Shown here in pieces: positions 1 through 64,000 of a stretch of DNA of 64,000 nt. The stretch is from Bacillus sp. CGMCC 1.16541 (GTDB lineage Bacteria > Bacillota > Bacilli > Bacillales > Bacillaceae_H): NCBI RefSeq assembly GCF_003184905.1, contig NZ_QFRU01000012.1, forward strand, positions 1-64,000, written 5' to 3'. A model generated the notes under the pieces. The model was given only the letters and a program-made list of their open reading frames with translations, was not told the origin of the DNA and did not search any database. A program made the translations under genes and the position numbers. Each line of letters opens with the position of its first letter. Position 1 is the stretch's first letter.

Positions 1-5
1 TCATA

Positions 6-1202
6 ATGGGGAATTTCATTTCGTTGAAATTGGGGAAATTTGAATCGTTGTTGACAGATATGAACATTGAGGTGCAAAATCAAAAAGTAAGTGAAAATAT
101 AGAAGTGAAAACGGTTTTAAAAAAGAAGTTAAATATAGGAACTAATCCTTTAACAGGGTTAATCATTGCAATTCTTACAGTAGCTTTCTTTGTAATAACC
201 GATGTCGTCCCATCAGGTTCCTTTCTAACTTTTATAGGATTATGTATTGTTGCTTGGCTAGCTGTGGAAAATGGAGGAAATGACGTTTCCAAAGGAGTTT
301 CGTCGCTTGTTGCTTCCGGATATGCTAATCCATTTACAGCTATCATATATGGAGTGGTGATGACTGTAATTGGAGGAGTATGTTCTTTTTTCCTTGCATC
401 TAAATTAGTTCATTTATTCACAGAGGGGTTAATGAATTCAGAATATCACCTCTCAGGCATTATGGCCTTATCTATGGCTCTAGGAGCAACTCTTTGGGTA
501 GCATTAGCTACTAAATTCTCATTACCAGTTTCTACAACTCATGCCATTATTGGAGCCGTAATTTTAGTGGCATGTATTTCACATGGAGTATCAAGCGTCT
601 TGTGGGGAAATCTTGCAAGTAAAATAGTTTTACCCTTACTTCTTAGTCCAGTATTAGGTCTCTGGATAGCCTGGTTCATTAATTTGTTTATAGATAAACT
701 AAACATAAATTCTAAAGTAGGAAGAGGGATCGCTTGGGCTTCTAGTGGATTAATTTGTTTTGTTAGATCCGTTAATGACACTCCAAAGATTGTAGCTATC
801 GTCCTACTGATTTCTGCATTGAATGGTTCACAAGAACAAGGAAATATCCTACCTTTTTCATTTTTTGTTTTAATTACTGTAGCGATGAGTCTAGGAAGTT
901 TAATTAAGGGGTTACCTGTAACAGAACTGTTAGCCCGTAAGGTCACTAAGTTAGATGAAAATAGCTCTTTATCAGCAGTATTGACAACAACTTCATTAGT
1001 GATGGCCTCAAGTCAATTTGGATTGCCAGCTTCTACAACTCATGTCAGTACATCATCTATCATAGGAGCTGGATTAAAACATGGAAGAAAAGGAATAAAC
1101 TTAGGAGTAATTAAAGACATTGTTTTATCATGGATTGTTACTTTACCAGGTGCAGGAATTATTGCATTGTGCTTCTATTACATTCTAAGTTTAGTTCTAT
1201 AA
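6..1202 (+). CDS. PiT-family inorganic anion (phosphate) permease
   Basis: A polytopic membrane protein of about 398 residues. It carries two copies of the PiT signature: ENGGNDVSKGVSS near residue 90 with PVSTTHAIIGA near 175, and VRSVNDTPKI near 255 with PASTTHVSTSSIIGAG near 345. PiT proteins import phosphate with a cation, and some relatives carry sulfate or arsenate. The first motif has GGND where the family usually has GAND. The N-terminal ~30 residues are hydrophilic. The start is uncertain: ATG at 60 or TTG at 48/51 is possible, and only five bases precede position 6. An aquaporin gene follows 51 bp downstream in the same direction, so the two are probably co-transcribed. Substrate is inferred from family only. 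Confidence 0.8.
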   Translation: MGNFISLKLGKFESLLTDMNIEVQNQKVSENIEVKTVLKKKLNIGTNPLTGLIIAILTVAFFVITDVVPSGSFLTFIGLCIVAWLAVENGGNDVSKGVSSLVASGYANPFTAIIYGVVMTVIGGVCSFFLASKLVHLFTEGLMNSEYHLSGIMALSMALGATLWVALATKFSLPVSTTHAIIGAVILVACISHGVSSVLWGNLASKIVLPLLLSPVLGLWIAWFINLFIDKLNINSKVGRGIAWASSGLICFVRSVNDTPKIVAIVLLISALNGSQEQGNILPFSFFVLITVAMSLGSLIKGLPVTELLARKVTKLDENSSLSAVLTTTSLVMASSQFGLPASTTHVSTSSIIGAGLKHGRKGINLGVIKDIVLSWIVTLPGAGIIALCFYYILSLVL

Positions 1203-1253
1203 GCTTCTTAAATACACATTTAATTCAATTCTTAATATAATGGAGGATTTTTT

Positions 1254-1961
1254 GTGGAGAAAAAAGTATATCCCATAAATTACTTTGATAGTCATCCTCA
1301 AAATTTAGTTTATGTAAAAGAATTAAAGAAAAAAATTTTAGCTGAGTTTATAGGAACTTTTTCGCTCGTTTTTGCAGGTACTGGTGCTATTGTTGTTAAT
1401 TCCACTACAAAAAGTTTAACTCATGTAGGTATAGCCATAACATTTGGGTTAATTGTTTTAGCATTGATATATTCATTTGGATATGTTTCCGGAGCGCACT
1501 TTAATCCTGCTGTTACATTAGCCTTTTGGTATTTAAAGAGAATAAAGTTAAATGAAGCTCTTCTTTATATTTTAATCCAGTTTAGCAGTGCTACCTGTGC
1601 CAGTATAATTCTTAGATTGTTATTTGGAAACGTTGCAAAGCTTGGATCAACAGTGCCCGTTTATTCATGGCCACAGAGCTTCATTTTGGAAGTTTTATTA
1701 ACTTTTATTTTATTGATCGTTATACTAAATTCTTCTACAGAAGACAATCAGACCAAGTCTTTTGCAGGAATAGCTATTGGTTCAACAGTTTGCTTAGAAG
1801 CGATGTTTGGTGGTCCAATTAGTGGGGCTTCAATGAATCCAGCAAGATCTTTTGGTCCAGCTGTAATTTCTACTCACATTGAATATCTTTGGGTTTATCT
1901 CTTAGCCACTACATTGGGGGCTTTACTAGCAGCAAGAGCCTATAAATATCTCAATACTTAA
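1254..1961 (+). CDS. MIP/aquaporin family channel
   Basis: A six-helix channel of 235 residues with both NPA boxes, GAHFNPAVTLAF (about residue 83) and GASMNPARSFGP (about 195). These define the major intrinsic protein family of water, glycerol or metalloid channels. The N-terminal ~25 residues are cytoplasmic. The GTG start is preceded by TGGAGG with a 7-8 base spacer. Position after the PiT gene suggests one operon. The pairing of a PiT permease with an aquaporin could serve phosphate and osmolyte uptake or metalloid (arsenate/arsenite) handling, but no ars gene lies nearby, so the substrate remains open. Confidence 0.85.
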   Translation: MEKKVYPINYFDSHPQNLVYVKELKKKILAEFIGTFSLVFAGTGAIVVNSTTKSLTHVGIAITFGLIVLALIYSFGYVSGAHFNPAVTLAFWYLKRIKLNEALLYILIQFSSATCASIILRLLFGNVAKLGSTVPVYSWPQSFILEVLLTFILLIVILNSSTEDNQTKSFAGIAIGSTVCLEAMFGGPISGASMNPARSFGPAVISTHIEYLWVYLLATTLGALLAARAYKYLNT

Positions 1962-1989
1962 TGTTAAGCATCAATTATTTCATACCAGA

Positions 1990-2445
1990 TTAACTTATTG
2001 GTTCTTTACAACTGTTATTAGTTTTATTCATAGAAGCATTAAGTAATTTGACTGAACGAATTACAGTTTCTTGTTCAAATTCATTCATATGGGAAAATAC
2101 GTCTTTTAAATAATTGTTCATTCTATTATCAATAGATTGATTCACTTTTTTTCCTTCAGCAGTTAAGTAAAGAATAAATACACGTTTATCTGAAGGGTCT
2201 GCTATTTTTCTTACTAGCCCCATTTTAATTAAATTCTGTATTTGCCTGCTAAAAGTAGTAATATCAATACCTAATGTCTCTGATACCATTTGCATTGAAG
2301 GTTTGGACTGGTGATTAATTTCATAAAGAATATGACTTTGCGCCAATGAAATTTTGTAGTTGTCAGTACTACAACAATTTTTATTTAAAAGTCCAAACCT
2401 TCTAGTCATAATTTGAAAAAGTTCTCTAATATTTTCTGATTCCAT
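1990..2445 (-). CDS. MarR-family transcriptional regulator
   Basis: 151 residues with the MarR winged-helix core: helix-turn-helix around residues 50-75 (PSMQMVSETLGIDITTFSRQI) and a wing with DKRVFILYLTAEGKK. It converges with the aquaporin gene, with 28 bp between stop codons. ATG start is preceded by GGGAGAG. It has a CC pair near residue 25 (KNCCSTDN), which could sense thiols or metals. A small dyad TTG-N7-CAA lies about 40 bp upstream of the start and could be an autoregulatory site. Likely targets are itself and the neighbouring permease/aquaporin pair; this is inferred from proximity. Confidence 0.85.
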   Translation of the reverse strand: MESENIRELFQIMTRRFGLLNKNCCSTDNYKISLAQSHILYEINHQSKPSMQMVSETLGIDITTFSRQIQNLIKMGLVRKIADPSDKRVFILYLTAEGKKVNQSIDNRMNNYLKDVFSHMNEFEQETVIRSVKLLNASMNKTNNSCKEPIS

Positions 2446-2620
2446 GTTATCTCTCCCCTCATATTTACTTATAGATTATTTAGTTGTAATTTGCAAGTAT
2501 TTTATTTAAAAGGTATTGGATTATTAAAAAATTAAAATTCGCATATTAATATTTACTTTTTTCCATGTATCACATTGTTTGAATTTTGTTATATGAATTC
2601 ATCTTAAAGGAGTTTAATAA

Positions 2621-2752
2621 TTGAAGAAAATAAAAAAAAAGAGTGAAGATACTAAAACTAAAATAGAGAAACTTAAAAAGGTTAAAGATAATAAGAAAGA
2701 TTTTAAGTATTATTGGAATGAAACAATCAGAGCCCTGATCATAACTAAATAG
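2621..2752 (+). CDS. Possible small Lys-rich protein (43 aa)
   Basis: A short open frame starting at TTG, preceded by AAAGGAG with an 8-base spacer. The product begins MKKIKKKSEDTKTKIEK and ends with ALIITK. It is highly basic with a short hydrophobic end, and no family is recognised. The A-rich sequence makes such frames easy to obtain by chance, so the call rests mainly on the good ribosome binding site and isolation upstream of a terminator. Confidence 0.35.
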   Translation: MKKIKKKSEDTKTKIEKLKKVKDNKKDFKYYWNETIRALIITK

Positions 2753-2840
2753 ATATACAAGTGTAATGAATATTTCTAATTGGTGATACTTATTATAAGA
2801 ACTACCCATTTTCTTACTTTTATACTTGTCAATTTCAATA

Positions 2841-2878
2841 AAAGGATATCACACCCTAGAAAGAGGTATCCTTTTTCT
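2841..2878 (+). terminator. Rho-independent terminator
   Basis: Stem AAAGGATA / TATCCTTT with an 18-base loop, followed by a T-rich tail on the plus strand. It could end transcription of the small Lys-rich frame upstream. Confidence 0.6.
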
Positions 2879-3744
2879 TATTTAACTACTGAAAAAATTC
2901 TTACCTATCACCTAATACGTAGCAGTTTGAATCTATTCCTTCTTAATAACATACAAGGCAATTCTTTTCTTCGCCGTCTATACATTTACACACGCATATT
3001 AGATTTATAAATAAAATTAGTCATTACTTAATTTATATATAAATTTAAAATAATGTTTTATCAGTAAATAAATCCACTTGTTAATAAATATATTTTAATA
3101 TTTACAATTACTGACGATAAATAACTGTTTTTACTTCTTATTATATAACTATCTTCCTTCTACTTCTCTTTTAAGAAATTTATATATTAACAATATCTAA
3201 AAATAAAATATATAGGTATTTAATATTAATATACTTTTAATAAAATGAATTTAACTAAAAAAACAAAAGTGAATTCTTTTATTTAAGGAAGTAAATATAT
3301 AAACTAACTTCTAAAAATTATAGTTTTATCTTTTACTGTTAATGACGACAAATATGGAGTTTTTCTACAAGTCGTGTAAAAAGTATAACTATTTTTAGTA
3401 AAATATATTAACAATTACTCTTTTATATAATATAAAATATATAATTATTTATTATTCAGAATTAAAATCATTAATATCTTATATAAACATACATATATTA
3501 TTTATTCAACATTTAATGTTATTACTTCCACGTTAATTATTATGAAAAGAACAAATATTATGTTCATCTAAATTAAACAATTAGAATAATAAAGAAGAAA
3601 CGATTCAATACCAAATGTAAAAGAAGCTGCATATATCATTCATTATGAGATGAAAATAGGTGTTTTAAGCTCGAGTGATCATAAAAATCAATTACATTCT
3701 ATTATTGGTCAGGGTTAAAGTGAAGATTTATTTTATTAATTCAA
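2879..3744. other. AT-rich non-coding stretch
   Basis: About 860 bases of very AT-rich DNA with no convincing gene. It contains one copy of an ~80-bp element (3323-3405), repeated inverted at 6969-7050, and a weaker relative near 3112 (CTGACGATAAAT). Such AT-rich DNA with repeats is compatible with an origin or control region, but no initiator binding can be shown from sequence alone. A short frame at about 3613-3717 looks like a gene remnant without a start. Confidence 0.5.
3323..3405 (+). repeat. AT-rich element, copy 1 (inverted partner at 6969-7050)
   Basis: Shares with the reverse complement of 6969-7050 the blocks GTTTTATC, TGACGACAAAT, TTTTTCTACAA and AACTATTTTTA in the same order and spacing. 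One indel falls in the right part. The function is unknown; see findings. Confidence 0.75.
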
Positions 3745-3782
3745 AAAGAAACTTTGCTCAATTAGAGCAAAGTTTCTTTTAA
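3745..3782. terminator. Strong bidirectional terminator hairpin
   Basis: Perfect 15-bp stem AAAGAAACTTTGCTC paired with its complement across a 5-base loop, with A- and T-runs on the two sides. It lies between the AT-rich stretch and the IS3 element. Confidence 0.75.
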
Positions 3783-3977
3783 ATGCTTTTCTTATGTTTA
3801 TTATAAATAAACCTTTAGACATTCCCTATTTAGTGTATAATGTATAATCTATATCTAAAGTTTAAAGCTCAAAGCTAAGATTTATACTTCTAGTACAATA
3901 AAGATTTACTCTTTCAATAGCTTTATTTATTAAATCACCTTTAGAATAAAGCTAAACAATGGATTGTCAACACTAAA

Positions 3978-4811
3978 CTAGACAGTTTTCTTAAGGTGCG
4001 TAAATTTGTATTCCACTGGACTTAAATAATCTAAAGTACCGTGGATGCGTAGATGGTTAAACCAGTGCACATAATCTGTAAACTCTCTTTGTAACTCTTC
4101 TAAGCTATCAAAATGACGTTTCTTTACGAACTCTGTTTTGATGATTTTGAATGTTGCTTCTGCTACTGCATTATCATACGGACAGCCTTTCAAACTTAGA
4201 GATCGCTTGATGTTAAACGTTTCTAGGGCCTCATCAATGACTTGGTTCTTATATTCTCTTCCTCGGTCAGTATGGAACATTTGAACCGTATGTAAATTAC
4301 CTTTTATTGACGATAGAGCTCGATAAACTAGTAAAGCATCTTTGTTCTCACCTGTACTAAATCCAACGATCTCCCGATTAAAGAGGTCAACAAATACACA
4401 TATGTAATACCATTTTCTGTTGACTCTTACATAAGTTAGGTCGCTGACCACGACAGTCAATTCTTCCTCTTGTGTAAATTCACGATTTAACTCATTCGCT
4501 TGATCACTTTCATTTGGTTTATCCTTATGGGGTTTAAATTGAGCTACAGTATAAGCTGAAACAAGTCCTTGTTCGTTCATAATTCTGCCGATTCGACGAC
4601 GAGAAACCAATTTCCCTCTTTTCTTTAGCTCATGCTTTATCTTTCTCGCACCATAATTTTGGCGGCTTTGATGGAAAATTTCTATGATGTCTGAAGTTAT
4701 ATCATCTTCATTCTTTCGTTCTTTTGCTTCATAATAATACGTACTTCTAGGGAGTTGTAGGACCTTACACATTGCTGATATCGAGTATTTATGCTGGTTG
4801 TTCTTAATCAC
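3978..4811 (-). CDS. IS3-family transposase OrfB (DDE integrase domain)
   Basis: 277 residues with an N-terminal HTH_21 region (YYYEAKER...NYGARKIKHELKKRG) and an rve integrase core. The DDE residues are visible as VVSDLTYVR, FHTDRGREYKN and KTEFVKK. GTG is the first start in frame. In this family OrfB is normally made as an OrfAB fusion by frameshifting near the orfA end. It lies directly after orfA in another frame, which fits. The catalytic residues look intact, so the element may be active. Confidence 0.9.
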   Translation of the reverse strand: MIKNNQHKYSISAMCKVLQLPRSTYYYEAKERKNEDDITSDIIEIFHQSRQNYGARKIKHELKKRGKLVSRRRIGRIMNEQGLVSAYTVAQFKPHKDKPNESDQANELNREFTQEEELTVVVSDLTYVRVNRKWYYICVFVDLFNREIVGFSTGENKDALLVYRALSSIKGNLHTVQMFHTDRGREYKNQVIDEALETFNIKRSLSLKGCPYDNAVAEATFKIIKTEFVKKRHFDSLEELQREFTDYVHWFNHLRIHGTLDYLSPVEYKFTHLKKTV

Positions 4812-4813
4812 AT

Positions 4814-5098
4814 TTACTTTCGTCCTAGTATCAGCGCGGCTTGCTTTAAAATATCATTCTCCATCTCTAATTGCTTATTACGTTTCCTAAGTTCCTGCAG
4901 CTCTTTCTGTTCGGGGCTGAGGTTATCCTTTTCTTTGAAGGAACCAGAGGACTTACTTTGATTAATCCACTTATCAAGCGAAGATGGTGTTAACTCATAT
5001 TCTCGAATGATGTCTTTACGAGGCTTTCCATTCTGATATAGCTGCACGATCTGTTGCTTAAATTCTTCGGTAAACGTTCGACGTACTTTTTTTGTCAT
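4814..5098 (-). CDS. IS3-family transposase OrfA (HTH)
   Basis: 94 residues from ATG at 5098, which has AGGAG seven bases upstream. It has an HTH_Tnp_1 domain (RRTFTEEFKQQIVQLYQNG) and a C-terminal leucine-rich coiled coil (LQELRKRNKQLEMENDILKQ) typical of OrfA. It ends two bases before the OrfB start. OrfA binds the terminal repeats and is the upstream half of the OrfAB transposase. Confidence 0.9.
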   Translation of the reverse strand: MTKKVRRTFTEEFKQQIVQLYQNGKPRKDIIREYELTPSSLDKWINQSKSSGSFKEKDNLSPEQKELQELRKRNKQLEMENDILKQAALILGRK

Positions 5099-5210
5099 GT
5101 AGATTCTCCTCATAACTGATTAGTATAGTTAATTCTACTTGACCTTAAAATTTCTGTCTAACTAAGTGTAGCCGATCCAATACATAAAAAAAAGAGGTTA
5201 TACAATCTTT

Positions 5211-5279
5211 TTAGGTGAACTTATTTATCATCAAAAACTTACATATATCAACAATCATGTTTATTTAGTTGATCTTACC
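5211..5279 (+). repeat. Centromere-like repeat cluster, copy 1
   Basis: Contains AGGTGAACTT, TATATCAAC and AGTTGATCTT with the same order and spacing (54 bp from first to last) as 12963-13025 upstream of the parM-like gene. There the equivalent elements are AGTTGAACTT, TATATCAAC and AGTTGAACTT. This is probably a diverged copy of the plasmid centromere. It is not next to any par gene. Confidence 0.6.
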
Positions 5280-5442
5280 TTGAGACGTAAATTAAATTAG
5301 GATAAGAGGAATCATGTTAATAAGAAGGTACTAAGTGGCTTATAATGAAAAATACTATGTGTTGACTACATAACCATCACATCAAGTATTTTCATACATC
5401 TAAAAAGAAAAAAGGAACACAAAAAACCCGTTCTTATCTAAA

Positions 5443-5464
5443 GAAATAAAATTTGCTACAATAG
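5443..5464 (+). repeat. 22-bp exact repeat with extended -10 promoter, copy 1
   Basis: Identical over 22 bases to 13185-13206. It contains TTTGCTACAAT, an extended -10 (TGnTACAAT). The other copy lies just upstream of mntA. Here, reading rightward, it runs into the antisense of the recombinase gene with no matching product. It may be an orphan promoter left after rearrangement. Confidence 0.6.
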
Positions 5465-5545
5465 AAAAACTAACAACAAAAGGTTCTATTTAAATCTTTA
5501 TATAGCCCATTCAAGCACACTTGGGTAATTCCATACATACAGTAA

Positions 5546-6694
5546 TTAGAAATCTTGTTCCTCCCACATTAGCCCAATTTCTTGTTCGCGCTGCAAAACC
5601 TTTTCTAGATAACGCTCCGTTGTTTTACGGTCACTATGGCCAAGCTCCTTTTGAATTAAGAAAATATCTGCACCCTGCTGTCGACTATAAATCGCATAAA
5701 AATGTCGAAAATAATGAGGCGTAATTTTGTCAGTCCGTTCCTTCACAAAAGGTAAATCCGTTCGTTCAATGATACGAACAATATAATTACTTAAGTTTTT
5801 ATATTGATAATAGTCTCCATTTTTAGTTGGAAATAATGGTCCTTGATCACTTGGGTTTAAGACTGTACTGACATGGCGTCGTTCTCGAAAAGCAAGAATG
5901 CGTTCATATAGCGATGGATGAAGTAACTTATCAAATCTCTTTCCACCCTTCCCTGCTCCTCTTAGTCGATAATGGCCACTTAAACTGTCTAGATAGACAT
6001 CTCCCCACGAAGCTTTAGCAATTTCCTGTATACGCAATCCTGTCATCGCCAACATCGTTAATAATCCATAATTAATAGGATGGTCTTTGTAGTAGTCAAG
6101 AAGCTGTTTGACTTCATGGTAATACAAATCTCGATTTGGAATTTCTTGCTCAGATAGTGACGTGCTTAAGATTTCTTTATGTAATGGATGCTGAATATAC
6201 TTCGTTTCATATAGCCATTTCATAAAACTTTTTAAAATGGTCATTTTAGCGTCTAAGGTCGCAGGTGAATAAGGTTTCCCCCCTTTCCCTAACAATGCGG
6301 TGCTTAAATACTCCTGGAAGTTTCGTATATGCCAAGGACGTAGGTTTTTTAAAATTGTTTCTTCTATATAATAATCAAGATCTTGGCGTAAGAACGACTC
6401 ACTTTCCACCGCATACTGATAAAACTGCAGCAAAATCCGTAAGTATTCCGTTTTGGTCGTTTCTTTTCGTTCTCGGTCCTTTCGAATATGCTTTCGTTGA
6501 TGTACGTAGTAGTACATCATTTCTTCATCCGTAAAACTATTGAACAGATCTTCGTTTTTTCGCTGGTGGTGTTCATTTCTTTCTTCTAAAGCATCATAAT
6601 ACGTACTATCTAGCATTAATGAAACAATTTGATGGAGACCCCTTTTTCTTTCCCTTATTTCTGTTCCTATGTGTACTAATGAGAAATCTTTCAT
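5546..6694 (-). CDS. Tyrosine recombinase / phage-type integrase
   Basis: 382 residues with a SAM-like core-binding domain (about 95-195) and a catalytic domain carrying the expected residues. These are Arg in MTGLRIQEIAKA, Lys in GAGKGGKRFD, HYFRH, LGHSDRKTTERY with the nucleophilic Tyr near the C-terminus. GGAGAGG precedes the ATG. Relatives resolve plasmid multimers (XerC-like) or integrate mobile DNA. No phage or integrative-element gene surrounds it, so plasmid dimer resolution is the likelier role. Two inverted AT-rich elements lie on either side of it and its IS3 neighbour. Confidence 0.9.
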   Translation of the reverse strand: MKDFSLVHIGTEIRERKRGLHQIVSLMLDSTYYDALEERNEHHQRKNEDLFNSFTDEEMMYYYVHQRKHIRKDRERKETTKTEYLRILLQFYQYAVESESFLRQDLDYYIEETILKNLRPWHIRNFQEYLSTALLGKGGKPYSPATLDAKMTILKSFMKWLYETKYIQHPLHKEILSTSLSEQEIPNRDLYYHEVKQLLDYYKDHPINYGLLTMLAMTGLRIQEIAKASWGDVYLDSLSGHYRLRGAGKGGKRFDKLLHPSLYERILAFRERRHVSTVLNPSDQGPLFPTKNGDYYQYKNLSNYIVRIIERTDLPFVKERTDKITPHYFRHFYAIYSRQQGADIFLIQKELGHSDRKTTERYLEKVLQREQEIGLMWEEQDF

Positions 6695-7173
6695 ACAACC
6701 TCTCCTTTCATCAAACCTGTCTTTTTATTTTTCTCTTCTTTTTGGTATTGACGTGTTTACTCCTCTATATAAGATCAAATATCTATCTTCATGTATGTAA
6801 GTGGTAAAAACTCTTTAAAACGTAATAGATGTATTTATAACAATATTAAAACTATCCACTATATTAGTTAAATAGTAAATTTAATTTTAATTCAATTTTT
6901 TTATTAATTTACTTATTATATGTATTACTTATTAAGTTTATCTTATTCAAAAGTAAATGTATAAACTTATTTTCTATAAAAATAGTTTACTTTATATATT
7001 GTTTGTAGAAAAATGATCCATTTGTCGTCACTTAGGGTAAATGATAAAACACATATTTTTATACATTAGTTTTACTATTTACGTATCTACTATACTAACT
7101 TTTAATCTATAACTTTATATAAATATGATATAATCTATTATGATATAGAAGAAATAGAAAAGGAGTGTATAGC
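6695..7173. other. AT-rich intergenic region upstream of the double-HTH gene
   Basis: About 480 bp without a gene. It holds the second copy of the ~80-bp element (6969-7050). A probable promoter for the rightward gene follows, with TATAAT at about 7129 and a good RBS (AAAGGAG) before 7174. Confidence 0.5.
6969..7050 (-). repeat. AT-rich element, copy 2 (inverted partner of 3323-3405)
   Basis: Read on the minus strand it matches 3323-3405, with the shared core TGACGACAAAT, six bases, TTTTTCTACAA. It sits about 120 bp upstream of the double-HTH gene, suggesting an operator or iteron bound by that protein. No proof is available from sequence alone. Confidence 0.75.
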
Positions 7174-8145
7174 ATGATTGATAATCTCACTAAAATTATT
7201 ACCATTGAAGATGTGATGGAGATGTTGTCTATTTCATCGAAGAAAACGATTTATACATATATTCAACAAGGAAAATTGAATCCTATCAATAAAGATGACT
7301 GGCATATTGAAGGACGGTATGAATTTGATAGCGAAGATGTGGTTCGTTTACAAGAAGAGTTAAAAAAGCCCGGACTTACGACAAAAGAGGTCGCGCAGCA
7401 ACTCGACATCTCGGTCACAACGGTCAATAAATATATTAAACAAGGATGGTTGCCAGCCTTTCAAGAAGAGTATCGGGGAATCAATTGTTATTTTGTACAT
7501 GAGGAAGATGTGGACGAATTTAAGCGCACCCATGAAGTAGGGCGCAAGCCAAGTAAGCGTCATTTCTATGATGCTGAGCAAAACATTGCCTTATTTCAAC
7601 TTTTTGTCAAGAAAAGGGAAGAAAAAGAACAATTTGCTCGCATCATCTCGGTAGAAGACCCCATTATGGCGATTACAGACCAACATGAAGAGGTCACCTT
7701 AGAAGAGTTACTTCACCGAGGGTTCGAAGCAGCCTATGAAATCGAATCGAAAAAAGCGATTACCAAAGAAGGCTATGCTACATTTGCCTTTAAGCAAACT
7801 GCATACGCCAAATCACAGCTCTATAAACTGATGGATGTATTCTATCAGTACCTAAGCCCAACGAATATGAGAATTACGCCACAAGAGGAGAACGAGCAAT
7901 TTATCGTTGAAATTAAACCTGTATTACTAATGGAATCATCACAAGAGCTTGTTGAGTTATTAGAGTCGGTTCTTGTTTCAGGGAAAGTGAATAAACGTAA
8001 TCGTGGGATTTACATTGATAGTGATGTAGAAGTGATACGTGTAAAAGTATCTGGTGATCTAAAAAAAGACTTAGAACATAAAGCTAAAGAACTAGGTAAA
8101 AGAAACATTGAGGAATTGCTCTTGTACGCTGTACAAAGATTATAA
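7174..8145 (+). CDS. Plasmid DNA-binding protein with two HTH domains (candidate replication/control protein)
   Basis: 323 residues from ATG at 7174 (AAAGGAG, 8-base spacer). Two excisionase/MerR-like helix-turn-helix units are visible, at about 10-60 (TIEDVMEMLSISSKKTIYTY) and 65-110 (LTTKEVAQQLDISVTTVNKY). An alpha-helical middle follows, and the C-terminal ~75 residues resemble a small RHH-like or dimerisation module (SGDLKKDLEHKAKELGK). No enzymatic motif is visible. The gene stands alone between AT-rich DNA with inverted elements and an IS, a usual setting for a plasmid replication or copy-control gene. That role is inference. Confidence 0.6.
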   Translation: MIDNLTKIITIEDVMEMLSISSKKTIYTYIQQGKLNPINKDDWHIEGRYEFDSEDVVRLQEELKKPGLTTKEVAQQLDISVTTVNKYIKQGWLPAFQEEYRGINCYFVHEEDVDEFKRTHEVGRKPSKRHFYDAEQNIALFQLFVKKREEKEQFARIISVEDPIMAITDQHEEVTLEELLHRGFEAAYEIESKKAITKEGYATFAFKQTAYAKSQLYKLMDVFYQYLSPTNMRITPQEENEQFIVEIKPVLLMESSQELVELLESVLVSGKVNKRNRGIYIDSDVEVIRVKVSGDLKKDLEHKAKELGKRNIEELLLYAVQRL

Positions 8146-8196
8146 ATAGATTAATTTAGTTAACATAGCCACTTCTCCTCCAATATTTATTAACTT

Positions 8197-9551
8197 ACTG
8201 ATAATGAGCATTTTTCGATACAAATATTTCCATCAGATTAGAAATGATAGGTACCCTATGCCACTTGGAGCTCATTTTTAATTTGCTCAAGTGACGTTCC
8301 ATTTGTGGTTTCACGATACACAAACTCAATGATACTGCCGATTTTTTGTTTTCTTATGCACTGAATGGCTAGGTTAAAGACAGCCTTTCTAAGGTACATC
8401 GCAAAAACATAGGTGAACTGGACAATGGTCCAAAAACGCTTAATCGCTCGTTCACTCCGGACTTGATAACCGTTAAAGCCAACCATGCCTTTGACCTGTT
8501 TAAAGTAGGTCTCGATGCTCCAGCGTTGACTGTAATACGATAAAATTTGTTCTGTTGTCAGTTCTGTATCGGTGCTTAAAAAACAACGCATATGCTTAGG
8601 TTCCATGGGATGTTCTTCCTTCCAGCACATTAATACGACACCCATATCAAGATCGTTTAAGGCACCTTCGTACCGGTAGACTCGATAAGATTCATGACCG
8701 ATTGTCACTAAATCAGTCTCTTCTTCTCTAATATAACGGGCGAATTCTTTCGCTTGAATTCGAATCCCTTGCGGATAAAGAATACGGTTTGTTTTTAAGG
8801 CACCAATCACATGAATCCCTTTTGACAACGCAACGTCAATAATGGAACCAGAGGTGTACCAACTATCACAAAGTAAGTAAACAGATGGCTGAAGCGCTGG
8901 AACACGTTTAATCATCTCTATGGAGAGTTTAATTTTACTTTCCGTTGTTTCTTTATGGAATAGCTGAAACTCGTATGGATATGCTTGGTCACCGTTTTTC
9001 AACATCAGTTGGACGACTTGATGACCCCAAACGCTTTTACCGTCTGTGTGTGAAAAGTGGTACCCGCATGATTCTGTCGGGGGGCTTGCCTGTGACGAAG
9101 GCTTGGTCTTTTCACAAATCGTGTCATCCAGTAGTAGAAAAACCGGTTCATCTTGATCCATTTTTTGAAGAATCTGTTCTTGGGTCTGTCGAAGCAGGTA
9201 GCCTTCATTCCATGAACCTTTTTTCAAGAAATGGCCAAGAGTCGTACGATGTTTCTTTTGATGACTAAACGAATGAATTTCCGTTAGTTTACCTGTAAAC
9301 CCCACACTCAACATCCCATCTATAAAGTGGGTTAAATGGTTGATGACAGGTTTTGAGAAATAAAAGGGCAGCTTCCATTTTATTAAGCCATTGTAGATTT
9401 CTTCTTGATGTGATAGTCTATTCATTGGACAAATAACGCTCCTCTGGATGGATGATTGGGTCAGAGCTTTCATTCTAAACCAGGTTTGCGTATTTGTCTT
9501 TTTTATTTTATAAGATGGAAATATTTTGAACTGAATTTACTCATTATCAGT
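8197..9551 (-). mobile_element. IS4/IS701-like insertion sequence
   Basis: One transposase gene flanked by inverted repeats. The outer 12 bases ACTGATAATGAG are perfectly inverted at 9540-9551, and a second block ATATTTCCATC is shared further inside. Length is about 1.35 kb. Target duplication is not clear at these limits. Confidence 0.8.
8256..9473 (-). CDS. IS4/IS701-family DDE transposase
   Basis: 405 residues, full length for the group. DDE residues can be assigned to LLLDDTICEK (about 115), LLCDSWYTSGS (about 200) and the C-terminal YSQRWSIETYFKQVKG, the Y-x2-R-x3-E-x6-K signature. The frame is intact from start to stop. It is flanked by its inverted repeats, so the copy may be functional. 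No clear Shine-Dalgarno is seen, as usual for transposases with low expression. Confidence 0.88.
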   Translation of the reverse strand: MKALTQSSIQRSVICPMNRLSHQEEIYNGLIKWKLPFYFSKPVINHLTHFIDGMLSVGFTGKLTEIHSFSHQKKHRTTLGHFLKKGSWNEGYLLRQTQEQILQKMDQDEPVFLLLDDTICEKTKPSSQASPPTESCGYHFSHTDGKSVWGHQVVQLMLKNGDQAYPYEFQLFHKETTESKIKLSIEMIKRVPALQPSVYLLCDSWYTSGSIIDVALSKGIHVIGALKTNRILYPQGIRIQAKEFARYIREEETDLVTIGHESYRVYRYEGALNDLDMGVVLMCWKEEHPMEPKHMRCFLSTDTELTTEQILSYYSQRWSIETYFKQVKGMVGFNGYQVRSERAIKRFWTIVQFTYVFAMYLRKAVFNLAIQCIRKQKIGSIIEFVYRETTNGTSLEQIKNELQVA

Positions 9552-10017
9552 TAATTTAAAGATATAATGGAGCATATGAGAAGTGGGAAAAATTACTCGT
9601 CAAAAGCAAGAGGTAACTCGTACATGTCTAAAAAGAAAACAGAAGCATAATCAGCATTTTCTTTTGAACGTAATGATAATATTAATATCTTTCTGCATAC
9701 TAATCCTTTTAGTAAACCAATTAATAAGATAAGAAGAGCAAGCTTTATAAGTTGTTATTGTTATCATTCGGTTTTGATGCAAGGAGTACTTCAAACATAA
9801 CTGTGCTAAAAGATTTTAATCCTAACATAGATTGAGCTCAGCTTTTTATATATCGGTGATGTTATTCAAGAATTTAACTTGCTTTAATTGGATGCCTTCA
9901 GGCATCTTTTTTTCGTTCTTTCATTCTTCAATCACCATAGGATAGGCTGAATTCTTTTCTACTGTGATATAAAGAGACCGCAAAGCTTTATAAAAAAGCG
10001 TTTCGCAGTCTTCTTAT
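9552..10017. other. Intergenic region with terminator
   Basis: No gene is supported. A strong terminator (GATGCC-TTCA-GGCATC with T-run, 9891-9913) is the only clear element. A 25-codon frame starting near 9576 lacks a ribosome binding site. Confidence 0.5.
9891..9913 (+). terminator. Rho-independent terminator
   Basis: Six-base stem GATGCC / GGCATC with a tetraloop, followed by seven T residues. It belongs to an unknown rightward transcript. Confidence 0.7.
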
Positions 10018-10248
10018 CTACATCCAAAAATCTTCGTATGTCACATCGTTATCTACATATTTACGTAATGCTTTTAGAATGGCATTCACTTTATCTGTTG
10101 TAGGTGTATATTCCTTTTCTACACACATTCTACTAATCATTGTTTGGCTTACGTATTTATTTGTCCATTTATGCAATTCCGATTGAGGAATATCATATTT
10201 GTGAAGGAATTTACCTAGTTTTGTTTTAGCTTTCTCTTGCCAAAGCAT
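10018..10248 (-). CDS. Small Xre/Cro-like HTH protein
   Basis: 76 residues, nearly all helix-turn-helix: an N-terminal helix (KLGKFLHKYDIPQSELHKW), then VSQTMISRMCVEKEYTPTTDKVNAILKALR. It resembles small plasmid or phage Cro/CI-type regulators. It is divergent from the gene at 10491, and a 20-bp dyad (AGACGTC-N6-GACGTCT) lies in the shared intergenic region and is a likely operator. Confidence 0.75.
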   Translation of the reverse strand: MLWQEKAKTKLGKFLHKYDIPQSELHKWTNKYVSQTMISRMCVEKEYTPTTDKVNAILKALRKYVDNDVTYEDFWM

Positions 10249-10387
10249 TGCAATCAGCTCCTATAACGAATTTACTGAATAGTCCTATTGTGTTCAAATT
10301 CTTTTAAATTTAAACATAGTTTTCAATTCTAAAAAAAGATTTCAAATTTAGGATTAATCGTAACCTGTATCTCATATACTCTATTAA

Positions 10388-10407
10388 AGACGTCAATGCA
10401 GACGTCT
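10388..10407. promoter_or_regulatory. 20-bp dyad operator candidate
   Basis: AGACGTC, six bases, GACGTCT: a perfect 7-bp inverted repeat between the small Xre-like gene and the rightward gene at 10491. A likely binding site for the neighbouring regulator. Confidence 0.5.
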
Positions 10408-10490
10408 ATCTTATATCAAAAAGGAAAAAAGATGATGTTTATTTTACTAGGTTAGAAAGTAAGGAAAGTTAAAATAGGGGGTGTATGTAT

Positions 10491-10973
10491 ATGTATCGTC
10501 CTACAGTACGTTATCATGACATTTACCGTAGATATGTAGATTCCTTATTTAAGGCAACTACATTAGACAGAAATCAAATTTTCCGGCTAGCATTATTTAC
10601 AGCAGCACATAATCCAGATTTTATTACGTTATTAAAAGAATACAAACGTAAAGACGTCCCTCTCCCCTCCCCTCAATGGAGCCACTTTATGGATGGTTTA
10701 TGGCTAGAGACTGATGTAGAAATTGAAGAGGAGGGAAGAAGAGGAAATGATAACCCAAAAGGAGCAAGAGCGTCTTCAAATGATAGTGAAGTATTTGGAA
10801 CACCAGGAATTAGCGAATCAATATCACAATCAAATTTTGTACCAAATGAATCAAAGTACATCACATCCAGTGCAAAGGAGCAGCATAGACGTCAGCAACA
10901 GAGATCGAGATCTGAAAGGAAGGTTCCTCCCATACGATTATCCAACGGAGGAATTAAGCTCGACCTTAGATAA
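10491..10973 (+). CDS. Unknown plasmid protein (overlaps next gene)
   Basis: Start at ATG 10491 has AGGGGG nine bases upstream; ATG 10485 is possible but only three bases from it. The first ~80 residues look like a real folded domain (VRYHDIYRRYVDSLFKATTL, IFRLALFTAAHNPDFITLLK). After about residue 85 the product becomes Ser/Asn/Arg-rich and disordered, exactly where the next frame begins. The tail may therefore be an artefact of a frameshift in the purine tract near 10725-10745. No family is recognised. Confidence 0.55.
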   Translation: MYRPTVRYHDIYRRYVDSLFKATTLDRNQIFRLALFTAAHNPDFITLLKEYKRKDVPLPSPQWSHFMDGLWLETDVEIEEEGRRGNDNPKGARASSNDSEVFGTPGISESISQSNFVPNESKYITSSAKEQHRRQQQRSRSERKVPPIRLSNGGIKLDLR

Positions 10974-11121
10974 AGAAGTAGACGTACGTCATATTGTATT
11001 AAAACCGATTAAAGGGTCTTATAACAGTTACACCATAGATGAAAAGAAACAGAGGGATTGGAGTGGAAACGTTTATTTAAGTTGTTTTGTCATTATTCTA
11101 GCCATTGCTTTTTTTACTTGA
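10747..11121 (+). CDS. Unknown protein with C-terminal membrane anchor
   Basis: 124 residues from ATG 10747, with GAGGAGGG about 10 bases upstream (TTG at 10723 is an alternative). It has a helical N-terminus (EQERLQMIVKYLEHQELANQ) and ends with a single hydrophobic segment (VYLSCFVIILAIAFF), like a tail-anchored protein. It overlaps the preceding gene by 227 bp in another frame. Either the genes overlap or an indel has split one gene. Function is unknown. Confidence 0.6.
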   Translation: MITQKEQERLQMIVKYLEHQELANQYHNQILYQMNQSTSHPVQRSSIDVSNRDRDLKGRFLPYDYPTEELSSTLDKEVDVRHIVLKPIKGSYNSYTIDEKKQRDWSGNVYLSCFVIILAIAFFT

Positions 11122-11177
11122 CGTCAATCAGAATATTGTCGAGATTTTACGAATAGATATATAGCATGAATACAGAT

Positions 11178-11218
11178 AAGACCGCCTTGTATACTAAGCA
11201 TATTGGGCGGTCTTTGCT
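11178..11218 (+). terminator. Terminator after the tail-anchored protein gene
   Basis: Stem AAGACCGCC / GGGCGGTCTT with an 18-base loop followed by a short T-run. Confidence 0.65.
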
Positions 11219-11257
11219 ACGGGTATTCATATCATTTTTGATAAAGGATATAAAGAT

Positions 11258-11310
11258 AAAAAGTATCGACCTTTGCATTCCATCTAGGGATTTATAGGCC
11301 GATACTTTTT
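11258..11310 (-). terminator. Terminator of the par operon
   Basis: Inverted repeat AAAAGTATCG / CGATACTTTT just downstream of the leftward parR-like gene, with A/T runs on both sides. Confidence 0.6.
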
Positions 11311-11312
11311 AT

Positions 11313-11687
11313 TTAAAAGTCATTATATTCTTCTAAATCATCATCATCTAACGAACCAGATACTTTTTCTAAATCTGCTACTTTTCCTTCTTTAACTTGA
11401 CGATTTTCTATAAGTTTATCGTCCATAATTGTCTGTTCACGTTGCAATACGTTCGTTTGAGCTAATTGTTTAAGCTCTTTTAACTCATTGTTGATATGTT
11501 CAAGCAGTTCCTCTGCTCTACGCCCTGTTACGATTTGTTTTGCAGGTGTTCGATGAATATCTTGGAGAATTAAAGATGAAATATAATCTCCTAATTTTCG
11601 AGACTTAGCATGTTTCGCGAGTACGTCATAGACTTCATCACTTAATTGGTTAGTTTTTATCGTAAAGGCGTTCTGACGCTCTGACAT
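11313..11687 (-). CDS. ParR/AlfB-like centromere-binding protein (inferred)
   Basis: 124 residues from ATG 11687 (AGGTGA five bases upstream). The N-terminal ~50 residues fit a ribbon-helix-helix DNA-binding fold (RQNAFTIKTNQLSDEVYDVL then SRKLGDYISSLIL). The rest is a coiled coil and an acidic tail (SGSLDDDDLEEYNDF). It follows the actin-like gene by eight bases, the classic place for the ParR/AlfB adaptor. That adaptor binds centromere repeats and caps ParM filaments. The acidic C-terminus is typical of the filament-contacting part. Assignment rests on position and fold. Confidence 0.7.
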   Translation of the reverse strand: MSERQNAFTIKTNQLSDEVYDVLAKHAKSRKLGDYISSLILQDIHRTPAKQIVTGRRAEELLEHINNELKELKQLAQTNVLQREQTIMDDKLIENRQVKEGKVADLEKVSGSLDDDDLEEYNDF

Positions 11688-11704
11688 GGTTATCACCTAC
11701 GCTG

Positions 11705-12886
11705 TTAGGATTGTACAACTTTCTTTTCAGCTTGTTTCTTTTGAAGATAACCAATGCTTCGAATCTCTAAACCAAATAGATTTAAGTATCGGCTATCTTC
11801 TGGTACTTTATGATATTTCTCTGTACGTTCTTCACCAATTTTTTCACTCATACTTGCCATAATGGCTACTTCTAGTGTTGGAGCAACACCACCACTGTAT
11901 ACATACTTACGAATTTTATTTGCTGGTGGTGGTGCCACATCATTTAACTTCGCTAGTAAGATTTCTACGTAGTCTTTTAAAGAAGAGGTGATTTGAGCTG
12001 TTAAATCAATAGACTCACCCGTATTTTCATTTTTTAACTCGAATTTTTGTTTCGTGTAGTTATCTAAAATAAATTGGTCAAACGCACGTAAATCGGTAAA
12101 CAACTCTGGGAATTTCTCTTTACGTAATTTATCAATATGTGCTAAATACGGAATTCCCTCAATACTTTGAAACGATTCACGGCTATTTGCAGCCTTTAAC
12201 CCTTCTGGCAATATGACCACATCAATGGATCCACCACCAATATCAACCATAACAGTTTCGCACTCTACATATTCTTTCGCATCCTCACGATCTTGAAGGG
12301 TTAAATCTTTCTTTAAAGCAAAACGAGCTATTTCACCTTCTTTTAAGCATGCACTTTCTTGAACAGAGACATTTAATGTCTTTTCAAAACCTGGTGTATG
12401 AATATGGAAAGTATGATCACCTACAAAACGATTAGCCATTGCTTTTTGAGCTGCACCAAATGTATTTTCCTTTTTTAACAACCAGATTGGCAGCATAGTA
12501 GAGAAATAGTCAATTTCAATACTATTATCTTTTTGATCTTTGGCATGTAATGCGTGATAATACGCAATTGCAGCTAAAAATGTGATGTAGGGAATATGGC
12601 TTGTGATTTTATTATGTAAACGATTAATATGATTATTTGCTAATTGTTGACTTGCAGCAATATTTCCTACTAAGAAATAACGCTCTTTCTCTTCATTTTC
12701 AAGCGTTGTAGAAAGTAAGATGCGCTTTTTAAATTCTTCTGGTGCCGTCACAGCATCTGTAAAGAAGGAATCAGCTGCTTCTTTTTGGAGTTCTACAACA
12801 TTCGTCGGAAAGTCAAATAAGTACCCGTCTATAATATTCATATCAACGGAATTTCCACAGTCTTTATTAAAACGTGCTATTTTCAT
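11705..12886 (-). CDS. ParM/Alp-type actin-like plasmid segregation ATPase
   Basis: 393 residues of the actin/Hsp70 fold. The phosphate-2 motif is clear (VMVDIGGGSIDVVIL, about residue 220) and the adenosine motif follows (YVYSGGVAPTLEVAI, about 340). The N-terminal phosphate-1 loop is KDCGNSVDMNI. Members polymerise with ATP and push plasmid copies apart. The downstream gene encodes the likely adaptor, and four GTTGAACT-type repeats lie immediately upstream. This gives a complete type II partition locus: parC-parM-parR. Confidence 0.85.
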   Translation of the reverse strand: MKIARFNKDCGNSVDMNIIDGYLFDFPTNVVELQKEAADSFFTDAVTAPEEFKKRILLSTTLENEEKERYFLVGNIAASQQLANNHINRLHNKITSHIPYITFLAAIAYYHALHAKDQKDNSIEIDYFSTMLPIWLLKKENTFGAAQKAMANRFVGDHTFHIHTPGFEKTLNVSVQESACLKEGEIARFALKKDLTLQDREDAKEYVECETVMVDIGGGSIDVVILPEGLKAANSRESFQSIEGIPYLAHIDKLRKEKFPELFTDLRAFDQFILDNYTKQKFELKNENTGESIDLTAQITSSLKDYVEILLAKLNDVAPPPANKIRKYVYSGGVAPTLEVAIMASMSEKIGEERTEKYHKVPEDSRYLNLFGLEIRSIGYLQKKQAEKKVVQS

Positions 12887-12906
12887 CTCTATACACCTCT
12901 TTTTTA

Positions 12907-13025
12907 AGTTGAACTTCTGTTGAACTAATTATACAAGAACACCAGTAGATTATCAATACATTAGTTGAACTTATAAAATAAAAAAATATTACTATATCAA
13001 CGAAAAAATTCATTTAGTTGAACTT
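12907..13025. repeat. parC-like centromere repeats (copy 2)
   Basis: Four direct copies of (A/T)GTTGAACT(T/A) at 12907, 12918, 12963 and 13016, in AT-rich DNA upstream of the parM-like gene. Spacings are 11, 45 and 53 bp. They could be both centromere and autoregulatory operator, as for ParR-type proteins. A diverged copy of the right part occurs at 5211-5279. Confidence 0.7.
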
Positions 13026-13184
13026 ATGTACATTCACTAAAAGGTGATATAATATATCTATAAAGAATAGGAAATTCACAAGTCGATTATAATGAGAGAG
13101 AAGTAAGATAAAAAACCTTTCATACAACATATTTAATGAGTTGCCACAGATTAAATTAAAAAGCAGCATCTACTCTCAGTCATT

Positions 13185-13206
13185 GAAATAAAATTTGCTA
13201 CAATAG
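13185..13206 (+). promoter_or_regulatory. Promoter of mntA-hepT (22-bp repeat, copy 2)
   Basis: Extended -10 TGCTACAAT ends about 30 bp upstream of the mntA start. No good -35 is visible, as expected for an extended -10 promoter. The 22 bases are identical to 5443-5464. Confidence 0.55.
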
Positions 13207-13232
13207 ATATAGGTAACTAAGGGAGTGATTTC

Positions 13233-13640
13233 ATGGATCGCCAGATTGTTCAATCTATTACTGACTTTTTACATACCCACATAGACCCTTCCTTTATCAT
13301 CGTATTTGGGTCGTTTGCAAAAGGAACAACCCATCAAGAAAGTGATATTGATATTGGTTTTTATGTAAAGCATAAAAAATTAGAGAAATACGAAATTTTT
13401 ATGTTAGCTCAAGAGTTAGCAACTATATTAAAAAGAGAAGTTGATTTAGTGAATATCGCAGAAGCTTCTACGGTTTTTCAAGCTCAAATTTATATGACTG
13501 GAACAGTTATTTATTCAAATGATGATAGGTTGCGTATGAGTGAACAAATGAAAGCCTTAAAAATGTACGCAAAATTAAATGAGGAACGAAAAGATATATT
13601 AAAGAAAGTAGATGAAAGTGGGAGTATTTATGAGAAATGA
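13233..13640 (+). CDS. mntA: MntA-type nucleotidyltransferase antitoxin
   Basis: 135 residues with the MNT signature GSFAKGTTHQESDIDIGFY (GS-x10-D-x-D) and a third acidic residue in REVDLVN. In HepT-MntA (type VII) modules this enzyme transfers AMP groups onto a Tyr of the HEPN toxin and silences it. AGGGAG lies nine bases before the ATG. It overlaps hepT by 11 bp, so translation is coupled. Order antitoxin-toxin is usual for the family. Confidence 0.88.
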   Translation: MDRQIVQSITDFLHTHIDPSFIIVFGSFAKGTTHQESDIDIGFYVKHKKLEKYEIFMLAQELATILKREVDLVNIAEASTVFQAQIYMTGTVIYSNDDRLRMSEQMKALKMYAKLNEERKDILKKVDESGSIYEK

Positions 13641-14034
13641 TGTTATTTTAAACAAAATTAGTGTAATTGAAAGATGTAACAAGCGTATTCTGGAAGTATA
13701 CCAACAGGACCCTAAAAACTTACTGGATTATACAAAACAAGACTCCATTATTTTAAATATTCAACGTGCATGTGAAGCTTGTATTGATCTAGCCATGCAC
13801 ATTGTTGCTGAAGAACGTTTAGGCCTACCTCAAACGAGCAGAGAAGCTTTTGATATGTTAGAGTCACAATCTATTATAACAAGTGAAATTTCTTACAGGA
13901 TGAAAGCAATGGTAGGTTTTCGTAATATTGCAGTGCATGATTATCAAGCAATCAATCAAGACATCTTACAAAAGATCTTAGATAAACATTTAGATGACTT
14001 TACTACTTATACAAAGCAAATTCTTAATTATTGA
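13630..14034 (+). CDS. hepT: HepT-type HEPN ribonuclease toxin
   Basis: 134 residues from ATG 13630, chosen because GTGGGAG lies seven bases upstream and the frame then overlaps mntA by 11 bp. The HEPN motif R-x4-H-x-Y is intact in FRNIAVHDYQ (about residue 97). The Tyr is the known AMPylation target in the family. The toxin cleaves RNA when unmodified. The pair probably stabilises the plasmid. Confidence 0.88.
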   Translation: MRNDVILNKISVIERCNKRILEVYQQDPKNLLDYTKQDSIILNIQRACEACIDLAMHIVAEERLGLPQTSREAFDMLESQSIITSEISYRMKAMVGFRNIAVHDYQAINQDILQKILDKHLDDFTTYTKQILNY

Positions 14035-14154
14035 TTAAAAAACCTTAAACTTTTTGTTTATTTGATAACGGCTATTTTAAGTGGCACTGGTATACTTTGC
14101 TTATGGAGATTACCTCTTTCTTTACTCCTGTATCTGTATCCGTAGGATAAAAAA

Positions 14155-14187
14155 AAAGAAATGTATTGTAGCATTTCTTTTTTTTTA
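14155..14187 (+). terminator. Terminator of mntA-hepT
   Basis: Stem AAAAGAAATG / CATTTCTTTT followed by a long T-run, about 120 bp after hepT. Confidence 0.7.
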
Positions 14188-14292
14188 TTAAATACCTGAT
14201 ATATATATAAGTTTGATTTTAATTTCCGACGTGCTTATTTTTAAAAAAATGCGTCCATACTGTTCCTAAGATAATCATAAGGGAGTAGATGG

Positions 14293-14838
14293 ATGATGAA
14301 AGTTCTACGTATTACAAATGACCATGGATGGACACCTGCTGACTTACGTCAATACGAAAAAACCATTCAAAACGTGAAAATGAGACAACGCGTCATGACG
14401 ATTCGGCTCATCATGGAACGCTATACAGGAAAAGAAGTATCTCAGCTTTTGAATCTTCACCGTGAAACCGTGTCTATCTATGTCAAAACCTTTAATCAAT
14501 ATGGGATGGATGGTTTAGTCACCCGTCAGTATTCTACCGGTAAACCTGCTTATTTAACCCAAGAAGAAAAAGAAGAACTTCGACGCATGATCTTAGAAAG
14601 TACACCGGAAAAAGAAGGATTTGGGATTGACGCTAACTGGGATACACGTGTGATTCAACATGTCATCTACGAAAAATTTTCAGTCACCATGAGTCGAAGT
14701 GGCATTTATCGAATGTTGACGGGCATGGGATTGAGTTACACTAGACCTACTTATACCTTAGCAAAGGCGGATCAAAACGAACAAAAGCAATTCCTGCAAG
14801 ACATGGAGATGGTAAAAAAAACCTCTCGGGCGATATGA
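14293..14838 (+). CDS. IS630-family transposase, N-terminal HTH part
   Basis: 181 residues with HTH domains (GKEVSQLLNLHRETVSIYVKT, then the winged part to GLSYTRPTYT). AGGGAG precedes the ATG by seven bases. The frame ends shortly after a run of eight A residues (14814-14821). At that run a -1 shift could join it to the following DDE frame, as is common in IS630 elements. Confidence 0.85.
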   Translation: MMKVLRITNDHGWTPADLRQYEKTIQNVKMRQRVMTIRLIMERYTGKEVSQLLNLHRETVSIYVKTFNQYGMDGLVTRQYSTGKPAYLTQEEKEELRRMILESTPEKEGFGIDANWDTRVIQHVIYEKFSVTMSRSGIYRMLTGMGLSYTRPTYTLAKADQNEQKQFLQDMEMVKKTSRAI

Positions 14839-15362
14839 TTTTACTTTATGAAGATGAAAGTCGAATCCACGCCTATCAAGCTTTACGATCCACATGGTTT
14901 CAAAAAGGGAAACAAAAACAAGTCCCTACTTTTGGGCACCATGCAGCTGTTAGTCTATTTGGAGCTGTCAATGTCTTAAATGGCGACTTTCTCTGCCAAG
15001 TAGCTGACAATTGTAAAGCCCCAGCTTTTCATTCCTTTATGAAGTATGTGCTCGACTATTACCCAAATAAAGTCATCATTATGGTGTTGGATCGTGCTCG
15101 TATTCATGATGCAAAAGAGTTACAGCCCTTTTTTGAACAGCATGAGGATCGACTCATTCGTTTCTTTCTGCCGAAGTACTCGCCCAATTTGAACCCCGTT
15201 GAACGGATTTGGAAATGGCTGAAAGAAACCGTCATCCAAAATCGATTCCATCCTAACAAAGCAGCTATTCAAGAGTCTGTTTCTTCTTTTCTAGCTTTTT
15301 TGGAGGGGGCATCTGAGCAAATTTTAAAAAGAATAGCCGGTGTTCATATGCCGGATTATTAA
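14835..15362 (+). CDS. IS630-family transposase, DDE catalytic part
   Basis: 175 residues with the DDE_3 catalytic core: LLYEDESRIHAY, IMVLDRARIHDA, and YSPNLNPVERIWKWLKE. The ATG overlaps the end of the first frame by four bases. The protein lacks its own DNA-binding domain, so activity should require fusion through slippage at the A8 run or interaction with the first product. Confidence 0.88.
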   Translation: MILLYEDESRIHAYQALRSTWFQKGKQKQVPTFGHHAAVSLFGAVNVLNGDFLCQVADNCKAPAFHSFMKYVLDYYPNKVIIMVLDRARIHDAKELQPFFEQHEDRLIRFFLPKYSPNLNPVERIWKWLKETVIQNRFHPNKAAIQESVSSFLAFLEGASEQILKRIAGVHMPDY

Positions 15363-15420
15363 GTAAAACTTATATAATTCTAAAGGCAAAACCACTTGAT
15401 TCATGTTATAATCTTTAAAC

Positions 15421-15490
15421 ATAAGGACCCTTCTTTCCGATAAGATTTTGTGTGGTAACTTTATTTTATCAGAAGTGGTCCTTATTTTAA
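15421..15490. terminator. Imperfect hairpin (ATAAGGACC...GGTCCTTAT)
   Basis: Nine-base perfect outer stem with a further GATAA/TTATC inner pairing and a T-rich tail. It lies just outside the IS630 right end and may be a relic terminator of a removed gene. Confidence 0.45.
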
Positions 15491-15503
15491 TGTAAAAATA
15501 AAC

Positions 15504-15550
15504 AAAGCCGGTGAAATTTTACTCGTCGTAAAATTTCACCGGCTTTTTCG
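15504..15550 (+). terminator. Strong hairpin terminator
   Basis: A 19-bp perfect inverted repeat beginning AAAGCCGGTGAAATTTTAC, with a five-base loop, followed by T5. It insulates the DUF4238 gene from upstream transcription. Confidence 0.75.
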
Positions 15551-15710
15551 GTTCAGAGGAGGGTTTTGTCCCAGCCTCTTTTTTATATATTTTATGGTCT
15601 AATTGAATAATTTTAATTACAAATTTGACACTTTGTGTAAAAATATACTAAAGAAATACTATAAAAGTATTGTACTCTCAACGGTGATATAGGTAGGGGA
15701 TGGAAGTTAT

Positions 15711-16225
15711 ATGTCGAATCAAATAAAAAGGCGTCAGCATTATGTACCTCAGTTCTATTTACGACAATTCGCTTTTAAGAAAAAAGGAAAGAATCACTTT
15801 GTACATTATTATGACAAGATCTTATCAAAGGAATGGACAGACAATGTTAAAAATGTAGCAGAAGAACATAAGCTTTATAATGTTTCTGCACAAATGTTTA
15901 AAGAAAAATTCGGTTTATCTGTGCATGAAGGTTACCAGGAGCAAGAACTAGAAAACACTTTCGGTGTTTTAGAAGGTGAATGGTCATCTGTTTTTAAAGT
16001 AATACATGATAGATATAAAGACGCCAAAGAGAAAAATGCATATCCTAAACCGTTTCTGGACGATAAAGAGAAGGAAAGTCTAAGTAAATTTATAGCTCAT
16101 CAAGCAATTAGAACTCCATCTTGGTGGAAGAAAGCTAATACAATAGCAAGATTTTTATCAGATCAAGATAAAATATTTTCACAACTATTTGAAGATTTCA
16201 ATTATGATAATTTAATGTTTTATAT
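15711..16225 (+). pseudogene. DUF4238-type protein gene, 3' end removed by the Tn3 element
   Basis: The first 171 codons encode a DUF4238-like protein, recognisable by the N-terminal RRQHYVPQFYLRQF and FVHYYDKIL. DUF4238 proteins are of unknown function. The coding sequence runs straight into the transposon terminal repeat at 16226, and the frame then stops 12 codons inside it (16262). Family members are usually longer, and no matching 3' part is found at the other transposon end. The remnant is therefore probably inactive. Confidence 0.75.
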
Positions 16226-16262
16226 GGGGTCCAGAGCAAAAAACGCGAATTTTGTACGCTAA
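16226..16262 (+). repeat. Tn3 terminal inverted repeat, left
   Basis: 37 bases from GGGGTCCAGAGC to TACGCTAA, paired with 37853-37889. Confidence 0.92.
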
Positions 16263-16272
16263 AGCAAATATC

Positions 16273-16328
16273 ATTATAAAACTAGTCGATATTCTGTACA
16301 CTAAGAGAATATCGGCTAGTTTTATAAT
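16273..16328. terminator. Long subterminal hairpin/terminator
   Basis: A 23-bp stem with one mismatch (ATTATAAAACTAG...CTAGTTTTATAAT) around the loop GTACACTAAG. It lies directly after the left terminal repeat and just downstream of the leftward ligase-like gene, so it probably terminates that transcript. Its core GATATTCTGTACACTAAG is repeated inverted at the right transposon end. Confidence 0.7.
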
Positions 16329-16332
16329 GAGC

Positions 16333-17727
16333 TTAATGTTGCTCACGATAATCAATCCGAACATGCTGGTACTTTCCACTTTTAGGGTGCCTTTGTGGCA
16401 ATTCGTCCGATTTTTCTATTGAAAGGTTAGTTAGTCCCTGTGTAGCAAAGTAATCTAATAGGGCTTCTCTAACATTTTCCCAAACTTGATCTCTTGGACC
16501 CTCGTCTACTTCTAAACGTACAGTTAATTGATCCGGCGCCGTTTGAATCAGTTGAAAACGCCTTACTCCTTGTATCTCCTCCACAATGGTTTTAAGAGCT
16601 AATGGCAGGGTATGTACGATTTGTCCATTGGAGGCAGAGAATTTTAAAATGTCATCTGTTCGCCCTTCAACTTGTACAACTGGGAATGGCCTCCCGCATT
16701 TGCATGGTTCTGGAGACATGATGACACGGTCAGTTAGTTCATAACGAATAAGGGGCTGAATTCTGTTGGCCAGATTTGTAATTAGAACCGAATGAGATTG
16801 CTTCCCTGGTGGCACAAGTTGGTAATATTCATCTACTGGTTCAAATATAATCCAATCGGTATTTACATGAAACTGACCTTCTTCACATTCGAAAGTCATG
16901 GCTGTTGCTTCTGTACCGCCGTACAGATCTAGAACGCGAGCTTGGAAAACGGATCCTAGTTTCTCACGAACATTTGGATATAACTTTTCTCCCCCCAAAA
17001 GGATCGCTACAGGCTGAATATTTAACCGACCTGCTTTTTGCTCTTCTGCTAGAATTTCCATCGCTGTGGCATACCCTCCAATTAAAGGTGGTTGATACTC
17101 ATTCAATTCTTTGACAAGCGTGGATAGGGGAGATTGGATAGAAAAAGCTCTTATTTTTCCGTTTAGATGTTTTAAACGTAGGCGTTCAGCAGTGGAGAAT
17201 GCTGTAAAATGTCCAGCTGTAGAGCATACCGCCGCATTTCGTCCGCCTTTTGCTGCCACTTTCAATATGTCACTCCATTTCAATTTTGTTGTTCCGCGAA
17301 TCGCCATCAATGTTTTCATGACCGTATCTGAACCTTTATCCTGAATAAAGATTCCGGGTACCCCGGTTGACCCTGAAGTGGTCGAAACCATATAGCGTCC
17401 TAAATAAAGTTGTCCAACTAATGACATATCTGACACAAATTCTTTCACACTTTCGATGGTTACTTCTGGGTCAGTCACCCAATCATTAAAATTGGCCATG
17501 AGTTCTGATTTCGTGACTGGTGGGATTTGCTGTAAGCTTGTAATCTGTTCGGGCAACTGGCAGTATTTTTGTGCGTAATATTGTGAGTTTGATCTTGCAA
17601 AAATAATAAGGTCAGCTAAACGTGATTGTTGCCGAGAGAGAATGTCTTCTGGTTTACCTCTTTTAACCTTCCAGATATCCATAACTGCTTTTAAAGGTGA
17701 TATATTCTCCATATATGTCATTCCCAT
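16333..17727 (-). CDS. Phenylacetate-CoA ligase/CapK-like adenylate-forming enzyme
   Basis: 464 residues of the PaaK/CapK branch of adenylate-forming enzymes. The ATP-binding motif is STTSGSTGVPGIF (about 115), followed by LLGGEKLYP, LDLYGGTEATAM (about 270) and the conserved YELTDRVIM. A CxC motif (EPCKCGRPFP) precedes the hinge EGRTDDILKF, and the C-terminal domain is of the AMP-binding_C_2 type. Such enzymes activate aromatic or fatty acids as acyl-adenylates. The true substrate is unknown. Codon use seems more GC-rich than its neighbours. It has no pathway partners nearby except possibly the distant P450. Start is uncertain among ATGs at 17727, 17721 and 17712. Confidence 0.75.
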   Translation of the reverse strand: MGMTYMENISPLKAVMDIWKVKRGKPEDILSRQQSRLADLIIFARSNSQYYAQKYCQLPEQITSLQQIPPVTKSELMANFNDWVTDPEVTIESVKEFVSDMSLVGQLYLGRYMVSTTSGSTGVPGIFIQDKGSDTVMKTLMAIRGTTKLKWSDILKVAAKGGRNAAVCSTAGHFTAFSTAERLRLKHLNGKIRAFSIQSPLSTLVKELNEYQPPLIGGYATAMEILAEEQKAGRLNIQPVAILLGGEKLYPNVREKLGSVFQARVLDLYGGTEATAMTFECEEGQFHVNTDWIIFEPVDEYYQLVPPGKQSHSVLITNLANRIQPLIRYELTDRVIMSPEPCKCGRPFPVVQVEGRTDDILKFSASNGQIVHTLPLALKTIVEEIQGVRRFQLIQTAPDQLTVRLEVDEGPRDQVWENVREALLDYFATQGLTNLSIEKSDELPQRHPKSGKYQHVRIDYREQH

Positions 17728-17837
17728 CTCTCTGTTTTTAAAATTTTATTGTGTCAGTACTATTTACTTTTTTACAATAAAATGGATATATAAAAAATAC
17801 AGGTACTAAAAAAGAAATCTGACAAAAATCAAACAGC

Positions 17838-18500
17838 TTATGGCTTAAAAGCTTTATATGCTCTTAGTGTGCCCGTGATAGTTGAAAATTGTCCAGTTTC
17901 TTCAATTAAAACAAATCCTGTTTCTTTTAATAGGTTAGGGATAACCCCTTTAACATGATTTGAAGTTGTTTCAAACCCATCTAAAAATTGAATAGGAAAA
18001 AATGCAACACGCATCAACCAATTTTGTGGCTTTTCAAAATCAATAATATGGAATTGGCCACCAGATTTGAGTGTTCGATAAACTTCTTCAAATGTTTTCT
18101 TTTTCATTTCTAGAGTTAAATGATGAATAAATAAACTTGTAAATATGTGATGAAATAGATTATTGGAAAAGGGAAGTTTATCAGAAAACCCTTCCTCAAA
18201 GGTGATATTATTAACTTGAGTTTCTTTAATTTTCTCCATAGCAATTGATAATATTTTAGGATCAGCATCAACCCCAATTACTTGTACACCAGGTTGTGAT
18301 TGGTGTATTAATAGTGCAAGTGTGCCGGTACCACAGGCTAAATCCATTATCGTTTCCTTTGGTTGGAGGTTTGCTTGCTTAACTAAATGCGTTTTAAACT
18401 TTTTTTCTTGCATTCCCCATTGAATTAACGGATCATAAAATCGAGTCATCCAATGGTATTTTAGTGCAGGGATATAATCACCTTTCTTGTTTTTATCCAT
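17838..18500 (-). CDS. Class I SAM-dependent methyltransferase
   Basis: 220 residues with motif I ETIMDLACGTGTLALLI (about 55), an acidic residue at the end of strand 2 (VIGVDADPKIL) and LFIHHLTLEMKKKTFEEVYRTLKSGG. This is UbiE/Methyltransf_11-like. GAAGGGA precedes the ATG. It is divergent from the ArsR/CadC-type gene, with a CadC-like operator between them, so it may belong to the metal regulon. It lacks the Cys set of arsenite methyltransferases, so an arsenic role is not supported. The substrate is unknown. Confidence 0.75.
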   Translation of the reverse strand: MDKNKKGDYIPALKYHWMTRFYDPLIQWGMQEKKFKTHLVKQANLQPKETIMDLACGTGTLALLIHQSQPGVQVIGVDADPKILSIAMEKIKETQVNNITFEEGFSDKLPFSNNLFHHIFTSLFIHHLTLEMKKKTFEEVYRTLKSGGQFHIIDFEKPQNWLMRVAFFPIQFLDGFETTSNHVKGVIPNLLKETGFVLIEETGQFSTITGTLRAYKAFKP

Positions 18501-18645
18501 TAAACATGCATCCCTTCATTTATAATAAATAACTTATGATGATTTTTGGATTACTCATACCCGACTTTTGTTAAGAGCTAATATAAAGTAATACGTGAAT
18601 CTTACGATTTGTGACATAAAAGAATATGAAACGTTTCGCTTCTTT

Positions 18646-18665
18646 ATTCAAGTAAATATTTGAAT
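18646..18665. promoter_or_regulatory. CadC/ArsR-type operator
   Basis: Dyad ATTCAAGTAAATATTTGAAT, close to the known staphylococcal cad operator pattern TCAAATAAATATTTGAA. It lies about 60 bp upstream of the ArsR/CadC gene and on the promoter side of the divergent methyltransferase gene. Confidence 0.7.
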
Positions 18666-18724
18666 GTTGACATTAAAGCTTGCTCATTATAAGCTAATCA
18701 CATATTTTTAATGAGGTGGGAAAA

Positions 18725-19105
18725 TTGTCATTAGTTGATAAAAATATAAAAGATACTCTAAAAGATGAATGTGAGATCTATTGTTATGACCCTATAAAAG
18801 TAACAAGGTTACAAGATTTGTTAAGTTCTAAAAGTACACTTAATCTATCAAAAAAATTTAAACTTCTTGCTGATGAGACACGATTAAAGATTATTCTTTC
18901 ATTAGCTATAGAAGGGGAACTTTGTGTATGTGATGTGGCTAATATTATTCAGTCCTCTATAGCTACAGCTTCGTATCATTTGAGGTTTTTAAAACGCTCA
19001 GGTGTAGCTAACTATAGAAAGGAAGGTAAATTAGCATTTTACTATATCGATGATGAAATTTTTAAATCGATGGTTCTACTTTCTTTTCATCATAAGGAGA
19101 GTTGA
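18725..19105 (+). CDS. ArsR/SmtB-family metal-responsive repressor (CadC-like)
   Basis: 126 residues from TTG 18725, chosen because GAGGTGG lies five bases upstream (GTG 18716 overlaps that site). The winged helix is clear: [31 protein letters not shown] and then TASYHLRFLKRSGVANYRKEGKLAFYYI. ELCVCD in the recognition region is the CadC metal-binding motif. A further Cys pair (CEIYCYD) lies near the N-terminus, as in CadC. It probably releases its operator with Cd, Pb or Zn. The same operator type precedes the resA operon and cadC, so one or both regulators may control all three. Confidence 0.85.
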   Translation: MSLVDKNIKDTLKDECEIYCYDPIKVTRLQDLLSSKSTLNLSKKFKLLADETRLKIILSLAIEGELCVCDVANIIQSSIATASYHLRFLKRSGVANYRKEGKLAFYYIDDEIFKSMVLLSFHHKES

Positions 19106-19269
19106 ATAAGAATAGAAATTCGGATATGTTTAAAATACATTTTCAAAAATACTTTCAATTTACATAAGTGGAGGGGATCTACAAGATTATTCCCCTCCAA
19201 TAACATAGATAAAAATGAATTTAGATTTATCACATAAACTTTTAGTTAGCTTTAAAAGAATTTATTTCT

Positions 19270-20445
19270 TTATGCATAAGAGTGTAGACCAGCAATAATT
19301 AGATTAACGAAAATTAGGTTGAAAATAATAATTCCAAAACCTATTACTCCGAGCCATGCTGATTTTTCACCATGCCAACCTTTCGATAGGCGGAGGTGTA
19401 AATAGGCAGCATAAAATAACCATGTAATTAAGGCCCATACCTCCTTAGGATCCCATCCCCAGAAACGCGTCCACGCAATTTGAGCCCAGATCATCGCAAA
19501 AATAAGAGCACCCAAAGTGAATATTGGAAAACCTATTGCAACCGATCTGTATCCAATTTCATCGACCAAATCAAGTTTGATATTTTTCGTTAATGGCTGA
19601 AGCGCTGCAGCAATTCTTTTTCTTAAAATCAGTCTTAGCACCCCGTATAAAAATAAACCTGTAACAGATGACCAGATAACTGTGTTTAGTTTGCCTGCTG
19701 CAATGATAGCTGGTACTTCAACAAAGGCTTCCATTTTACCTTTTGTAAGTAATTCACCTTGATTTGGACCTACAATGGAAGGTAGATTATATGTCATTTC
19801 AACCTCTTGATCATTTTTATCAACCCATTTGTAGACGGCTTCATACTCCATCCCTCTGAAAATACTTGTAATTACTACAAAAGCAAGTGTCGCCACAATC
19901 GTGTACATGACAATCTCAAGCCAGAAAGTCCCTTTTGAGCGTTTCGTCTGATCAACAGAACGAAGTAAATAAATGACCCCTGCAATGAAACTACTGGCTA
20001 AAATAGCTGAACCTAGTGCAGTTGTTGTTACGTGAATAGCAAGCCAATCCGTTTGTAATGCAGGTATTAATGGAGAAATATCTGTTGGGAACATGCTTGC
20101 ATAGGCAATAATTAATAATGTAATTGGTAAGGTAAATAAACCTAAAATGGCAACTTTGTATAAAAAGTAAAGGATGACGAATGCCAATACAAACATCATA
20201 GAAAATGCTGTTATAAACTCAAACATGTTGCTCACTGGTGCATGTCCAGAAGCGATCCATCTTGTGACAAAATAACCGAGATGGGCAACAAAACCTAAAA
20301 TGGTGACAGTTATTGCGACTGTTGCCCATTTGCTTGGCTTTTCGTATTGCTTTCTTTTATCTCGAATGGCTCCTCCAAATAGAAATGTTGCAATTAGATA
20401 TAGTAAGAATGCTGCGTATAGTAAGTTACTGCTTAGAGCTACCAC
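19270..20445 (-). CDS. resC: ResC/CcsB-type cytochrome c biogenesis protein
   Basis: 391 residues with multiple membrane segments and the tryptophan-rich WWD-type haem-handling motif [17 protein letters not shown] (about 335). The conserved His residues are placed as in system II CcsA/ResC. GTG start has AGGAGG before it. It follows resB by 13 bp. With ResB it exports haem and attaches it to apocytochrome c outside the membrane. Confidence 0.9.
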
Positions 20446-20458
20446 ATCTTTACCTCCT

Positions 20459-22102
20459 CTACGAATTTTTGCTTTTTTCGTTTGTTCGATCGGTTAGTTC
20501 TTGAATGCTTGTTTCTTTTAAAATACGGTTCACTTCATTTCGAATACCGTACCAATTTTTATTTGTATGGCCTGCAATTAATATACGTTCACCATCGCGT
20601 CTAATCCATATACGTCTATGATTCCAATACATTCCTTGAATAACACCAATCATGAAAATAGCTCCGCCTAAACCAAGAAACCATAGCGTATGATCTTTCC
20701 GAACCGTAAGAGCTGACAGATTTTTTGTCTCTACGCCTTCAAATTTCATTTTTAATTGATTATCTTTCTCTGGTTCAATCGTTTTTTGAATGGCAACAAA
20801 GCTTCTTTCACCTTCTGGTTTTTCAGGAGATATCATGTTAAATACAAATGCTGGATTGTCGGGAACACGGTTTTTTGTATCAGGTACACCTTCACTATTG
20901 AAATAGAAGTTTGGCAAATAAGTCACAATTTCAACTTTATACCCATTGCCTAAATCATACTCCTTCTTTGGCTCTAACAAATCAACTGTAATCTTGCCAA
21001 AACTTTCTTCTGTCTCTTTGTCTACTAAACTAAAATTAAACTTATTTAGTTCATTTAATTTATAAGAGGTTTGATAAAGAGCATATGAATCGTGTTTTAA
21101 GGGGTAATTAACTCTAATTTGTTCATCTTTTATCTTTTCAAGTTCAGGTTCTGCCCCGTGAACGATTTCACCTTTCCGTTCATACAAGGTCACGTTTGTT
21201 TGAAAGTTTTTAACGACATTTCCATCTCCGACTCGTGATAGAGTATTAGCAAAAACTTCATCCTCTTGATCTTTTTGATAGGTATCCATAATGAACTTGT
21301 CACTGCTTAAATAGTATTTTCCATCGGTTCCTGGGATAACACTTGTTTCACCGTCACGAATCCAAAGCATTTCGTCTACGTACATCCCTGGGACAAATCG
21401 CAGCATCCCTCCTATAAGGAAGATAATAAGTCCAACATGGTTTACATAAGGGCCCCATCGTGAAAATCTATTTTTCTCAGCTAGAAAATGACCATTTTCC
21501 TCACGCACTTGATAACGCTTCCTCTTCAAGTTGGATATTATCAAATCCAGTTGTTCATCCATGTTCTCTAACACATTTGTTTCACTAAAAAGTCGTTGTC
21601 TCCGCATGAAGCTTTCATGACGTGTAATCCCTTGTTTTTTCAAAGCGCGATACAATGGAATAAACCGATCCAAACTTGCAATAACAAGTGATATTCCAAG
21701 AGCTGCAATTAATAAAAAATACCACCATGAACTGTACAGATTGTGAAAACCTAATTCATAATACATTTGTCCAAGAAATCCATATTCATCTTTATAAAAC
21801 TCTTGTGGGACAACGGTTGGAGGAATATACATCTCTTGGGGGAAAATTGTTCCAATCGCAGAAGCAATTAAAAGAAGAACAATTATCGAAATTCCTACTT
21901 TAACGGATGAAAAAAAGTTCCAAATCTTATCGATAAGTGACTTTTTATATGTTTGTGAGCGTCTTGCGCCTCCATCGTATCTCATATCCAATAGTTTTTC
22001 AGAAACTTCATCCTTCTTATTACCGATAGTTCGTCCACAAGATTCACAAAGAACCGTTCCATATGGAATAGAGTGACCACATTCGCATTTGACATGTTCC
22101 AT
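20459..22102 (-). CDS. resB: ResB cytochrome c biogenesis protein
   Basis: 547 residues. After an N-terminal zinc-ribbon-like motif ([18 protein letters not shown], residues 5-22), the ResB fold follows. It has three membrane segments in the first half, a large extracytoplasmic domain (about 260-470) and a last helix near 480-500 with a conserved HRR motif. It is full length. The Cys4 extension is also seen in some Bacillus ResB proteins. It belongs to the resA-ccdA-resB-resC operon, and its partner is ResC in the haem-lyase complex. Confidence 0.9.
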
Positions 22103-22199
22103 TCTAAAACTCCTTACGATTTAATTCTTAAAATATATTTAACAAAAACTTTTAACTTTTCAGATTTGCTTATTAATCTTTTAAAAAGGTAATATCTCC

Positions 22200-22907
22200 T
22201 TAAAATCCAGTAAATCCTCCGAACAAACTTGTTAAGACTGCAATAATTTTTGTCATCATATTAAAGTACAATAATACTCCCATCACAATCATCAAAATGC
22301 CTCCGATAGACATAAAGATTGCACTGTGTTTCTTTAGAAAAGTCATCTTATCAATAAATAAAGACATTAATAAAAATGGAATAGAAAAACCTAAGACATA
22401 GAAAACCATGTATAGTAGTCCTTTTCCTGGGTCTGATACACCTAACGCAATGACTCCTGCAAGGATGGGACCTGTACAAGGAGTCCATCCAGCAGCAAAA
22501 CCAATTCCAATCAAAATTGATCCTATATAACCTGAAGGTCTCTTTTGAAAATAAATTTTCTTATCAGAAAGTAGGAAATCAAATTTAAGAACCCCTGTTA
22601 GAACTAAACCAAAAAACACCATCACAATAGCTCCAAGTTGTCTTAACAAATCTTGATAATCCATAAAAAATGTACCGATAAAAGAAGTAGAAAGCCCCAA
22701 AGCTAAAAAAATAATTGAAAATCCTACCAAAAACAAGATAGTGTGTATAAAAGCTTTCCTTCGTAAAATACCTTTTTCTTTTTTTAGATCATTTACGGAC
22801 ACTCCTGTAATATAGGAAAGAAAAGCTGGATATAAAGGAAGTGAACAAGGTGAAATAAATGATAAAAGACCTGCACCAAATGCAAGAAATAAGCTTAGTT
22901 GTTCCAA
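22200..22907 (-). CDS. ccdA: CcdA thiol-disulfide membrane electron carrier
   Basis: 235 residues with six membrane segments and the two catalytic Cys in FISPCSLPLYP (residue 22) and AGWTPCTGP (about 147). CcdA passes electrons from cytoplasmic thioredoxin to extracytoplasmic thioredoxins such as ResA. TTG start has TAGGTGG upstream. It sits between resA and resB. The general CcdA of the host may be different; this copy is mobile. Confidence 0.9.
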   Translation of the reverse strand: MEQLSLFLAFGAGLLSFISPCSLPLYPAFLSYITGVSVNDLKKEKGILRRKAFIHTILFLVGFSIIFLALGLSTSFIGTFFMDYQDLLRQLGAIVMVFFGLVLTGVLKFDFLLSDKKIYFQKRPSGYIGSILIGIGFAAGWTPCTGPILAGVIALGVSDPGKGLLYMVFYVLGFSIPFLLMSLFIDKMTFLKKHSAIFMSIGGILMIVMGVLLYFNMMTKIIAVLTSLFGGFTGF

Positions 22908-22935
22908 AAAGATACCACCTAACTGTTTATTAATT

Positions 22936-23463
22936 CTATGGCTTAATGAGTTCCATGTAATTTGCTATATCCCTTTCGGTCATACTTCCTGTGATCACTT
23001 TTAACACTTTTCCGTTCTTATCGATCAAAAATGTTGTAGGAATCGGGGTTATGTCATATGCTTCCGTCACAGCTCTATCTTTATCTTTAAGTATAGGGAA
23101 TGTAAGCCCATGCCTATTTACAAACGATTCAATAGCAATATCACTTTCTGCAATATTAACCGCCAATATCTCTACACCAAGATTCTTAAAATGGCTATAC
23201 TGTCTTTCCATATAAGGCATTTCCTTTTCACAAGGCTTGCACCAAGTACCCCAAAAGTTAAGAAAAACTCCTTTTCCTTTTAAATCAGAAAGTTGAACGT
23301 TGTTACCGTTCATATCTTCAAGAACAAAATCAGGTGCTTGGTCCCCTGCCTGAACTCGTAATTTTTCAGTAAAAAAGTTTTGATAAAGAGTATAGGCTAC
23401 TGCTAAAGCCATAAGAAGTAGAAGACTAATACGTACAATTGATCTGGTTCTTTTGTTTTTCAT
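22936..23463 (-). CDS. resA: ResA-like thiol-disulfide oxidoreductase
   Basis: 175 residues from ATG 23463 (GGGAGAG upstream). An N-terminal membrane anchor (about 10-28) is followed by a thioredoxin fold with active site FWGTWCKPCEKE (about 75). ResA normally has CEPC, here CKPC, which may alter redox potential. The conserved cis-Pro is in ITPIPTTFLID. It reduces the haem-binding Cys pair of apocytochrome c. First gene of the operon. A CadC-type operator lies 86 bp upstream, so expression is likely metal-induced. Confidence 0.88.
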   Translation of the reverse strand: MKNKRTRSIVRISLLLLMALAVAYTLYQNFFTEKLRVQAGDQAPDFVLEDMNGNNVQLSDLKGKGVFLNFWGTWCKPCEKEMPYMERQYSHFKNLGVEILAVNIAESDIAIESFVNRHGLTFPILKDKDRAVTEAYDITPIPTTFLIDKNGKVLKVITGSMTERDIANYMELIKP

Positions 23464-23548
23464 TTTACTCTCCCTTTTTATTTTCATTCAAACCAACATT
23501 TTAATGTTGACATTTTACGTTAATAATTTTAATCTAAAAGCACAATAT

Positions 23549-23568
23549 ATTCAAACAAATATTTGAAT
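23549..23568. promoter_or_regulatory. CadC/ArsR-type operator upstream of resA operon
   Basis: Dyad ATTCAAACAAATATTTGAAT in the region between the divergent resA operon and cadD. It matches the operator at 18646-18665 and those upstream of cadC. It could control both directions. Confidence 0.7.
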
Positions 23569-23735
23569 AATAACTTCCAATATTTTCACCTAAAATACTA
23601 TCTATTAATTTTAGGATCGTGCAAAGTGAAATTCTAAATCATTACATGAAGGTGAAATAATATAAGGTGTAACAAACTAACACAACTAAATATCTTTTAT
23701 TCCGTTTATGGAGTATTTTAAAAAGGAGTTTTTTT

Positions 23736-24416
23736 ATGAATTTAATTTTAACAATTCTCTCTGCTTTAGGGTCTTTTATAGTAACCAATATCGATGATAT
23801 TTTTGTCTTGATGTTGCTGTTCTCTCAGGCAAGAACACAAGCTAAAGCGAGTAACGACGGTATGGTTAACATGCAGCCAAAGGGAAACCGCATTTACCCT
23901 AGAGATATAGTCATTGGCCAATATCTTGGTTTTGCACTTTTAGTTTTAATCAGTCTCTTAGCAACATTTGGAGTAACACTCATTCCTGATCAATGGGTAG
24001 GTTTTCTAGGATTTATCCCGATCTATTTGGGAGTTAAACTGTTTATAAAAGGTGAAGATGAAGATGAAGGTGCAATTCTTTCTAGTTTAAATTCAGGAAG
24101 ATTTAACAAACTCTTTATGAGTATAGCCTTCATCACATTTGCCAATGGTGGAGACAATATTGGAATTTATGTTCCGTTCTTTTCTACTTTAAATAATAAC
24201 CAACTGGTCATTACAGTTATTACTTTCTTTATAATGGTTGCGGTCTGGTGTTTAATCGGCTATCGTCTAGCAAGATTCAGATATGTTTCTGAAACACTCG
24301 AGAAATACGGCCGATGGGTTATTCCAATTGTTTTTATAGGATTAGGCCTTTATATCATGGCAGAAAGTAATATATTTTCTAACCTATGGGATCACTTCGT
24401 AAATTTAAATTCCTAA
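23736..24416 (+). CDS. cadD: CadD-family cadmium resistance transporter
   Basis: 226 residues, polytopic, with the family-typical start LGSFIVTNIDDIFVLMLLFSQ and a second half ANGGDNIGIYVPFFS. AAAAAGGAG precedes the ATG. CadD proteins of staphylococcal plasmids give low-level cadmium resistance, probably by export or binding at the membrane. It is divergent from resA with a CadC-type operator between, so metal induction is likely. Confidence 0.9.
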   Translation: MNLILTILSALGSFIVTNIDDIFVLMLLFSQARTQAKASNDGMVNMQPKGNRIYPRDIVIGQYLGFALLVLISLLATFGVTLIPDQWVGFLGFIPIYLGVKLFIKGEDEDEGAILSSLNSGRFNKLFMSIAFITFANGGDNIGIYVPFFSTLNNNQLVITVITFFIMVAVWCLIGYRLARFRYVSETLEKYGRWVIPIVFIGLGLYIMAESNIFSNLWDHFVNLNS

Positions 24417-24507
24417 TTAAACGCAATGAATTATTTTTGTTATCCCCCTTTCCTTTTAAAGTATTGTGTACAAATCTTTATAGAAAATAAAGTATGAGGT
24501 GACGACT

Positions 24508-24954
24508 TTGTATTGGATCATTATACTCACATTAGGTATTGATCAGCTTTTTAAATATTTAGTTAGAAATTTTATGGACTATGGGCAATCCATTCCAATT
24601 ATCAATGGTTTTATCCAATTGACATCTCATCGAAATACAGGTGCTGCTTGGGGAATTTTTTCAGGACAAAAAATATTCTTAATTAGCATTGCAATTATTG
24701 TTATAGTCGTTGGTCTTATTTATTCTCGTAGAGTAACTGATAAGCTAACGCGTATAGCCTTTGGCTTATTTATAGGAGGTGCAATGGGAAACGTTGTAGA
24801 CCGTTTAATTTTTGGTGAAGTAACAGATATGTTCGAAGTTACATTTATTAATTATCCAATTTTTAATACTGCGGATGTATTTTTAGTTAGTGGAGTTATT
24901 TTATTCCTTATTAGCACTTATAAAGAGTCAAAATTAGAAAGTAATCAATCTTAA
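24508..24954 (+). CDS. lspA: Signal peptidase II (lipoprotein signal peptidase)
   Basis: 148 residues from TTG 24508, which has GAGGTGA five bases upstream and gives the usual N-terminus MYWIIILTLGIDQLFKYLV. The catalytic Asp pair is in GNVVDRL (about 110) and FNTADVFL (about 130), with the conserved SHRNTGAAWGIF. Four membrane segments. It removes signal peptides of lipoproteins. Accessory lspA genes are known next to cadmium/lead resistance genes on other mobile elements. It is co-directional with cadD. Confidence 0.9.
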   Translation: MYWIIILTLGIDQLFKYLVRNFMDYGQSIPIINGFIQLTSHRNTGAAWGIFSGQKIFLISIAIIVIVVGLIYSRRVTDKLTRIAFGLFIGGAMGNVVDRLIFGEVTDMFEVTFINYPIFNTADVFLVSGVILFLISTYKESKLESNQS

Positions 24955-25021
24955 AAAGAATCTTCATTGTTTTCGTATTTTATATATATGGGTATAATGG
25001 GGACAAAGGAGGGTGGAAGTA

Positions 25022-25306
25022 TTGAAAAAATTACTTACGTCTATAGTAGCTGTTGCTTTATTTCTAGGTATTGGTACTGCTGCTTTTGCACATTCAAACA
25101 GCACTCCTAGTCAAGGGAACGGAAATTGGCAACAAATGATGGATTATTGTTCTGAAATGATGAATTCTTTCATGAATAATCATCAAAACAATATCCAGCA
25201 TGAAACCTCAACATCAAAGAATTTAAATATAGAACAGACTAATTCAAATGATAGTACCACGAATAACCACCAGAACCAAAACCATTCTATGTATGACGAT
25301 TGTTGA
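25022..25306 (+). CDS. Small secreted Met/His/Cys-containing protein
   Basis: 94 residues from TTG 25022, preceded by AAAGGAGG with nine bases between (the GTG at 25013 is too close). It has an N-terminal signal peptide (KKLLTSIVAVALFLGIGTAAFAHS) with a likely cut after AFA. The mature part has Met clusters (WQQMMDYCSEMMNSFMNN), several His and Asn/Gln-rich low-complexity sequence, and ends in DDC. Such composition suggests extracytoplasmic metal binding. No family is recognised. It follows lspA but has no lipobox. Confidence 0.6.
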   Translation: MKKLLTSIVAVALFLGIGTAAFAHSNSTPSQGNGNWQQMMDYCSEMMNSFMNNHQNNIQHETSTSKNLNIEQTNSNDSTTNNHQNQNHSMYDDC

Positions 25307-25324
25307 TAGGAAATAAACAACAAA

Positions 25325-25372
25325 AAAGAAAGAGCATGGGCTACAAATAAATGTCCAAGCTCTTTCTTTGTT
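25325..25372 (+). terminator. Terminator of cadD-lspA cluster
   Basis: Stem AAAGAAAGAGC / GCTCTTTCTTT shortly after the small secreted protein gene. Confidence 0.75.
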
Positions 25373-25479
25373 TAGAAATAAAAAATAGATTCTCCTCAAA
25401 ACCAAAACAGTTTCCTATTGTAGCTTTAAAAGTTTAATCAAAAACGTTCAACAAACCCATATTCTACGGCACAAAAAAA

Positions 25480-25514
25480 GAATCCATTTTGAAAAAAGAT
25501 CAAAATGGATTCTC
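25480..25514 (-). terminator. Terminator hairpin before the CopZ-like gene end
   Basis: Perfect 12-bp stem GAATCCATTTTG / CAAAATGGATTC. A-run on its left side in the plus strand gives T7 on the minus strand, so it fits the leftward CopZ-like gene. Confidence 0.6.
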
Positions 25515-25579
25515 ATATCAATACTTAGTTCAATTTTCCATAAAAAAGTTTGATCATTTCGTTGAAGATGGATCTTTAT

Positions 25580-26041
25580 TTATGTTAGTTCTTTGATATA
25601 GATCGTTACATTCCCCAAACAGCAACTACCTTGAGGATTGTTTACTTCACAACCACATCGGTTTTCATTTATATTTTCACGAATATGTTCTACTGGATTA
25701 GGATTAATTCCATTTTCAACATATTGTTTAATTTTTTCTTTTGTCCAACCAAAACAATAGCAGACAGGAACAACTGTGGCATTATCTTTTTGATAAACAG
25801 AAACCTTAATTTCTGACTTTAAATAAGTTTTTTTATCTGTATCATAATAAACTACATTACAATCTTTTGACGAACAAAAATAATGAGTTAAGCCTGCATT
25901 CAATGTACCTAAAATTGTTGGTTTTAACATTGATTTTAACGTAATTATTTTTACTTTTTTCCCTTTTACATTACAAGAAGGACACAACTCATTACTACTA
26001 CTTTCAGAAACCTGCCCTTTTGTAGAACAACAATCAGACAT
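25580..26041 (-). CDS. CopZ-type zinc/iron-sulfur metal chaperone-like protein
   Basis: 153 residues with many Cys. The N-terminal CopZ-type Zn-binding part has CCSTKG, LCPSCNVKGKKV and YFCSSKDCNVVYY. A BFD-like [2Fe-2S] part has VCYCFGWTKEKI (about 97) and CGCEVNNPQGSCCLGNV near the end. This matches the cytoplasmic chaperone described for archaeal CopZ, minus its HMA domain. It probably binds and hands over copper or another soft metal. It stands alone, leftward, after the remnant of another membrane gene. Confidence 0.7.
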   Translation of the reverse strand: MSDCCSTKGQVSESSSNELCPSCNVKGKKVKIITLKSMLKPTILGTLNAGLTHYFCSSKDCNVVYYDTDKKTYLKSEIKVSVYQKDNATVVPVCYCFGWTKEKIKQYVENGINPNPVEHIRENINENRCGCEVNNPQGSCCLGNVTIYIKELT

Positions 26042-26058
26042 ATTTTACGCTCTCCTTT

Positions 26059-26142
26059 TTATTGGCGAGGTGCAAATAGCATTACCGAGACACCAATTAA
26101 ACATATACCTGCACCTACCCAGTCATATATATCTGGTGCTTT
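26059..26142 (-). pseudogene. Remnant of YnfA/UPF0060-family membrane protein
   Basis: On the minus strand, the last ~27 codons before TAA at 26059 read KAPDIYDWVGAGICLIGVSV then MLFAPRQ. This is the C-terminal signature of the YnfA/UPF0060 small membrane family. In-frame stops lie immediately upstream, so only the 3' end is left. It shows that cargo has been gained and lost here. Confidence 0.65.
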
Positions 26143-26223
26143 TTATCAAGCTTTTTTACAAATTATCAGACTTTATTTCAAAGCCACACCTATATCCTTA
26201 AACAATATTTACGTCTTTTCATT

Positions 26224-26973
26224 CTAGTGTATATGAGGAGCTAATTGCTCAAACATCCAATGAAGCCCGAAATTTAAAAAGATCCCCCCGAAAAAGAAAA
26301 GAATAATAGGCCTATCCTCTGTCGCATTTACAACAGGTAATAAATCTGTTAAAGCTATGTATAAAAATATACCTGCAGTTAATGAAAGCGAAATGGCAAG
26401 TATGCTACTTTGTAAAGAAACGAGTTCTGTTAGAAACAAAGCTGCTGTAGCTCCCACTATGGTAGATAAACCTAATAAAACAGCTGCACCTATAGCTTTC
26501 TTTTTGCTTTTCAAGCTTGCAAATACAATGGAAGATATAGTTAAACCATCAGGTATCTTATGTAGTAGGACAGCGATTAATACGACAAAACCTAATCCGC
26601 TGTTTATTGCAAAACTAGCTACAATTGATAACCCATCAAAAAAAGTGTGTATTATCATGCCTATTAATGCACCATACATTGTAGTATGGGTTTGAGATTG
26701 ATGTGTTTCTTCTCCAAAATGAAAATGAGGTGCTACCAGCTGTTGAAATAAAAATATGATACCAAAACCTAAAATTATATAAATTGAACTTGATTCCATT
26801 ATTTCTAAAGCTTCTGGTACTAGATCCATAATTGCAATTGAGAAAAGTAATCCGGAACTTAGAGCCATTAGAGCATATAAACTTCTTCTGGACCAATTTT
26901 TCTTAAGAAAAATAACAAAACCGCCCAAAACATTAGCTAAAGCTGCCGTTATTACATAAAAAATGATTTCCAT
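26224..26973 (-). CDS. ZIP-family metal transporter
   Basis: 249 residues, eight predicted membrane segments. The ZIP signature in helices 4-5 is present: GMIIHTFFDGLSIVASF and LHKIPDGLTISSIV, with a His-containing loop (PHFHFGEETHQSQTH) between helices 3 and 4. ZIP proteins move Zn, Fe or other divalent ions into the cytoplasm. It resembles the ZupT/GufA group. As part of a resistance element it may balance the zinc lost through CadA. Confidence 0.88.
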   Translation of the reverse strand: MEIIFYVITAALANVLGGFVIFLKKNWSRRSLYALMALSSGLLFSIAIMDLVPEALEIMESSSIYIILGFGIIFLFQQLVAPHFHFGEETHQSQTHTTMYGALIGMIIHTFFDGLSIVASFAINSGLGFVVLIAVLLHKIPDGLTISSIVFASLKSKKKAIGAAVLLGLSTIVGATAALFLTELVSLQSSILAISLSLTAGIFLYIALTDLLPVVNATEDRPIILFFFGGIFLNFGLHWMFEQLAPHIH

Positions 26974-27058
26974 TAATCGTCACTCCAAAATAAATAATTC
27001 GACCTGCACGTATGATTGTGCAGGCCTAGTTAAATTAAATATGCTCTAACTGTTTGAA

Positions 27059-28477
27059 TTATTTTTTATTCAGCATATGAATAGCATGTCCCATAACGCC
27101 TTCAGCTGCTTCCATGAGTGGTTCAGGTAAAGTTGGGTGTGCATGAATTGTAAGGCTGAGATCTTCTGCCGTTGCCCCTGACTCAATTGCAAAAACTGCT
27201 TCAGCAATAAGAGATGATACTTCTGGCCCTACCATTTGTACACCTAAAACCCGATTAGATTCTTTATCCGCCACAACTTGTACAAAACCATCGGCATCCG
27301 AAACAGATAAAGCTCTGCCGTTAGCTTGGAATGGAAAACGGCTAGAAACCGTTTCATATCCTTCTTCCTTTGCTTCCTTCTCCGTTAAACCTGTATAGGC
27401 TACTTCAGGATCGCTAAAAATAACAAAAGGCATTGCCTGAAAATCAATTACACTTTTTAGCCCACTTATTACCTCTGCAGCTATCTTACCTTCATAACTA
27501 GCTTTATGAGCAAGGAGGTAACCACCAGCACAGTCCCCGATCGCATATACATGTTCAACATTTGTTTGACATGTATTATTTATCTTAATAAAACCGCGTT
27601 GATCTAATTCAACCCCGATATTTTCCAATCCAACTTTTCCTGTGTTCGGTTTTCTTCCAATGGAAACTAAGCAATAATCCCCTTTAATTATCTCTTCCTT
27701 CCCATTAACCTGAACTTGAACATTTACTTCATCGCCTGTATTTTCTCCACCTTGGACTAAAGCATTCGTTATAACTGTGATTCCAAGTTCCTTTAAATGA
27801 CGTTTTACTACATTTGTAAGCATAGGGTCCGTACCTGGAAGAATTGTATCTGATCCTTCAAGGATGGTCACTTTAGCTCCGAATTTAGCATAAGCAGTAC
27901 CCAATTCCAAACCGATATAACCACCACCTACTACAACTAAATGTTTTGGTACTTCTTGAAGCATCAATGCCTCAGTTGAAGAGATAATTCTTTTTCTATC
28001 AAATGGCATACTTTTTAACTCAGTAGGTAATGATCCTATCGCAAGGATTAAGTCTTTGTATGAAAAGAATTTTTCTTCGTTACCAATTTTGATTTTGGCA
28101 ACATAGGGTTCAGTAAGATAAGCTTCCCCACTAATGACTTCCACTCCATTGCCTTTCAGTAAAGTCCGAACTCCATTCGTTAGTTTATTTACTATACCGT
28201 CCTTCCACTTCACTACTTCTGGCATCTCTACTTCAACTTCACCAGAAACCTTTATTCCCATTGAGTTGGCATGTTTTATGTGTTTTACTCGTTCAGAAGC
28301 ACTAATAAGAGCCTTTGAAGGTATACAACCACGGTTAAGGCAAACCCCTCCTAGTTCTGCTTTATCCACCAAAACCACTTTTTTCCCTAACTGAGCAGCA
28401 CGTATGGCAGCTACATAACCTCCTGATCCTGCGCCTATAACTAACAGATCTACATCATTTTTTCCTTCAACAGTCAT
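27059..28477 (-). CDS. lpdA: Dihydrolipoyl dehydrogenase
   Basis: 472 residues of class I flavoprotein disulfide reductase. FAD motif VIGAGSGGYVAAIRAAQLG at residue 14. Redox disulfide in GGVCLNRGCIPSKAL. NAD motif VVGGGYIGLELG. C-terminal HAHPTLPEPLMEA with the catalytic His-Glu pair. No HMA domain or C-terminal vicinal Cys as in MerA, so mercuric reductase is excluded. No dehydrogenase complex partner lies nearby. It may supply reduced dithiols under metal stress, which is inference. Confidence 0.9.
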   Translation of the reverse strand: MTVEGKNDVDLLVIGAGSGGYVAAIRAAQLGKKVVLVDKAELGGVCLNRGCIPSKALISASERVKHIKHANSMGIKVSGEVEVEMPEVVKWKDGIVNKLTNGVRTLLKGNGVEVISGEAYLTEPYVAKIKIGNEEKFFSYKDLILAIGSLPTELKSMPFDRKRIISSTEALMLQEVPKHLVVVGGGYIGLELGTAYAKFGAKVTILEGSDTILPGTDPMLTNVVKRHLKELGITVITNALVQGGENTGDEVNVQVQVNGKEEIIKGDYCLVSIGRKPNTGKVGLENIGVELDQRGFIKINNTCQTNVEHVYAIGDCAGGYLLAHKASYEGKIAAEVISGLKSVIDFQAMPFVIFSDPEVAYTGLTEKEAKEEGYETVSSRFPFQANGRALSVSDADGFVQVVADKESNRVLGVQMVGPEVSSLIAEAVFAIESGATAEDLSLTIHAHPTLPEPLMEAAEGVMGHAIHMLNKK

Positions 28478-28664
28478 TTCAGTTTCCTCCTTCGATTTTA
28501 TAAAGAATGAAAAGAATTATTTTAAATTAAGGATGAAAGCGTTTTTGTCCCATGTGGATACCAATATGTAATATAAAAGCTGCTGTTTTACTTATACCCA
28601 ATCTTTCCATTTTTAATTAGGCTGGATATTTAGAAGTTATACTATTAATGAGATCATTTTTAGA

Positions 28665-28703
28665 AAAGGGCTTTCCAATCTGTCTGGAAAGCCCTTTTTA
28701 GCC
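28665..28703. terminator. Strong terminator between lpdA promoter region and cadA
   Basis: Stem AAAGGGCTTTCC / GGAAAGCCCTTT with T5. Located just downstream of the leftward cadA; A-run on the left permits leftward termination too. Confidence 0.7.
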
Positions 28704-28712
28704 CTTTTCCCT

Positions 28713-31115
28713 TTATTCTTTCACTCTCATTAGTCGCAAACCATTTAGTGCTACCAGAAGGGTTGCACCCATATCAGAAAGGATAGCAATCCAGAGCGTT
28801 AACCAACCTGGGATAACCAATAGTAAGGCAATAAATTTAATAGCAATTGCAAAAGTAATGTTAGCTTTGATTATATTTAGAGTTTTTCGGCTAAGTTTTA
28901 CAGTGAATGGAAGTTTTCTTAGATCGTCACCCATTAGAGCGACGTCTGCCGTTTCCAGGGCTGTATCTGTACCAGCTCCACCCATTGCAATACCAACTGT
29001 TGAGGCCGCCAATGCAGGTGCATCATTGACACCATCTCCTACCATAGCTACGTTGCCATACTCAGATCTCAACTGTTTAATAAAGTTTAATTTGTCCTGT
29101 GGCATTAGTTCTGCCTCAATATCAGATACTCCAACCTGCCCTCCGATAGCATTAGCAGTACCTTTGTTATCACCTGTAAGCATAATTGTTTTTTTGATTC
29201 CAAGTTGATGTAACTTTTGAATAATTTCCTTACTTGATTCACGAACTTCATCAGCAACTGCAATAACTGCAAGTATTTCTTTTTCGGTTCCAATAATCAT
29301 GGCTGTCTTACCTTGATTTTGAAGAGTAGTAACATTTTGTTCTAAGTCTTTATCGAAATTAGAAATTGCTAATTCTTTAAAGAGTTTCGGGCTACCGATA
29401 TAATAAGTCGTCCCGTTTACAATACCTTTGATACCCTTACCTGTAATAGAAGAGAAGTCCTCTACCTGTACGTCAGAATAAGAAATGTTCTCCTCTTCTG
29501 CTTTTTTCATAATCGCAGATGCAAGTGGATGCTGAGAACGATACTCTAATGCAGTAATGATGGATAGTAATTCTTTTTCATTTATCATCTGTTTGTTCAA
29601 CACATTAAAATCAGTTACAGCTGGTACACCTTTTGTTAATGTACCTGTTTTATCGAATGCTATGGCCTTTAAGGCACCCATTTCTTCTAAATAAACTCCG
29701 CCTTTTACAAGAACACCTTTTTTCGCAGCATTCCCAATCGCTGAAACAATCGAAATCGGAGTCGATATGACCAACGCACAAGGACAACCAACAACAAGAA
29801 CAGCTAATCCTTGATAAATCCATGTTTCCCAACTGCCATCAAAGAATAAAGGAGGGACTATCGCAACTAATGCTGCAATAATCATAATGATCGGTGTATA
29901 ATATTTTGCAAATTTATCGACAAATGCTTGCGAAGGAGCACGTTCTCCTTGTGCTTCCTCTACAAGATGAATAATTTTAGAAATCGTTGTATCTTCTACA
30001 AGTTTCGTTATTTTTACTTCAAGTAATCCTTCTTCATTTAATGTACCTGCAAATACCTCATCATCAACTGTTTTCTCAACAGGGACTGATTCACCGGTAA
30101 TAGCTGCTTGGTTGACTGCAGAGTAGCCATTTACGACTACACCATCCATCGCAATCTTTTGACCAGGTTTTACAATCATAATATCCCCAACAACAATATC
30201 ATCGACATGAATCATTATTTCTTGTCCATTACGTCTAACGAGTGCCTCTTTAGGAGCGATATCCATTAATGAACGAATCGATTGTCTTGCTCTGTCCATA
30301 GAGAATCGCTCAAGTGCTTCACTGATTGCAAAGAGAATAACAACAATGGCAACTTCTGCCCATTCTCCAATAATAGCACCACCTATAACAGCTACTGTCA
30401 TAAGGGTTTTCATGTCAAATTCAAAGCGTAGTAAATTTTTCAAACCGACTTTAAAAAGTGACAACCCTCCAATAACCATGGATGCTAAAAACAATAAGGT
30501 AGTAACAATGTTCTCTTCTCCGTTCACAGACGAGGAAAGGTAACCAAAAGCAATCAATAAGGAAGCATAAAGTAGAGTACTATGCTTTTTATAAAACGGC
30601 ACTTTTTCTTCTTTCGTATCTTCTTTTACCTCTTGTGAAACTTGGCGAGCCGATTTTTCAGGAGTCACTTTAAGATTTTCGAATGCACCGGCTTTTTCTA
30701 GTTCTTCAATTGTTGCATTACCATAAACAGCAATTTTAGATGCACCAAAATTTACTTTTGCATCCTGAACTCCTGGAATCTGTTTTACGTTAGTTTCAAA
30801 TTTCCCTGCACAGTTTGCGCATGTAAATCCTTCAACACGGTATACGTTTTTGTCCTCTTCAACCTTTTGTTTAGCTTCCCGCCTTGGTTTTTCAGGAGCC
30901 ACTTTAAGATTCTCAAATGCACCTGCTTTTTCTAGTTCTTCAACCGTTGCATCACCGTAAACAGATATCTTAGATGCACCAAAATTTACTTTTGCATCCT
31001 GAACTCCTGGAAGTTTTTTAACATTATTTTCAAACTTCCCTGCACAATTTGCACATGTAAACCCCTGAACGCGGTAAACATTTTTTTCAGTCTCTAATGC
31101 TTTTGCTTCAGACAA
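28713..31115 (-). CDS. cadA: P1B-type Cd/Zn/Pb-exporting ATPase
   Basis: 800 residues from TTG 31115 (AAGGAGG nine bases upstream). Two N-terminal HMA domains each have [12 protein letters not shown] (about residues 20 and 95), differing from the usual CxxC by the same CANC form. Membrane Cys-Pro-Cys in [11 protein letters not shown], phosphorylation site [11 protein letters not shown], and hinge [12 protein letters not shown] are all present. It overlaps cadC by 8 bp and is co-transcribed. It exports Cd, Zn and Pb from the cytoplasm. Confidence 0.95.
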
Positions 31116-31473
31116 TTTTAACAACCTCCTTCTGGTGTGCAAATGCAACCTGTATTAGTTGCTTTACATGATCATCATCTAATGAATAGTAGACTAACTT
31201 ACCTTCTTTTCGATATTTAGCTAATCCAAGATTTTTAAGTAACCTCAAATGATGAGATGTTGTGGCAGTTGTAGCACCAACAATATTCGCTACATCACAT
31301 ACACACAATTCATCTTCTAAAGAGAGAGCATACGCAATCTTAATCCTAGTATCATCCGATAAAGCTTTAAAAATTTTGGCTACTTCCAAAGGATTTTGTT
31401 GGAGTAGTTCATTTTTACCTCTTTTGACTTTTTCTTCATCTATACACGTAACTTCACATGCATCATTTTGCAA
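31108..31473 (-). CDS. cadC: CadC metal-sensing repressor of cadA
   Basis: 121 residues from TTG 31473, with GAGGTGG five bases upstream. ArsR fold: [32 protein letters not shown] and [30 protein letters not shown]. The alpha3N metal site can be formed by ELCVCD and the N-terminal Cys pair in DACEVTCID. Two operator dyads lie just upstream. It represses cadCA until Cd, Pb or Zn binds. It is a close relative of the regulator at 18725. Confidence 0.93.
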
Positions 31474-31490
31474 ATTTTCCACCTCATATC

Positions 31491-31510
31491 ATTCAAATAT
31501 TCATTTGATT
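31491..31510. promoter_or_regulatory. CadC operator 1
   Basis: Dyad ATTCAAATATTCATTTGATT immediately upstream of the cadC ribosome binding site. Confidence 0.7.
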
Positions 31511-31536
31511 ATTATTATAATTTAACAAAAACAAAT

Positions 31537-31558
31537 AGTCAAATATATGTTTGAATAT
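31537..31558. promoter_or_regulatory. CadC operator 2
   Basis: Dyad GTCAAATATATGTTTGAAT, about 46 bp further upstream of operator 1; same half-sites as the resA and 18.6-kb operators. Confidence 0.6.
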
Positions 31559-31702
31559 AATTCACATAAAAAGCAGGTTTTCTTTAGTTTGCAGTAATTA
31601 ATTATTCTTATAACTGAATTTAATTTCCTTTTTATGTTGGATACACTAGAGGGAATATCGTCAGGATGCAATTTTCAAAACAGTAAGAGTTTTTCACTAT
31701 AA

Positions 31703-31750
31703 AAAGCCCGATTTCTCTCTTTATTAGAGAAAAAACGGGCCTTTGCTTTT
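31703..31750. terminator. Terminator hairpin upstream of cad locus
   Basis: GC-containing stem AAAGCCCG ... CGGGCCTTT with an internal TTTCTCT/AGAGAAA pairing. It separates cadC from the P450 gene. Confidence 0.65.
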
Positions 31751-31870
31751 TTGACTCTCCATTAATATCAGGGGATCAACTTATAAAACCTACTTCCGTG
31801 ATTGAGGAATCAACATTGTCCATTTATCTTGTTCGGCTAAAAGCGAACTTAATAATCTAATTATCTGTAA

Positions 31871-33130
31871 TTATAACTTTCGTTTAACATTCTTTAGCAC
31901 TACTTTGCTATGGGGAATACTTGGCATGCTCACCATGCTGTAACTTAAATCCTGGTTAGGAACTTCATATTCCATTCGGTTGGCCAGATAATCGAGACTT
32001 ACTTTCATGACTTCAATGGTGACCCACTCTCCAGCACAGCGATGACCCATAAAGTAATCACCACCACCCTGCGGAATAAAGCTAAAAGGGCTTCCTTCCC
32101 ATTTGGCAAACCGATCAGGACTGAACATATCAGGATTTTTCCAAATTTCAGGGTCATGATTGGTGCCATAAAGATCCAGTAAAGTTAATGTTCCTTCTTC
32201 AAATTTATAGCCGTTCCAGGTGAAATCTTTTTTTACCAGTGCTACAACAAACGGAAAAAACGGATAAAAACGGCGAACTTCCTGTACAAACATCTGAGCA
32301 TACTTTTCATCGCCGGATTTAAGTTTCTCCCTTTCTTCCGGATAATGGTGCACTGCCAGCGCAATGAAATTGATGAATATAGCAATCGCCACAATCGGCC
32401 TCAGGATATTAATTACTTCCACAGAAGCTGTGTCAGTAGCCAATAGATTCCCTTTCAGATCACGGTGCCAGGCAAATCTATGTAAAGCCGTATCTTCTGG
32501 GGGATTCACTTCCCCATTACGCACTTTATCAACCAACTCACCAATCCAATTTTCTACTTTATTCCGTGCATTTCTCCCTAGCCAATGGTTTGGGCCAACT
32601 GCAGCCGGAGACTCGAACATCGCCGCCAAGTCTTTTGTCATTTCCTTAACATCGTCTTCTTCCAACGGGACGCCTGCCCACTGGCAGGCTATTCTGCACA
32701 GGACTTCTTTTACTTCTTCATAAAGAATAACTTCATCCATCTGTTCCCATTTATGTAGTGCTGTCTTCCACTGTTTTTTTGTAATGTCTGTTAGGCTTTG
32801 AGGTCCCTCGGGAGACATGATAGACATAAACATTTCCTTCCGATGTCTGTGATCTTGTCCATCCAACCCCTGAACACCATTCTTCCCGAACAATGTTTGA
32901 ACTGCCCGGTTCGGTGCTGCATCCTTCCTTTTAAATTTCTCTGAATCATAAAAAACTTCCGCAGCTTCGTTTCCTACCATACAGATTGCTTTCTTTCCAA
33001 GCAATCGGGTCTCGAAAATATTAGAATTAAAACTTTTACGTCTGTTTAAAATGTACATATATCCTTCTCTCATAAGGGTCAAGCTATGATCTATTCCTTC
33101 TTCACGAGGCATTTGATTTGTATCTGACAT
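31871..33130 (-). CDS. CYP152-type fatty-acid peroxygenase cytochrome P450
   Basis: 419 residues from ATG 33130, a start that matches the length and N-terminus of Bacillus CYP152A (P450 BS-beta). Haem ligand Cys is in [15 protein letters not shown] (about 360). The substrate-carboxylate Arg-Pro pair of peroxygenases is in [24 protein letters not shown] is the ExxR region. The position held by His in the decarboxylase OleT is Gln here (VQGLDG), as in hydroxylating BS-beta, so H2O2-dependent fatty-acid hydroxylation is likelier than alkene formation. Base composition seems higher in GC than the neighbours. An unusual cargo for a metal transposon. Confidence 0.88.
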
Positions 33131-33249
33131 ATCATTCATCTCCATTTTATTAGTGATAATTTTATTCTTTGTAACTTTTCCCTAATTACTCTTGAAAAAA
33201 ACTTGGATCAACATACTATATAATGAACATTATCAAGATAAAGAAAATG

Positions 33250-33305
33250 GCTGCCGACTTTGTCGACAGCCTAAGACCCTAATCCAAATTAGGTTTTTTT
33301 TATTT
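33250..33305. terminator. Two adjacent terminator hairpins
   Basis: GGCTGCCGA / TCGACAGCC, whose T-rich tail is on the minus strand, and CCTAAT / ATTAGG followed by T8 on the plus strand. The first probably ends the small Cys-rich gene transcript (leftward). Confidence 0.6.
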
Positions 33306-33387
33306 TTTGTGTTCATTCTGAGTGTACCATGTTTAAAATGTAGTAAAATCAATAGGTGGTTTCTATTGGAAGATCCTTTATACTAAC

Positions 33388-33618
33388 TTAACAGCAATCC
33401 ATATTTGACTTTTTCATCATTTTCTTACAATCTTTTATTTTCATTTTTCCATTTTTCGCCATTTCGCAACAATCCATTTGACAGTTCATTTCCTCACACA
33501 TTTCCATACATTCTTTTTTTGATTGACAACAATCCATCTCTTCCGATTGTGCTGCATAAACAGAACCACTAAATGCCATCACTACTAAAAATGCTAAAGA
33601 AAATATTACTTTTCTCAT
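33388..33618 (-). CDS. Small secreted Cys/Met-rich metal-binding protein
   Basis: 76 residues with a signal peptide (KVIFSLAFLVVMAFSGSVYAA, cut near residue 23). The mature part has eleven Cys and many Met, with a recurring MDCC motif (EEMDCC, CQMDCC, SNMDCC) and CMEMCEEMNC. This strongly suggests soft-metal binding outside the membrane, perhaps Cu(I) or Cd. No family is recognised. GGGAAAAGGGATG region gives the start. Confidence 0.7.
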   Translation of the reverse strand: MRKVIFSLAFLVVMAFSGSVYAAQSEEMDCCQSKKECMEMCEEMNCQMDCCEMAKNGKMKIKDCKKMMKKSNMDCC

Positions 33619-33718
33619 CCCTTTTCCCCCTTATGTAAAAATGATTGATGTGTCCAATGGTATTATACTATACCGCTAATTAACACTCACTAGATTTCTA
33701 ACACTACAAACATAAGAA

Positions 33719-33747
33719 ACGAGAGCTTAGGATAAAAAGCTCCCGTC
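33719..33747 (-). terminator. Terminator of the Cys-rich peptide gene
   Basis: Stem ACGAGAGCTT / AAGCTCCCGT with a short loop, 20 bp downstream of the leftward Cys-rich gene. Confidence 0.5.
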
Positions 33748-33766
33748 TGAATAGGATTAGTAAGCT

Positions 33767-33946
33767 TTACATTGGTTGAACACCCGATCCACCACAACAA
33801 CCACATCTTTTTCCACCGTGACAACAAGGGCAACATCCACTTCCCTGACAGTGGTGACATCCACGCCCACTACAACAACAGCACATACCAGCACCACCAC
33901 AATAACGACAACAGCCTGCACCGTGACAACAACGGCATTGGTGCAT
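33767..33946 (-). CDS. Metallothionein-like Cys/Gly-rich peptide (59 aa)
   Basis: Start at ATG 33946, chosen because GGAGGTG lies eight bases upstream. The upstream in-frame ATG at 33973 has no such site. The product has 19 Cys and about 15 Gly in 59 residues, without signal peptide. It is built of CC-containing units separated by Gly-x-Gly: CRCCHGAGCC, MCCCCSGRGC, QGSGCCPCCHGG and RCGCC. No known metallothionein family is recognised, but cytoplasmic metal sequestration is the obvious hypothesis. The other frames across this G/T-rich gene are also open and are artefacts. Confidence 0.7.
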   Translation of the reverse strand: MHQCRCCHGAGCCRYCGGAGMCCCCSGRGCHHCQGSGCCPCCHGGKRCGCCGGSGVQPM

Positions 33947-34011
33947 ACACTCACCTCCATAAAATAACCACACATAGTATATATATTTATGTAATATTAA
34001 ACTTAGGCGTT

Positions 34012-34027
34012 CCCCTTATATAAGGGG
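34012..34027. promoter_or_regulatory. 16-bp perfect palindrome upstream of the Cys-rich gene
   Basis: CCCCTTATATAAGGGG, about 65 bp upstream of the metallothionein-like gene. It resembles the G/C-flanked operators of CsoR-type or similar metalloregulators; the regulator is not identified. Confidence 0.45.
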
Positions 34028-34254
34028 GTAGCTCAACCATTTATCACATTTCCACATTAGTATAAAATTCAATAAATAAGATTTCCCCTAAAACGAACGT
34101 TTTTGGAACTTGAAATTATGACTTAAAAGACTACATAAAATCTACTAAATTTAAGTACCAAAAGCCATGTCCAAAAACAAAGGTCCTTTATTCGTTAAAT
34201 CATCCGTTTATGGTACTATTAAAGTTGATTAGTAAGGTTTTGGAGGTTAGATAA
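34028..34254. other. Region upstream of tnpR, expected res site
   Basis: About 225 bp without a gene. In Tn3 elements the resolution site lies directly upstream of tnpR, so it should be here. The three resolvase-binding dyads cannot be assigned with confidence by eye. Confidence 0.4.
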
Positions 34255-34803
34255 ATGAATTTTGGATATGCTCGTGTAAGTACAGAGGATCAAAATTTAA
34301 ATATGCAGTTTGATGCTTTAAAACAATATGGAGTAGACAAGATATACCAGGAAAAGCTTACAGGAACAAAAAAGGACCGTCCGCAACTTGAAGAAATGCT
34401 CAAAGGATTACGTAAGGGAGATAAGGTTGTTGTATACAAATTGGATCGGATATCTCGCTCAACCAAACACCTTATTGAGTTGAGTGAACATTTTACTGAA
34501 ATCGGAGTCGATTTCGTTTCCATTAGAGATAGCATTGATACCTCAACTGCAATGGGGAAATTCTTCTTTCGAACAATGGCAAGCATTGCAGAACTGGAAC
34601 GAGATATTATCAGTGAACGAACAAAGTCCGGATTAGACGCAGCCAGAGCAAGGGGAAGAATAGGTGGAAGACCAAGAAAAAAATCAGACAAGGTTCAAAT
34701 GGCATTAAAGATGTATGACAGTAAGGAATACGGCATTAAAGAAATTACAGAAGCAACGGGTCTCAGTAAGACTACCCTTTATCGTTATATTTATAGCAGA
34801 TAA
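34255..34803 (+). CDS. tnpR: Tn3 resolvase, serine recombinase
   Basis: 182 residues with the catalytic Ser in YARVSTEDQN (about residue 9), the conserved KLDRISRSTKHLIEL and a C-terminal HTH (YGIKEITEATGLSKTTLYRY). GGAGG precedes the ATG. It resolves the cointegrate formed by TnpA. The tnpR-tnpA order in one direction resembles Tn551/Tn917-type elements. Confidence 0.93.
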   Translation: MNFGYARVSTEDQNLNMQFDALKQYGVDKIYQEKLTGTKKDRPQLEEMLKGLRKGDKVVVYKLDRISRSTKHLIELSEHFTEIGVDFVSIRDSIDTSTAMGKFFFRTMASIAELERDIISERTKSGLDAARARGRIGGRPRKKSDKVQMALKMYDSKEYGIKEITEATGLSKTTLYRYIYSR

Positions 34804-34836
34804 AAATCATTAGAGATAGTTAAGGTGGGAGAATTC

Positions 34837-37791
34837 TTGAGGGGAAGAGAATTACTTTCGGTGGAACAACGGAATGAGTTATTACGACTGGTATTCACAA
34901 CTGAAGAAGAACTAGCAATGTATTATACGCTTTCCGAATATGATATTGAAGTCATTAATCGCCATCGTAGGGATCATAATCGATTAGGTTTTGCTATTCA
35001 GTTATGCATTTTAAGGCAACCAGGATGTTCATTAGTTGATTTACCAGAAAAAGTTCCAGAAGAACTTGTACGATTTGTTGCAAAACAAATTGGAGTAGAC
35101 CCTACTGTTTTTAATCTGTATGCCAAACGTGATCCGACCCGTCGTGAACATTTAGAAGAAATACGAAAAGAGTATGGCTATCGCAGCTTTCAGTTAAATG
35201 ACTATCGGGAAATTTCCTACACTTTATTGCAACATGCTTTAGAAAATGGTAATACCCTGTATTTAGTTCAAAGTACGATTAATCTTCTACGTAAAAGAAA
35301 AATTATTCTACCTGCTCTTTCAACCATAGAACGTCTAGTATGGGAAACCCGTAAACGGGCAGAGAAAAAAATATTTATGTTACTAACAAAGTCTTTATGT
35401 GACTGGCAAAAAAGAAGATTAGACGAACTAATTGCTTCATCAAAACATAATAAAAAAACACTCCTTGCATGGCTTAAAGAGATTCCAGGACAATCATCAC
35501 CAGATGCATTTTTAAAAGTAATAAAGCGATTGGAATACGTCCGGGATTTAAATTTATCCATTAATATAACAGACATACATCCCAATCGCCTTCTTCAATT
35601 GGCCAGGATTGGTTCACGATATGATGCCTATTCATTTCGTAGTTTCAAAGATAGTAATAAAAGATATGCTATATTAGTAGCCTTCCTTTTAACACTTAGT
35701 CAGGATTTAATCGATCAAGCTATTGAAATTCACGATCGACAAATGTTGATCCTACAATCTAAAGGTCGAAAACAACAGGAAGAAATTCAAAAACAGAACG
35801 GAAAATTAATTAATGAAAAAGTAGTTCAGTTTGCAGACATCGGATCTGCTTTAATAAAGGCAAAAGAAGATGGGCTGAATCCATTTGAAATAATAGAAAA
35901 TGTTATGCCTTGGGAAAAGATTGTGGAATCTGTAGAAGAAGCCAAGCGCTTAGCCCGTCCTATGAATTATGACTATCTGGACCTTTTAAGTACTAGGTTT
36001 TCTTATCTTAGAAAATATACACCTATACTACTTAAAGTTTTAGAATTTCGTTCATCAAAGGGCTCTCAGCCTTTACTACAAGCTTTAAATACAATTAATG
36101 AAATGAATGAAACAGGGAAACGCAAAGTACCTGATGGCGCCCCTTTAGATTTTGTTCCAAAACGCTGGGAAAAGCATGTTTATGATGAAGATGGAAGTAT
36201 AAATAGGAAGTATTATGAGTTAGCTGCGTTAAATGAGTTGAAAAATCATATCCGTTCAGGGGACGTTTGGGTAGTGGGAAGCCGATTACATAAGGATTTC
36301 GAGGAGTATCTAGTTCCTAAAGAAGAATGGAATAAAGCCCGTATCGAGGGAAATAGATTAGCTGTTAGCGTATCGGCTACAGATTATATTAGTGAACGAA
36401 CTTCAGCCCTACATAAACGCCTTCATTGGATTACGAATAACCTTGATTCTTTAGAAGGTGTGAACCTTGAAAAATCTAGAATTCAATTGGAACGATTAGA
36501 TAAAAGTACTCCAGAAGAAGCCCGAACCTTTAGTTTATCTCTTTACAATTTATTACCCCGTATTAAACTTACAGATTTATTAATTGAAGTCGCTAATTGG
36601 ACAGGCTTTGATAATCAATTTATTCATGCTTCAACAAACAGGCCGCCAAAAGGAGAAGAAAAAGCTGTAATTATGGCAACTCTAATGGCAATGGGAACAA
36701 ATATCGGTCTAACTAAGATGGCTGAAGCAACACCTGATATTTCCTATTCTCAAATGATAAATGCCATGCAGTGGAGACTACATGAAGACGCTTTAACTCG
36801 AGCACAGGCAACGCTTGTTAATTTTCAGCATCGGCTAAGTTTAGCATCTTACTGGGGAGATGGAACAACTTCTTCTTCCGATGGGATGAGGGTACCGATC
36901 GGTGTTTCTTCTTTGCATGCCGATTCCAATCCACATTATGGAACCGGTAAAGGAGCTACCATCTACCGTTTTACGAGTGATCAATTTTCATCATTCTACA
37001 CAAAAGTGATTAATACGAATGCTAGAGATGCAGTACATGTGATTGATGGCTTGCTTCATCACGAATCGGATCTTTGTATTGAAGAACATTACACTGATAC
37101 AGCTGGATATACCGATCAAGTCTTTGGATTAAGTCATATACTTGGGTTTCGTTTTGCACCCCGATTGCGTGATTTAGCAGATTCAAAGCTTTATTTCATC
37201 GGTCAATCAAATGATTTTCCAAGATTAGAAGGTATTTTACGAGGAAAAATTAATACAAAAATCATTCAAGAAAATTACGATGATGTTTTAAGGTTAGCTC
37301 ATTCGATTAGGGAAGGAAAAGTATCTGGTTCACTTATTATGGGGAAATTAGGCTCATATGCACGTCAGAATAAGGTAGCTACTGCACTTCGCGAAATGGG
37401 GAGAATTGAAAAAACCATTTTTATTCTTGATTACATTTCAAATGAAGCATTGCGCAGGAGAATTCAACGGGGGTTAAACAAAGGTGAATCTATGAATAGT
37501 TTAGCCAGGGCGTTGTTCTTTGGAAAACGAGGAGAATTACGGGAACGCGGACTTCGTGATCAGCTTCAACGTGCTAGTGCTTTAAATATTTTGATTAATG
37601 CTATTAGTGTATGGAACACGGTTTATCTTACAGAAGCAACAAAAATATTAAAAGAAAAAGGGATACTTCAGGAGAATTTGTTGCAGCACATTTCCCCATT
37701 AGGATGGGAGCATATTAATTTTCTTGGTGAATATAAGTTTGATTTAAATCGGATTTCAACCATAGACTCCTTACGCCCTCTGAATCAATAA
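34837..37791 (+). CDS. tnpA: Tn3-family transposase
   Basis: 984 residues from TTG 34837, which has GGTGGGAG five bases upstream; GTG 34825 is the longer option. N-terminal DUF4158 region (LSVEQRNELLRLVFTTEEELAMYYTL) is followed by the large DDE_Tnp_Tn3 domain. The catalytic residues are placed in SYWGDGTTSSSDGMR, DGLLHHESDL/HYTDTAGYTDQ and the C-terminal ERGLRDQLQRAS. Full length and intact. It binds the 37-bp ends and drives replicative transposition. The stop is followed by the right subterminal hairpin. Confidence 0.95.
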   Translation: MRGRELLSVEQRNELLRLVFTTEEELAMYYTLSEYDIEVINRHRRDHNRLGFAIQLCILRQPGCSLVDLPEKVPEELVRFVAKQIGVDPTVFNLYAKRDPTRREHLEEIRKEYGYRSFQLNDYREISYTLLQHALENGNTLYLVQSTINLLRKRKIILPALSTIERLVWETRKRAEKKIFMLLTKSLCDWQKRRLDELIASSKHNKKTLLAWLKEIPGQSSPDAFLKVIKRLEYVRDLNLSINITDIHPNRLLQLARIGSRYDAYSFRSFKDSNKRYAILVAFLLTLSQDLIDQAIEIHDRQMLILQSKGRKQQEEIQKQNGKLINEKVVQFADIGSALIKAKEDGLNPFEIIENVMPWEKIVESVEEAKRLARPMNYDYLDLLSTRFSYLRKYTPILLKVLEFRSSKGSQPLLQALNTINEMNETGKRKVPDGAPLDFVPKRWEKHVYDEDGSINRKYYELAALNELKNHIRSGDVWVVGSRLHKDFEEYLVPKEEWNKARIEGNRLAVSVSATDYISERTSALHKRLHWITNNLDSLEGVNLEKSRIQLERLDKSTPEEARTFSLSLYNLLPRIKLTDLLIEVANWTGFDNQFIHASTNRPPKGEEKAVIMATLMAMGTNIGLTKMAEATPDISYSQMINAMQWRLHEDALTRAQATLVNFQHRLSLASYWGDGTTSSSDGMRVPIGVSSLHADSNPHYGTGKGATIYRFTSDQFSSFYTKVINTNARDAVHVIDGLLHHESDLCIEEHYTDTAGYTDQVFGLSHILGFRFAPRLRDLADSKLYFIGQSNDFPRLEGILRGKINTKIIQENYDDVLRLAHSIREGKVSGSLIMGKLGSYARQNKVATALREMGRIEKTIFILDYISNEALRRRIQRGLNKGESMNSLARALFFGKRGELRERGLRDQLQRASALNILINAISVWNTVYLTEATKILKEKGILQENLLQHISPLGWEHINFLGEYKFDLNRISTIDSLRPLNQ

Positions 37792-37799
37792 ATAAATGA

Positions 37800-37840
37800 A
37801 GTCGGTATTCCTTAGTGTACAGAATATCGGCTATTTTTAT
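37800..37840 (+). terminator. tnpA terminator / right subterminal hairpin
   Basis: Stem AGTCGGTATTC / GAATATCGGCT followed by T5. The inner part, inverted, matches the left subterminal hairpin at 16287-16313. Confidence 0.65.
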
Positions 37841-37955
37841 GTTGAAATGGTCTTAGCGTACAAAATTCGCATTTTTGGCTCTGAACCCCTACTCCACATA
37901 ATGCGACCATCAATAATGTAAGAACGGTCATTGATTTCATAAACATGTTCTTCAT
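37812..37955 (-). pseudogene. Secreted-protein gene cut by the transposon (signal peptide fused to Tn end)
   Basis: On the minus strand GAGGAG is followed by ATG 37955 and 22 codons encoding MKNMFMKSMTVLTLLMVALC and two more residues. This is a typical Bacillus signal peptide. At 37889 the frame enters the transposon terminal repeat exactly at a codon boundary and continues 25 codons to a stop at 37812. The original gene body is missing. It was probably the next gene of the leftward conjugation operon. Confidence 0.6.
37853..37889 (-). repeat. Tn3 terminal inverted repeat, right
   Basis: 37 bases; on the minus strand begins GGGGTTCAGAGCC and ends TACGCTAA. Three mismatches to the left repeat. 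Confidence 0.92.
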
Positions 37956-37989
37956 AAAAACTCTCCTCTTTTTTATATTTTTTTAAGAA

Positions 37990-38021
37990 ACAAAAAAGCA
38001 CCTTCCAATTAGAAAGATGCT
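37990..38021 (-). terminator. Leftward terminator/attenuator
   Basis: Stem AGCATCTTTC / GGAAGGTGCT with T-run on the minus strand, 30 bp ahead of the truncated secreted-protein gene's ribosome binding site. Confidence 0.6.
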
Positions 38022-38163
38022 TTCTCGTCACAATCATATATAAATAAAAACCTAGATAATCGACGATTTTGACATGCAGAGAAACGCTCTCTGACGAAAT
38101 TAACTTTTGTTTTGCGTATAACTGCTCATTCGATGCAAATTTCAGCACCTCAAAAAACATATA

Positions 38164-38197
38164 AAAAAGACCACTCATCGAAGAGAGGTCTTTTTGT
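38164..38197. terminator. Bidirectional terminator hairpin
   Basis: AAAAAGACC / GGTCTTTTT around the inner CTC/GAG pairing, about 60 bp downstream of the NUDIX gene; probably the operon end. Confidence 0.65.
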
Positions 38198-38254
38198 ATT
38201 AAAGTACTAGTTTAAAGATGATCTGAACTATTTTTACCTTCTTTATACTGTTCC

Positions 38255-38656
38255 TTAGTTGTAGTAAAATGCATGTCCTTGTAAGAGTTTATTAATTCCT
38301 TCTAAATAATATGGAGCACGTTGTTCTACTTGTTCAATATTGACCCATTCAATTTGAAATATTTCTTCAGGTATTTTAATTTCTTCAGTTCCATCTACAA
38401 TATGTCCTTCGAAAGTAAAGAAGATAGCATGGTGATTCCTTTTTAAAAACTTTCCTTCGTTGATGGCTAGTATTTTACCAGGTTCAATTGTCAGCCCAGT
38501 TTCTTCAAATACTTCCCGAATTACAGCTTCTACTAATGACTCACCAGATTCCACTCTTCCACCTGGAAAAGACCAATGCCCTTCATGGTTATCAACCATT
38601 AAAATCTGATTGTACTTATTTTTAATGAGGGCATAGACTACTTTTACTTCTTCCAT
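38255..38656 (-). CDS. NUDIX hydrolase
   Basis: 133 residues with a complete NUDIX box, starting GGRVESGES and ending REVFEETGL (about residues 33-55), fitting G-x5-E-x7-REUxEExGU. GGAGGA precedes the ATG. These enzymes hydrolyse nucleoside diphosphate derivatives such as oxidised nucleotides or capped RNA. It lies at the end of the conjugation operon. The substrate is unknown. Confidence 0.9.
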   Translation of the reverse strand: MEEVKVVYALIKNKYNQILMVDNHEGHWSFPGGRVESGESLVEAVIREVFEETGLTIEPGKILAINEGKFLKRNHHAIFFTFEGHIVDGTEEIKIPEEIFQIEWVNIEQVEQRAPYYLEGINKLLQGHAFYYN

Positions 38657-38721
38657 TAAATATAAATCCTCCTAAGCGTACGGATGCAATATATACAATC
38701 TCAAACAACTTTATCTTCATT

Positions 38722-39372
38722 TTACATTTTTTGTTCCTTATTAATTTTTTCCGTATGACGACAAGAAGGGAAAGAGGAACAGCCAAAAAAGCGAGTGCCG
38801 TTTCCATCTCGTACGACTAGATCCTGCCCGCACTTTGGACATTTACGAGGTTCTGGTGTGATATTTTCAAAGATTTCTCGTGCCTTGAAAACAGGATTGA
38901 CTTCATTAATAAACTTTTGAAGATCCGCACGATCTACTAAGGTCACATCACATGCAGCTGCAAGCTCTTTTGCTTGTTTCGTGAAATAACTATTGGTCAC
39001 AACCCACGCTTGATTCGCTGTATAATAAGCTTTTGCTCCATAAACTTCTTGGACAGCTGAAAGACTCACCCGATTTTTAGCACTATACCGTTTAGCTTGA
39101 ATCACAATCCTGTCCTTGCCTTTCATCACTAGATCAGCCCCAAAATCACCTGATTTTGGTGTTATCTGTGGTTTGTATCCTAGTTGTTGAAAAAGTGCTC
39201 GCAAATATACCTCAAATTGATACCCATCCATCTTATCAATATAAGGCATACCAGATTGAGCTAACTCTTTCATGTACCTCCGTTCACGAATGACACGGTA
39301 AGCAAATTGAGAAAGCTTAAATAAAATGATAATAAGAAAAAGATAAAACACGCTTTGAAACACTTTATCCAT
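38722..39372 (-). CDS. Membrane-anchored Mrr-like nuclease with topoisomerase-type zinc finger
   Basis: 216 residues: an N-terminal membrane segment (VFQSVFYLFLIIILFKL), then an Mrr_cat restriction-endonuclease fold (about 48-160). Its active site is visible as GDFGADLVMKGKDRIVIQAKR (D...QxK). A C-terminal zf-C4_Topoisom finger follows (KCPKCGQDL...FFGCSSFPSC). It overlaps the Toprim gene by 8 bp. It could act on transfer DNA at the membrane or on incoming DNA; the role is inferred. Confidence 0.82.
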   Translation of the reverse strand: MDKVFQSVFYLFLIIILFKLSQFAYRVIRERRYMKELAQSGMPYIDKMDGYQFEVYLRALFQQLGYKPQITPKSGDFGADLVMKGKDRIVIQAKRYSAKNRVSLSAVQEVYGAKAYYTANQAWVVTNSYFTKQAKELAAACDVTLVDRADLQKFINEVNPVFKAREIFENITPEPRKCPKCGQDLVVRDGNGTRFFGCSSFPSCRHTEKINKEQKM

Positions 39373-40354
39373 TCATTGAAAGCTCCTGTTCTGTTTGTTT
39401 ATTCCGGAGACGTGATGCTACAGGTTGAATGTTTTTTCCATTCTTCTTTAACTCGTCGTTCCAATCTTTGGCTCCCTTTGGAATATCTGCTCTTATTAAA
39501 TCAGCATTAACGATTTGGTTCATTTTGTAAATAAATTCTTTTCCCCCTTGGTCATTATCGACAGCTAACACCATTTCTTGAATGCTTAAGCCTTCTCTTC
39601 GAGCTTCGATATAAGATTGAGCAACAGTTTTAGGTTTTAAGCCATTCATACTAATAAGGCGTGTATTCTGCAATTGATTTTCCTGTATACTCCAATAAGA
39701 AAGTAGATCAATTGGGCTTTCAAAGAAATGAATCTTGTTTGGGCGACCAACATCAACTGAAAAGCCTGTATGTGGGTTATCGTTCGGTAAGACTTGTTTA
39801 AAAGAACCTCGTTTATTTTTTATCGAAGCTGTTCCTTGTCGATCTGCCCCAATCACCTTTCCCTTACCTCCATGTTCTCGCCATTTAAACACGACATTGT
39901 TCCGTTTGTCCTGGGCGATTAAATCTTTTTGAAGGAGCCAGTCAACTAATCGAGGATCTATTTTACGTTCTTTTATGAGATAGTCTTTTACTTTGCTTTG
40001 ATCCTTCACTTCTAACTCTTTTGGATAGCGAAAAGGCTCGTTGGATTTGGAATTAGTCTGCTGTTCATGAGAATGAGAAAGCTCTTTATAATCGCCTTTA
40101 TTGATATCTAATACAGCTTGTGGGAATGACATCCCATAATACATTTGAGCGAAACTGATTGCCCCGTATCCTGTTTCATTGCGGCTATTCCAAGCGTACA
40201 TATTTCCTTTGATGAGTAAGCTATCATGTTCCGTATGACGATAATACTTTCCTTCTTTCACAAAGGTTTCACCTTTGGCCTCCAGATACGACAACAAATC
40301 AATATCTCTCGCTTTCATAACCTCCTCCTCCTTGACATGTTTTCGTTCTCCCAC
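39365..40354 (-). CDS. DUF3991/Toprim primase-like protein
   Basis: 329 residues. The N-terminal DUF3991-like zinc-less domain (DLLSYLEAKGETFVKEGKYYR...YGAISFAQMYYG) is followed by a Toprim domain with the DxD motif VLAVDNDQGGKEF (about 265). The C-terminus has KDWNDELKKNGK. Such proteins occur next to relaxases and are thought to prime the transferred strand. GTG 40354 has AAAGGAGGG six bases upstream; ATG 40318, also behind an SD, is the alternative start. Confidence 0.82.
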   Translation of the reverse strand: MGERKHVKEEEVMKARDIDLLSYLEAKGETFVKEGKYYRHTEHDSLLIKGNMYAWNSRNETGYGAISFAQMYYGMSFPQAVLDINKGDYKELSHSHEQQTNSKSNEPFRYPKELEVKDQSKVKDYLIKERKIDPRLVDWLLQKDLIAQDKRNNVVFKWREHGGKGKVIGADRQGTASIKNKRGSFKQVLPNDNPHTGFSVDVGRPNKIHFFESPIDLLSYWSIQENQLQNTRLISMNGLKPKTVAQSYIEARREGLSIQEMVLAVDNDQGGKEFIYKMNQIVNADLIRADIPKGAKDWNDELKKNGKNIQPVASRLRNKQTEQELSMNG

Positions 40355-40432
40355 CTAAATCCCTCCTTTACTCCACGATATGAAAAAAGAGAGCTTTTCA
40401 GCCCTCCCATTCTGTCTAAACTTTTGCTTTTT

Positions 40433-41464
40433 TTAACGTTCCATTTCTTGTGTCTGGTCCCGTTTTTTTGAGGAAAATGCTCCACTGTTCCGTGCAAAAA
40501 ACTTTGTAAATCCATTCTGTGATTTCTCTTCTTTTTTCTGCTTGTCATGATCCTTTTTCTCTGTATCCAAAGCCTTTTCAAGCTTGGTTAATTTCTCACG
40601 TTGAGAATCAGTCAAATTCAGCTCTTTTAATTCCTGTAACACCTCTTTTTTTAGCTTGTACACCTTATCAAAGGAATGCTTTTGTTCAAACTCCTTCATT
40701 TTGGCCAAACGCTGCTCTTTCTCTTGAGGTGTTTCTTGCTTAAGCTGCTTTTCGACAGGAGCTTTTTCTGCTTCAGCTTCCTTTTTCTCTTCTTTAGAAG
40801 AATCCTTTTCATCTGATATGCCTAATTGAGCTAACAAGCTTTGTTTAAACAGCTGCTTATACTGTGTTTCTTCACTAGGCTGCTGCAAAGCTTCTAATAC
40901 TTCTTGTTTGTAACCTTCTTGATATCGGTCCTTCTCTTGTGCCTGTTTTCGTGCTTGAAACTGATGAGAAAGCTCGTTCTCCATGCCTTTCAATTGGTCA
41001 GGGGTGAACGTATTTTCCTTTAAAGCACTTGATTTCAACATGACATAATCGTTTTCTGCGTTCACACGGGCTAACATACTATCAATATCTTGAGGCTTTT
41101 CTTTTTCATAAGCCTGTAAAAACGTAATATAGCTTGTTTTGAGCTGTGTTTCTCGATCTTTCTCTAAAACAGGATTCACATCATGACTCTTCAAAAAATC
41201 AAGTGTTGCTTCACTTTCATAGGCTTGTTTTTGTCCTCTTTCATCAGTGGAAACAAGCAAAACCTGCGGTTTTTCCTCCCCTATAGCTGATTGTGTTAAG
41301 TAAACAGCACCAGAAGGTATGTCTTGCAGCTGTTCCCCACTGATGTTTGCCCAACCTGCCTCGATTTTTTCATTTTGTGGATGTTTCATGTACTTCTTTA
41401 ATTCACGTTTATCTGCAATAAGGGTGTTGAATTGATCATTTGAAAGAGATGTCACTTTTTTCAT
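40433..41464 (-). CDS. Unknown conjugation-operon protein, charged coiled coil
   Basis: 343 residues. The first ~110 form a mixed globular part (EAGWANISGEQLQDIPSGAVYL). The remainder is Lys/Glu/Gln-rich coiled coil. At about 125-165 it carries a module (DIDSMLARVNAENDYVMLKS) that is also found near the C-terminus of the ArdC-like protein next door. GGAGGAATC precedes the ATG. No known family; probably cytoplasmic accessory DNA-processing. Confidence 0.65.
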   Translation of the reverse strand: MKKVTSLSNDQFNTLIADKRELKKYMKHPQNEKIEAGWANISGEQLQDIPSGAVYLTQSAIGEEKPQVLLVSTDERGQKQAYESEATLDFLKSHDVNPVLEKDRETQLKTSYITFLQAYEKEKPQDIDSMLARVNAENDYVMLKSSALKENTFTPDQLKGMENELSHQFQARKQAQEKDRYQEGYKQEVLEALQQPSEETQYKQLFKQSLLAQLGISDEKDSSKEEKKEAEAEKAPVEKQLKQETPQEKEQRLAKMKEFEQKHSFDKVYKLKKEVLQELKELNLTDSQREKLTKLEKALDTEKKDHDKQKKEEKSQNGFTKFFARNSGAFSSKKRDQTQEMER

Positions 41465-41522
41465 TGTCGATTCCTCCGTTTAATTCATATTTGGGCATAA
41501 AAAAAAGAGCTTTTACGCTCCC

Positions 41523-42875
41523 TTACCTTTCGAGTTCCTGATCTTCTTTTTTCTTTTTGGTGGTGCCTGTACGTTTTTGGAGTTGCATGTGGTTACCCAC
41601 TTCCATACGGTCTTGAAAAGTAAGAGATTTCTCTTGAACTTGACCATTGATGATCCCCTTCTCATTTTTAGTGATGTTCGAATCGATCTGATGCTCAAGT
41701 TTCACGACTTCCTCCTTTGTCATCCAGCCATTTTTGATCGCTTGTGTTTTGGTTGAATAATATTTCTCTTCAGCCGTGACACGATTTAAAATGCTATCTA
41801 CATTTTGTGCCGATTCCTGTTGCTGCTTTTGTTTATAATCTTCATATCCTTCTTTCATTTTCTCTTGTACATTTTCAGAAGAAAGAGGATCTGCTTGCTG
41901 CTGTTTTTCATCGTTTTTTTCTGGTGACTGATTTTTTTCTCGTTCTTTTACCAACGTTTCTTCTATTGTTTCAATAAAGCCAACGGACGTTTCATGTACT
42001 TCTTTTAAAAGCTTGGTTTTATCTTCAAAGGTCTTTCCTTTCGTCCAGTGTGACAGGTATCCTAGAGAATACTCACTCGTATCAATGCCAAAATAAGAAG
42101 AAACGGTGTAAGCCGTCATTTCTGCCTGAAATTCTTTTTCGGCAGCTGTATAGTTTAGATGTGTCTCCTTTGTATGAAGTTTCGCATGAGCTAATTCATG
42201 TGCCAAAGTTTTTACATTTTGACGTTCAGAGTTGCGAGGATTTAGCGCAACTTCTTTTGTTAACGTGTAAGATACGCCCTTTGCGCTGCCCAGTTCTTCT
42301 TTAGGAGCAATGATGGAAATACCGTTCTTTTCTGCAATAGCTTCCATTCCTTTATAAAGTGCCTTGTAATCCTCTATATTGCCTTCTAACCAACGATTCG
42401 GAAATATCTTAGGTAAATCACTCGCTTTTGCGTTTGTCTGCGACACGTCAAAAACATGACCGACTGAAAAGTACAGTCGGCCTTGAGTGACTTCTTTTTT
42501 CCCCTCTTGAATTAGCTTCTTTTCTTGAGGAGTAGCTTTAGCAATGGACTTTAATTTTCCATTTTCATCTTTGAATTTGGGAACCGTTTTGTTTGGCACA
42601 AGAATTTTAATGCCTTTCTCTCCTTTATTGACAGAGAACCCTTTATCTTTCCAAAACTTAAATGAGCCAACAGCTTGAGCACCAAAAAACTGTTCTTGAA
42701 TAAGAGCCGTGTTCGACATCGAGTATTGATAAAACTTACCCATAAAAGATAAATAGTCTTTTAGTTCTTCGGCAGAATGAAAATGCTGCTCGACCTTCTT
42801 CTCCATCCCATTTGTTAACTCTTCAACCTCTTTACGCTTATCTTCGACGGATTTTTTCGCATAGGTTTTACTCAT
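41523..42875 (-). CDS. ArdC-like / M78 metallopeptidase protein
   Basis: 450 residues. The N-terminal ArdC/LtrC-type ssDNA-binding domain (SFMGKFYQYSMSNTALIQEQ, then GFSVNKGEKGIKILVP) is followed by a zinc metallopeptidase motif KTLAHELAHAKLH (HExxH, about 223). A Gln/Glu-rich linker and the short module VDSILNRVTAEEKY (about 375) complete it. Homologues accompany relaxases. Some ArdC proteins protect entering DNA from restriction. It overlaps the upstream gene by 8 bp. Confidence 0.8.
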   Translation of the reverse strand: MSKTYAKKSVEDKRKEVEELTNGMEKKVEQHFHSAEELKDYLSFMGKFYQYSMSNTALIQEQFFGAQAVGSFKFWKDKGFSVNKGEKGIKILVPNKTVPKFKDENGKLKSIAKATPQEKKLIQEGKKEVTQGRLYFSVGHVFDVSQTNAKASDLPKIFPNRWLEGNIEDYKALYKGMEAIAEKNGISIIAPKEELGSAKGVSYTLTKEVALNPRNSERQNVKTLAHELAHAKLHTKETHLNYTAAEKEFQAEMTAYTVSSYFGIDTSEYSLGYLSHWTKGKTFEDKTKLLKEVHETSVGFIETIEETLVKEREKNQSPEKNDEKQQQADPLSSENVQEKMKEGYEDYKQKQQQESAQNVDSILNRVTAEEKYYSTKTQAIKNGWMTKEEVVKLEHQIDSNITKNEKGIINGQVQEKSLTFQDRMEVGNHMQLQKRTGTTKKKKEDQELER

Positions 42876-43143
42876 CTTTTCCCTCCTCTTCTTGATAGGA
42901 GATCCCCTTAAGCTCTTCTAATTCCTGTTCATACCAAGGCTCCTCTAAATCCACAAAAAGCTTCTGTGTTTTAATATTCATGGGTACCAACATATTTTCT
43001 TGATGCACCACGTATTGATGAAACTCCTTCGCTTCTTCTGGACTTAAATTCACCTCTACTTCTTTGTCTTGATACTGTACAATGGCATGATCCTCTCCTA
43101 CAGCTTTAATGGAAGCTAACACTAAATCCTTGTTAAAAAACAT
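42868..43143 (-). CDS. Unknown small operon protein (91 aa)
   Basis: Start ATG 43143 has GAGGAGG eight bases upstream; longer readings overlap the previous gene. The product begins MFFNKDLVLASIKAVGED and resembles a small beta-rich fold with an acidic C-terminus (YQEEEGKDE). No family recognised. Confidence 0.6.
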   Translation of the reverse strand: MFFNKDLVLASIKAVGEDHAIVQYQDKEVEVNLSPEEAKEFHQYVVHQENMLVPMNIKTQKLFVDLEEPWYEQELEELKGISYQEEEGKDE

Positions 43144-43193
43144 ATCTGATTCCTCCTCTACATGTTTAAAACTACCTTTATATAAATCCATCA

Positions 43194-43628
43194 TTAAGAT
43201 GGTTGTTTCCCTTTGGACTCTTCCCAATCAATCCGTTTTTGACGTTGATTTGCAATACGCTTCTCAACAGCTTCCTTCGCAACCTTTGTGCTATCTAACT
43301 CTTGTAAATCTGTTGTCATTAATCCATCAAAACCATGATGGAAGAAAAGACCGTTCATATATTCAATTAAAATTTGTGTGTTTTTATCAGCACTATTTGC
43401 ACCAAGACGAATCCTTGTTAATTCATCTTTTAAAACCTGATGTAAGTTATTGCTGACCACTTCCGAAATATATTGCAACGACCATTCATTACTTTTAGTT
43501 TTTTTATGCTCCATACAGATCTGAGCAATAGCTTCACCCGTAAATCCGATATTGTTTTCTTTCATATACGCTTGAATATATTGTTTTGTTTCCTCATCCA
43601 GTGATAATTTCATACGTTGTTTATTCAT
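43194..43628 (-). CDS. Unknown relaxase-associated protein, RHH-like N-terminus
   Basis: 144 residues. The start RMKLSLDEETKQYIQAYMKE and GFTGEAIAQICMEHKK could form a ribbon-helix-helix DNA-binding unit. The rest is helical. It directly follows the relaxase gene (stop and start touch). Possibly a relaxosome accessory factor. Confidence 0.55.
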   Translation of the reverse strand: MNKQRMKLSLDEETKQYIQAYMKENNIGFTGEAIAQICMEHKKTKSNEWSLQYISEVVSNNLHQVLKDELTRIRLGANSADKNTQILIEYMNGLFFHHGFDGLMTTDLQELDSTKVAKEAVEKRIANQRQKRIDWEESKGKQPS

Positions 43629-44825
43629 TTAATAACTCCTCTCTTCCTGACGATTATGTTCAATTTCTTTTTGTAATTGTTCATAATGTTGTTGGTTTTT
43701 CCAACTTTCATATTCTGATTTAAACGCTCGCTCCATCTTTTTTAATGCAAAATGCATAGAGACCTTTTGGTTAAAACTTGCAGGACGTTTTGATTGTTTC
43801 TTACTTTCTATCATTCTTTTAATCTGTTGCTGCTGCTTATCATAATCTTTCATTTCTTTTAAGAAAGCATTGCCCATTCGCTTATAAAGATCATCAATTT
43901 TCGTTTGCTTATAGTTCTTATATCGTTTCTCATCAACCTTTCCTTCTCCATAGGCTTTCTTTAATTCCTCTACTTCCTTATCTAATTTTCCAAGTAATTG
44001 TTGGTACTCATTACGATGATACTTTTCAATATATTTTTGACTTAACACATCAATAAATGGCTTCATTGGTTTTAATGTTCGGTAACTATATTGCCACTGC
44101 CTTTTATCTTCTGGAAGATGATTATAAATTTGAAGAAACAATGGTTGAATGTCACGATTCTTCCACCTTAATGAAGAATCCTGCTTCTTTTTTCCGACCA
44201 TATCCTTTCGAATCAACTCATTTATTTTCTGGTGTTGCTCACCTCGATTTAAAATTTGATTCACGACTGTTGACTTCATCGCATCCAACGTTTTAGGCTT
44301 TCTTTTGCCTCGTTCACGAGTAGGTTGTGGTTCTACTGTCGCAATATGAATATGAATGTTTCCCGTATTGTAGTGAATGGCAGCTGACCAAACAGCCGAC
44401 TCATTTAACCTTTCCCTTTTAAGCATTTCCTTCATAGACTGACGGGTAATCTCCATTAATTTTTTCTCATCCACTGTATGAGTATCAGCATCGTATAAAC
44501 CATTTTCTTGGAGCCAAGGATTATGAAATGTGATAACATCTTGCCACATAGTACTGTTATTTTTCTGCGCTTTTTCAAACAACTTTTTTAATTGCTTTTT
44601 CTCCTCGTCATTCAATTGATTCGATTGTTGGGTGAACAAAGAAGATGTCTTATCAGGGTTATCCATATAATCTTGATAAAGAGTAAATAGTTTCTCATGG
44701 GCTTCTTGATCTTTCTTCGCATCATCACGATCTACATAATCAACATAATCTTGAAAAGCTTTTTTATCAGATGTAACAAATTTTGTTTTCAAGACCACGC
44801 CTGGAATAACAGAAGATGTACTCAC
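43629..44825 (-). CDS. MobP2/MobL-type relaxase
   Basis: 398 residues. The N-terminal segment (VVLKTKFVTSDKKAFQDYVDYVDRDDA) and the metal-binding HIHIH element (YNTGNIHIHIATVEPQ, about 155) are characteristic of this Firmicutes relaxase group. Tyr in the YVDYVDR region is the likely nicking residue. The C-terminal part is a long basic coiled coil. GTG start overlaps the upstream RHH gene stop as GTGA. It nicks oriT and leads the strand into the recipient. A candidate oriT lies about 300 bp upstream. Confidence 0.85.
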   Translation of the reverse strand: MSTSSVIPGVVLKTKFVTSDKKAFQDYVDYVDRDDAKKDQEAHEKLFTLYQDYMDNPDKTSSLFTQQSNQLNDEEKKQLKKLFEKAQKNNSTMWQDVITFHNPWLQENGLYDADTHTVDEKKLMEITRQSMKEMLKRERLNESAVWSAAIHYNTGNIHIHIATVEPQPTRERGKRKPKTLDAMKSTVVNQILNRGEQHQKINELIRKDMVGKKKQDSSLRWKNRDIQPLFLQIYNHLPEDKRQWQYSYRTLKPMKPFIDVLSQKYIEKYHRNEYQQLLGKLDKEVEELKKAYGEGKVDEKRYKNYKQTKIDDLYKRMGNAFLKEMKDYDKQQQQIKRMIESKKQSKRPASFNQKVSMHFALKKMERAFKSEYESWKNQQHYEQLQKEIEHNRQEERSY

Positions 44826-45079
44826 TCCTCATCTTCTCCCATCATATCTTGAATAAATCCATTGATGGTTTCAATGGCAACTGCACACCTTTCCATCATC
44901 TTTATGTTTCGATCAATGAGACGTTCTAACTCTGCTTCACGATCTTTTTGTTCTTGAAAAACAGCGAGTGTTTCAATCTGACCTTTTAAGAATTCCTGTC
45001 GAGAAATCTTTTTTTCTTTTGCGATTTTATCAATTTTTTTTAGTGCAACTGGATCAATATATCGAATTTTAATTTCCAT
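44822..45079 (-). CDS. RHH relaxosome accessory protein
   Basis: 85 residues from ATG 45079 (GAGAGGT upstream). The start MEIKIRYIDPVALKKIDKIA, then KEKKISRQEFLKGQI, fits a ribbon-helix-helix DNA-binding fold. A C-terminal helix contains a single Cys. It is translationally coupled (4-bp overlap) to the relaxase. MobC-like proteins of this type bind oriT. Confidence 0.75.
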   Translation of the reverse strand: MEIKIRYIDPVALKKIDKIAKEKKISRQEFLKGQIETLAVFQEQKDREAELERLIDRNIKMMERCAVAIETINGFIQDMMGEDEE

Positions 45080-45139
45080 TTTATCCGACCTCTCTTTTGT
45101 AGTAGTGCTCTCCCCCCTAAAAAGAGAGAAGAGCATAAG

Positions 45140-45335
45140 GGGTTTTTGCCCCCACCATAGGTGTGGGGCTAGGCAGAGCCTAGCAAAACCGTGGGTACAA
45201 AGAAAATCGCTAAATGTCCCCTTTGCGTCCCCTTTTTTTGGTGTACGTCCCTTTTACGTCCCCTTTTAAAATCCCAATGTCCCCTTTATGTCCCCCTGTT
45301 TTGGAGCCATGTCCCCTTTGCGTCCCCCTGTTTTT
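45140..45335. other. Candidate oriT with hairpins and direct repeats
   Basis: Directly upstream of the RHH-relaxase pair. A G/C-rich hairpin (GCCCCCACC...GGTGTGGGGC) and a perfect hairpin CTAGGC-AGA-GCCTAG (45169-45183) are followed by CAAAACCGTGGGTAC. Repeats of TGTCCCCTTT(G/A)(C/T)GTCCCC then occur at about 45215, 45278 and 45310, with partial copies between. No gene is supported here. The layout (inverted repeats plus iterons beside relaxosome genes) is that of an origin of transfer. The nick position is unknown. Confidence 0.6.
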
Positions 45336-45336
45336 T

Positions 45337-46224
45337 TCACTTCATGGCTAAATCTTGTTGCTTTTCATTCAATTTTTGGAGCTTTTCTTGTAAACTTTTT
45401 TGTTCATCTTTATAGAGCTGAATGCTTGCATCACTCGACTGAATGGCATCCTTTTTCATCGCAATTTTTGATTCCGTATCAGCTTTTTCCTCATTCACTT
45501 GGTACTTCATATCACGTTGTAACTCGTTCATTTCTTGTTGCGTTTGGCGTTTATGTTTGGCTTCTACTGTGATTGCTTTTTCATAGTTTTTCATTTTCTT
45601 TTTGACAAACTGTTTCTCTAAATCATTGACCAAAAGCGCATATTCCTGTTTGTTTTTTGTTTCTTTCCCTTCTTCACTTTTCGTTTTTCGTTGGTCAGAA
45701 TAGAGCGTCGTAATTAACCCATGAGCATCTATTTCTTCTGTTGAATCTGTTTCTGAATCACTCGTTACATCATCCACGTTTATCGTTTCTTTTTCTTCAT
45801 TTTCTTGATATAGATCAAAGGCAAGTGCTTCCCAATGTGGAGATAGATTGCTGATTCTTACCACATAATAGCCATCATCTTCATACAATAAATGAACAGG
45901 TAATTTGATGTTTGGATTCGCTTTTTCTTGTGCAACAAAGCTTACTTCTTCTTCATCTGTTTGATCCATTTTGATGACCATATCCAGTGAGGCATTAGCC
46001 GGATGATACACACGATTCTCAATAGTTACGGTTCCTGTTATGTTAGAAGAAATGGCCTCATAGGTTTTCGTATGATACAAAGGATCTTCTGTTTTTAAAT
46101 AGAATTTCGATGTCAGTAAGGATAAAAAACCGATAAAGAAAAAGATCAACATTGCTGTATACTTCCATGACCGATTGCGATTTAAATTAAATCGATAATC
46201 TTCAAATTGCTTCTTAAATGCCAT
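45337..46224 (-). CDS. Unknown membrane protein with long coiled coil
   Basis: 295 residues from ATG 46224 (GAGGTGG upstream). One membrane segment (YTAMLIFFFIGFLSLLTS, about 23-40), an extracytoplasmic beta-rich domain (about 45-150) and a Lys/Glu/Gln-rich coiled-coil C-terminus with repeated QQ/EK heptads. It probably belongs to the transfer channel. No family recognised. Confidence 0.6.
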   Translation of the reverse strand: MAFKKQFEDYRFNLNRNRSWKYTAMLIFFFIGFLSLLTSKFYLKTEDPLYHTKTYEAISSNITGTVTIENRVYHPANASLDMVIKMDQTDEEEVSFVAQEKANPNIKLPVHLLYEDDGYYVVRISNLSPHWEALAFDLYQENEEKETINVDDVTSDSETDSTEEIDAHGLITTLYSDQRKTKSEEGKETKNKQEYALLVNDLEKQFVKKKMKNYEKAITVEAKHKRQTQQEMNELQRDMKYQVNEEKADTESKIAMKKDAIQSSDASIQLYKDEQKSLQEKLQKLNEKQQDLAMK

Positions 46225-46234
46225 CTGCTCCACC

Positions 46235-46816
46235 TCATTTCATGATTTCTGTTTTCAATTCTTCAATACTATAAACCACCCATTTATTCTCTTCTTTCCG
46301 TAGAGAAACTTTAATAATGTCATGCGTTTGATCGTCGACATTCTCATCTTTTATGACAAGATGATTTGTAAATTCTGCAATGACTTCAACCTCTTCTTGC
46401 CCTCCATCATATTGTTGAACATAAAGCTGTACATCGTTTGGAGTAGAGGTGTAACTATCTCCATATACGAACTTTTCAGAAGGATAAAATTGCTCATAAA
46501 GCTCTTTGTCCATGATGGATTTTGCAACCTTTTTTCGTTCCTCAAATCCATCTTTTTCACGATGATAGGACACATCGATGAATTGATTCACCGTATTCAA
46601 GTAATCTCGTTTTTGTTGTTCTTGGGCAGAAGGGCGAACTTCACTTAGTTGTTTTTTTAGCTCTTTATTTTCTTCTTGTAAGCTGTCATTTGTGACTTGA
46701 ATTTGTTTCGAAGCTGTTGTGTTGGAGATATTATGGTTAAGGTAGATATTGAAAATGGTCACGCCTGCCACCACAACGGCAAGCGCTCCAAATAATAGTG
46801 CTGCTTTATTTTTCAT
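46235..46816 (-). CDS. VirB8/TcpC-like transfer protein (inferred)
   Basis: 193 residues: N-terminal membrane anchor (KAALLFGALAVVVAGVTIF), a short coiled coil, then a domain (about 70-190) whose length and pattern resemble the NTF2-like fold of VirB8/TcpC (DYLNTVNQFIDVSYH...YEQFYPSEKF...ENKWVVYSIEEL). AAGGAG precedes the ATG. VirB8-type proteins organise the inner-membrane channel. The assignment is by architecture and position. Confidence 0.6.
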   Translation of the reverse strand: MKNKAALLFGALAVVVAGVTIFNIYLNHNISNTTASKQIQVTNDSLQEENKELKKQLSEVRPSAQEQQKRDYLNTVNQFIDVSYHREKDGFEERKKVAKSIMDKELYEQFYPSEKFVYGDSYTSTPNDVQLYVQQYDGGQEEVEVIAEFTNHLVIKDENVDDQTHDIIKVSLRKEENKWVVYSIEELKTEIMK

Positions 46817-46830
46817 CGCCTTTTCTCCTT

Positions 46831-47943
46831 TTAAAATCGTTTTACTCTTCCATTAAATCGTTCACCAAAATACGTTCCTTTTGCCATACTTGCGATGGCT
46901 ACACCTGTTTTTCCTTGGCAGCCTAAAAACTGATTATTGCCAACATAGATTCCAATGTGGCCGTCTATCTTATAGGTATCAAAAAACACCACATCTCCAG
47001 GCTTCATGTCTTTTGGATTGATTGCTTGCCCTTGTGTTTTGAGTGTATCGGTTGTTACTCCTGACATCGGACCGACATTCACTCCTACTTGCTCGAATGC
47101 CCATCTGACAAAACTTGAACAATCGAAACGTCCTGCGTTAATATCAGATTGAGAGCGTCCACCACCAAAGACGTATCGTGTTTTACCAATCAACGTTTTG
47201 CCTGCGTCAATCACTTTCACACCCGATTTCCCACCACTTCCTCCACTCGCAGGAGCTGCCGGTTTCCCATCAGCTGTGATTGTTCCTGTGTAATACTTTA
47301 AAACCGCGTTAACGTACAAGGCGTCGCCATAACAGGCGGAATAAGGAACCATTTCAGGACGCACACAGTGATAATTTCCTGTATGCTTTACCTTTTGATA
47401 TTGCAATTGTGAAAAAGAGATTGCTAGCTCTGGTGTATATTTGCCTCCATTTTTCATGACATAATTGATAAATCCACCGCCAAAATTGTACGACTGAAGG
47501 CAAAGTTTCAAATCATAATGAGCCTTTTCTAGGACACTTTTAAAATGTAAAACTCCTTTATCGACCGATAATTCAGGGATAGAAATACACCCAACTGATC
47601 CACAATAAGACTCACTACTTTGCATCGGATCGTTGCCTTTTCCTCCACTTTCTTGCATCATAAGTGCCATCATAATTGGCACATACGAAGCATCTAACCC
47701 ATGTTTTTGTGCGTACTTTTCAAGCAAGGGTTGATACTTCATGACCTCTGGTGACACATTAGCCGTTCCTACACCAATGCCTCCGCCTTCAATCTCTGTT
47801 ACCTCACTTTGTTGACTATCTTTTTCAAATTCACCTGTAATGGCTACAATTGTACTCATGATTAAGAGGCCCGATAATCCTAACAGGATCAACGTGCCTC
47901 CAATCAAATATTTCTTTGGAATGAGCTGTAAAACGATATGCAA
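46831..47943 (-). CDS. Bifunctional cell-wall hydrolase (lysozyme-like + NlpC/P60), CwlT/VirB1-like
   Basis: 370 residues: N-terminal membrane segment (YLIGGTLILLGLSGLLIMST), a lysozyme/transglycosylase-like domain (about 65-190; catalytic Glu in MMALMMQESGGKGND) and a C-terminal NlpC/P60 peptidase (about 240-370; Cys in RFDCSSFVRWAF, His in KIDGHIGIYVG). TTG start has GGAGGTG upstream. It opens peptidoglycan for the conjugation channel, like CwlT of ICEBs1. Confidence 0.88.
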   Translation of the reverse strand: MHIVLQLIPKKYLIGGTLILLGLSGLLIMSTIVAITGEFEKDSQQSEVTEIEGGGIGVGTANVSPEVMKYQPLLEKYAQKHGLDASYVPIMMALMMQESGGKGNDPMQSSESYCGSVGCISIPELSVDKGVLHFKSVLEKAHYDLKLCLQSYNFGGGFINYVMKNGGKYTPELAISFSQLQYQKVKHTGNYHCVRPEMVPYSACYGDALYVNAVLKYYTGTITADGKPAAPASGGSGGKSGVKVIDAGKTLIGKTRYVFGGGRSQSDINAGRFDCSSFVRWAFEQVGVNVGPMSGVTTDTLKTQGQAINPKDMKPGDVVFFDTYKIDGHIGIYVGNNQFLGCQGKTGVAIASMAKGTYFGERFNGRVKRF

Positions 47944-47946
47944 GGC

Positions 47947-49881
47947 TTATGCACCTCCACCGTACAGCACTTTTTCTTCCTCATCGATTTCAATATGAAA
48001 GAGAATGTTTTTTACGGACTTAATACAAAGAAGGACATCTCCTATTGGCAACTTCGGAATCTCAGCCAATTCACTATCAGTAATCCCTGTTTTAAAGACT
48101 CGTTGAATGGTATCTAAGTTGTTATCATCTTGCTGCATGATAAATTTATATTGCGTTAAATCAAAGAGTTTTTTAATTTTCTCAATCGCTGTTTGTTCGG
48201 AGCCATCTGGAACAAAGTCACTGATTAAATGACTCGCATAAATCAATCCAGCAAAGTATTTTCGTGCTTCTCGACTAAACTCAGTTAAGAAATCTAAGGT
48301 ATGTTCATTTCCTTTTTTCGTGTTAATTAAATGATGAGCCTCATCAATAACAATGAGATAACGAACAGCATCTTCAAAGGTCAATGTCCCTTTCGTAAAG
48401 GCTGCCAGTTGTGCTTCTCCATTCTGCAGCATCCCATCCCACAATAAACTCATGACGTTGAAAAGCTGTGCTTGTGCAATTTCATCTTTTAATTTGGATA
48501 AATGACGGATGGAGAAGAATACAACTTGTTCATCGTTAAAATCTTCAATGGTTGAAATGCCATCAAACAAATGAGCGTACGTTTCAACCAAGTTTTCAAT
48601 GTTAAGCTCAATGAGTTCAAGACGACGTTTCCGATACTCTCCTAAGTTCGGATGATGCTCTCTTGTTTTCTCATTTGCATATAGCTCTTTCCGAATGAGC
48701 TGTAGGAACTCACTAAACGTTGGATAGGCTTCTGGTGAAAGTCCTGTAATATGATTGCTTGCGCCTTTTTCATCATTCCATAACTTCTTTTGGATATAGA
48801 GTTTGCGAAGTAACTTTTCATACTCTTTTAACTCATCATCTTTTGCTTCTGGTGCAATATAGCGATAGAAAACGGTTAGTTTGGATAAATGCTGCGTAAA
48901 GCTATTAATCTCATGTACATGTGTTTTAAATACCTGTAAGGGATTAATTTGCCCTTCTGATCCATCTAGCGCAATCTGTTTACCTCCTAATTCTCTGACG
49001 AGACTTTCAAACTCTCCTACGATATCAAATCCTCGAATCTTATAGCCTTTAATGGCATTATCCGTGGTGACTTTCTTTAAAAATGTGGATTTACCTGCGC
49101 CCATTAAGCCCATCAACACTGCATTATAACTTTTACGTTGTTGGTCTTTGTGAAACAAATCAAAGATGACGCTACCACCTGTACGAGTTGTCCCTTGATA
49201 CGTACCGTATGGATCATCTAAGTGGGTAAAATGAAAAGGAAACCCTCCGGCTAATGCTAATGCGGGGATTTCCTTTCCTTTTCGCTTATTGGGATACTTC
49301 TTTTGTATGTCAAAGTGCGTCACTAACGATTCCCACTCGTACTCTTGTTCATTTAAGAAAATGGATCCTCTGAAGTTATGCGTTTCAAGGTGATGAATGA
49401 CTTCTTTTAATCGCTTTTCTAAGTCAGGAATCGTTTTTTCTGCAATATAAATGCGAAGGTGTATTCGTTTGATCACTTCACCATTTGTGACTTGACGGTA
49501 TAGCTCTTTCATATCTAAATATTGTTCTTGTGCATCCATACGATCAATGTTTTCTTTGGCATTCACATGCCGTGCATTTTGTTCCGACATATTTTTATTG
49601 ATGGCTTCTACGACTTGTTTTCGCTCATCGCTTACCACATCTAAGGTTGTAATGGCATTTGGCATATTCATGATCGGTTCCAGCCAAAAATCATTCACGT
49701 TCGTTGGGTACTCATAAATATGAATACAAGTCGAATACCCGTCACCATTTCGAACAAGATTTTCTTTAAAGCTCACGCCTCCTTGTGGTTGAATCTGCGC
49801 CACAAAATAAGGATTGTATCCTTTTTTCTGCTTAATCTCTTGAGGTGTTTTCTCTTTTTTACGGAAAGGTAAAGACATCAT
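47947..49881 (-). CDS. VirB4-type T4SS ATPase (C-terminal motor part)
   Basis: 644 residues. Walker A in MGLMGAGKSTFLKKV (about 257), Walker B in YLIVIDEAHHLIN (about 513) and FSREARKYFAGLIYASH. The N-terminal ~200 residues contain the VirB4-type region. The typical extreme N-terminal domain appears to be encoded separately at 50297-51010. It powers substrate transfer and pilus assembly at the membrane. Confidence 0.88.
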   Translation of the reverse strand: MMSLPFRKKEKTPQEIKQKKGYNPYFVAQIQPQGGVSFKENLVRNGDGYSTCIHIYEYPTNVNDFWLEPIMNMPNAITTLDVVSDERKQVVEAINKNMSEQNARHVNAKENIDRMDAQEQYLDMKELYRQVTNGEVIKRIHLRIYIAEKTIPDLEKRLKEVIHHLETHNFRGSIFLNEQEYEWESLVTHFDIQKKYPNKRKGKEIPALALAGGFPFHFTHLDDPYGTYQGTTRTGGSVIFDLFHKDQQRKSYNAVLMGLMGAGKSTFLKKVTTDNAIKGYKIRGFDIVGEFESLVRELGGKQIALDGSEGQINPLQVFKTHVHEINSFTQHLSKLTVFYRYIAPEAKDDELKEYEKLLRKLYIQKKLWNDEKGASNHITGLSPEAYPTFSEFLQLIRKELYANEKTREHHPNLGEYRKRRLELIELNIENLVETYAHLFDGISTIEDFNDEQVVFFSIRHLSKLKDEIAQAQLFNVMSLLWDGMLQNGEAQLAAFTKGTLTFEDAVRYLIVIDEAHHLINTKKGNEHTLDFLTEFSREARKYFAGLIYASHLISDFVPDGSEQTAIEKIKKLFDLTQYKFIMQQDDNNLDTIQRVFKTGITDSELAEIPKLPIGDVLLCIKSVKNILFHIEIDEEEKVLYGGGA

Positions 49882-49926
49882 CTATGTTTCATCCTCTCTT
49901 CTTTTTAAATTGAATTTTTATAAAAA

Positions 49927-50277
49927 TTAGGTTATTTGACCGTTTTCATCAAACGTTGATATTTTGTCAAAAACTGTACCAGACTCGATGATTTTAGTAA
50001 TATCAGAAGATAATTTTATAAACTCTGTTGTATTTTCTTTATTGGCCTCTAGATAGGTGAATTTACAATATAGATACAGCCCTTCATATCCTTCTTCTTT
50101 TATTCGTTGAGTATTTATAATGTAACTTTCATACAGTTCGTCTTCAATTAGTTGGCCTACTACATTTTTATGTTCCGTAATATACCACTGAAAATGTCCC
50201 TCTGAATCGGGTGCTGCATGAAAAATTAAAACAGCGTCACGCTTATTTTTGTGAAGTCGGATAGCGTATTTTATCAC
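49927..50277 (-). CDS. Unknown small protein inserted between VirB4 parts
   Basis: 116 residues, mixed alpha/beta (AIRLHKNKRDAVLIFHAAPD, YITEHKNVVGQLIEDELYE). No membrane segment and no family recognised. It separates the VirB4-like N- and C-terminal genes and has a weak ribosome binding site (GTG start). It may be a plasmid-specific insertion. Confidence 0.55.
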   Translation of the reverse strand: MIKYAIRLHKNKRDAVLIFHAAPDSEGHFQWYITEHKNVVGQLIEDELYESYIINTQRIKEEGYEGLYLYCKFTYLEANKENTTEFIKLSSDITKIIESGTVFDKISTFDENGQIT

Positions 50278-50296
50278 CTTTTATTTTCACCCTTTC

Positions 50297-51010
50297 TTAT
50301 TGTTTATTACCAAGCTTGGCATTTTGATTGTAGAGTTTGTAAAGAAGGTTAATTTGTTTTTCATCCGAAACAGGTAACAGAGGGATAGCCAGTTGAATAT
50401 CTCGCATAAATTGGTCTTTTCGCTCTTTTACAGCGAGTTCAGTCGGTCCATATAGGAAAAGAAAGTATTCTCGATTGGTTCGCCCCCATTCTAAATATTG
50501 AAGCTCTTTTAACTTTTTTCGTAAGAATCGAAGGGATAACGCATTGTTGGCCTCTCGAATCTTCTTTTCAAGATACTGTTGTTGCTTTTGTGTTGAAACA
50601 GGCAAGTTTAATGAGATGATTTTAAATGGATCTTTGTCGCCCTGGTATGTTTTAGCCAGTGTATAAATATTGCGTCCTGCCTCTTGGTCATGCATGGCAT
50701 TGATATCTGTACTTTGAAGCTGCCAGATTCCAAAAAAGCCTCCATCATCTTTTAGCTGAAATAATCCACTATCTGTTTGATCGATAATGGGAATAATATC
50801 AGCGACACTTTTTTTCACCTCCGGTAATTTCTCTTTCTTTTTTTCCTTTTCAGCCTTTGGAAGTTGTAACAGAGAAAAAGGATTCTTTTTCTTTGTACGA
50901 GCGATCTGTTTATCCAGTTCCTTTTCATCAAAGAGAAGGGAGTTACTTGTCTTTTTTTCTTTTAAAATAGGTTTCTCTTTTTCTAGGATTTTTTCATCAA
51001 ATAATGCCAT
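50297..51010 (-). CDS. VirB4 N-terminal-domain-like protein
   Basis: 237 residues. A charged N-terminus (about 1-75) is followed by a part with the pattern of the VirB4/TraC N-terminal domain (FFGIWQLQSTDINAMHDQEAGRNIYTLAKTY, ISLNLPVSTQKQQQYLEKKI, YFLFLYGPTELAVKERKDQF). It has no Walker motifs. Its place upstream of the motor gene suggests a split VirB4. GAGGG precedes the ATG. Confidence 0.65.
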   Translation of the reverse strand: MALFDEKILEKEKPILKEKKTSNSLLFDEKELDKQIARTKKKNPFSLLQLPKAEKEKKKEKLPEVKKSVADIIPIIDQTDSGLFQLKDDGGFFGIWQLQSTDINAMHDQEAGRNIYTLAKTYQGDKDPFKIISLNLPVSTQKQQQYLEKKIREANNALSLRFLRKKLKELQYLEWGRTNREYFLFLYGPTELAVKERKDQFMRDIQLAIPLLPVSDEKQINLLYKLYNQNAKLGNKQ

Positions 51011-51023
51011 CTATTACCCTCCT

Positions 51024-51314
51024 TTATTCTTGATCCCGATCTATCGCACAATACGTGCTCTTCTTTCGTACCAATGTAAGTAATAACGCTTCATACATCC
51101 GTTTTTTAGGGTTCGTACTTGGTCTAACGATCATCAATAGCCCAAATATGCCCATGAAGATATAAAAGGGAATTTGAAGTGTAGGATGAATAAAAAAACG
51201 TAACATCATCGTGACCATAAGTAAGCCAATAATGAACAACAAATCGAAGAGATAAAGTGATTTATTAATCTTTAATTCCGTCGAGATTTCTTTCGGAATG
51301 TTATAGTTTGCCAT
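51024..51314 (-). CDS. VirB3/DUF5592-like small membrane protein
   Basis: 96 residues with two close membrane segments (YLFDLLFIIGLLMVTMML and IPFYIFMGIFGLLMIV) and a short basic tail. The opening NYNIPKEISTELKINKSLYL is typical of DUF5592/PrgI-type conjugation proteins. Position before VirB4 fits VirB3. GGAGGAG precedes the ATG. Confidence 0.75.
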   Translation of the reverse strand: MANYNIPKEISTELKINKSLYLFDLLFIIGLLMVTMMLRFFIHPTLQIPFYIFMGIFGLLMIVRPSTNPKKRMYEALLLTLVRKKSTYCAIDRDQE

Positions 51315-51353
51315 GATTCTTCTCCTCCCTATAAAAAAGAGAAGTAACGCTTG

Positions 51354-54011
51354 TTACTTCTCTTCTGGTTTATTTCGTTTCTTTGATCCAAGGTTTCGTA
51401 AATCTCGCCCTGTATTTCGTCCAATTTGATAAGAACGTTTTGTTTTATGGATTGTTTGCGAATTATCAATACGTTCTTTTACCTTTCCTACCCCTCCCTT
51501 AAAGTTATCTTTTACCACTTGTGCAATATTGCGTGTTTCTATCCGGTTCTGATCTGGCATTGGAATATCGTTTGTTGAAGCAGGAACTGTGTCTTTTTCA
51601 ATTGGTTGTTTTCCTTGGCGAGGTTCCTGCGTAGCTGCCACTTGGGCTTGGGCTTGATCCATCCCTGTCGGCATGGAAACAGACGGTTCTCTTGTTGGTG
51701 TAGGATAGCTTACGTTTTCTACAGGAGAGCCACCTTCACTTGTACTTCCACCGTAACCGGAAGTTTGAATTTCTTCATGAACAGGTGTACTCACATTTCC
51801 TACAGAAGATCCGCCTTCACTTGTACTTCCGCCGTAACCGGAAGTTTGAATTTCTTCATGAACAGGCGTACTCACACTTCCTACAGAGGAGCTGCCTCCA
51901 TTTGTACTTCCACTATGACCGGAAGCTTGCATTTCACCATGTAGAGGAGTACTTGCCTTTCCTACAGAAGAGCTGCCTCCATTTGTATTTCCACTATGAC
52001 CGGAAGCTTGCATTTCACCATGTAGAGGGGTACTTGCCTTTCCTACAGAAGAGCTGCCTCCATTTGTACTTCCACTATGACCGGAAGCCTGCATTTCACC
52101 ATGTAGAGGAGTACTTGCCTTCCCTACAGAGGAGCTGCCTCCATTTGTGTTTCCACTATGACCAGAAGCCTGCATTTCATCATGGAGAGAAGCACTTCCA
52201 CTTTCTACAGAAGATCCTGTACCTTCACTTGCCCTTTCACTTTGATCAGAAGCTTGCATTTCATCATGAAGTGAAGCACTTCCACCTTCTACAGAAGATC
52301 CAGTACCTTCACTTGTGCTTTCACTTTGACCAGAAGCTTGCATTTCATCATGGAGAGAAGCATTCCCACCTTCTACAGAAGATCCAATACCTTCATTTGC
52401 ACTTTCACCATAACCAGAGGCTTGCATTTCATCATGGAGAGATATATTTCCACCTTCTACAGAGGAAGTTGATCCCTGACTATCAGTAGAAACACCTGCT
52501 GCTTGCATCTCATCCTGTAAAGAGCTTCCTTGACCTTGACCTGCTCCTTTTCCTTCCGAAGAATTTCCTTCAGTATTTTTGCCCCCTTCTTGCTTTTCAG
52601 TAGAAGATAACCCTTGTTGTTGAGCTTTCTGCTCATTTCCTGCGTTTTGACCTTTAGAAGCAACGTTTCCTTTCTCACCTGCCATTCCTGCCTTTTTCAT
52701 TTCTTCATGTAGAGCTGGCTGTTTTTCTTTATTTCCTTGTGTAGCTAACCCTTTACCAAGACCTCCAACTCCTGCTGCTGTCTGAAGAGCACCACTACCA
52801 AGTCCTTTTCCTACATTACCAATACCTTTTGAAAGGTTGGCTCCCCCTTTTGCTGTTCTGCCCATCATGTTGATGCCACTTTCAAGTCCTTTTGCCATCG
52901 CAAACCCTCCTGCTAGAGCGCCCCAACCACTTTTTAATCCTGCATCAATCCCAAAGAGACGTTCACACATAATCGGGCCATCTACGACAGCAATACTAAA
53001 GGCAATTAATGCGATAAGGTACGGAATACCTTCTAGCTTATCGCTAATAAAGACCGTTCCCATTAAATAGACCTTCATAGATATAAAGATCATAATTGTC
53101 ACTAGAAATGTATTCAGGATATTTTTTAGAACAGCTTTTAATTTCTGCCCATCTGCTACATCGGCAGGCGCAACTAATTGAGCTAAAATCGCGTTGAATC
53201 CTAGCTCGTAACATAGTTTTGCTAACTTAATAGAGGTAAATAATAAGGTCATGCCTATAACAAAAAGTGAGATGGCAATTGTCCAGAAGTTCCATGACCA
53301 TCGGTAATAAAGTTCGGGAAAGAAATCAAACCATCCATTATCTAATTCTACTAATCCTTCTTTTCCATTAGGTGCAAGAGCTGCCTTATGTGTAATGATT
53401 TTTTGTCCATCATCGGATAGCTTATCTTTCTCACTCACTTTAAAATCCTCATCCATCTTTTCGGTAATATCGATCATCATAATATTTTTTTGAGGCACTT
53501 TATTCGGTTCTTTTAATTCTAGACTCTTCCACTTGGTAAGATCAAATTGCGCTACATCTGTTAGATTACTTTTAATAATCTTTTCACTTACGGTTCCTTT
53601 TTCATTTAAATCAACAGCTTCAATGGCTTGATCGGTGAACTTATCAGCTTTTAACATACTTGTATTTAATAAAAGTAAGACTGCCATTGAGATAAAAATG
53701 TTAATCATAATTTGTTCACGATTGACTTTTTTCTGAATAATCAACATATAGCCGATATACAGAAAGGAAAAGGCCAGTAACACATATAAAAAGGGTTGAA
53801 TCTTCGTAATAAAATCTTGAATGTCAGGAGAATTAAAAAACGATTTAACGCCTAATACACTGTCTGTAATCCCTTCTAGTCCATCTACTAGAAATGAGAG
53901 GACTTGAATACATCCCCACCCCAATTTCCGTAATAAATAAGTAAGGATATTTCCAACATCTAAGTACTCCGAAAACTCATGGAGCTTTTCAAGAATTTCT
54001 TCATCTTTCAT
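51354..54011 (-). CDS. VirB6/TrbL-like channel protein with a repetitive C-terminal tail
   Basis: 885 residues. The N-terminal ~400 has at least six membrane segments and a large extracytoplasmic loop, in the pattern of VirB6-like proteins of Gram-positive T4SS (FFELY-RWSWNFWTIAISLFVIGM). From about residue 500 to 770 the tail consists of about ten tandem 25-28-residue units led by SLHDEMQASG, PLHGEMQASG or PVHEEIQTSG. A Lys/Arg-rich end follows. The repeats are rich in Ser/Gly and probably disordered. AAGGAG precedes the ATG. Confidence 0.8.
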   Translation of the reverse strand: MKDEEILEKLHEFSEYLDVGNILTYLLRKLGWGCIQVLSFLVDGLEGITDSVLGVKSFFNSPDIQDFITKIQPFLYVLLAFSFLYIGYMLIIQKKVNREQIMINIFISMAVLLLLNTSMLKADKFTDQAIEAVDLNEKGTVSEKIIKSNLTDVAQFDLTKWKSLELKEPNKVPQKNIMMIDITEKMDEDFKVSEKDKLSDDGQKIITHKAALAPNGKEGLVELDNGWFDFFPELYYRWSWNFWTIAISLFVIGMTLLFTSIKLAKLCYELGFNAILAQLVAPADVADGQKLKAVLKNILNTFLVTIMIFISMKVYLMGTVFISDKLEGIPYLIALIAFSIAVVDGPIMCERLFGIDAGLKSGWGALAGGFAMAKGLESGINMMGRTAKGGANLSKGIGNVGKGLGSGALQTAAGVGGLGKGLATQGNKEKQPALHEEMKKAGMAGEKGNVASKGQNAGNEQKAQQQGLSSTEKQEGGKNTEGNSSEGKGAGQGQGSSLQDEMQAAGVSTDSQGSTSSVEGGNISLHDEMQASGYGESANEGIGSSVEGGNASLHDEMQASGQSESTSEGTGSSVEGGSASLHDEMQASDQSERASEGTGSSVESGSASLHDEMQASGHSGNTNGGSSSVGKASTPLHGEMQASGHSGSTNGGSSSVGKASTPLHGEMQASGHSGNTNGGSSSVGKASTPLHGEMQASGHSGSTNGGSSSVGSVSTPVHEEIQTSGYGGSTSEGGSSVGNVSTPVHEEIQTSGYGGSTSEGGSPVENVSYPTPTREPSVSMPTGMDQAQAQVAATQEPRQGKQPIEKDTVPASTNDIPMPDQNRIETRNIAQVVKDNFKGGVGKVKERIDNSQTIHKTKRSYQIGRNTGRDLRNLGSKKRNKPEEK
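51735..52520 (-). repeat. Tandem coding repeats in the VirB6-like gene
   Basis: About ten units of 75-84 bp, three subtypes. Units 6-8 are nearly identical in protein (alternating HSGNT and HSGST). The ends are more divergent, suggesting recent expansion in the middle. Confidence 0.8.
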
Positions 54012-54034
54012 CTGCTCATCTCCTTATGCACGTA

Positions 54035-54241
54035 TTACATGCCTTGAAACAACGTATCAACCGTTATTTCTAATCGTTCATCCAGAGGAGAAACACGAAT
54101 TTGTACAGGTGCTTCTCCTTCCTGACCTTTTTCCAAGTGTATAGTGCCATCTAGTAAGCCAATTAACACCTGATGCCCTTCCTTCACAATCGGTGCATAT
54201 TCCTCTAAAATACGCTCTAGTTCCTTTGAAATACTTGTCAT
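54035..54241 (-). CDS. Unknown small operon protein (68 aa)
   Basis: Begins MTSISKELERILEEYAPIVK, then a short beta part (VQIRVSPLDERLEITVDTLFQGM). GGAGGAG lies six to eight bases before the ATG. It lies between the coupling protein and VirB6-like genes. No family recognised. Confidence 0.6.
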   Translation of the reverse strand: MTSISKELERILEEYAPIVKEGHQVLIGLLDGTIHLEKGQEGEAPVQIRVSPLDERLEITVDTLFQGM

Positions 54242-54261
54242 TCTTTCTCCTCCTTTTGATA

Positions 54262-56844
54262 TTAAGCTTCTTGTTCTTCCATCTCATGTTTCAAATTCCT
54301 AATAATGGTATTTATTTTCGTTTGAAGAAGTTGGTGAACATTTTTACTTAGTTGGTCACTAACTCCTAGCATATTTAATTCCTCTTCAAACTCACTCATG
54401 GACTGTTGTTCAATCTCTTCCACCGTTTTATTCATTGCTTTTGGTAAGTGTACTTTTAGAGCAGTAGAAACGTTCTTATCTTCCCCGAAGAACTCTTTGA
54501 CTGTCTTAGTTTTATAGTTCTCATACGTTAGAGAAGTAAACGGATCTTCGGTTAGTTCCTCTTCAATTTCCACTGATGGAGCTTGTGATTGAAAAGGAAA
54601 GAAATTATGAATGACCAAGGATCTTGGATTGACTTGTTCATGTAAAGACGAAATATCAATATCTAGAATCGAACGATCCGTATTAAAGTCCTCTCCGAGG
54701 TATTCCCAACGGTATTTCAAGGCTGTTTTTCCAGTATTATAAATCGGATGTGCTTTAATTCTCTGACGTGCTTTATCTTGACGTTTTACCACACGCACAA
54801 CCACACTTTCTCCTTCTTTAAGTTCCATTAATTCATTGGGTGTTAATAAAGGCTTTCCATCTACTCCCTCTGTTTTACTTTTATCCGTTGATAGCCCTTT
54901 CCCACTTCGAGAGGTAGAATTGATAGTACCGTCCCCTAATTTTTGTGAAATGGTCTTCGCTGTTTCGTAGTTATTGCTTAAAATATAGATCGTATTCCCA
55001 CAGTTTCCTTCAATCGTTTCAGCATCATTACCATATTTATTTTTTAGTTGTGCAAAGGTTTGAATCACTAAGTTAAAACGTATATTTCGTCCTAAACAAA
55101 CCGTGATAATGTTGGACATTCCCTCGATTGCCGGCATATTTCCGAACTCATCGAGTAAAAAAATGACTTCTCGATGACACTTGTTTCCTTTCGCTAATGA
55201 AGCATTTTTGGCGAGTATATAATACAACTGACGAACAAAAATGGAGGCAATAACGTGATTACTAGAATCATAATCCGGTGTGACCATGAAAATAGCGATT
55301 GGTTTTTTAAAACAGGTCACTTCTTTTACATGAATACTTGGATGTTGCTTCTCCACCGTAAACGTCGTAGCTCCTGTTTCTTTTGTGATCTTATTAATCG
55401 ATATAACGGTTTCAAGCCTCGATGAAGTAACAATTTTATCACTCAGCTTTTCAGTTAACGTAATTTCATCATTCTGCTTTACTTCGCTTGTAAAGTTGAC
55501 CTCAAATAACCCTTTGGCATCCGTTTTAATCGTTTCTTTTTGACCATCTGGAAAGGTCATCTCTAAGCGAGTAAGAGGTGCTGCTGTTCCTTTGATCGTT
55601 TTTCCAAAGCCCACACGCTTTAAATCGACGCTATTTTTAGAGGTCATCTTGGCGATTTCATCAAACGTAAAAATGGATAGTCCATTCATCGTTTGGGTGA
55701 AGATCCCGCCTCTTGTCGTACCTTTTGAGAAGTTTGAAGTCGCATACTGCATTTTGGCGACACTCTCTGTTGGAAGCCCATCAAAGTACAAGTCTAACGC
55801 ATTTTGCGTATCCCCTTTTTTATTAATCACAACCTCTTTCGATCCTAACTCCGACAACATATTCGCCACCGTGTACATCGTGATTTTATTTTCTTCCTTT
55901 TCCTTAATACACTTATCTGTTACAGCTAGTATCATGGCGTTACATAAACTCATGGCACATTGTTGCCAGAATGGATCTTTGGCATTTGGATTGTAATAAA
56001 GCGTATACGATAGCGTGTTACATAACGCTTGAGCTGTTGAATAATCACCATCTTTATACGTTTCTTTTATCATTTCTAAAAGGTTATAACTCATCGATTC
56101 TAATGGATTGAGTAAGTTTAAAACTTCAACATGATAGCCTCTTTCCTCTAACGTGTTTTTAGAAGCAGCAAGCAACTCGCCTTTGGGATCATTGCACACT
56201 AGGGAAGGCTGTTTTTCAGCTCGTGAGTAGATATCAATCGTTGGAAAAACAAAGGTTTCCCCTTTTCCTGATCGTGTAATCCCAATGATTAAATTATTAA
56301 CGGGTGTGTCATCAATCAGCATGTAACTTTTCTTTGTAAAGAATCGATGTGTGTGGAGCAGCTTCTGTATTCCCTTTAACGCTTTGTACTCTTTCCAGGT
56401 TTGAATCAGGTCATACGTTTGGATACGAGAAACAGGAACCCCACCTCCACCTTGATAGGTTGTCGTTTTTTCAGGTACTTTTCGATATTGCTTTTTTAGT
56501 TCACGTCTTGTTGTAAAGCGTCCCGACCCTTTCTGATTGTGGTTTAAATCTTTAAAGTTAGATCGAATGTTGTAAGCGAATTTTGCCGTTAATAAGGCAG
56601 CTACTAGACACATCGCTCCATATAAAGACGAGTACTGTTGAAGATGAATCTCTGTCAAAAAAGATTTGTCCAAATGAAAAGGCTGCGGTTCAAATACATC
56701 GCTAAACGTTGTTTGAACAAGGTTTCGCATCATGTTAAAAAAAAAGTTCAAGATGAGAAGAATAGACACAAAAAAACAAGCACTTAAAGGAATAAGTACT
56801 TGTTTTTCAGCGAACACATATTTGATGGATTTATTAGGTTGCAT
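54262..56844 (-). CDS. VirD4-type coupling protein with inserted beta domain
   Basis: 860 residues. Two N-terminal membrane segments, Walker A in IGITRSGKGETFVFPT (about 186), CNDPKGELL and Walker B in VIFLLDEFGNMPAIEG (about 561). Between about 410 and 510 an extra region rich in beta pattern (RLEMTFPDGQKETIKTDAKG, VNFTSEVKQNDEITLT) interrupts the ATPase core and resembles a bacterial Ig-like domain. The C-terminal ~150 residues are charged. It links the relaxosome to the channel. Confidence 0.88.
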   Translation of the reverse strand: MQPNKSIKYVFAEKQVLIPLSACFFVSILLILNFFFNMMRNLVQTTFSDVFEPQPFHLDKSFLTEIHLQQYSSLYGAMCLVAALLTAKFAYNIRSNFKDLNHNQKGSGRFTTRRELKKQYRKVPEKTTTYQGGGGVPVSRIQTYDLIQTWKEYKALKGIQKLLHTHRFFTKKSYMLIDDTPVNNLIIGITRSGKGETFVFPTIDIYSRAEKQPSLVCNDPKGELLAASKNTLEERGYHVEVLNLLNPLESMSYNLLEMIKETYKDGDYSTAQALCNTLSYTLYYNPNAKDPFWQQCAMSLCNAMILAVTDKCIKEKEENKITMYTVANMLSELGSKEVVINKKGDTQNALDLYFDGLPTESVAKMQYATSNFSKGTTRGGIFTQTMNGLSIFTFDEIAKMTSKNSVDLKRVGFGKTIKGTAAPLTRLEMTFPDGQKETIKTDAKGLFEVNFTSEVKQNDEITLTEKLSDKIVTSSRLETVISINKITKETGATTFTVEKQHPSIHVKEVTCFKKPIAIFMVTPDYDSSNHVIASIFVRQLYYILAKNASLAKGNKCHREVIFLLDEFGNMPAIEGMSNIITVCLGRNIRFNLVIQTFAQLKNKYGNDAETIEGNCGNTIYILSNNYETAKTISQKLGDGTINSTSRSGKGLSTDKSKTEGVDGKPLLTPNELMELKEGESVVVRVVKRQDKARQRIKAHPIYNTGKTALKYRWEYLGEDFNTDRSILDIDISSLHEQVNPRSLVIHNFFPFQSQAPSVEIEEELTEDPFTSLTYENYKTKTVKEFFGEDKNVSTALKVHLPKAMNKTVEEIEQQSMSEFEEELNMLGVSDQLSKNVHQLLQTKINTIIRNLKHEMEEQEA

Positions 56845-57343
56845 TTCTCATTCCCTCCTGGTCAATTTCTTCAGAAGTAGGAATGACATAATAGGCACTA
56901 GATGAAAGAGAAGAGAAGGTTTGATCTCTTGCCTCATACTTATACTGAAGGTAACGAAAAGCCGTGTTAATGTTCCATTGTACCTCTTTCATATCCTCTT
57001 CTGTCACCATATAGGCTTCATTACAAACTAAGTCGTCTTTTTCTTGTTGAGTGAGCTTGGAGATATCAAGAGGAGGCATCGTTGGTTTCGTGCATAATCG
57101 AAACTTGAACGCATATTTCAGCAAATCATCTGTAAGAGTGATTGAATCGGCATTTTTAAAGATAAGTACAATCTGATTTTCTAAAAGAATGACATTATGA
57201 ACACTGTTTGCAATACGTTGGGCATGGAGTTGAGTCGTGTAAAAAGTTCCTAATTCGATTTCCAAAAATAAATCTTCTTCATAGTACTCAACCCCTACGA
57301 CAAAGGCTTGCTTCTGGTTTTTTACTTTTGTTTGCATATACAT
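56834..57343 (-). CDS. Unknown operon protein (169 aa)
   Basis: Start ATG 57343 has AAAGGATGG about nine bases upstream (ATG 57352 is possible). Mixed alpha/beta, no membrane segment (KQAFVVGVEYYEEDLFLEIELG, NVILLENQIVLIFKNADSI). It overlaps the coupling-protein gene by 11 bp. No family recognised. Confidence 0.6.
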   Translation of the reverse strand: MYMQTKVKNQKQAFVVGVEYYEEDLFLEIELGTFYTTQLHAQRIANSVHNVILLENQIVLIFKNADSITLTDDLLKYAFKFRLCTKPTMPPLDISKLTQQEKDDLVCNEAYMVTEEDMKEVQWNINTAFRYLQYKYEARDQTFSSLSSSAYYVIPTSEEIDQEGMRNAT

Positions 57344-57358
57344 CCTATCCATCCTTTC

Positions 57359-58483
57359 TCATAAATTCTTTAAAGCTTCTTCTTGTTTCTTCTGCTGATC
57401 GGTTAACGACTTAATTTTATTTTCATCTTTTTTGTCCTTCTTGTTCTCTTCCTCTACTTGTTTTTTTGTTTCTTCTACCTCATTTTTCGTTTTTTCATAG
57501 GTTTCTATTTTTTGATTCAATTCTTGGTTTTGAATATGAGCTGCCTCTTCTTTGGCCTCCTTCACTTTATCTAACTTCAAATAGCCATAAGCCTTCATTT
57601 CATATCGTTTATCAGTCATTTCTACTCCTGATTGACGCATCATATCTTCCCAACGTTGTTCGTGATAGGCAAGATCAAAGGCTCCAGTTGACGAAGGAAA
57701 CGTTTGTTGAAACTCTTTTAACGCACTGACATCTCCCTTCTTTGAAATCATGCTTTCTACTACTTCTGGATGGTTTCCTTGAAGCTTAACAGCTTCCTCA
57801 TACTTTTTTTGATCGACGAGAAGGCTCATATAAACGTTTTTCTGTTCTTTCGTAAGGCTTTGTTCATCAATAGAAGAAAGCCGTTTTAAAGCCCCTTGTG
57901 AATCCCCTAATAGCGCCCTTTCATATGTTCCTGTTATTTTTTGTTCGAGTTTGACTTGTTTTTGTAAATCTTGAATGGTTTCAGCACGATCTTGAGAAGT
58001 AGCTACCGTCGAAAAACACGTTGCTGAAAGGATAAGAAGGGATAAAATCCCTCCTCCATAGATCAACCTTCGATTATGAGTAGAAAGGACAGGTGGTTGA
58101 GTCGTTTGCATATGATTCTCTGTTTCTTCCTCTAAAGAAAAAGAACCATCTGTTGTTTTCAGATGGTCCGGTACTTCCTTTTCCAATTGTTCAAGAAAAC
58201 TTCTCTTTCGAGCTTCCTGTATATCGTCCATTTTTAAAGAGCTTAACTTTTTCTTAATATGATCGACTACATGCCGAGCATGACCCGATCCAATGGACAA
58301 TGTTCCTGCATATACCTCTTGATCTTCCTCATCGAGGATAAAAAAATCAGCATGAGCCTTTTTTCTAGTAAGTCGATACTGTGTTTCTACTGTTTCTGTT
58401 ATCTCACATGCTTCTGGAATCGATAACTTTTGAAATGGCTTTAACTCTTTTGTCTCACTTTTTATAAACATGACAGACAGCAT
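57359..58483 (-). CDS. EssB/YukC-like membrane protein (inferred) of the transfer system
   Basis: 374 residues: a cytoplasmic domain (about 1-140), one membrane segment (RRLIYGGGILSLLILSATC, about 150-168), then helical TPR-like repeats outside (ERALLGDSQGALKRLSSID, AYHEQRWEDMMRQSG, KAYGYLKLDKVKEAKEEA). A Lys/Glu coiled-coil end follows. This is the architecture of EssB/YukC of type VII secretion. It is unusual for a T4SS operon. AAAGGA precedes the ATG. Confidence 0.6.
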   Translation of the reverse strand: MLSVMFIKSETKELKPFQKLSIPEACEITETVETQYRLTRKKAHADFFILDEEDQEVYAGTLSIGSGHARHVVDHIKKKLSSLKMDDIQEARKRSFLEQLEKEVPDHLKTTDGSFSLEEETENHMQTTQPPVLSTHNRRLIYGGGILSLLILSATCFSTVATSQDRAETIQDLQKQVKLEQKITGTYERALLGDSQGALKRLSSIDEQSLTKEQKNVYMSLLVDQKKYEEAVKLQGNHPEVVESMISKKGDVSALKEFQQTFPSSTGAFDLAYHEQRWEDMMRQSGVEMTDKRYEMKAYGYLKLDKVKEAKEEAAHIQNQELNQKIETYEKTKNEVEETKKQVEEENKKDKKDENKIKSLTDQQKKQEEALKNL

Positions 58484-58550
58484 GTTTCTCCATTCCTTTC
58501 ATCTAAAAATGAGCATAGAAAAAAGCTATACAATCAACTGTATAGCTTTC

Positions 58551-58856
58551 TTAGCTTCCAAATCGGATATTTGTATTAACACCTTCAGCTAATGCATAGG
58601 CACCCATGACAACCACTAACCCAACTGCGCCTCCAACAAACCATGCGATACATTTATGACGACCTCGTTCTCCACCTAAAATTAAGTGATAACCGCCTAC
58701 ACAAAAGGCAAGAGCTGCCGCAACCATCGCAATACGTTGCATCCATTTAATAATGGACTTTCCACTTTCGATGAGGCCATTCATGCCATCAGCCGCCCCA
58801 AGGGTTAAATGCGAAGTTAACTGCGTCACATCTACGCTATTCAATAAATCTAACAT
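58551..58856 (-). CDS. VirB2/TrbC-like small membrane protein (pilin-like)
   Basis: 101 residues from ATG 58856 (AGAGGAG upstream). After a hydrophilic start, two membrane segments (IAMVAAALAFCVGGYHLILGG, IAWFVGGAVGLVVVMGAYAL) are separated by a basic turn ERGRHK, the VirB2/TrbC pattern. It is likely a major channel or pilus subunit. Confidence 0.7.
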   Translation of the reverse strand: MLDLLNSVDVTQLTSHLTLGAADGMNGLIESGKSIIKWMQRIAMVAAALAFCVGGYHLILGGERGRHKCIAWFVGGAVGLVVVMGAYALAEGVNTNIRFGS

Positions 58857-58876
58857 GTATTTCACTCCTCTTTTCG

Positions 58877-59125
58877 TTAATTTTGCGTTACCGGAATACT
58901 TTGTGGTCTTACAGGAACTTGTTCAGCTGCTTTCGGTTCGCTTTTTTCCTCCTCCTCTTCTTCACCTGTAAAGGCGCTTAATGCTTGAAGAATTAAATCC
59001 TGATTTTCTTCAATAAACTGTTGGTGCTGCTGATGTAGCCAGTCATTGTATTTATTTCCATTCACTTTTAGCAACTTTTCCACGAGGTCTTTGGACTTCT
59101 TTAATTCCTTTTGGGAGATCGTCAA
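58877..59125 (-). CDS. Unknown small helical protein (82 aa)
   Basis: TTG 59125 has AAAGGTGG about six to nine bases upstream. Helical N-terminal half (ISQKELKKSKDLVEKLLKV, WLHQQHQQFIEENQDLI), then an acidic run of seven Glu and a Pro-rich end. No family recognised. Confidence 0.55.
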   Translation of the reverse strand: MTISQKELKKSKDLVEKLLKVNGNKYNDWLHQQHQQFIEENQDLILQALSAFTGEEEEEEKSEPKAAEQVPVRPQSIPVTQN

Positions 59126-59153
59126 GATACCACCACCTTTCAAAGCAAATCTC

Positions 59154-59618
59154 TTATTCTTCGAAATACAGTTCTTTCGATGTTTCAATAAAATGAGAAA
59201 GTTCCGTTTCTAACTGAGATGGATCATAGTCACTTAATTTAATCTGTTGTTTTAATTCACCATCCTTATAAGCAGCTAGAGTTTCCGCATTTTGTGTCAA
59301 TCCATAATCTGTTTGGTTTTTTGAACCATCATATTGAGGATCGTTACTATCTAGTTCCTTTCCGTCTACCCCCTGTTCTTTTAAGGCTTTTTCTACCTCA
59401 TTCATGTAAACATCTCGTTTGCTTTCCTCAAAGGAATACATCACAAATCCTGTGCCATCTTCTTTCATAAATTTTTTCATTTCAAGGGGATCTAACTCTT
59501 CTAGTTCACCATTTCCTTTCACTTCACTTGAATTGTTGGAAGAGACAAACGCTGTGCCTATTCCTAGAGCCACAACGATTCCTGCAACCGCAGAAAGTAA
59601 CCATTTTTTGTTTTTCAT
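59154..59618 (-). CDS. Secreted/membrane-anchored unknown protein, possible thioredoxin-like fold
   Basis: 154 residues from ATG 59618 (AAGGAGG six bases upstream). N-terminal signal or anchor (KWLLSAVAGIVVALGIGTAFV). The mature part (EMKKFMKEDGTGFVMYSFEE, EVEKALKEQGVDGKEL) has a spacing reminiscent of a thioredoxin fold but no Cys pair. It is the first transfer gene after the long leader. Confidence 0.55.
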   Translation of the reverse strand: MKNKKWLLSAVAGIVVALGIGTAFVSSNNSSEVKGNGELEELDPLEMKKFMKEDGTGFVMYSFEESKRDVYMNEVEKALKEQGVDGKELDSNDPQYDGSKNQTDYGLTQNAETLAAYKDGELKQQIKLSDYDPSQLETELSHFIETSKELYFEE

Positions 59619-59639
59619 AACCATCCTCCTTCGTTCTTA

Positions 59640-60100
59640 ATATTCAGACATAACAATCGATTCTGAAACCTACCGAGAGTAATATTTTACCATATGTTTA
59701 GCGATCATCTCTGTCTTTTCAAGGCTATGAAAGGAAATATATACCCGTTTCTGGCTGGAAGGGCAAACCCTATATTGGCATGCATAGTTTTCACTAAGCC
59801 CAATAATGCACAACGTTTTCGGCATGTACGAAGAACCTCGTGTATCTACTGTTTGGAATGTTGTCGCTTCTTCGGAGTTACCCTCACGCCACCATTCTTC
59901 ACAGATCGTGGATACACCGTCACTGTTTTATTGCTAGATCACCGATGAGTTTTAGGACGCACTCATCGAACCTTATCGTTATCGTATACCTTAACCCCCT
60001 TGTGATCCGTTTAGGGGAGGCACGCAATATGTAATTGTCAAGGTTCCCTTACTCGTGCTCTCGGCACGTTTCAAAATCGCTTGTATGCTGCATCTAAGAA
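59640..60100 (-). ncRNA. Long structured leader, candidate conAn-type antitermination RNA
   Basis: About 460 bp with no credible gene, within a leftward operon otherwise packed with a few bases between genes. It is richer in GC than nearby spacers and has several hairpins: CGATGAGT/ACTCATCG (59943-59968), CGTGC-TCTCG-GCACG (60054-60068) and TATTGG/CCAATA (59773-59805). Large RNA elements in 5' leaders of conjugation operons that drive processive antitermination (conAn) are known in Gram-positive plasmids such as pLS20. Match to that family is inferred, not tested. Confidence 0.55.
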
Positions 60101-60355
60101 CTAGCAGGTCTTTTGTAAAACTTCCTTCAATTCTTCATCTTTTTTTCTTCGCTTGGCGACGATGGTATGAGCCTGATCCATCACTGAACGTACTTCATAA
60201 TAAATATCAGCTACACGTTTGACATCGCCTGTGCCTTTTTCTACTGCTATCCCTCCTTTTAACGTATACAACTTTCCATCAAAGGTTTTGGCACTTTTCG
60301 CCCGTGCATCTGATATATCATAGAATGCTAGTCGCTTTTGTGCTTCCATGTTCAT
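60101..60355 (-). CDS. Small protein at the head of the conjugation operon
   Basis: 84 residues (or 82 from ATG 60349, which has better spacing from AAGGGG). Begins MNMEAQKRLAFYDISDARAK, then LKGGIAVEKGTGDVKRVAD, and has a basic helical end. No family recognised. It lies directly before the long leader, so it is a candidate for the protein partner (processivity factor) of an antitermination system; this is inference. Confidence 0.6.
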   Translation of the reverse strand: MNMEAQKRLAFYDISDARAKSAKTFDGKLYTLKGGIAVEKGTGDVKRVADIYYEVRSVMDQAHTIVAKRRKKDEELKEVLQKTC

Positions 60356-60386
60356 CGCCCCTTTAAGCTGTTAAGTATTTAAAAAC

Positions 60387-60593
60387 TTAGTTCATATCCT
60401 TCTGACCTGGTAAGAAAATATCTTCTAATCTAAGATCCAGTGCCTCTGCGATTTTCTTCATATTTTCAAACGTTGGATATTGACGAGTCCCATTTTCAAT
60501 TTGAGAAATAGTTGGTTGCGGGACTCCTGATAACTGAGATAAATAAGTTTGGCTCCATTTCTTCTCTAACCTCTTTTCTCGTATGGTCTTTAT
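60387..60593 (-). CDS. Xre-family regulator, probable ATA start
   Basis: 68 residues if it begins at ATA 60593, which has AAGGAGG exactly eight bases upstream and gives the usual N-terminus (M)KTIREKRLEKKWSQTYL. The in-frame GTG at 60614 lies upstream of that ribosome binding site and has none of its own. The HTH is YLSQLSGVPQPTISQIENGTR. It is leftward, leading the conjugation operon, and likely controls it. Confidence 0.75.
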   Translation of the reverse strand: MKTIREKRLEKKWSQTYLSQLSGVPQPTISQIENGTRQYPTFENMKKIAEALDLRLEDIFLPGQKDMN

Positions 60594-60639
60594 TTCCAGC
60601 ACCTCCTTGAGCACATTATATTCGATAATATATAATTTG

Positions 60640-60740
60640 TAAACAGATTAAAGATAATTTTTTTACAAATATTTTTAGGTTTTTATTATTTACGAATTTT
60701 TTCTGATAAGATAAATCTAAATACAAATATTTTATAAGGA
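60640..60740. promoter_or_regulatory. Divergent promoter/operator region
   Basis: Very AT-rich DNA between the two Xre genes with repeats TTACAAATATTTT and ATACAAATATTTT and related TTTGTAAA, TTTACGAATTTTT. Likely binding sites of one or both regulators. Confidence 0.5.
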
Positions 60741-60749
60741 TGAAGTGCA

Positions 60750-61145
60750 ATGGATATCAAGAAATATATGGGTATGAAAATTAAGGAATATAGAAAGTCA
60801 ATGAAACTTACCACTATGGAATTAGGTTCTTTATCTGGAACTTCACAAAGTACCATTAGTGAAATAGAACGAGGTACTCGATCTATTCAGGTCGAATCCT
60901 TAGCCAAAATTTGCAACGCTCTTGGTGTCACGCTTAACGATGTTTTGCCTATAAGTGCTTCTAAAGAAAAAACAGATGCCTCTTATACTCCTGAAATAAG
61001 CCAACTTACAAATTTAATTAGCTCTTTGTCTTCTGACGAAGTTAGGTTACTTACAGATATACTTTTGAAAGTTAATCGATTACCACAGTCCGACAGAGAA
61101 TCCTTAAAATCTTTACTTAACTCGTTAATGAATAATAAGTTATAA
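60750..61145 (+). CDS. Xre-family transcriptional regulator
   Basis: 131 residues. N-terminal HTH (MKIKEYRKSMKLTTMELGSL, SQSTISEIERGTRSIQVESL) and a C-terminal helical dimerisation part (QLTNLISSLSSDEVRLLTDIL). AAGGATG precedes the ATG. It is divergent from the leftward Xre gene; the pair resembles the repressor/anti-repressor switch regions of conjugative plasmids. Confidence 0.85.
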   Translation: MDIKKYMGMKIKEYRKSMKLTTMELGSLSGTSQSTISEIERGTRSIQVESLAKICNALGVTLNDVLPISASKEKTDASYTPEISQLTNLISSLSSDEVRLLTDILLKVNRLPQSDRESLKSLLNSLMNNKL

Positions 61146-61160
61146 ATATATGTTAGAAGA

Positions 61161-61213
61161 TTATAACCATTTGGAGGAGGGTCAAAAAAATACCCCTCCT
61201 CAAACGGTTATAA
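61161..61213. other. Long hairpin after the Xre gene
   Basis: About 22-bp imperfect stem (TTATAACCATTTGGAGGAGG and its near complement) with a loop of A-rich sequence. There is no T-run on the plus strand, so it may be a processing or weak termination structure. Confidence 0.45.
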
Positions 61214-61262
61214 TCATGGTAAAATTTATAGTTTTCTCTATAGATTATAGTTCTTGAAAACA

Positions 61263-61331
61263 TAACAAAAAAAAGCAAAATGCAATGTGAATATTAGCTA
61301 CAAACTAACTCCTTACTGCATTTTGCTTTTT
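61263..61331 (-). terminator. Terminator of the response regulator operon
   Basis: Stem AAAAGCAAAATGCA / TGCATTTTGCTTTT; on the minus strand it is followed by T8. One arm overlaps the last codons of the response regulator. Confidence 0.7.
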
Positions 61332-61900
61332 ATAATTCGTAATTGTCTTTTTATTGTTTCGACAGATTTATATAATTTGTCAGCAATTTGTGATTTATTT
61401 AACCCTTGTTCCCTTAAGCTATAAACTTCACGTTCAGTTGGTGTTAATATCTTTATTTTTCTTTCTTTCCTTAACTCTCCAACTAATACATTTGTAACAT
61501 CAGCATGGAGACTAACTTTCCCTCTGAATGCTTCTCTAATAGCGTTAGGAATATCTCTATAAGACGTTTTTGTTATGTAGTTAACAACACCTGTATCAAA
61601 GCATTCAAGTATAATATCCTTTTCATCCCAAGATGTTAACATAATGATTTTCTTTAAACCTTTTTCATATAAGTGCCTAGCGACTTCTAAACCATTCAGG
61701 TTTTCTTCATCACCCTCATCTTTTAATAACGTTAAATCCAATAAAACTACATCAATATTATTATAATCAACTTGTAAGGCTTCCTCTTTATTGTAAGCTT
61801 GTTTAACAACAGTAATATTGTTCTCTTTTTCTATATAATCACTTATACATTGCATCCAAACAGGATCATCTTCTACAATCATTAATTTTATTTTGTCCAT
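61313..61900 (-). CDS. NarL/LuxR-type response regulator
   Basis: 195 residues. Receiver domain with MIVEDDPVWM, phosphoacceptor Asp in VVLLDLTLLKDEGDEENLNG, Thr/Ser in IIMLTSWDEK and Lys in YITKTSYRD. The C-terminal HTH is LTPTEREVYSLREQGLNKSQIADKLYKSVETIKRQL. It overlaps the kinase gene by 13 bp. The DNA target is unknown. Confidence 0.92.
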   Translation of the reverse strand: MDKIKLMIVEDDPVWMQCISDYIEKENNITVVKQAYNKEEALQVDYNNIDVVLLDLTLLKDEGDEENLNGLEVARHLYEKGLKKIIMLTSWDEKDIILECFDTGVVNYITKTSYRDIPNAIREAFRGKVSLHADVTNVLVGELRKERKIKILTPTEREVYSLREQGLNKSQIADKLYKSVETIKRQLRIIKSKMQ

Positions 61901-63282
61901 AGGTTATTCTCTCCTATTAGTTTAGAATTAAATTGTTCATTTACCCTAAATTCAATAATTCTCTTAGAAGGCAAAGTTAATGTAAAAGTCGTTCCTTTTT
62001 TGACCTTACTTTTCACTAAAATATCGCCACCATGTTTTTTGAGGACATTGTAACAGTAGGTTAAACCAAGTCCAAAATTTGTTTGATTATGTTTAGTTGA
62101 ATAAAATGGATCTAATACATGAGTAAGTTCATCTTTTTCGATTCCTTTACCCTCATCTATAAAGTCAATATGAATCTTTTTTCGAGTCTTGTAGACTTTT
62201 ATTAAAATTACACCTTGACCATTCATTGCTTCACTGGCATTTTTGATTATATTTAAATAAGTTTCTTGTAATTGCTCAGTATCACCAAATACTATAGCAT
62301 CGACTTCATATTGTTTAATGATTGTGATATCAGGATGCATATTTAAATAAGGTTTAAGCAAGTTAATTGCTGAATCTATACTTTCTCTGAGGGAAAATTC
62401 AGATTCTTTAAGGTTTATAGCGTCTATCTTACTTTGAATACGCCTTGAAAGTTCTAAAACGTGATTTGTTGAATTTAAAACTAACCCTAGATTTTCAGCA
62501 GACCTTTCTTCAGGTGGCATTTGTTCTTTAATCTGATTCACTAATAAATCAATTTTAGCTATTTCATTTTTTATTGTATGGTTGAACAACGCTGTACCGG
62601 AACGCGCTGCTTTCATTGTGGAATCACGCATTTCCTTTTCAAACCTAATCCGCACTCCAAGAATTCCATATTTAACTCCAAAGTAAACAAAAACAAGAAA
62701 TTGAATTACTATAATCCAAGGATTATAATGCCATACGCCCACAATCCCCAACGCTTCTAAGATAATATTTGTGGTCAGCGCAAATGTAAACATTGGGACT
62801 ACAAATACACAAGTCAGTATTTTTCTTCTCTTAATAATTGGACGATCTTCTCGCCATGCGGCGTATATCAATAAAATATTAGCTACTATTACATAGGGTA
62901 CTACCCAAATTGCTAAAATACGGAAATCAACTTTAAACTCTGGATATACTTGAAACATAAGATACATAATAAAAATCGGAATTAGTAAGAGTACCTTTAA
63001 TATATTTCTCTTTCTTACATTACCAATTGCATCCGAATAAACTATTCCAAAAATCAACATACCATATGGTGTGAAATAGTGTCCTATCGATGTAAATATC
63101 CCATCCAAATGTAATACCCATTCTGGCCGATGTATCCCTTTTCCTAGTAAGGCTCCTATACCTCCAAAACCTCCACAAAATCCTATAACACTTGCCCATC
63201 TAATTTTCTCATTTTGAGGATTTCTAAAAAAAAGAATTGAACTCATTAACCACAGTAAAGCCACCATTATAAACATAAACAT
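61888..63282 (-). CDS. Membrane sensor histidine kinase
   Basis: 464 residues. About seven membrane segments (residues 1-225) form the sensor. The H-box GTALFNHTIKNEIAKID (about 250) is followed by HATPase motifs (NIIKNASEAMNGQG, IDEGKGIEKDEL, FGLGLTYCYNVLKKHGG). The large membrane sensor suggests a lipid-like or peptide signal. Partner is the overlapping response regulator. Confidence 0.9.
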   Translation of the reverse strand: MFMFIMVALLWLMSSILFFRNPQNEKIRWASVIGFCGGFGGIGALLGKGIHRPEWVLHLDGIFTSIGHYFTPYGMLIFGIVYSDAIGNVRKRNILKVLLLIPIFIMYLMFQVYPEFKVDFRILAIWVVPYVIVANILLIYAAWREDRPIIKRRKILTCVFVVPMFTFALTTNIILEALGIVGVWHYNPWIIVIQFLVFVYFGVKYGILGVRIRFEKEMRDSTMKAARSGTALFNHTIKNEIAKIDLLVNQIKEQMPPEERSAENLGLVLNSTNHVLELSRRIQSKIDAINLKESEFSLRESIDSAINLLKPYLNMHPDITIIKQYEVDAIVFGDTEQLQETYLNIIKNASEAMNGQGVILIKVYKTRKKIHIDFIDEGKGIEKDELTHVLDPFYSTKHNQTNFGLGLTYCYNVLKKHGGDILVKSKVKKGTTFTLTLPSKRIIEFRVNEQFNSKLIGENNLWTK

Positions 63283-63289
63283 ATGTCCA

Positions 63290-64000
63290 TTACCTCTTTA
63301 GCTTATTTTGTAGAAACGAAATGGTATCCTTTTCAATTTTTTTTCGTTTAAGTACTATTCCTGCATGCCCACAATTGTAGACATAACGTGTAGGTTTACC
63401 CCAAGACTCCCACAACAGATCTGCATCTTGGATATGAACGTACTGATCATGTTTAGCAGAAATTAGTAGTATATTTTCTTTATTAATTTTTGGAAGTGCT
63501 TGATTTGGCTCGACTAATTCCCAATACTTTACTAGATCGTTGTAATTAACTCCATGAGACTCTAAGTCCCTTCTTATATACTTACCAGGAATTGTATTCC
63601 ATATTGAATAACTAAGACGATTAGAATAAAATATAGAAACTAATGCATCAATTTCTGACTCAAGTGTAGCAACTAAATTTGAGATAAAGCCACCGAGACT
63701 AACACCAATTATAATTACGGGACCTTGTTTGTTATTTTTCATCCATTGAATTAGAGCCCTTAAATCAACGATTGCTTGCCTAGTAGATTCAACAGTCCTA
63801 TTAATATTGGCACTAACCATAAATTCTCCACTGTAAAGTGATGCTTCTGGCTGACGTTCTAAATGGTAAGGAAGTGTATAGTAGTACATGTTCCATCCTA
63901 AGTTATTCATAATTGAATCATGAAAAATCTTCTTTACCCTATCAAATCCTTTCATTCGCCAACCATGTACAAAAATAACATTAGGCTTATTTCCAACTTC
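63290..64000 (-). CDS. Alpha/beta hydrolase (5' end outside the window)
   Basis: The reading frame continues to the right edge, where it reads ...KPNVIFVHGWRMKGFD, an oxyanion-type HGW segment. Therefore the ATG at 63955 is internal. Nucleophile elbow IIGVSLGGFISN (Ser), acid in LISAKHDQYVH, and His in YNCGHAGIVL are all visible. It lies 7 bp after the kinase start region in the same direction, so hydrolase-kinase-regulator form one unit. Substrate unknown. Confidence 0.85.
   Translation of the reverse strand, partial: EVGNKPNVIFVHGWRMKGFDRVKKIFHDSIMNNLGWNMYYYTLPYHLERQPEASLYSGEFMVSANINRTVESTRQAIVDLRALIQWMKNNKQGPVIIIGVSLGGFISNLVATLESEIDALVSIFYSNRLSYSIWNTIPGKYIRRDLESHGVNYNDLVKYWELVEPNQALPKINKENILLISAKHDQYVHIQDADLLWESWGKPTRYVYNCGHAGIVLKRKKIEKDTISFLQNKLKR

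What the first reader, a model, noticed from the sequence alone, without database searches (positions are those of the whole stretch)
59640..60355. Long structured leader plus small protein: candidate conAn-type processive antitermination system
The leftward transfer operon is tightly packed, yet about 460 bp between the first gene (60101-60355) and the first transfer gene is uncoded, GC-richer and full of hairpins. Conjugative plasmids of Gram-positive bacteria are known to carry a large leader RNA and a small protein that let polymerase pass terminators (conAn). The layout here fits, but both RNA and protein may be a new variant.
Basis: partly seen in the sequence, partly recalled or inferred. 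Interest (0 to 1): 0.8.

Follow-up and report, generated by a model that had tools for sequence, protein, structure and literature searches.

The report
Antiterminator RNA-protein pair leading transfer operon
At the front of a plasmid's DNA-transfer operon sits a small protein gene followed by a large folded RNA that very probably let RNA polymerase ignore stop signals, a distant variant of the known conAn system, and comparing its relatives suggests a repeated RNA knot shared by many Gram-positive conjugative plasmids.

Summary
In detail: 59625-60100(-) is a 476-nt non-coding, strongly structured leader between an 84-aa gene and the first transfer gene. (1) Profile comparison links the 84-aa family to the N-terminal part of pLS20 ConAn1 (E 1.1e-16). 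(2) A covariance model of the 3' RNA domain, built without pLS20 relatives, has its best hit downstream of ConAn1 in 7 of 7 pLS20-type loci, individually weak. (3) The RNAs carry hairpins of one plan, N-G-U-U-stem-loop-(x)C-N'-(n)AAA-stem, with N pairing N' as in an H-type pseudoknot: 66 of 70 distinct modules are Watson-Crick there although this was not required; 114 such modules lie downstream of 67 protein genes against 4 upstream and 0-2 in shuffles. Also seen: HTH-ConAn1 fusions, a boxA-like element, and the same hairpin in leaders of enterococcal pheromone plasmids pCF10 and pAM373, which might explain long-range cis-acting activation. Function is untested, the protein link to the enterococcal plasmids is inconclusive, and the founding 2021 paper could not be read.

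The parts
60615..60643 (-). promoter-like site TTTACA-17-TATAAT, probable main transfer promoter
   Evidence: consensus scan, 11 of 12; such scans found fewer sites than shuffles in this stretch (45 against 60.2), so it is only a candidate
60387..60614 (-). small Cro/C1-type HTH gene, probable first gene of the operon; a gene of this kind is fused to the ConAn1-like domain in Exiguobacterium, Planococcus and Lysinibacillus
   Evidence: PF01381 E 2.2e-17; fusions
60101..60355 (-). 84-aa ConAn1-like protein
   Evidence: hhalign of its family against the pLS20 ConAn1 family, prob 98.8, E 1.1e-16
59634..60100 (-). conAn2-type leader RNA closed by a long helix P1
   Evidence: fold z -3.25; conserved in 41 plasmids
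60058..60100 (-). P1 5' strand (core CGATTTTGAAACGTGCCGAGAG, 60079-60058)
   Evidence: 21 pairs with one mismatch allowed, maximum of 40 shuffles 14
59634..59679 (-). P1 3' strand, ends next to the AGGAGG of the first transfer gene
60028..60043 (-). boxA-like CCTTGACAATTACATA
   Evidence: 13.3 of 15, 3 of 500 shuffles as high; matrix made after seeing the sequences; own rrn leader has AACTTTGAAAACTGAACA
59943..59972 (-). pseudoknot hairpin H-A: GGU ... CC in the loop, AAAA before the 3' stem
   Evidence: strict descriptor hit
59812..59837 (-). hairpin H-B: GGU 59837-59835 with GCC 59823-59821; 3-bp stem 59830-59828/59816-59814 (an alternative helix 59829-59825/59812-59808 is also possible)
   Evidence: alignment A6: pair 2-19 canonical in 31 of 31 distinct rows with 4 pair types; alternative from RNAalifold on the 17-sequence subset
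59773..59805 (-). helix P4: 59805-59800 with 59778-59773
   Evidence: 94.4% of cells paired, all 4 counted pairs with double changes
59742..59773 (-). shared 3' hairpin H-C AUAGGGUU-stem-GCCAGAAA-stem: GGU 59769-59767 with GCC 59755-59753
   Evidence: pair 90-109 is G-C in 17 and A-U in 14 of 31 distinct rows; equivalent hairpin in pLS20, Listeria and enterococcal plasmids
59154..59624 (-). first transfer gene after the leader, hydrophobic N-terminus (by eye); position of ses in the pLS20 family
58523..58548 (-). terminator-like hairpin between two transfer genes
51338..51363 (-). terminator-like hairpin over the end of the pLS20_p028-family gene (palindromic; one search lists it on the + strand)
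   Evidence: gene NF045890 E 3.6e-133
40388..40407 (-). terminator-like hairpin between genes 40433-41464 and 39365-40354

Best explanation
A conAn-type processive antitermination system. Transcription from the promoter near 60615-60643 makes an mRNA for the HTH protein and the 84-aa ConAn1-like protein, then the leader 60100-59634. The leader folds into one domain closed by P1, with a boxA-like strand near its 5' end and three hairpins that each tie a loop triplet back to a 5' flanking triplet (H-type pseudoknots). The folded RNA stays with the polymerase that made it and makes it ignore intrinsic terminators; the ConAn1-like protein keeps it so over the transfer operon of about 22 kb (its end was not determined). 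Shown here: homology of protein and RNA, conserved pairings, terminator-like hairpins at gene ends. Inferred: the promoter, antitermination itself, binding to polymerase, boxA use, and the idea from the HTH fusions that the HTH protein helps load ConAn1 at the promoter.
For: RNA: model R1, trained without pLS20 relatives, has its best hit downstream of ConAn1 in 7 of 7 pLS20-type loci (six found with pLS20 ConAn1, one, L090, assigned by eye), E 2.4e-4 to 0.15; in the 50-kb pLS20 stretch 22.7 bits against 11.4 for the runner-up. Covariation on a sequence-only alignment: 83.2% of cells paired against 35-47% for slid partners, score 0.528 against 0.11-0.145. Modules: 66 of 70 distinct Watson-Crick at N:N'; 114 downstream, 4 upstream, 0-2 in five shuffles. 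P1: at least 21 pairs in 18 of 25 RNAs examined. Gene order as in the pLS20 family: ConAn1, RNA gap, Ses, T4SS genes. That ConAn1 and conAn2 give antitermination in pLS20 is stated in PMC8955417.
Against: I have no functional data for any leader of this type. R1 E-values in pLS20-type loci are individually weak, and six of the seven loci are only 3.2-3.5 kb long, so only pLS20 itself is a demanding test of place. BLASTP finds no similarity between the window protein and pLS20 ConAn1, and the C-terminal half of ConAn1 has no counterpart. In one search two measures do not exceed shuffles (pairs with a double change 13 against 11.6; further pair types 34 against 32.9), the H-B and H-C stems are paired in only 74.7% and 68.5% of cells, the third pseudoknot pair of H-B is missing in 11 of 31 rows, and the structure was drawn from the same sequences. 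RNAalifold prefers another H-B helix in the 17-sequence subset. Terminator-like hairpins: 13 in operon sense but 11 on the other strand, 1-3 in shuffles. In the window only H-A passes the strict module descriptor. P1 of at least 21 pairs was not found in 7 of 25 RNAs. 8 of 67 loci have no strict Watson-Crick module.
Confidence: 0.86

Rival explanations
1. rrn-type antitermination: the boxA-like strand recruits NusB/S10 and does the work; the hairpins are scaffold and the small protein is not involved.
For: 22 of 40 sequences scored (39 leaders and canT) had at most 25 of 500 shuffles as high; close match to the genome's own rrn leader; Tn916 canT carries TTCTTTGAAAACTGAATA.
Against: Of the 22, the L024 site lies in the next gene and the L110 site inside an annotated gene. 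None of the 7 pLS20-type or 4 Exiguobacterium leaders in the set reached that level. The matrix was made after looking, and L073 was scored on a chosen 260-nt stretch.
Confidence: 0.06
2. A cis-acting leader that controls translation or stability of the first transfer mRNA (riboswitch-like or protein-sensing), with no effect on elongation.
For: P1 ends next to the ribosome-binding site of 59154-59624; highly structured.
Against: Does not explain the ConAn1 homology or the RNA similarity to pLS20 conAn2.
Confidence: 0.05
3. A replication, transfer-origin or other DNA-level structure rather than an RNA.
For: Long inverted repeats in a plasmid.
Against: Modules keep their orientation and lie downstream of the protein gene, hardly upstream; the MobL relaxase gene lies 15 kb away.
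Confidence: 0.02
4. A hidden conserved small gene.
For: 51-aa and 84-aa ORFs exist in the region.
Against: ORFs not kept and frame-breaking indels in five of six relatives.
Confidence: 0.01

Closest known systems
conAn of pLS20 (ConAn1 protein + conAn2 RNA, Bacillus subtilis natto)
   Same: Place at the start of the transfer operon, order protein-RNA-next gene, ConAn1 N-terminal domain, 3' RNA hairpin with loop-to-flank pairing, long closing helix.
   Different: 84 instead of 172 aa; three module hairpins against one found in pLS20; boxA-like strand in the window, none scored in pLS20; an HTH gene in the operon; two-component genes upstream (by synteny) where the pLS20 family has Rap-Phr.
canT of Tn916 (RNA processive antiterminator)
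   Same: Large cis-acting RNA of a Gram-positive conjugative element; boxA-like strand.
   Different: No clear module found in it, also with a relaxed descriptor; works without other Tn916 genes according to passages of PMC11658703.
EAR / epsC RNA (RF01735)
   Same: RNA antiterminator of bacilli, as described in the introduction of PMC8955417.
   Different: No Rfam match in the window; R1 reports nothing up to E 5 in the 4 of 12 fetched EAR loci that were searched; the 12 read by eye show no such module.
Pfam PF17362 (pXO2-34, unknown function)
   Same: Below-cutoff similarity: 11 of 17 ConAn1-like proteins match at E up to 1, best E 7.2e-4.
   Different: The window protein scores 16.3 bits against a cut-off of 30.8; the plasmid it is named after was not fetched.

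Membership tests
conAn | Protein homologous to ConAn1 | tested here: met
   hhalign prob 98.8, E 1.1e-16; BLASTP pair negative
conAn | Large RNA homologous to conAn2 directly after it | tested here: met
   R1 best hit downstream of ConAn1 in 7 of 7 pLS20-type loci, individually weak; shared hairpin
conAn | Located at the start of a large conjugation operon | tested here: met
   VirD4, p028, VirB4-like, MobL genes follow; an HTH gene precedes it in the same direction; co-transcription not tested
conAn | Multiple intrinsic terminators inside the operon | tested here: inconclusive
   13 in operon sense, 11 antisense, 1-3 in shuffles; three at gene ends
conAn | RNA gives antitermination, protein gives processivity | not testable with these tools
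   needs a reporter assay
EAR (RF01735) | Match to the Rfam covariance model | tested here: not met
rrn-type boxA antitermination | boxA bound by NusB/S10 | tested here: inconclusive
   boxA-like sequence only
NusG paralogue systems (LoaP, RfaH) | NusG/KOW-type partner protein | tested here: not met
   no such Pfam or NCBIfam match for the 84-aa protein at E up to 0.1; the structure prediction did not run

The most novel reading that the evidence does not exclude
conAn RNAs form one superfamily built of tandem H-type pseudoknot modules, and it reaches the enterococcal sex-pheromone plasmids: the leaders behind prgR of pCF10 and behind the corresponding small genes of pAM373 are conAn2 RNAs, so the cis-acting, orientation-dependent activation over more than 10 kb reported for pheromone-inducible functions is processive antitermination, perhaps with PrgR-type proteins as very divergent ConAn1.
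Probability: 0.4. Interest if true: 0.82.

Novelty: new variant of a known kind. Interest (0 to 1): 0.62.

Why it matters
It gives the conAn class a concrete, mutable structural core (a triplet pairing repeated up to three times per RNA) and a minimal 84-aa protein partner, so how an RNA makes polymerase terminator-proof over tens of kilobases becomes directly testable. If the enterococcal link holds, it offers a mechanism for a positive-control effect described in 1992.

Tried and rejected
Rfam at gathering and at E up to 5: nothing. BLASTP of the window protein with pLS20 ConAn1: nothing, hence the profile test. The search for related loci with two protein alignments failed for lack of conserved stretches. 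RNAalifold on A6 recovered P4 and the H-C loop-flank triplet but neither hairpin stem; on the 17-sequence subset it gave P4, the same triplet and an H-B helix that competes with mine. NF041439 (TraE_Enteroc) search of 299 genomes: no hit anywhere, controls included, so uninformative. NF041439 does not match PrgR or the three other enterococcal proteins scanned. The pAM373-type and PrgR-type proteins against the ConAn1 profile: hhalign prob 3.3 and 12.3, E 0.013 and 0.0024; against each other prob 0.3; inconclusive. HMMs A2, A8, A3 against pAM373 ORFs of 40 aa or more: nothing passed the inclusion threshold. EAR and canT as members of the module family: not supported. A z-score for P1 from whole-duplex energies was uninformative, many near zero; the longest-helix test replaced it. 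Structure prediction of the protein never ran. L111 lacks the module: its leader matches the pAM373 type and then breaks off before a recombinase gene.

Dropped before counts: the module tables cover 67 loci; nine near-duplicates were left out by name, and L008, L011, L093, L095, L096 (short contig or fragments), earlier copies such as L007, L009, L010 and the enterococcal loci were not entered. A6 holds 32 of 34 extracted 3' domains (L003 and L036 left out).

Full report
Observation. Between the 84-aa ORF 60101-60355 and ORF 59154-59624, both on the minus strand, lie 476 nt without a kept gene. The stretch is GC-richer than the adjoining genes, though not than the pilin gene further on, and folds better than all 100 shuffles, z -3.25. 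It is conserved in 41 PLSDB plasmids, 40 Priestia and one Bacillus, and the protein in 62 records.

Surroundings. Leftwards follow a TrbC-like pilin (below the Pfam cut-off), a CD1115-type VirD4 (E 2.8e-158), a pLS20_p028-family protein (E 3.6e-133) and a VirB4-like ATPase (E 7.7e-87, below that model's cut-off), then a lysozyme/NlpC protein, a MobL relaxase (E 1.9e-115) and a Toprim protein. So this is a T4SS transfer operon of about 22 kb; its end was not determined. Upstream are a 75-aa HTH gene in the same direction and a divergent HTH gene, with a promoter-like site between them. The order kinase, response regulator, divergent HTH, HTH, small protein, leader gap is annotated in B. subtilis PJ-7 and P. 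filamentosa plasmids; the window's own kinase and regulator are named by this synteny, not by a family search.

Protein. A 17-sequence alignment of the window family against 5 pLS20-type ConAn1 proteins gives hhalign probability 98.8, E 1.1e-16 over 66 columns, covering the N-terminal part of ConAn1. pLS20 conAn1 is called ORF28 in passages of PMC11730352; I placed it by the annotated pBatNRS213 order Rco, ConAn1, Ses and its 61% identical pLS20 counterpart. The A2 profile also hits the pLS20-type locus G601 at E 1.0e-6 and L090 at 8.1e-6. In Exiguobacterium, Planococcus and Lysinibacillus the domain is the C-terminal part of a protein annotated as HTH regulator, and five more loci read alike by eye. 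In the window HTH and ConAn1-like proteins are neighbours; I infer that the HTH part may help load ConAn1 at the promoter.

RNA. Lining up the leaders showed one hairpin plan. Its 3'-most copy, AUAGRGUU-stem-..GCY-nAAA-stem, was found in most leaders, among them the Priestia, Halobacillus-type, Planococcus, Exiguobacterium, pLS20 and Listeria ones, but not in this form in L014, L025, L026 and L082 (B. subtilis PJ-7 / Virgibacillus type, which carry other copies of the module), nor in L024, L033, L056, L057, L088, L094. On a MAFFT alignment of 32 3' domains without pLS20 relatives, the structure with both pseudoknots has 83.2% of cells paired against 35-47% for partners slid by 1-3 columns, covariation 0.528 against 0.11-0.145, and 142 cells with double changes against a shuffled mean of 45.8. 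Two measures do not exceed shuffles: pairs with a double change (13 against 11.6) and further pair types (34 against 32.9). The H-B and H-C stems reach only 74.7% and 68.5%, in part because the alignment is off by one or two columns there. The structure was drawn from these sequences, which favours it. The key pairs are canonical in 31 of 31 distinct rows: A-U, C-G, G-C or G-U at columns 2-19, G-C or A-U at 90-109; the pair at 4-17 is missing in 11 of 31. RNAalifold itself predicted the 90-92/107-109 triplet and P4, but in the 17-sequence subset a different H-B helix.

Module statistics. A descriptor that did not ask N and N' to pair found 70 distinct modules in 67 loci; 66 are Watson-Crick there (A-U 31, G-C 29, C-G 6), 2 U-G, 2 U-U. 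Downstream regions hold 118 hits, 114 Watson-Crick, in 49.8 kb; upstream regions 7 and 4 in 49.5 kb; five dinucleotide shuffles 2-6 and 0-2; 59 of 67 loci have at least one Watson-Crick module. In the window only H-A passes this strict descriptor; H-B and H-C rest on the alignment. The pseudoknot is inferred from covariation; its energy was not computed.

Homology with pLS20 conAn2. Model R1, built from those 32 domains, was run over 11 loci not used in training, filters off. In seven pLS20-type loci (six found with pLS20 ConAn1, plus L090, assigned by eye) its best hit lies downstream of the ConAn1 gene, E 2.4e-4, 0.0022, 0.017, 0.019, 0.035, 0.038 and 0.15. Singly these are weak, and six of the loci are short; in the 50-kb pLS20 stretch the hit (22.7 bits, runner-up 11.4) falls in the gap between conAn1 and the next gene. 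The four other loci, of the PJ-7/Virgibacillus type, score E 5.5e-4, 0.10, 0.12 and 0.42.

Closing helix. With one mismatch allowed, 18 of 25 leaders have a 5'-3' helix of at least 21 pairs, maxima of 40 shuffles 12-19; 7 do not within the stretches searched. The sequences of these helices differ between groups while pairing is kept.

boxA. The window has CCTTGACAATTACATA at 60043-60028. A matrix made after seeing the leaders scores 22 of 40 sequences (39 leaders and canT) with at most 25 of 500 shuffles as high, but one of these sites (L024) lies in the next gene and one (L110) inside an annotated gene, and none of the seven pLS20-type and none of four Exiguobacterium leaders reach that level. 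The genome's own 16S leader holds GAACTTTGAAAACTGAACAAAGCG. That boxA binds NusB/S10 is recalled knowledge. This part is a lead, not a result.

Terminators. Thirteen terminator-like hairpins lie in operon sense over 24001-60620, eleven in the other sense, 1-3 in six mononucleotide shuffles; looser scans give 13 against 10.8 and 20 against 12.3 expected, both strands together. Those at 58523-58548, 51338-51363 and 40388-40407 lie at gene ends, where an operon without antitermination would be cut. This supports the model modestly.

Enterococcal plasmids. The module occurs in the leader of pCF10 behind prgR (so named in homologous records) and an unnamed 73-aa gene, and in pAM373 behind two small unnamed genes. 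R1 gives its best hit in each plasmid there, E 0.073 and 0.022, next best 2.4. Of four further records, L112 and L114 hit (E 0.016, 0.04), L113 hits weakly (0.24) and carries the strict module, and L111 lacks it. The proteins upstream resemble ConAn1 only doubtfully (hhalign prob 12.3 and 3.3). NF041439 (TraE_Enteroc) matches 6 of 8 ConAn1-type proteins scanned, all below its cut-off, E 3.4e-4 to 0.029, but none of the four pCF10 and pAM373 proteins scanned; so a link to TraE1 of pAD1 remains a guess. The 1992 paper on cis-acting control over more than 10 kb was seen only as a title in the reference list of PMC6540685. Passages of PMC7117660 speak of antitermination at IRS1 and of TraE1; none of those shown proposes a conAn-type system.

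Literature. PMC8955417: abstract and sections 3, 10, 14 read, plus a term search; [quoted passage not shown] PMC11658703, PMC11730352, PMC7117660, PMC6540685: passages only. The founding papers gkab360 and gkad333 are not held, so I cannot say whether leaders of this type or the pseudoknots are already described there. Searches of the held library listed no paper that by title or abstract start joins conAn with pseudoknots, boxA or pheromone plasmids.

Verdict. I file the element as a new variant of conAn: same plan and homologous parts, with a minimal protein, a multi-module RNA and different upstream genes. The main new content is the repeated loop-to-flank pairing and its reach.

Noticed in passing
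L110:9475-9504(+) (pCF10) and L109:33680-33709(-) (pAM373): conAn2-type pseudoknot hairpin in the leaders of enterococcal pheromone plasmids, upstream of surface and transfer genes.
   Followed up: partly
L022, L023, L024, L027, L028 (annotated); L031, L035, L036, L055, L080 (by eye): ConAn1-like domain fused to an HTH domain in one gene of about 160-190 aa.
   Followed up: partly
L021 (Listeria grayi pLGUG1) about 2318 and 2572: Two copies of the 3' hairpin about 250 nt apart, one G-C and one A-U at the pseudoknot pair.
   Followed up: no
window 61313-63955: Three genes that by synteny with the B. subtilis PJ-7 plasmid are response regulator, histidine kinase and alpha/beta hydrolase; kinase and regulator also in P. 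filamentosa. Perhaps the signal that switches transfer on.
   Followed up: no
window 54262-56844: VirD4-like protein with a weak Big_6 (bacterial Ig) match at residues 414-466, ahead of its C-terminal ATPase match at 513-683 (E 0.049).
   Followed up: no
window 51354-54011: pLS20_p028-family protein whose C-terminal half holds repeats around LHDEMQASG.
   Followed up: no
window 28713-37791: Tn3-family transposase, cytochrome P450 and heavy-metal P-type ATPase beyond the transfer operon.
   Followed up: no
canT region, L110 about 42066-42081(-): Tn916 canT holds CTTTGAAAACTGAATA, like rrn boxA; the words boxA and NusB do not occur in the main text of PMC11658703.
   Followed up: partly
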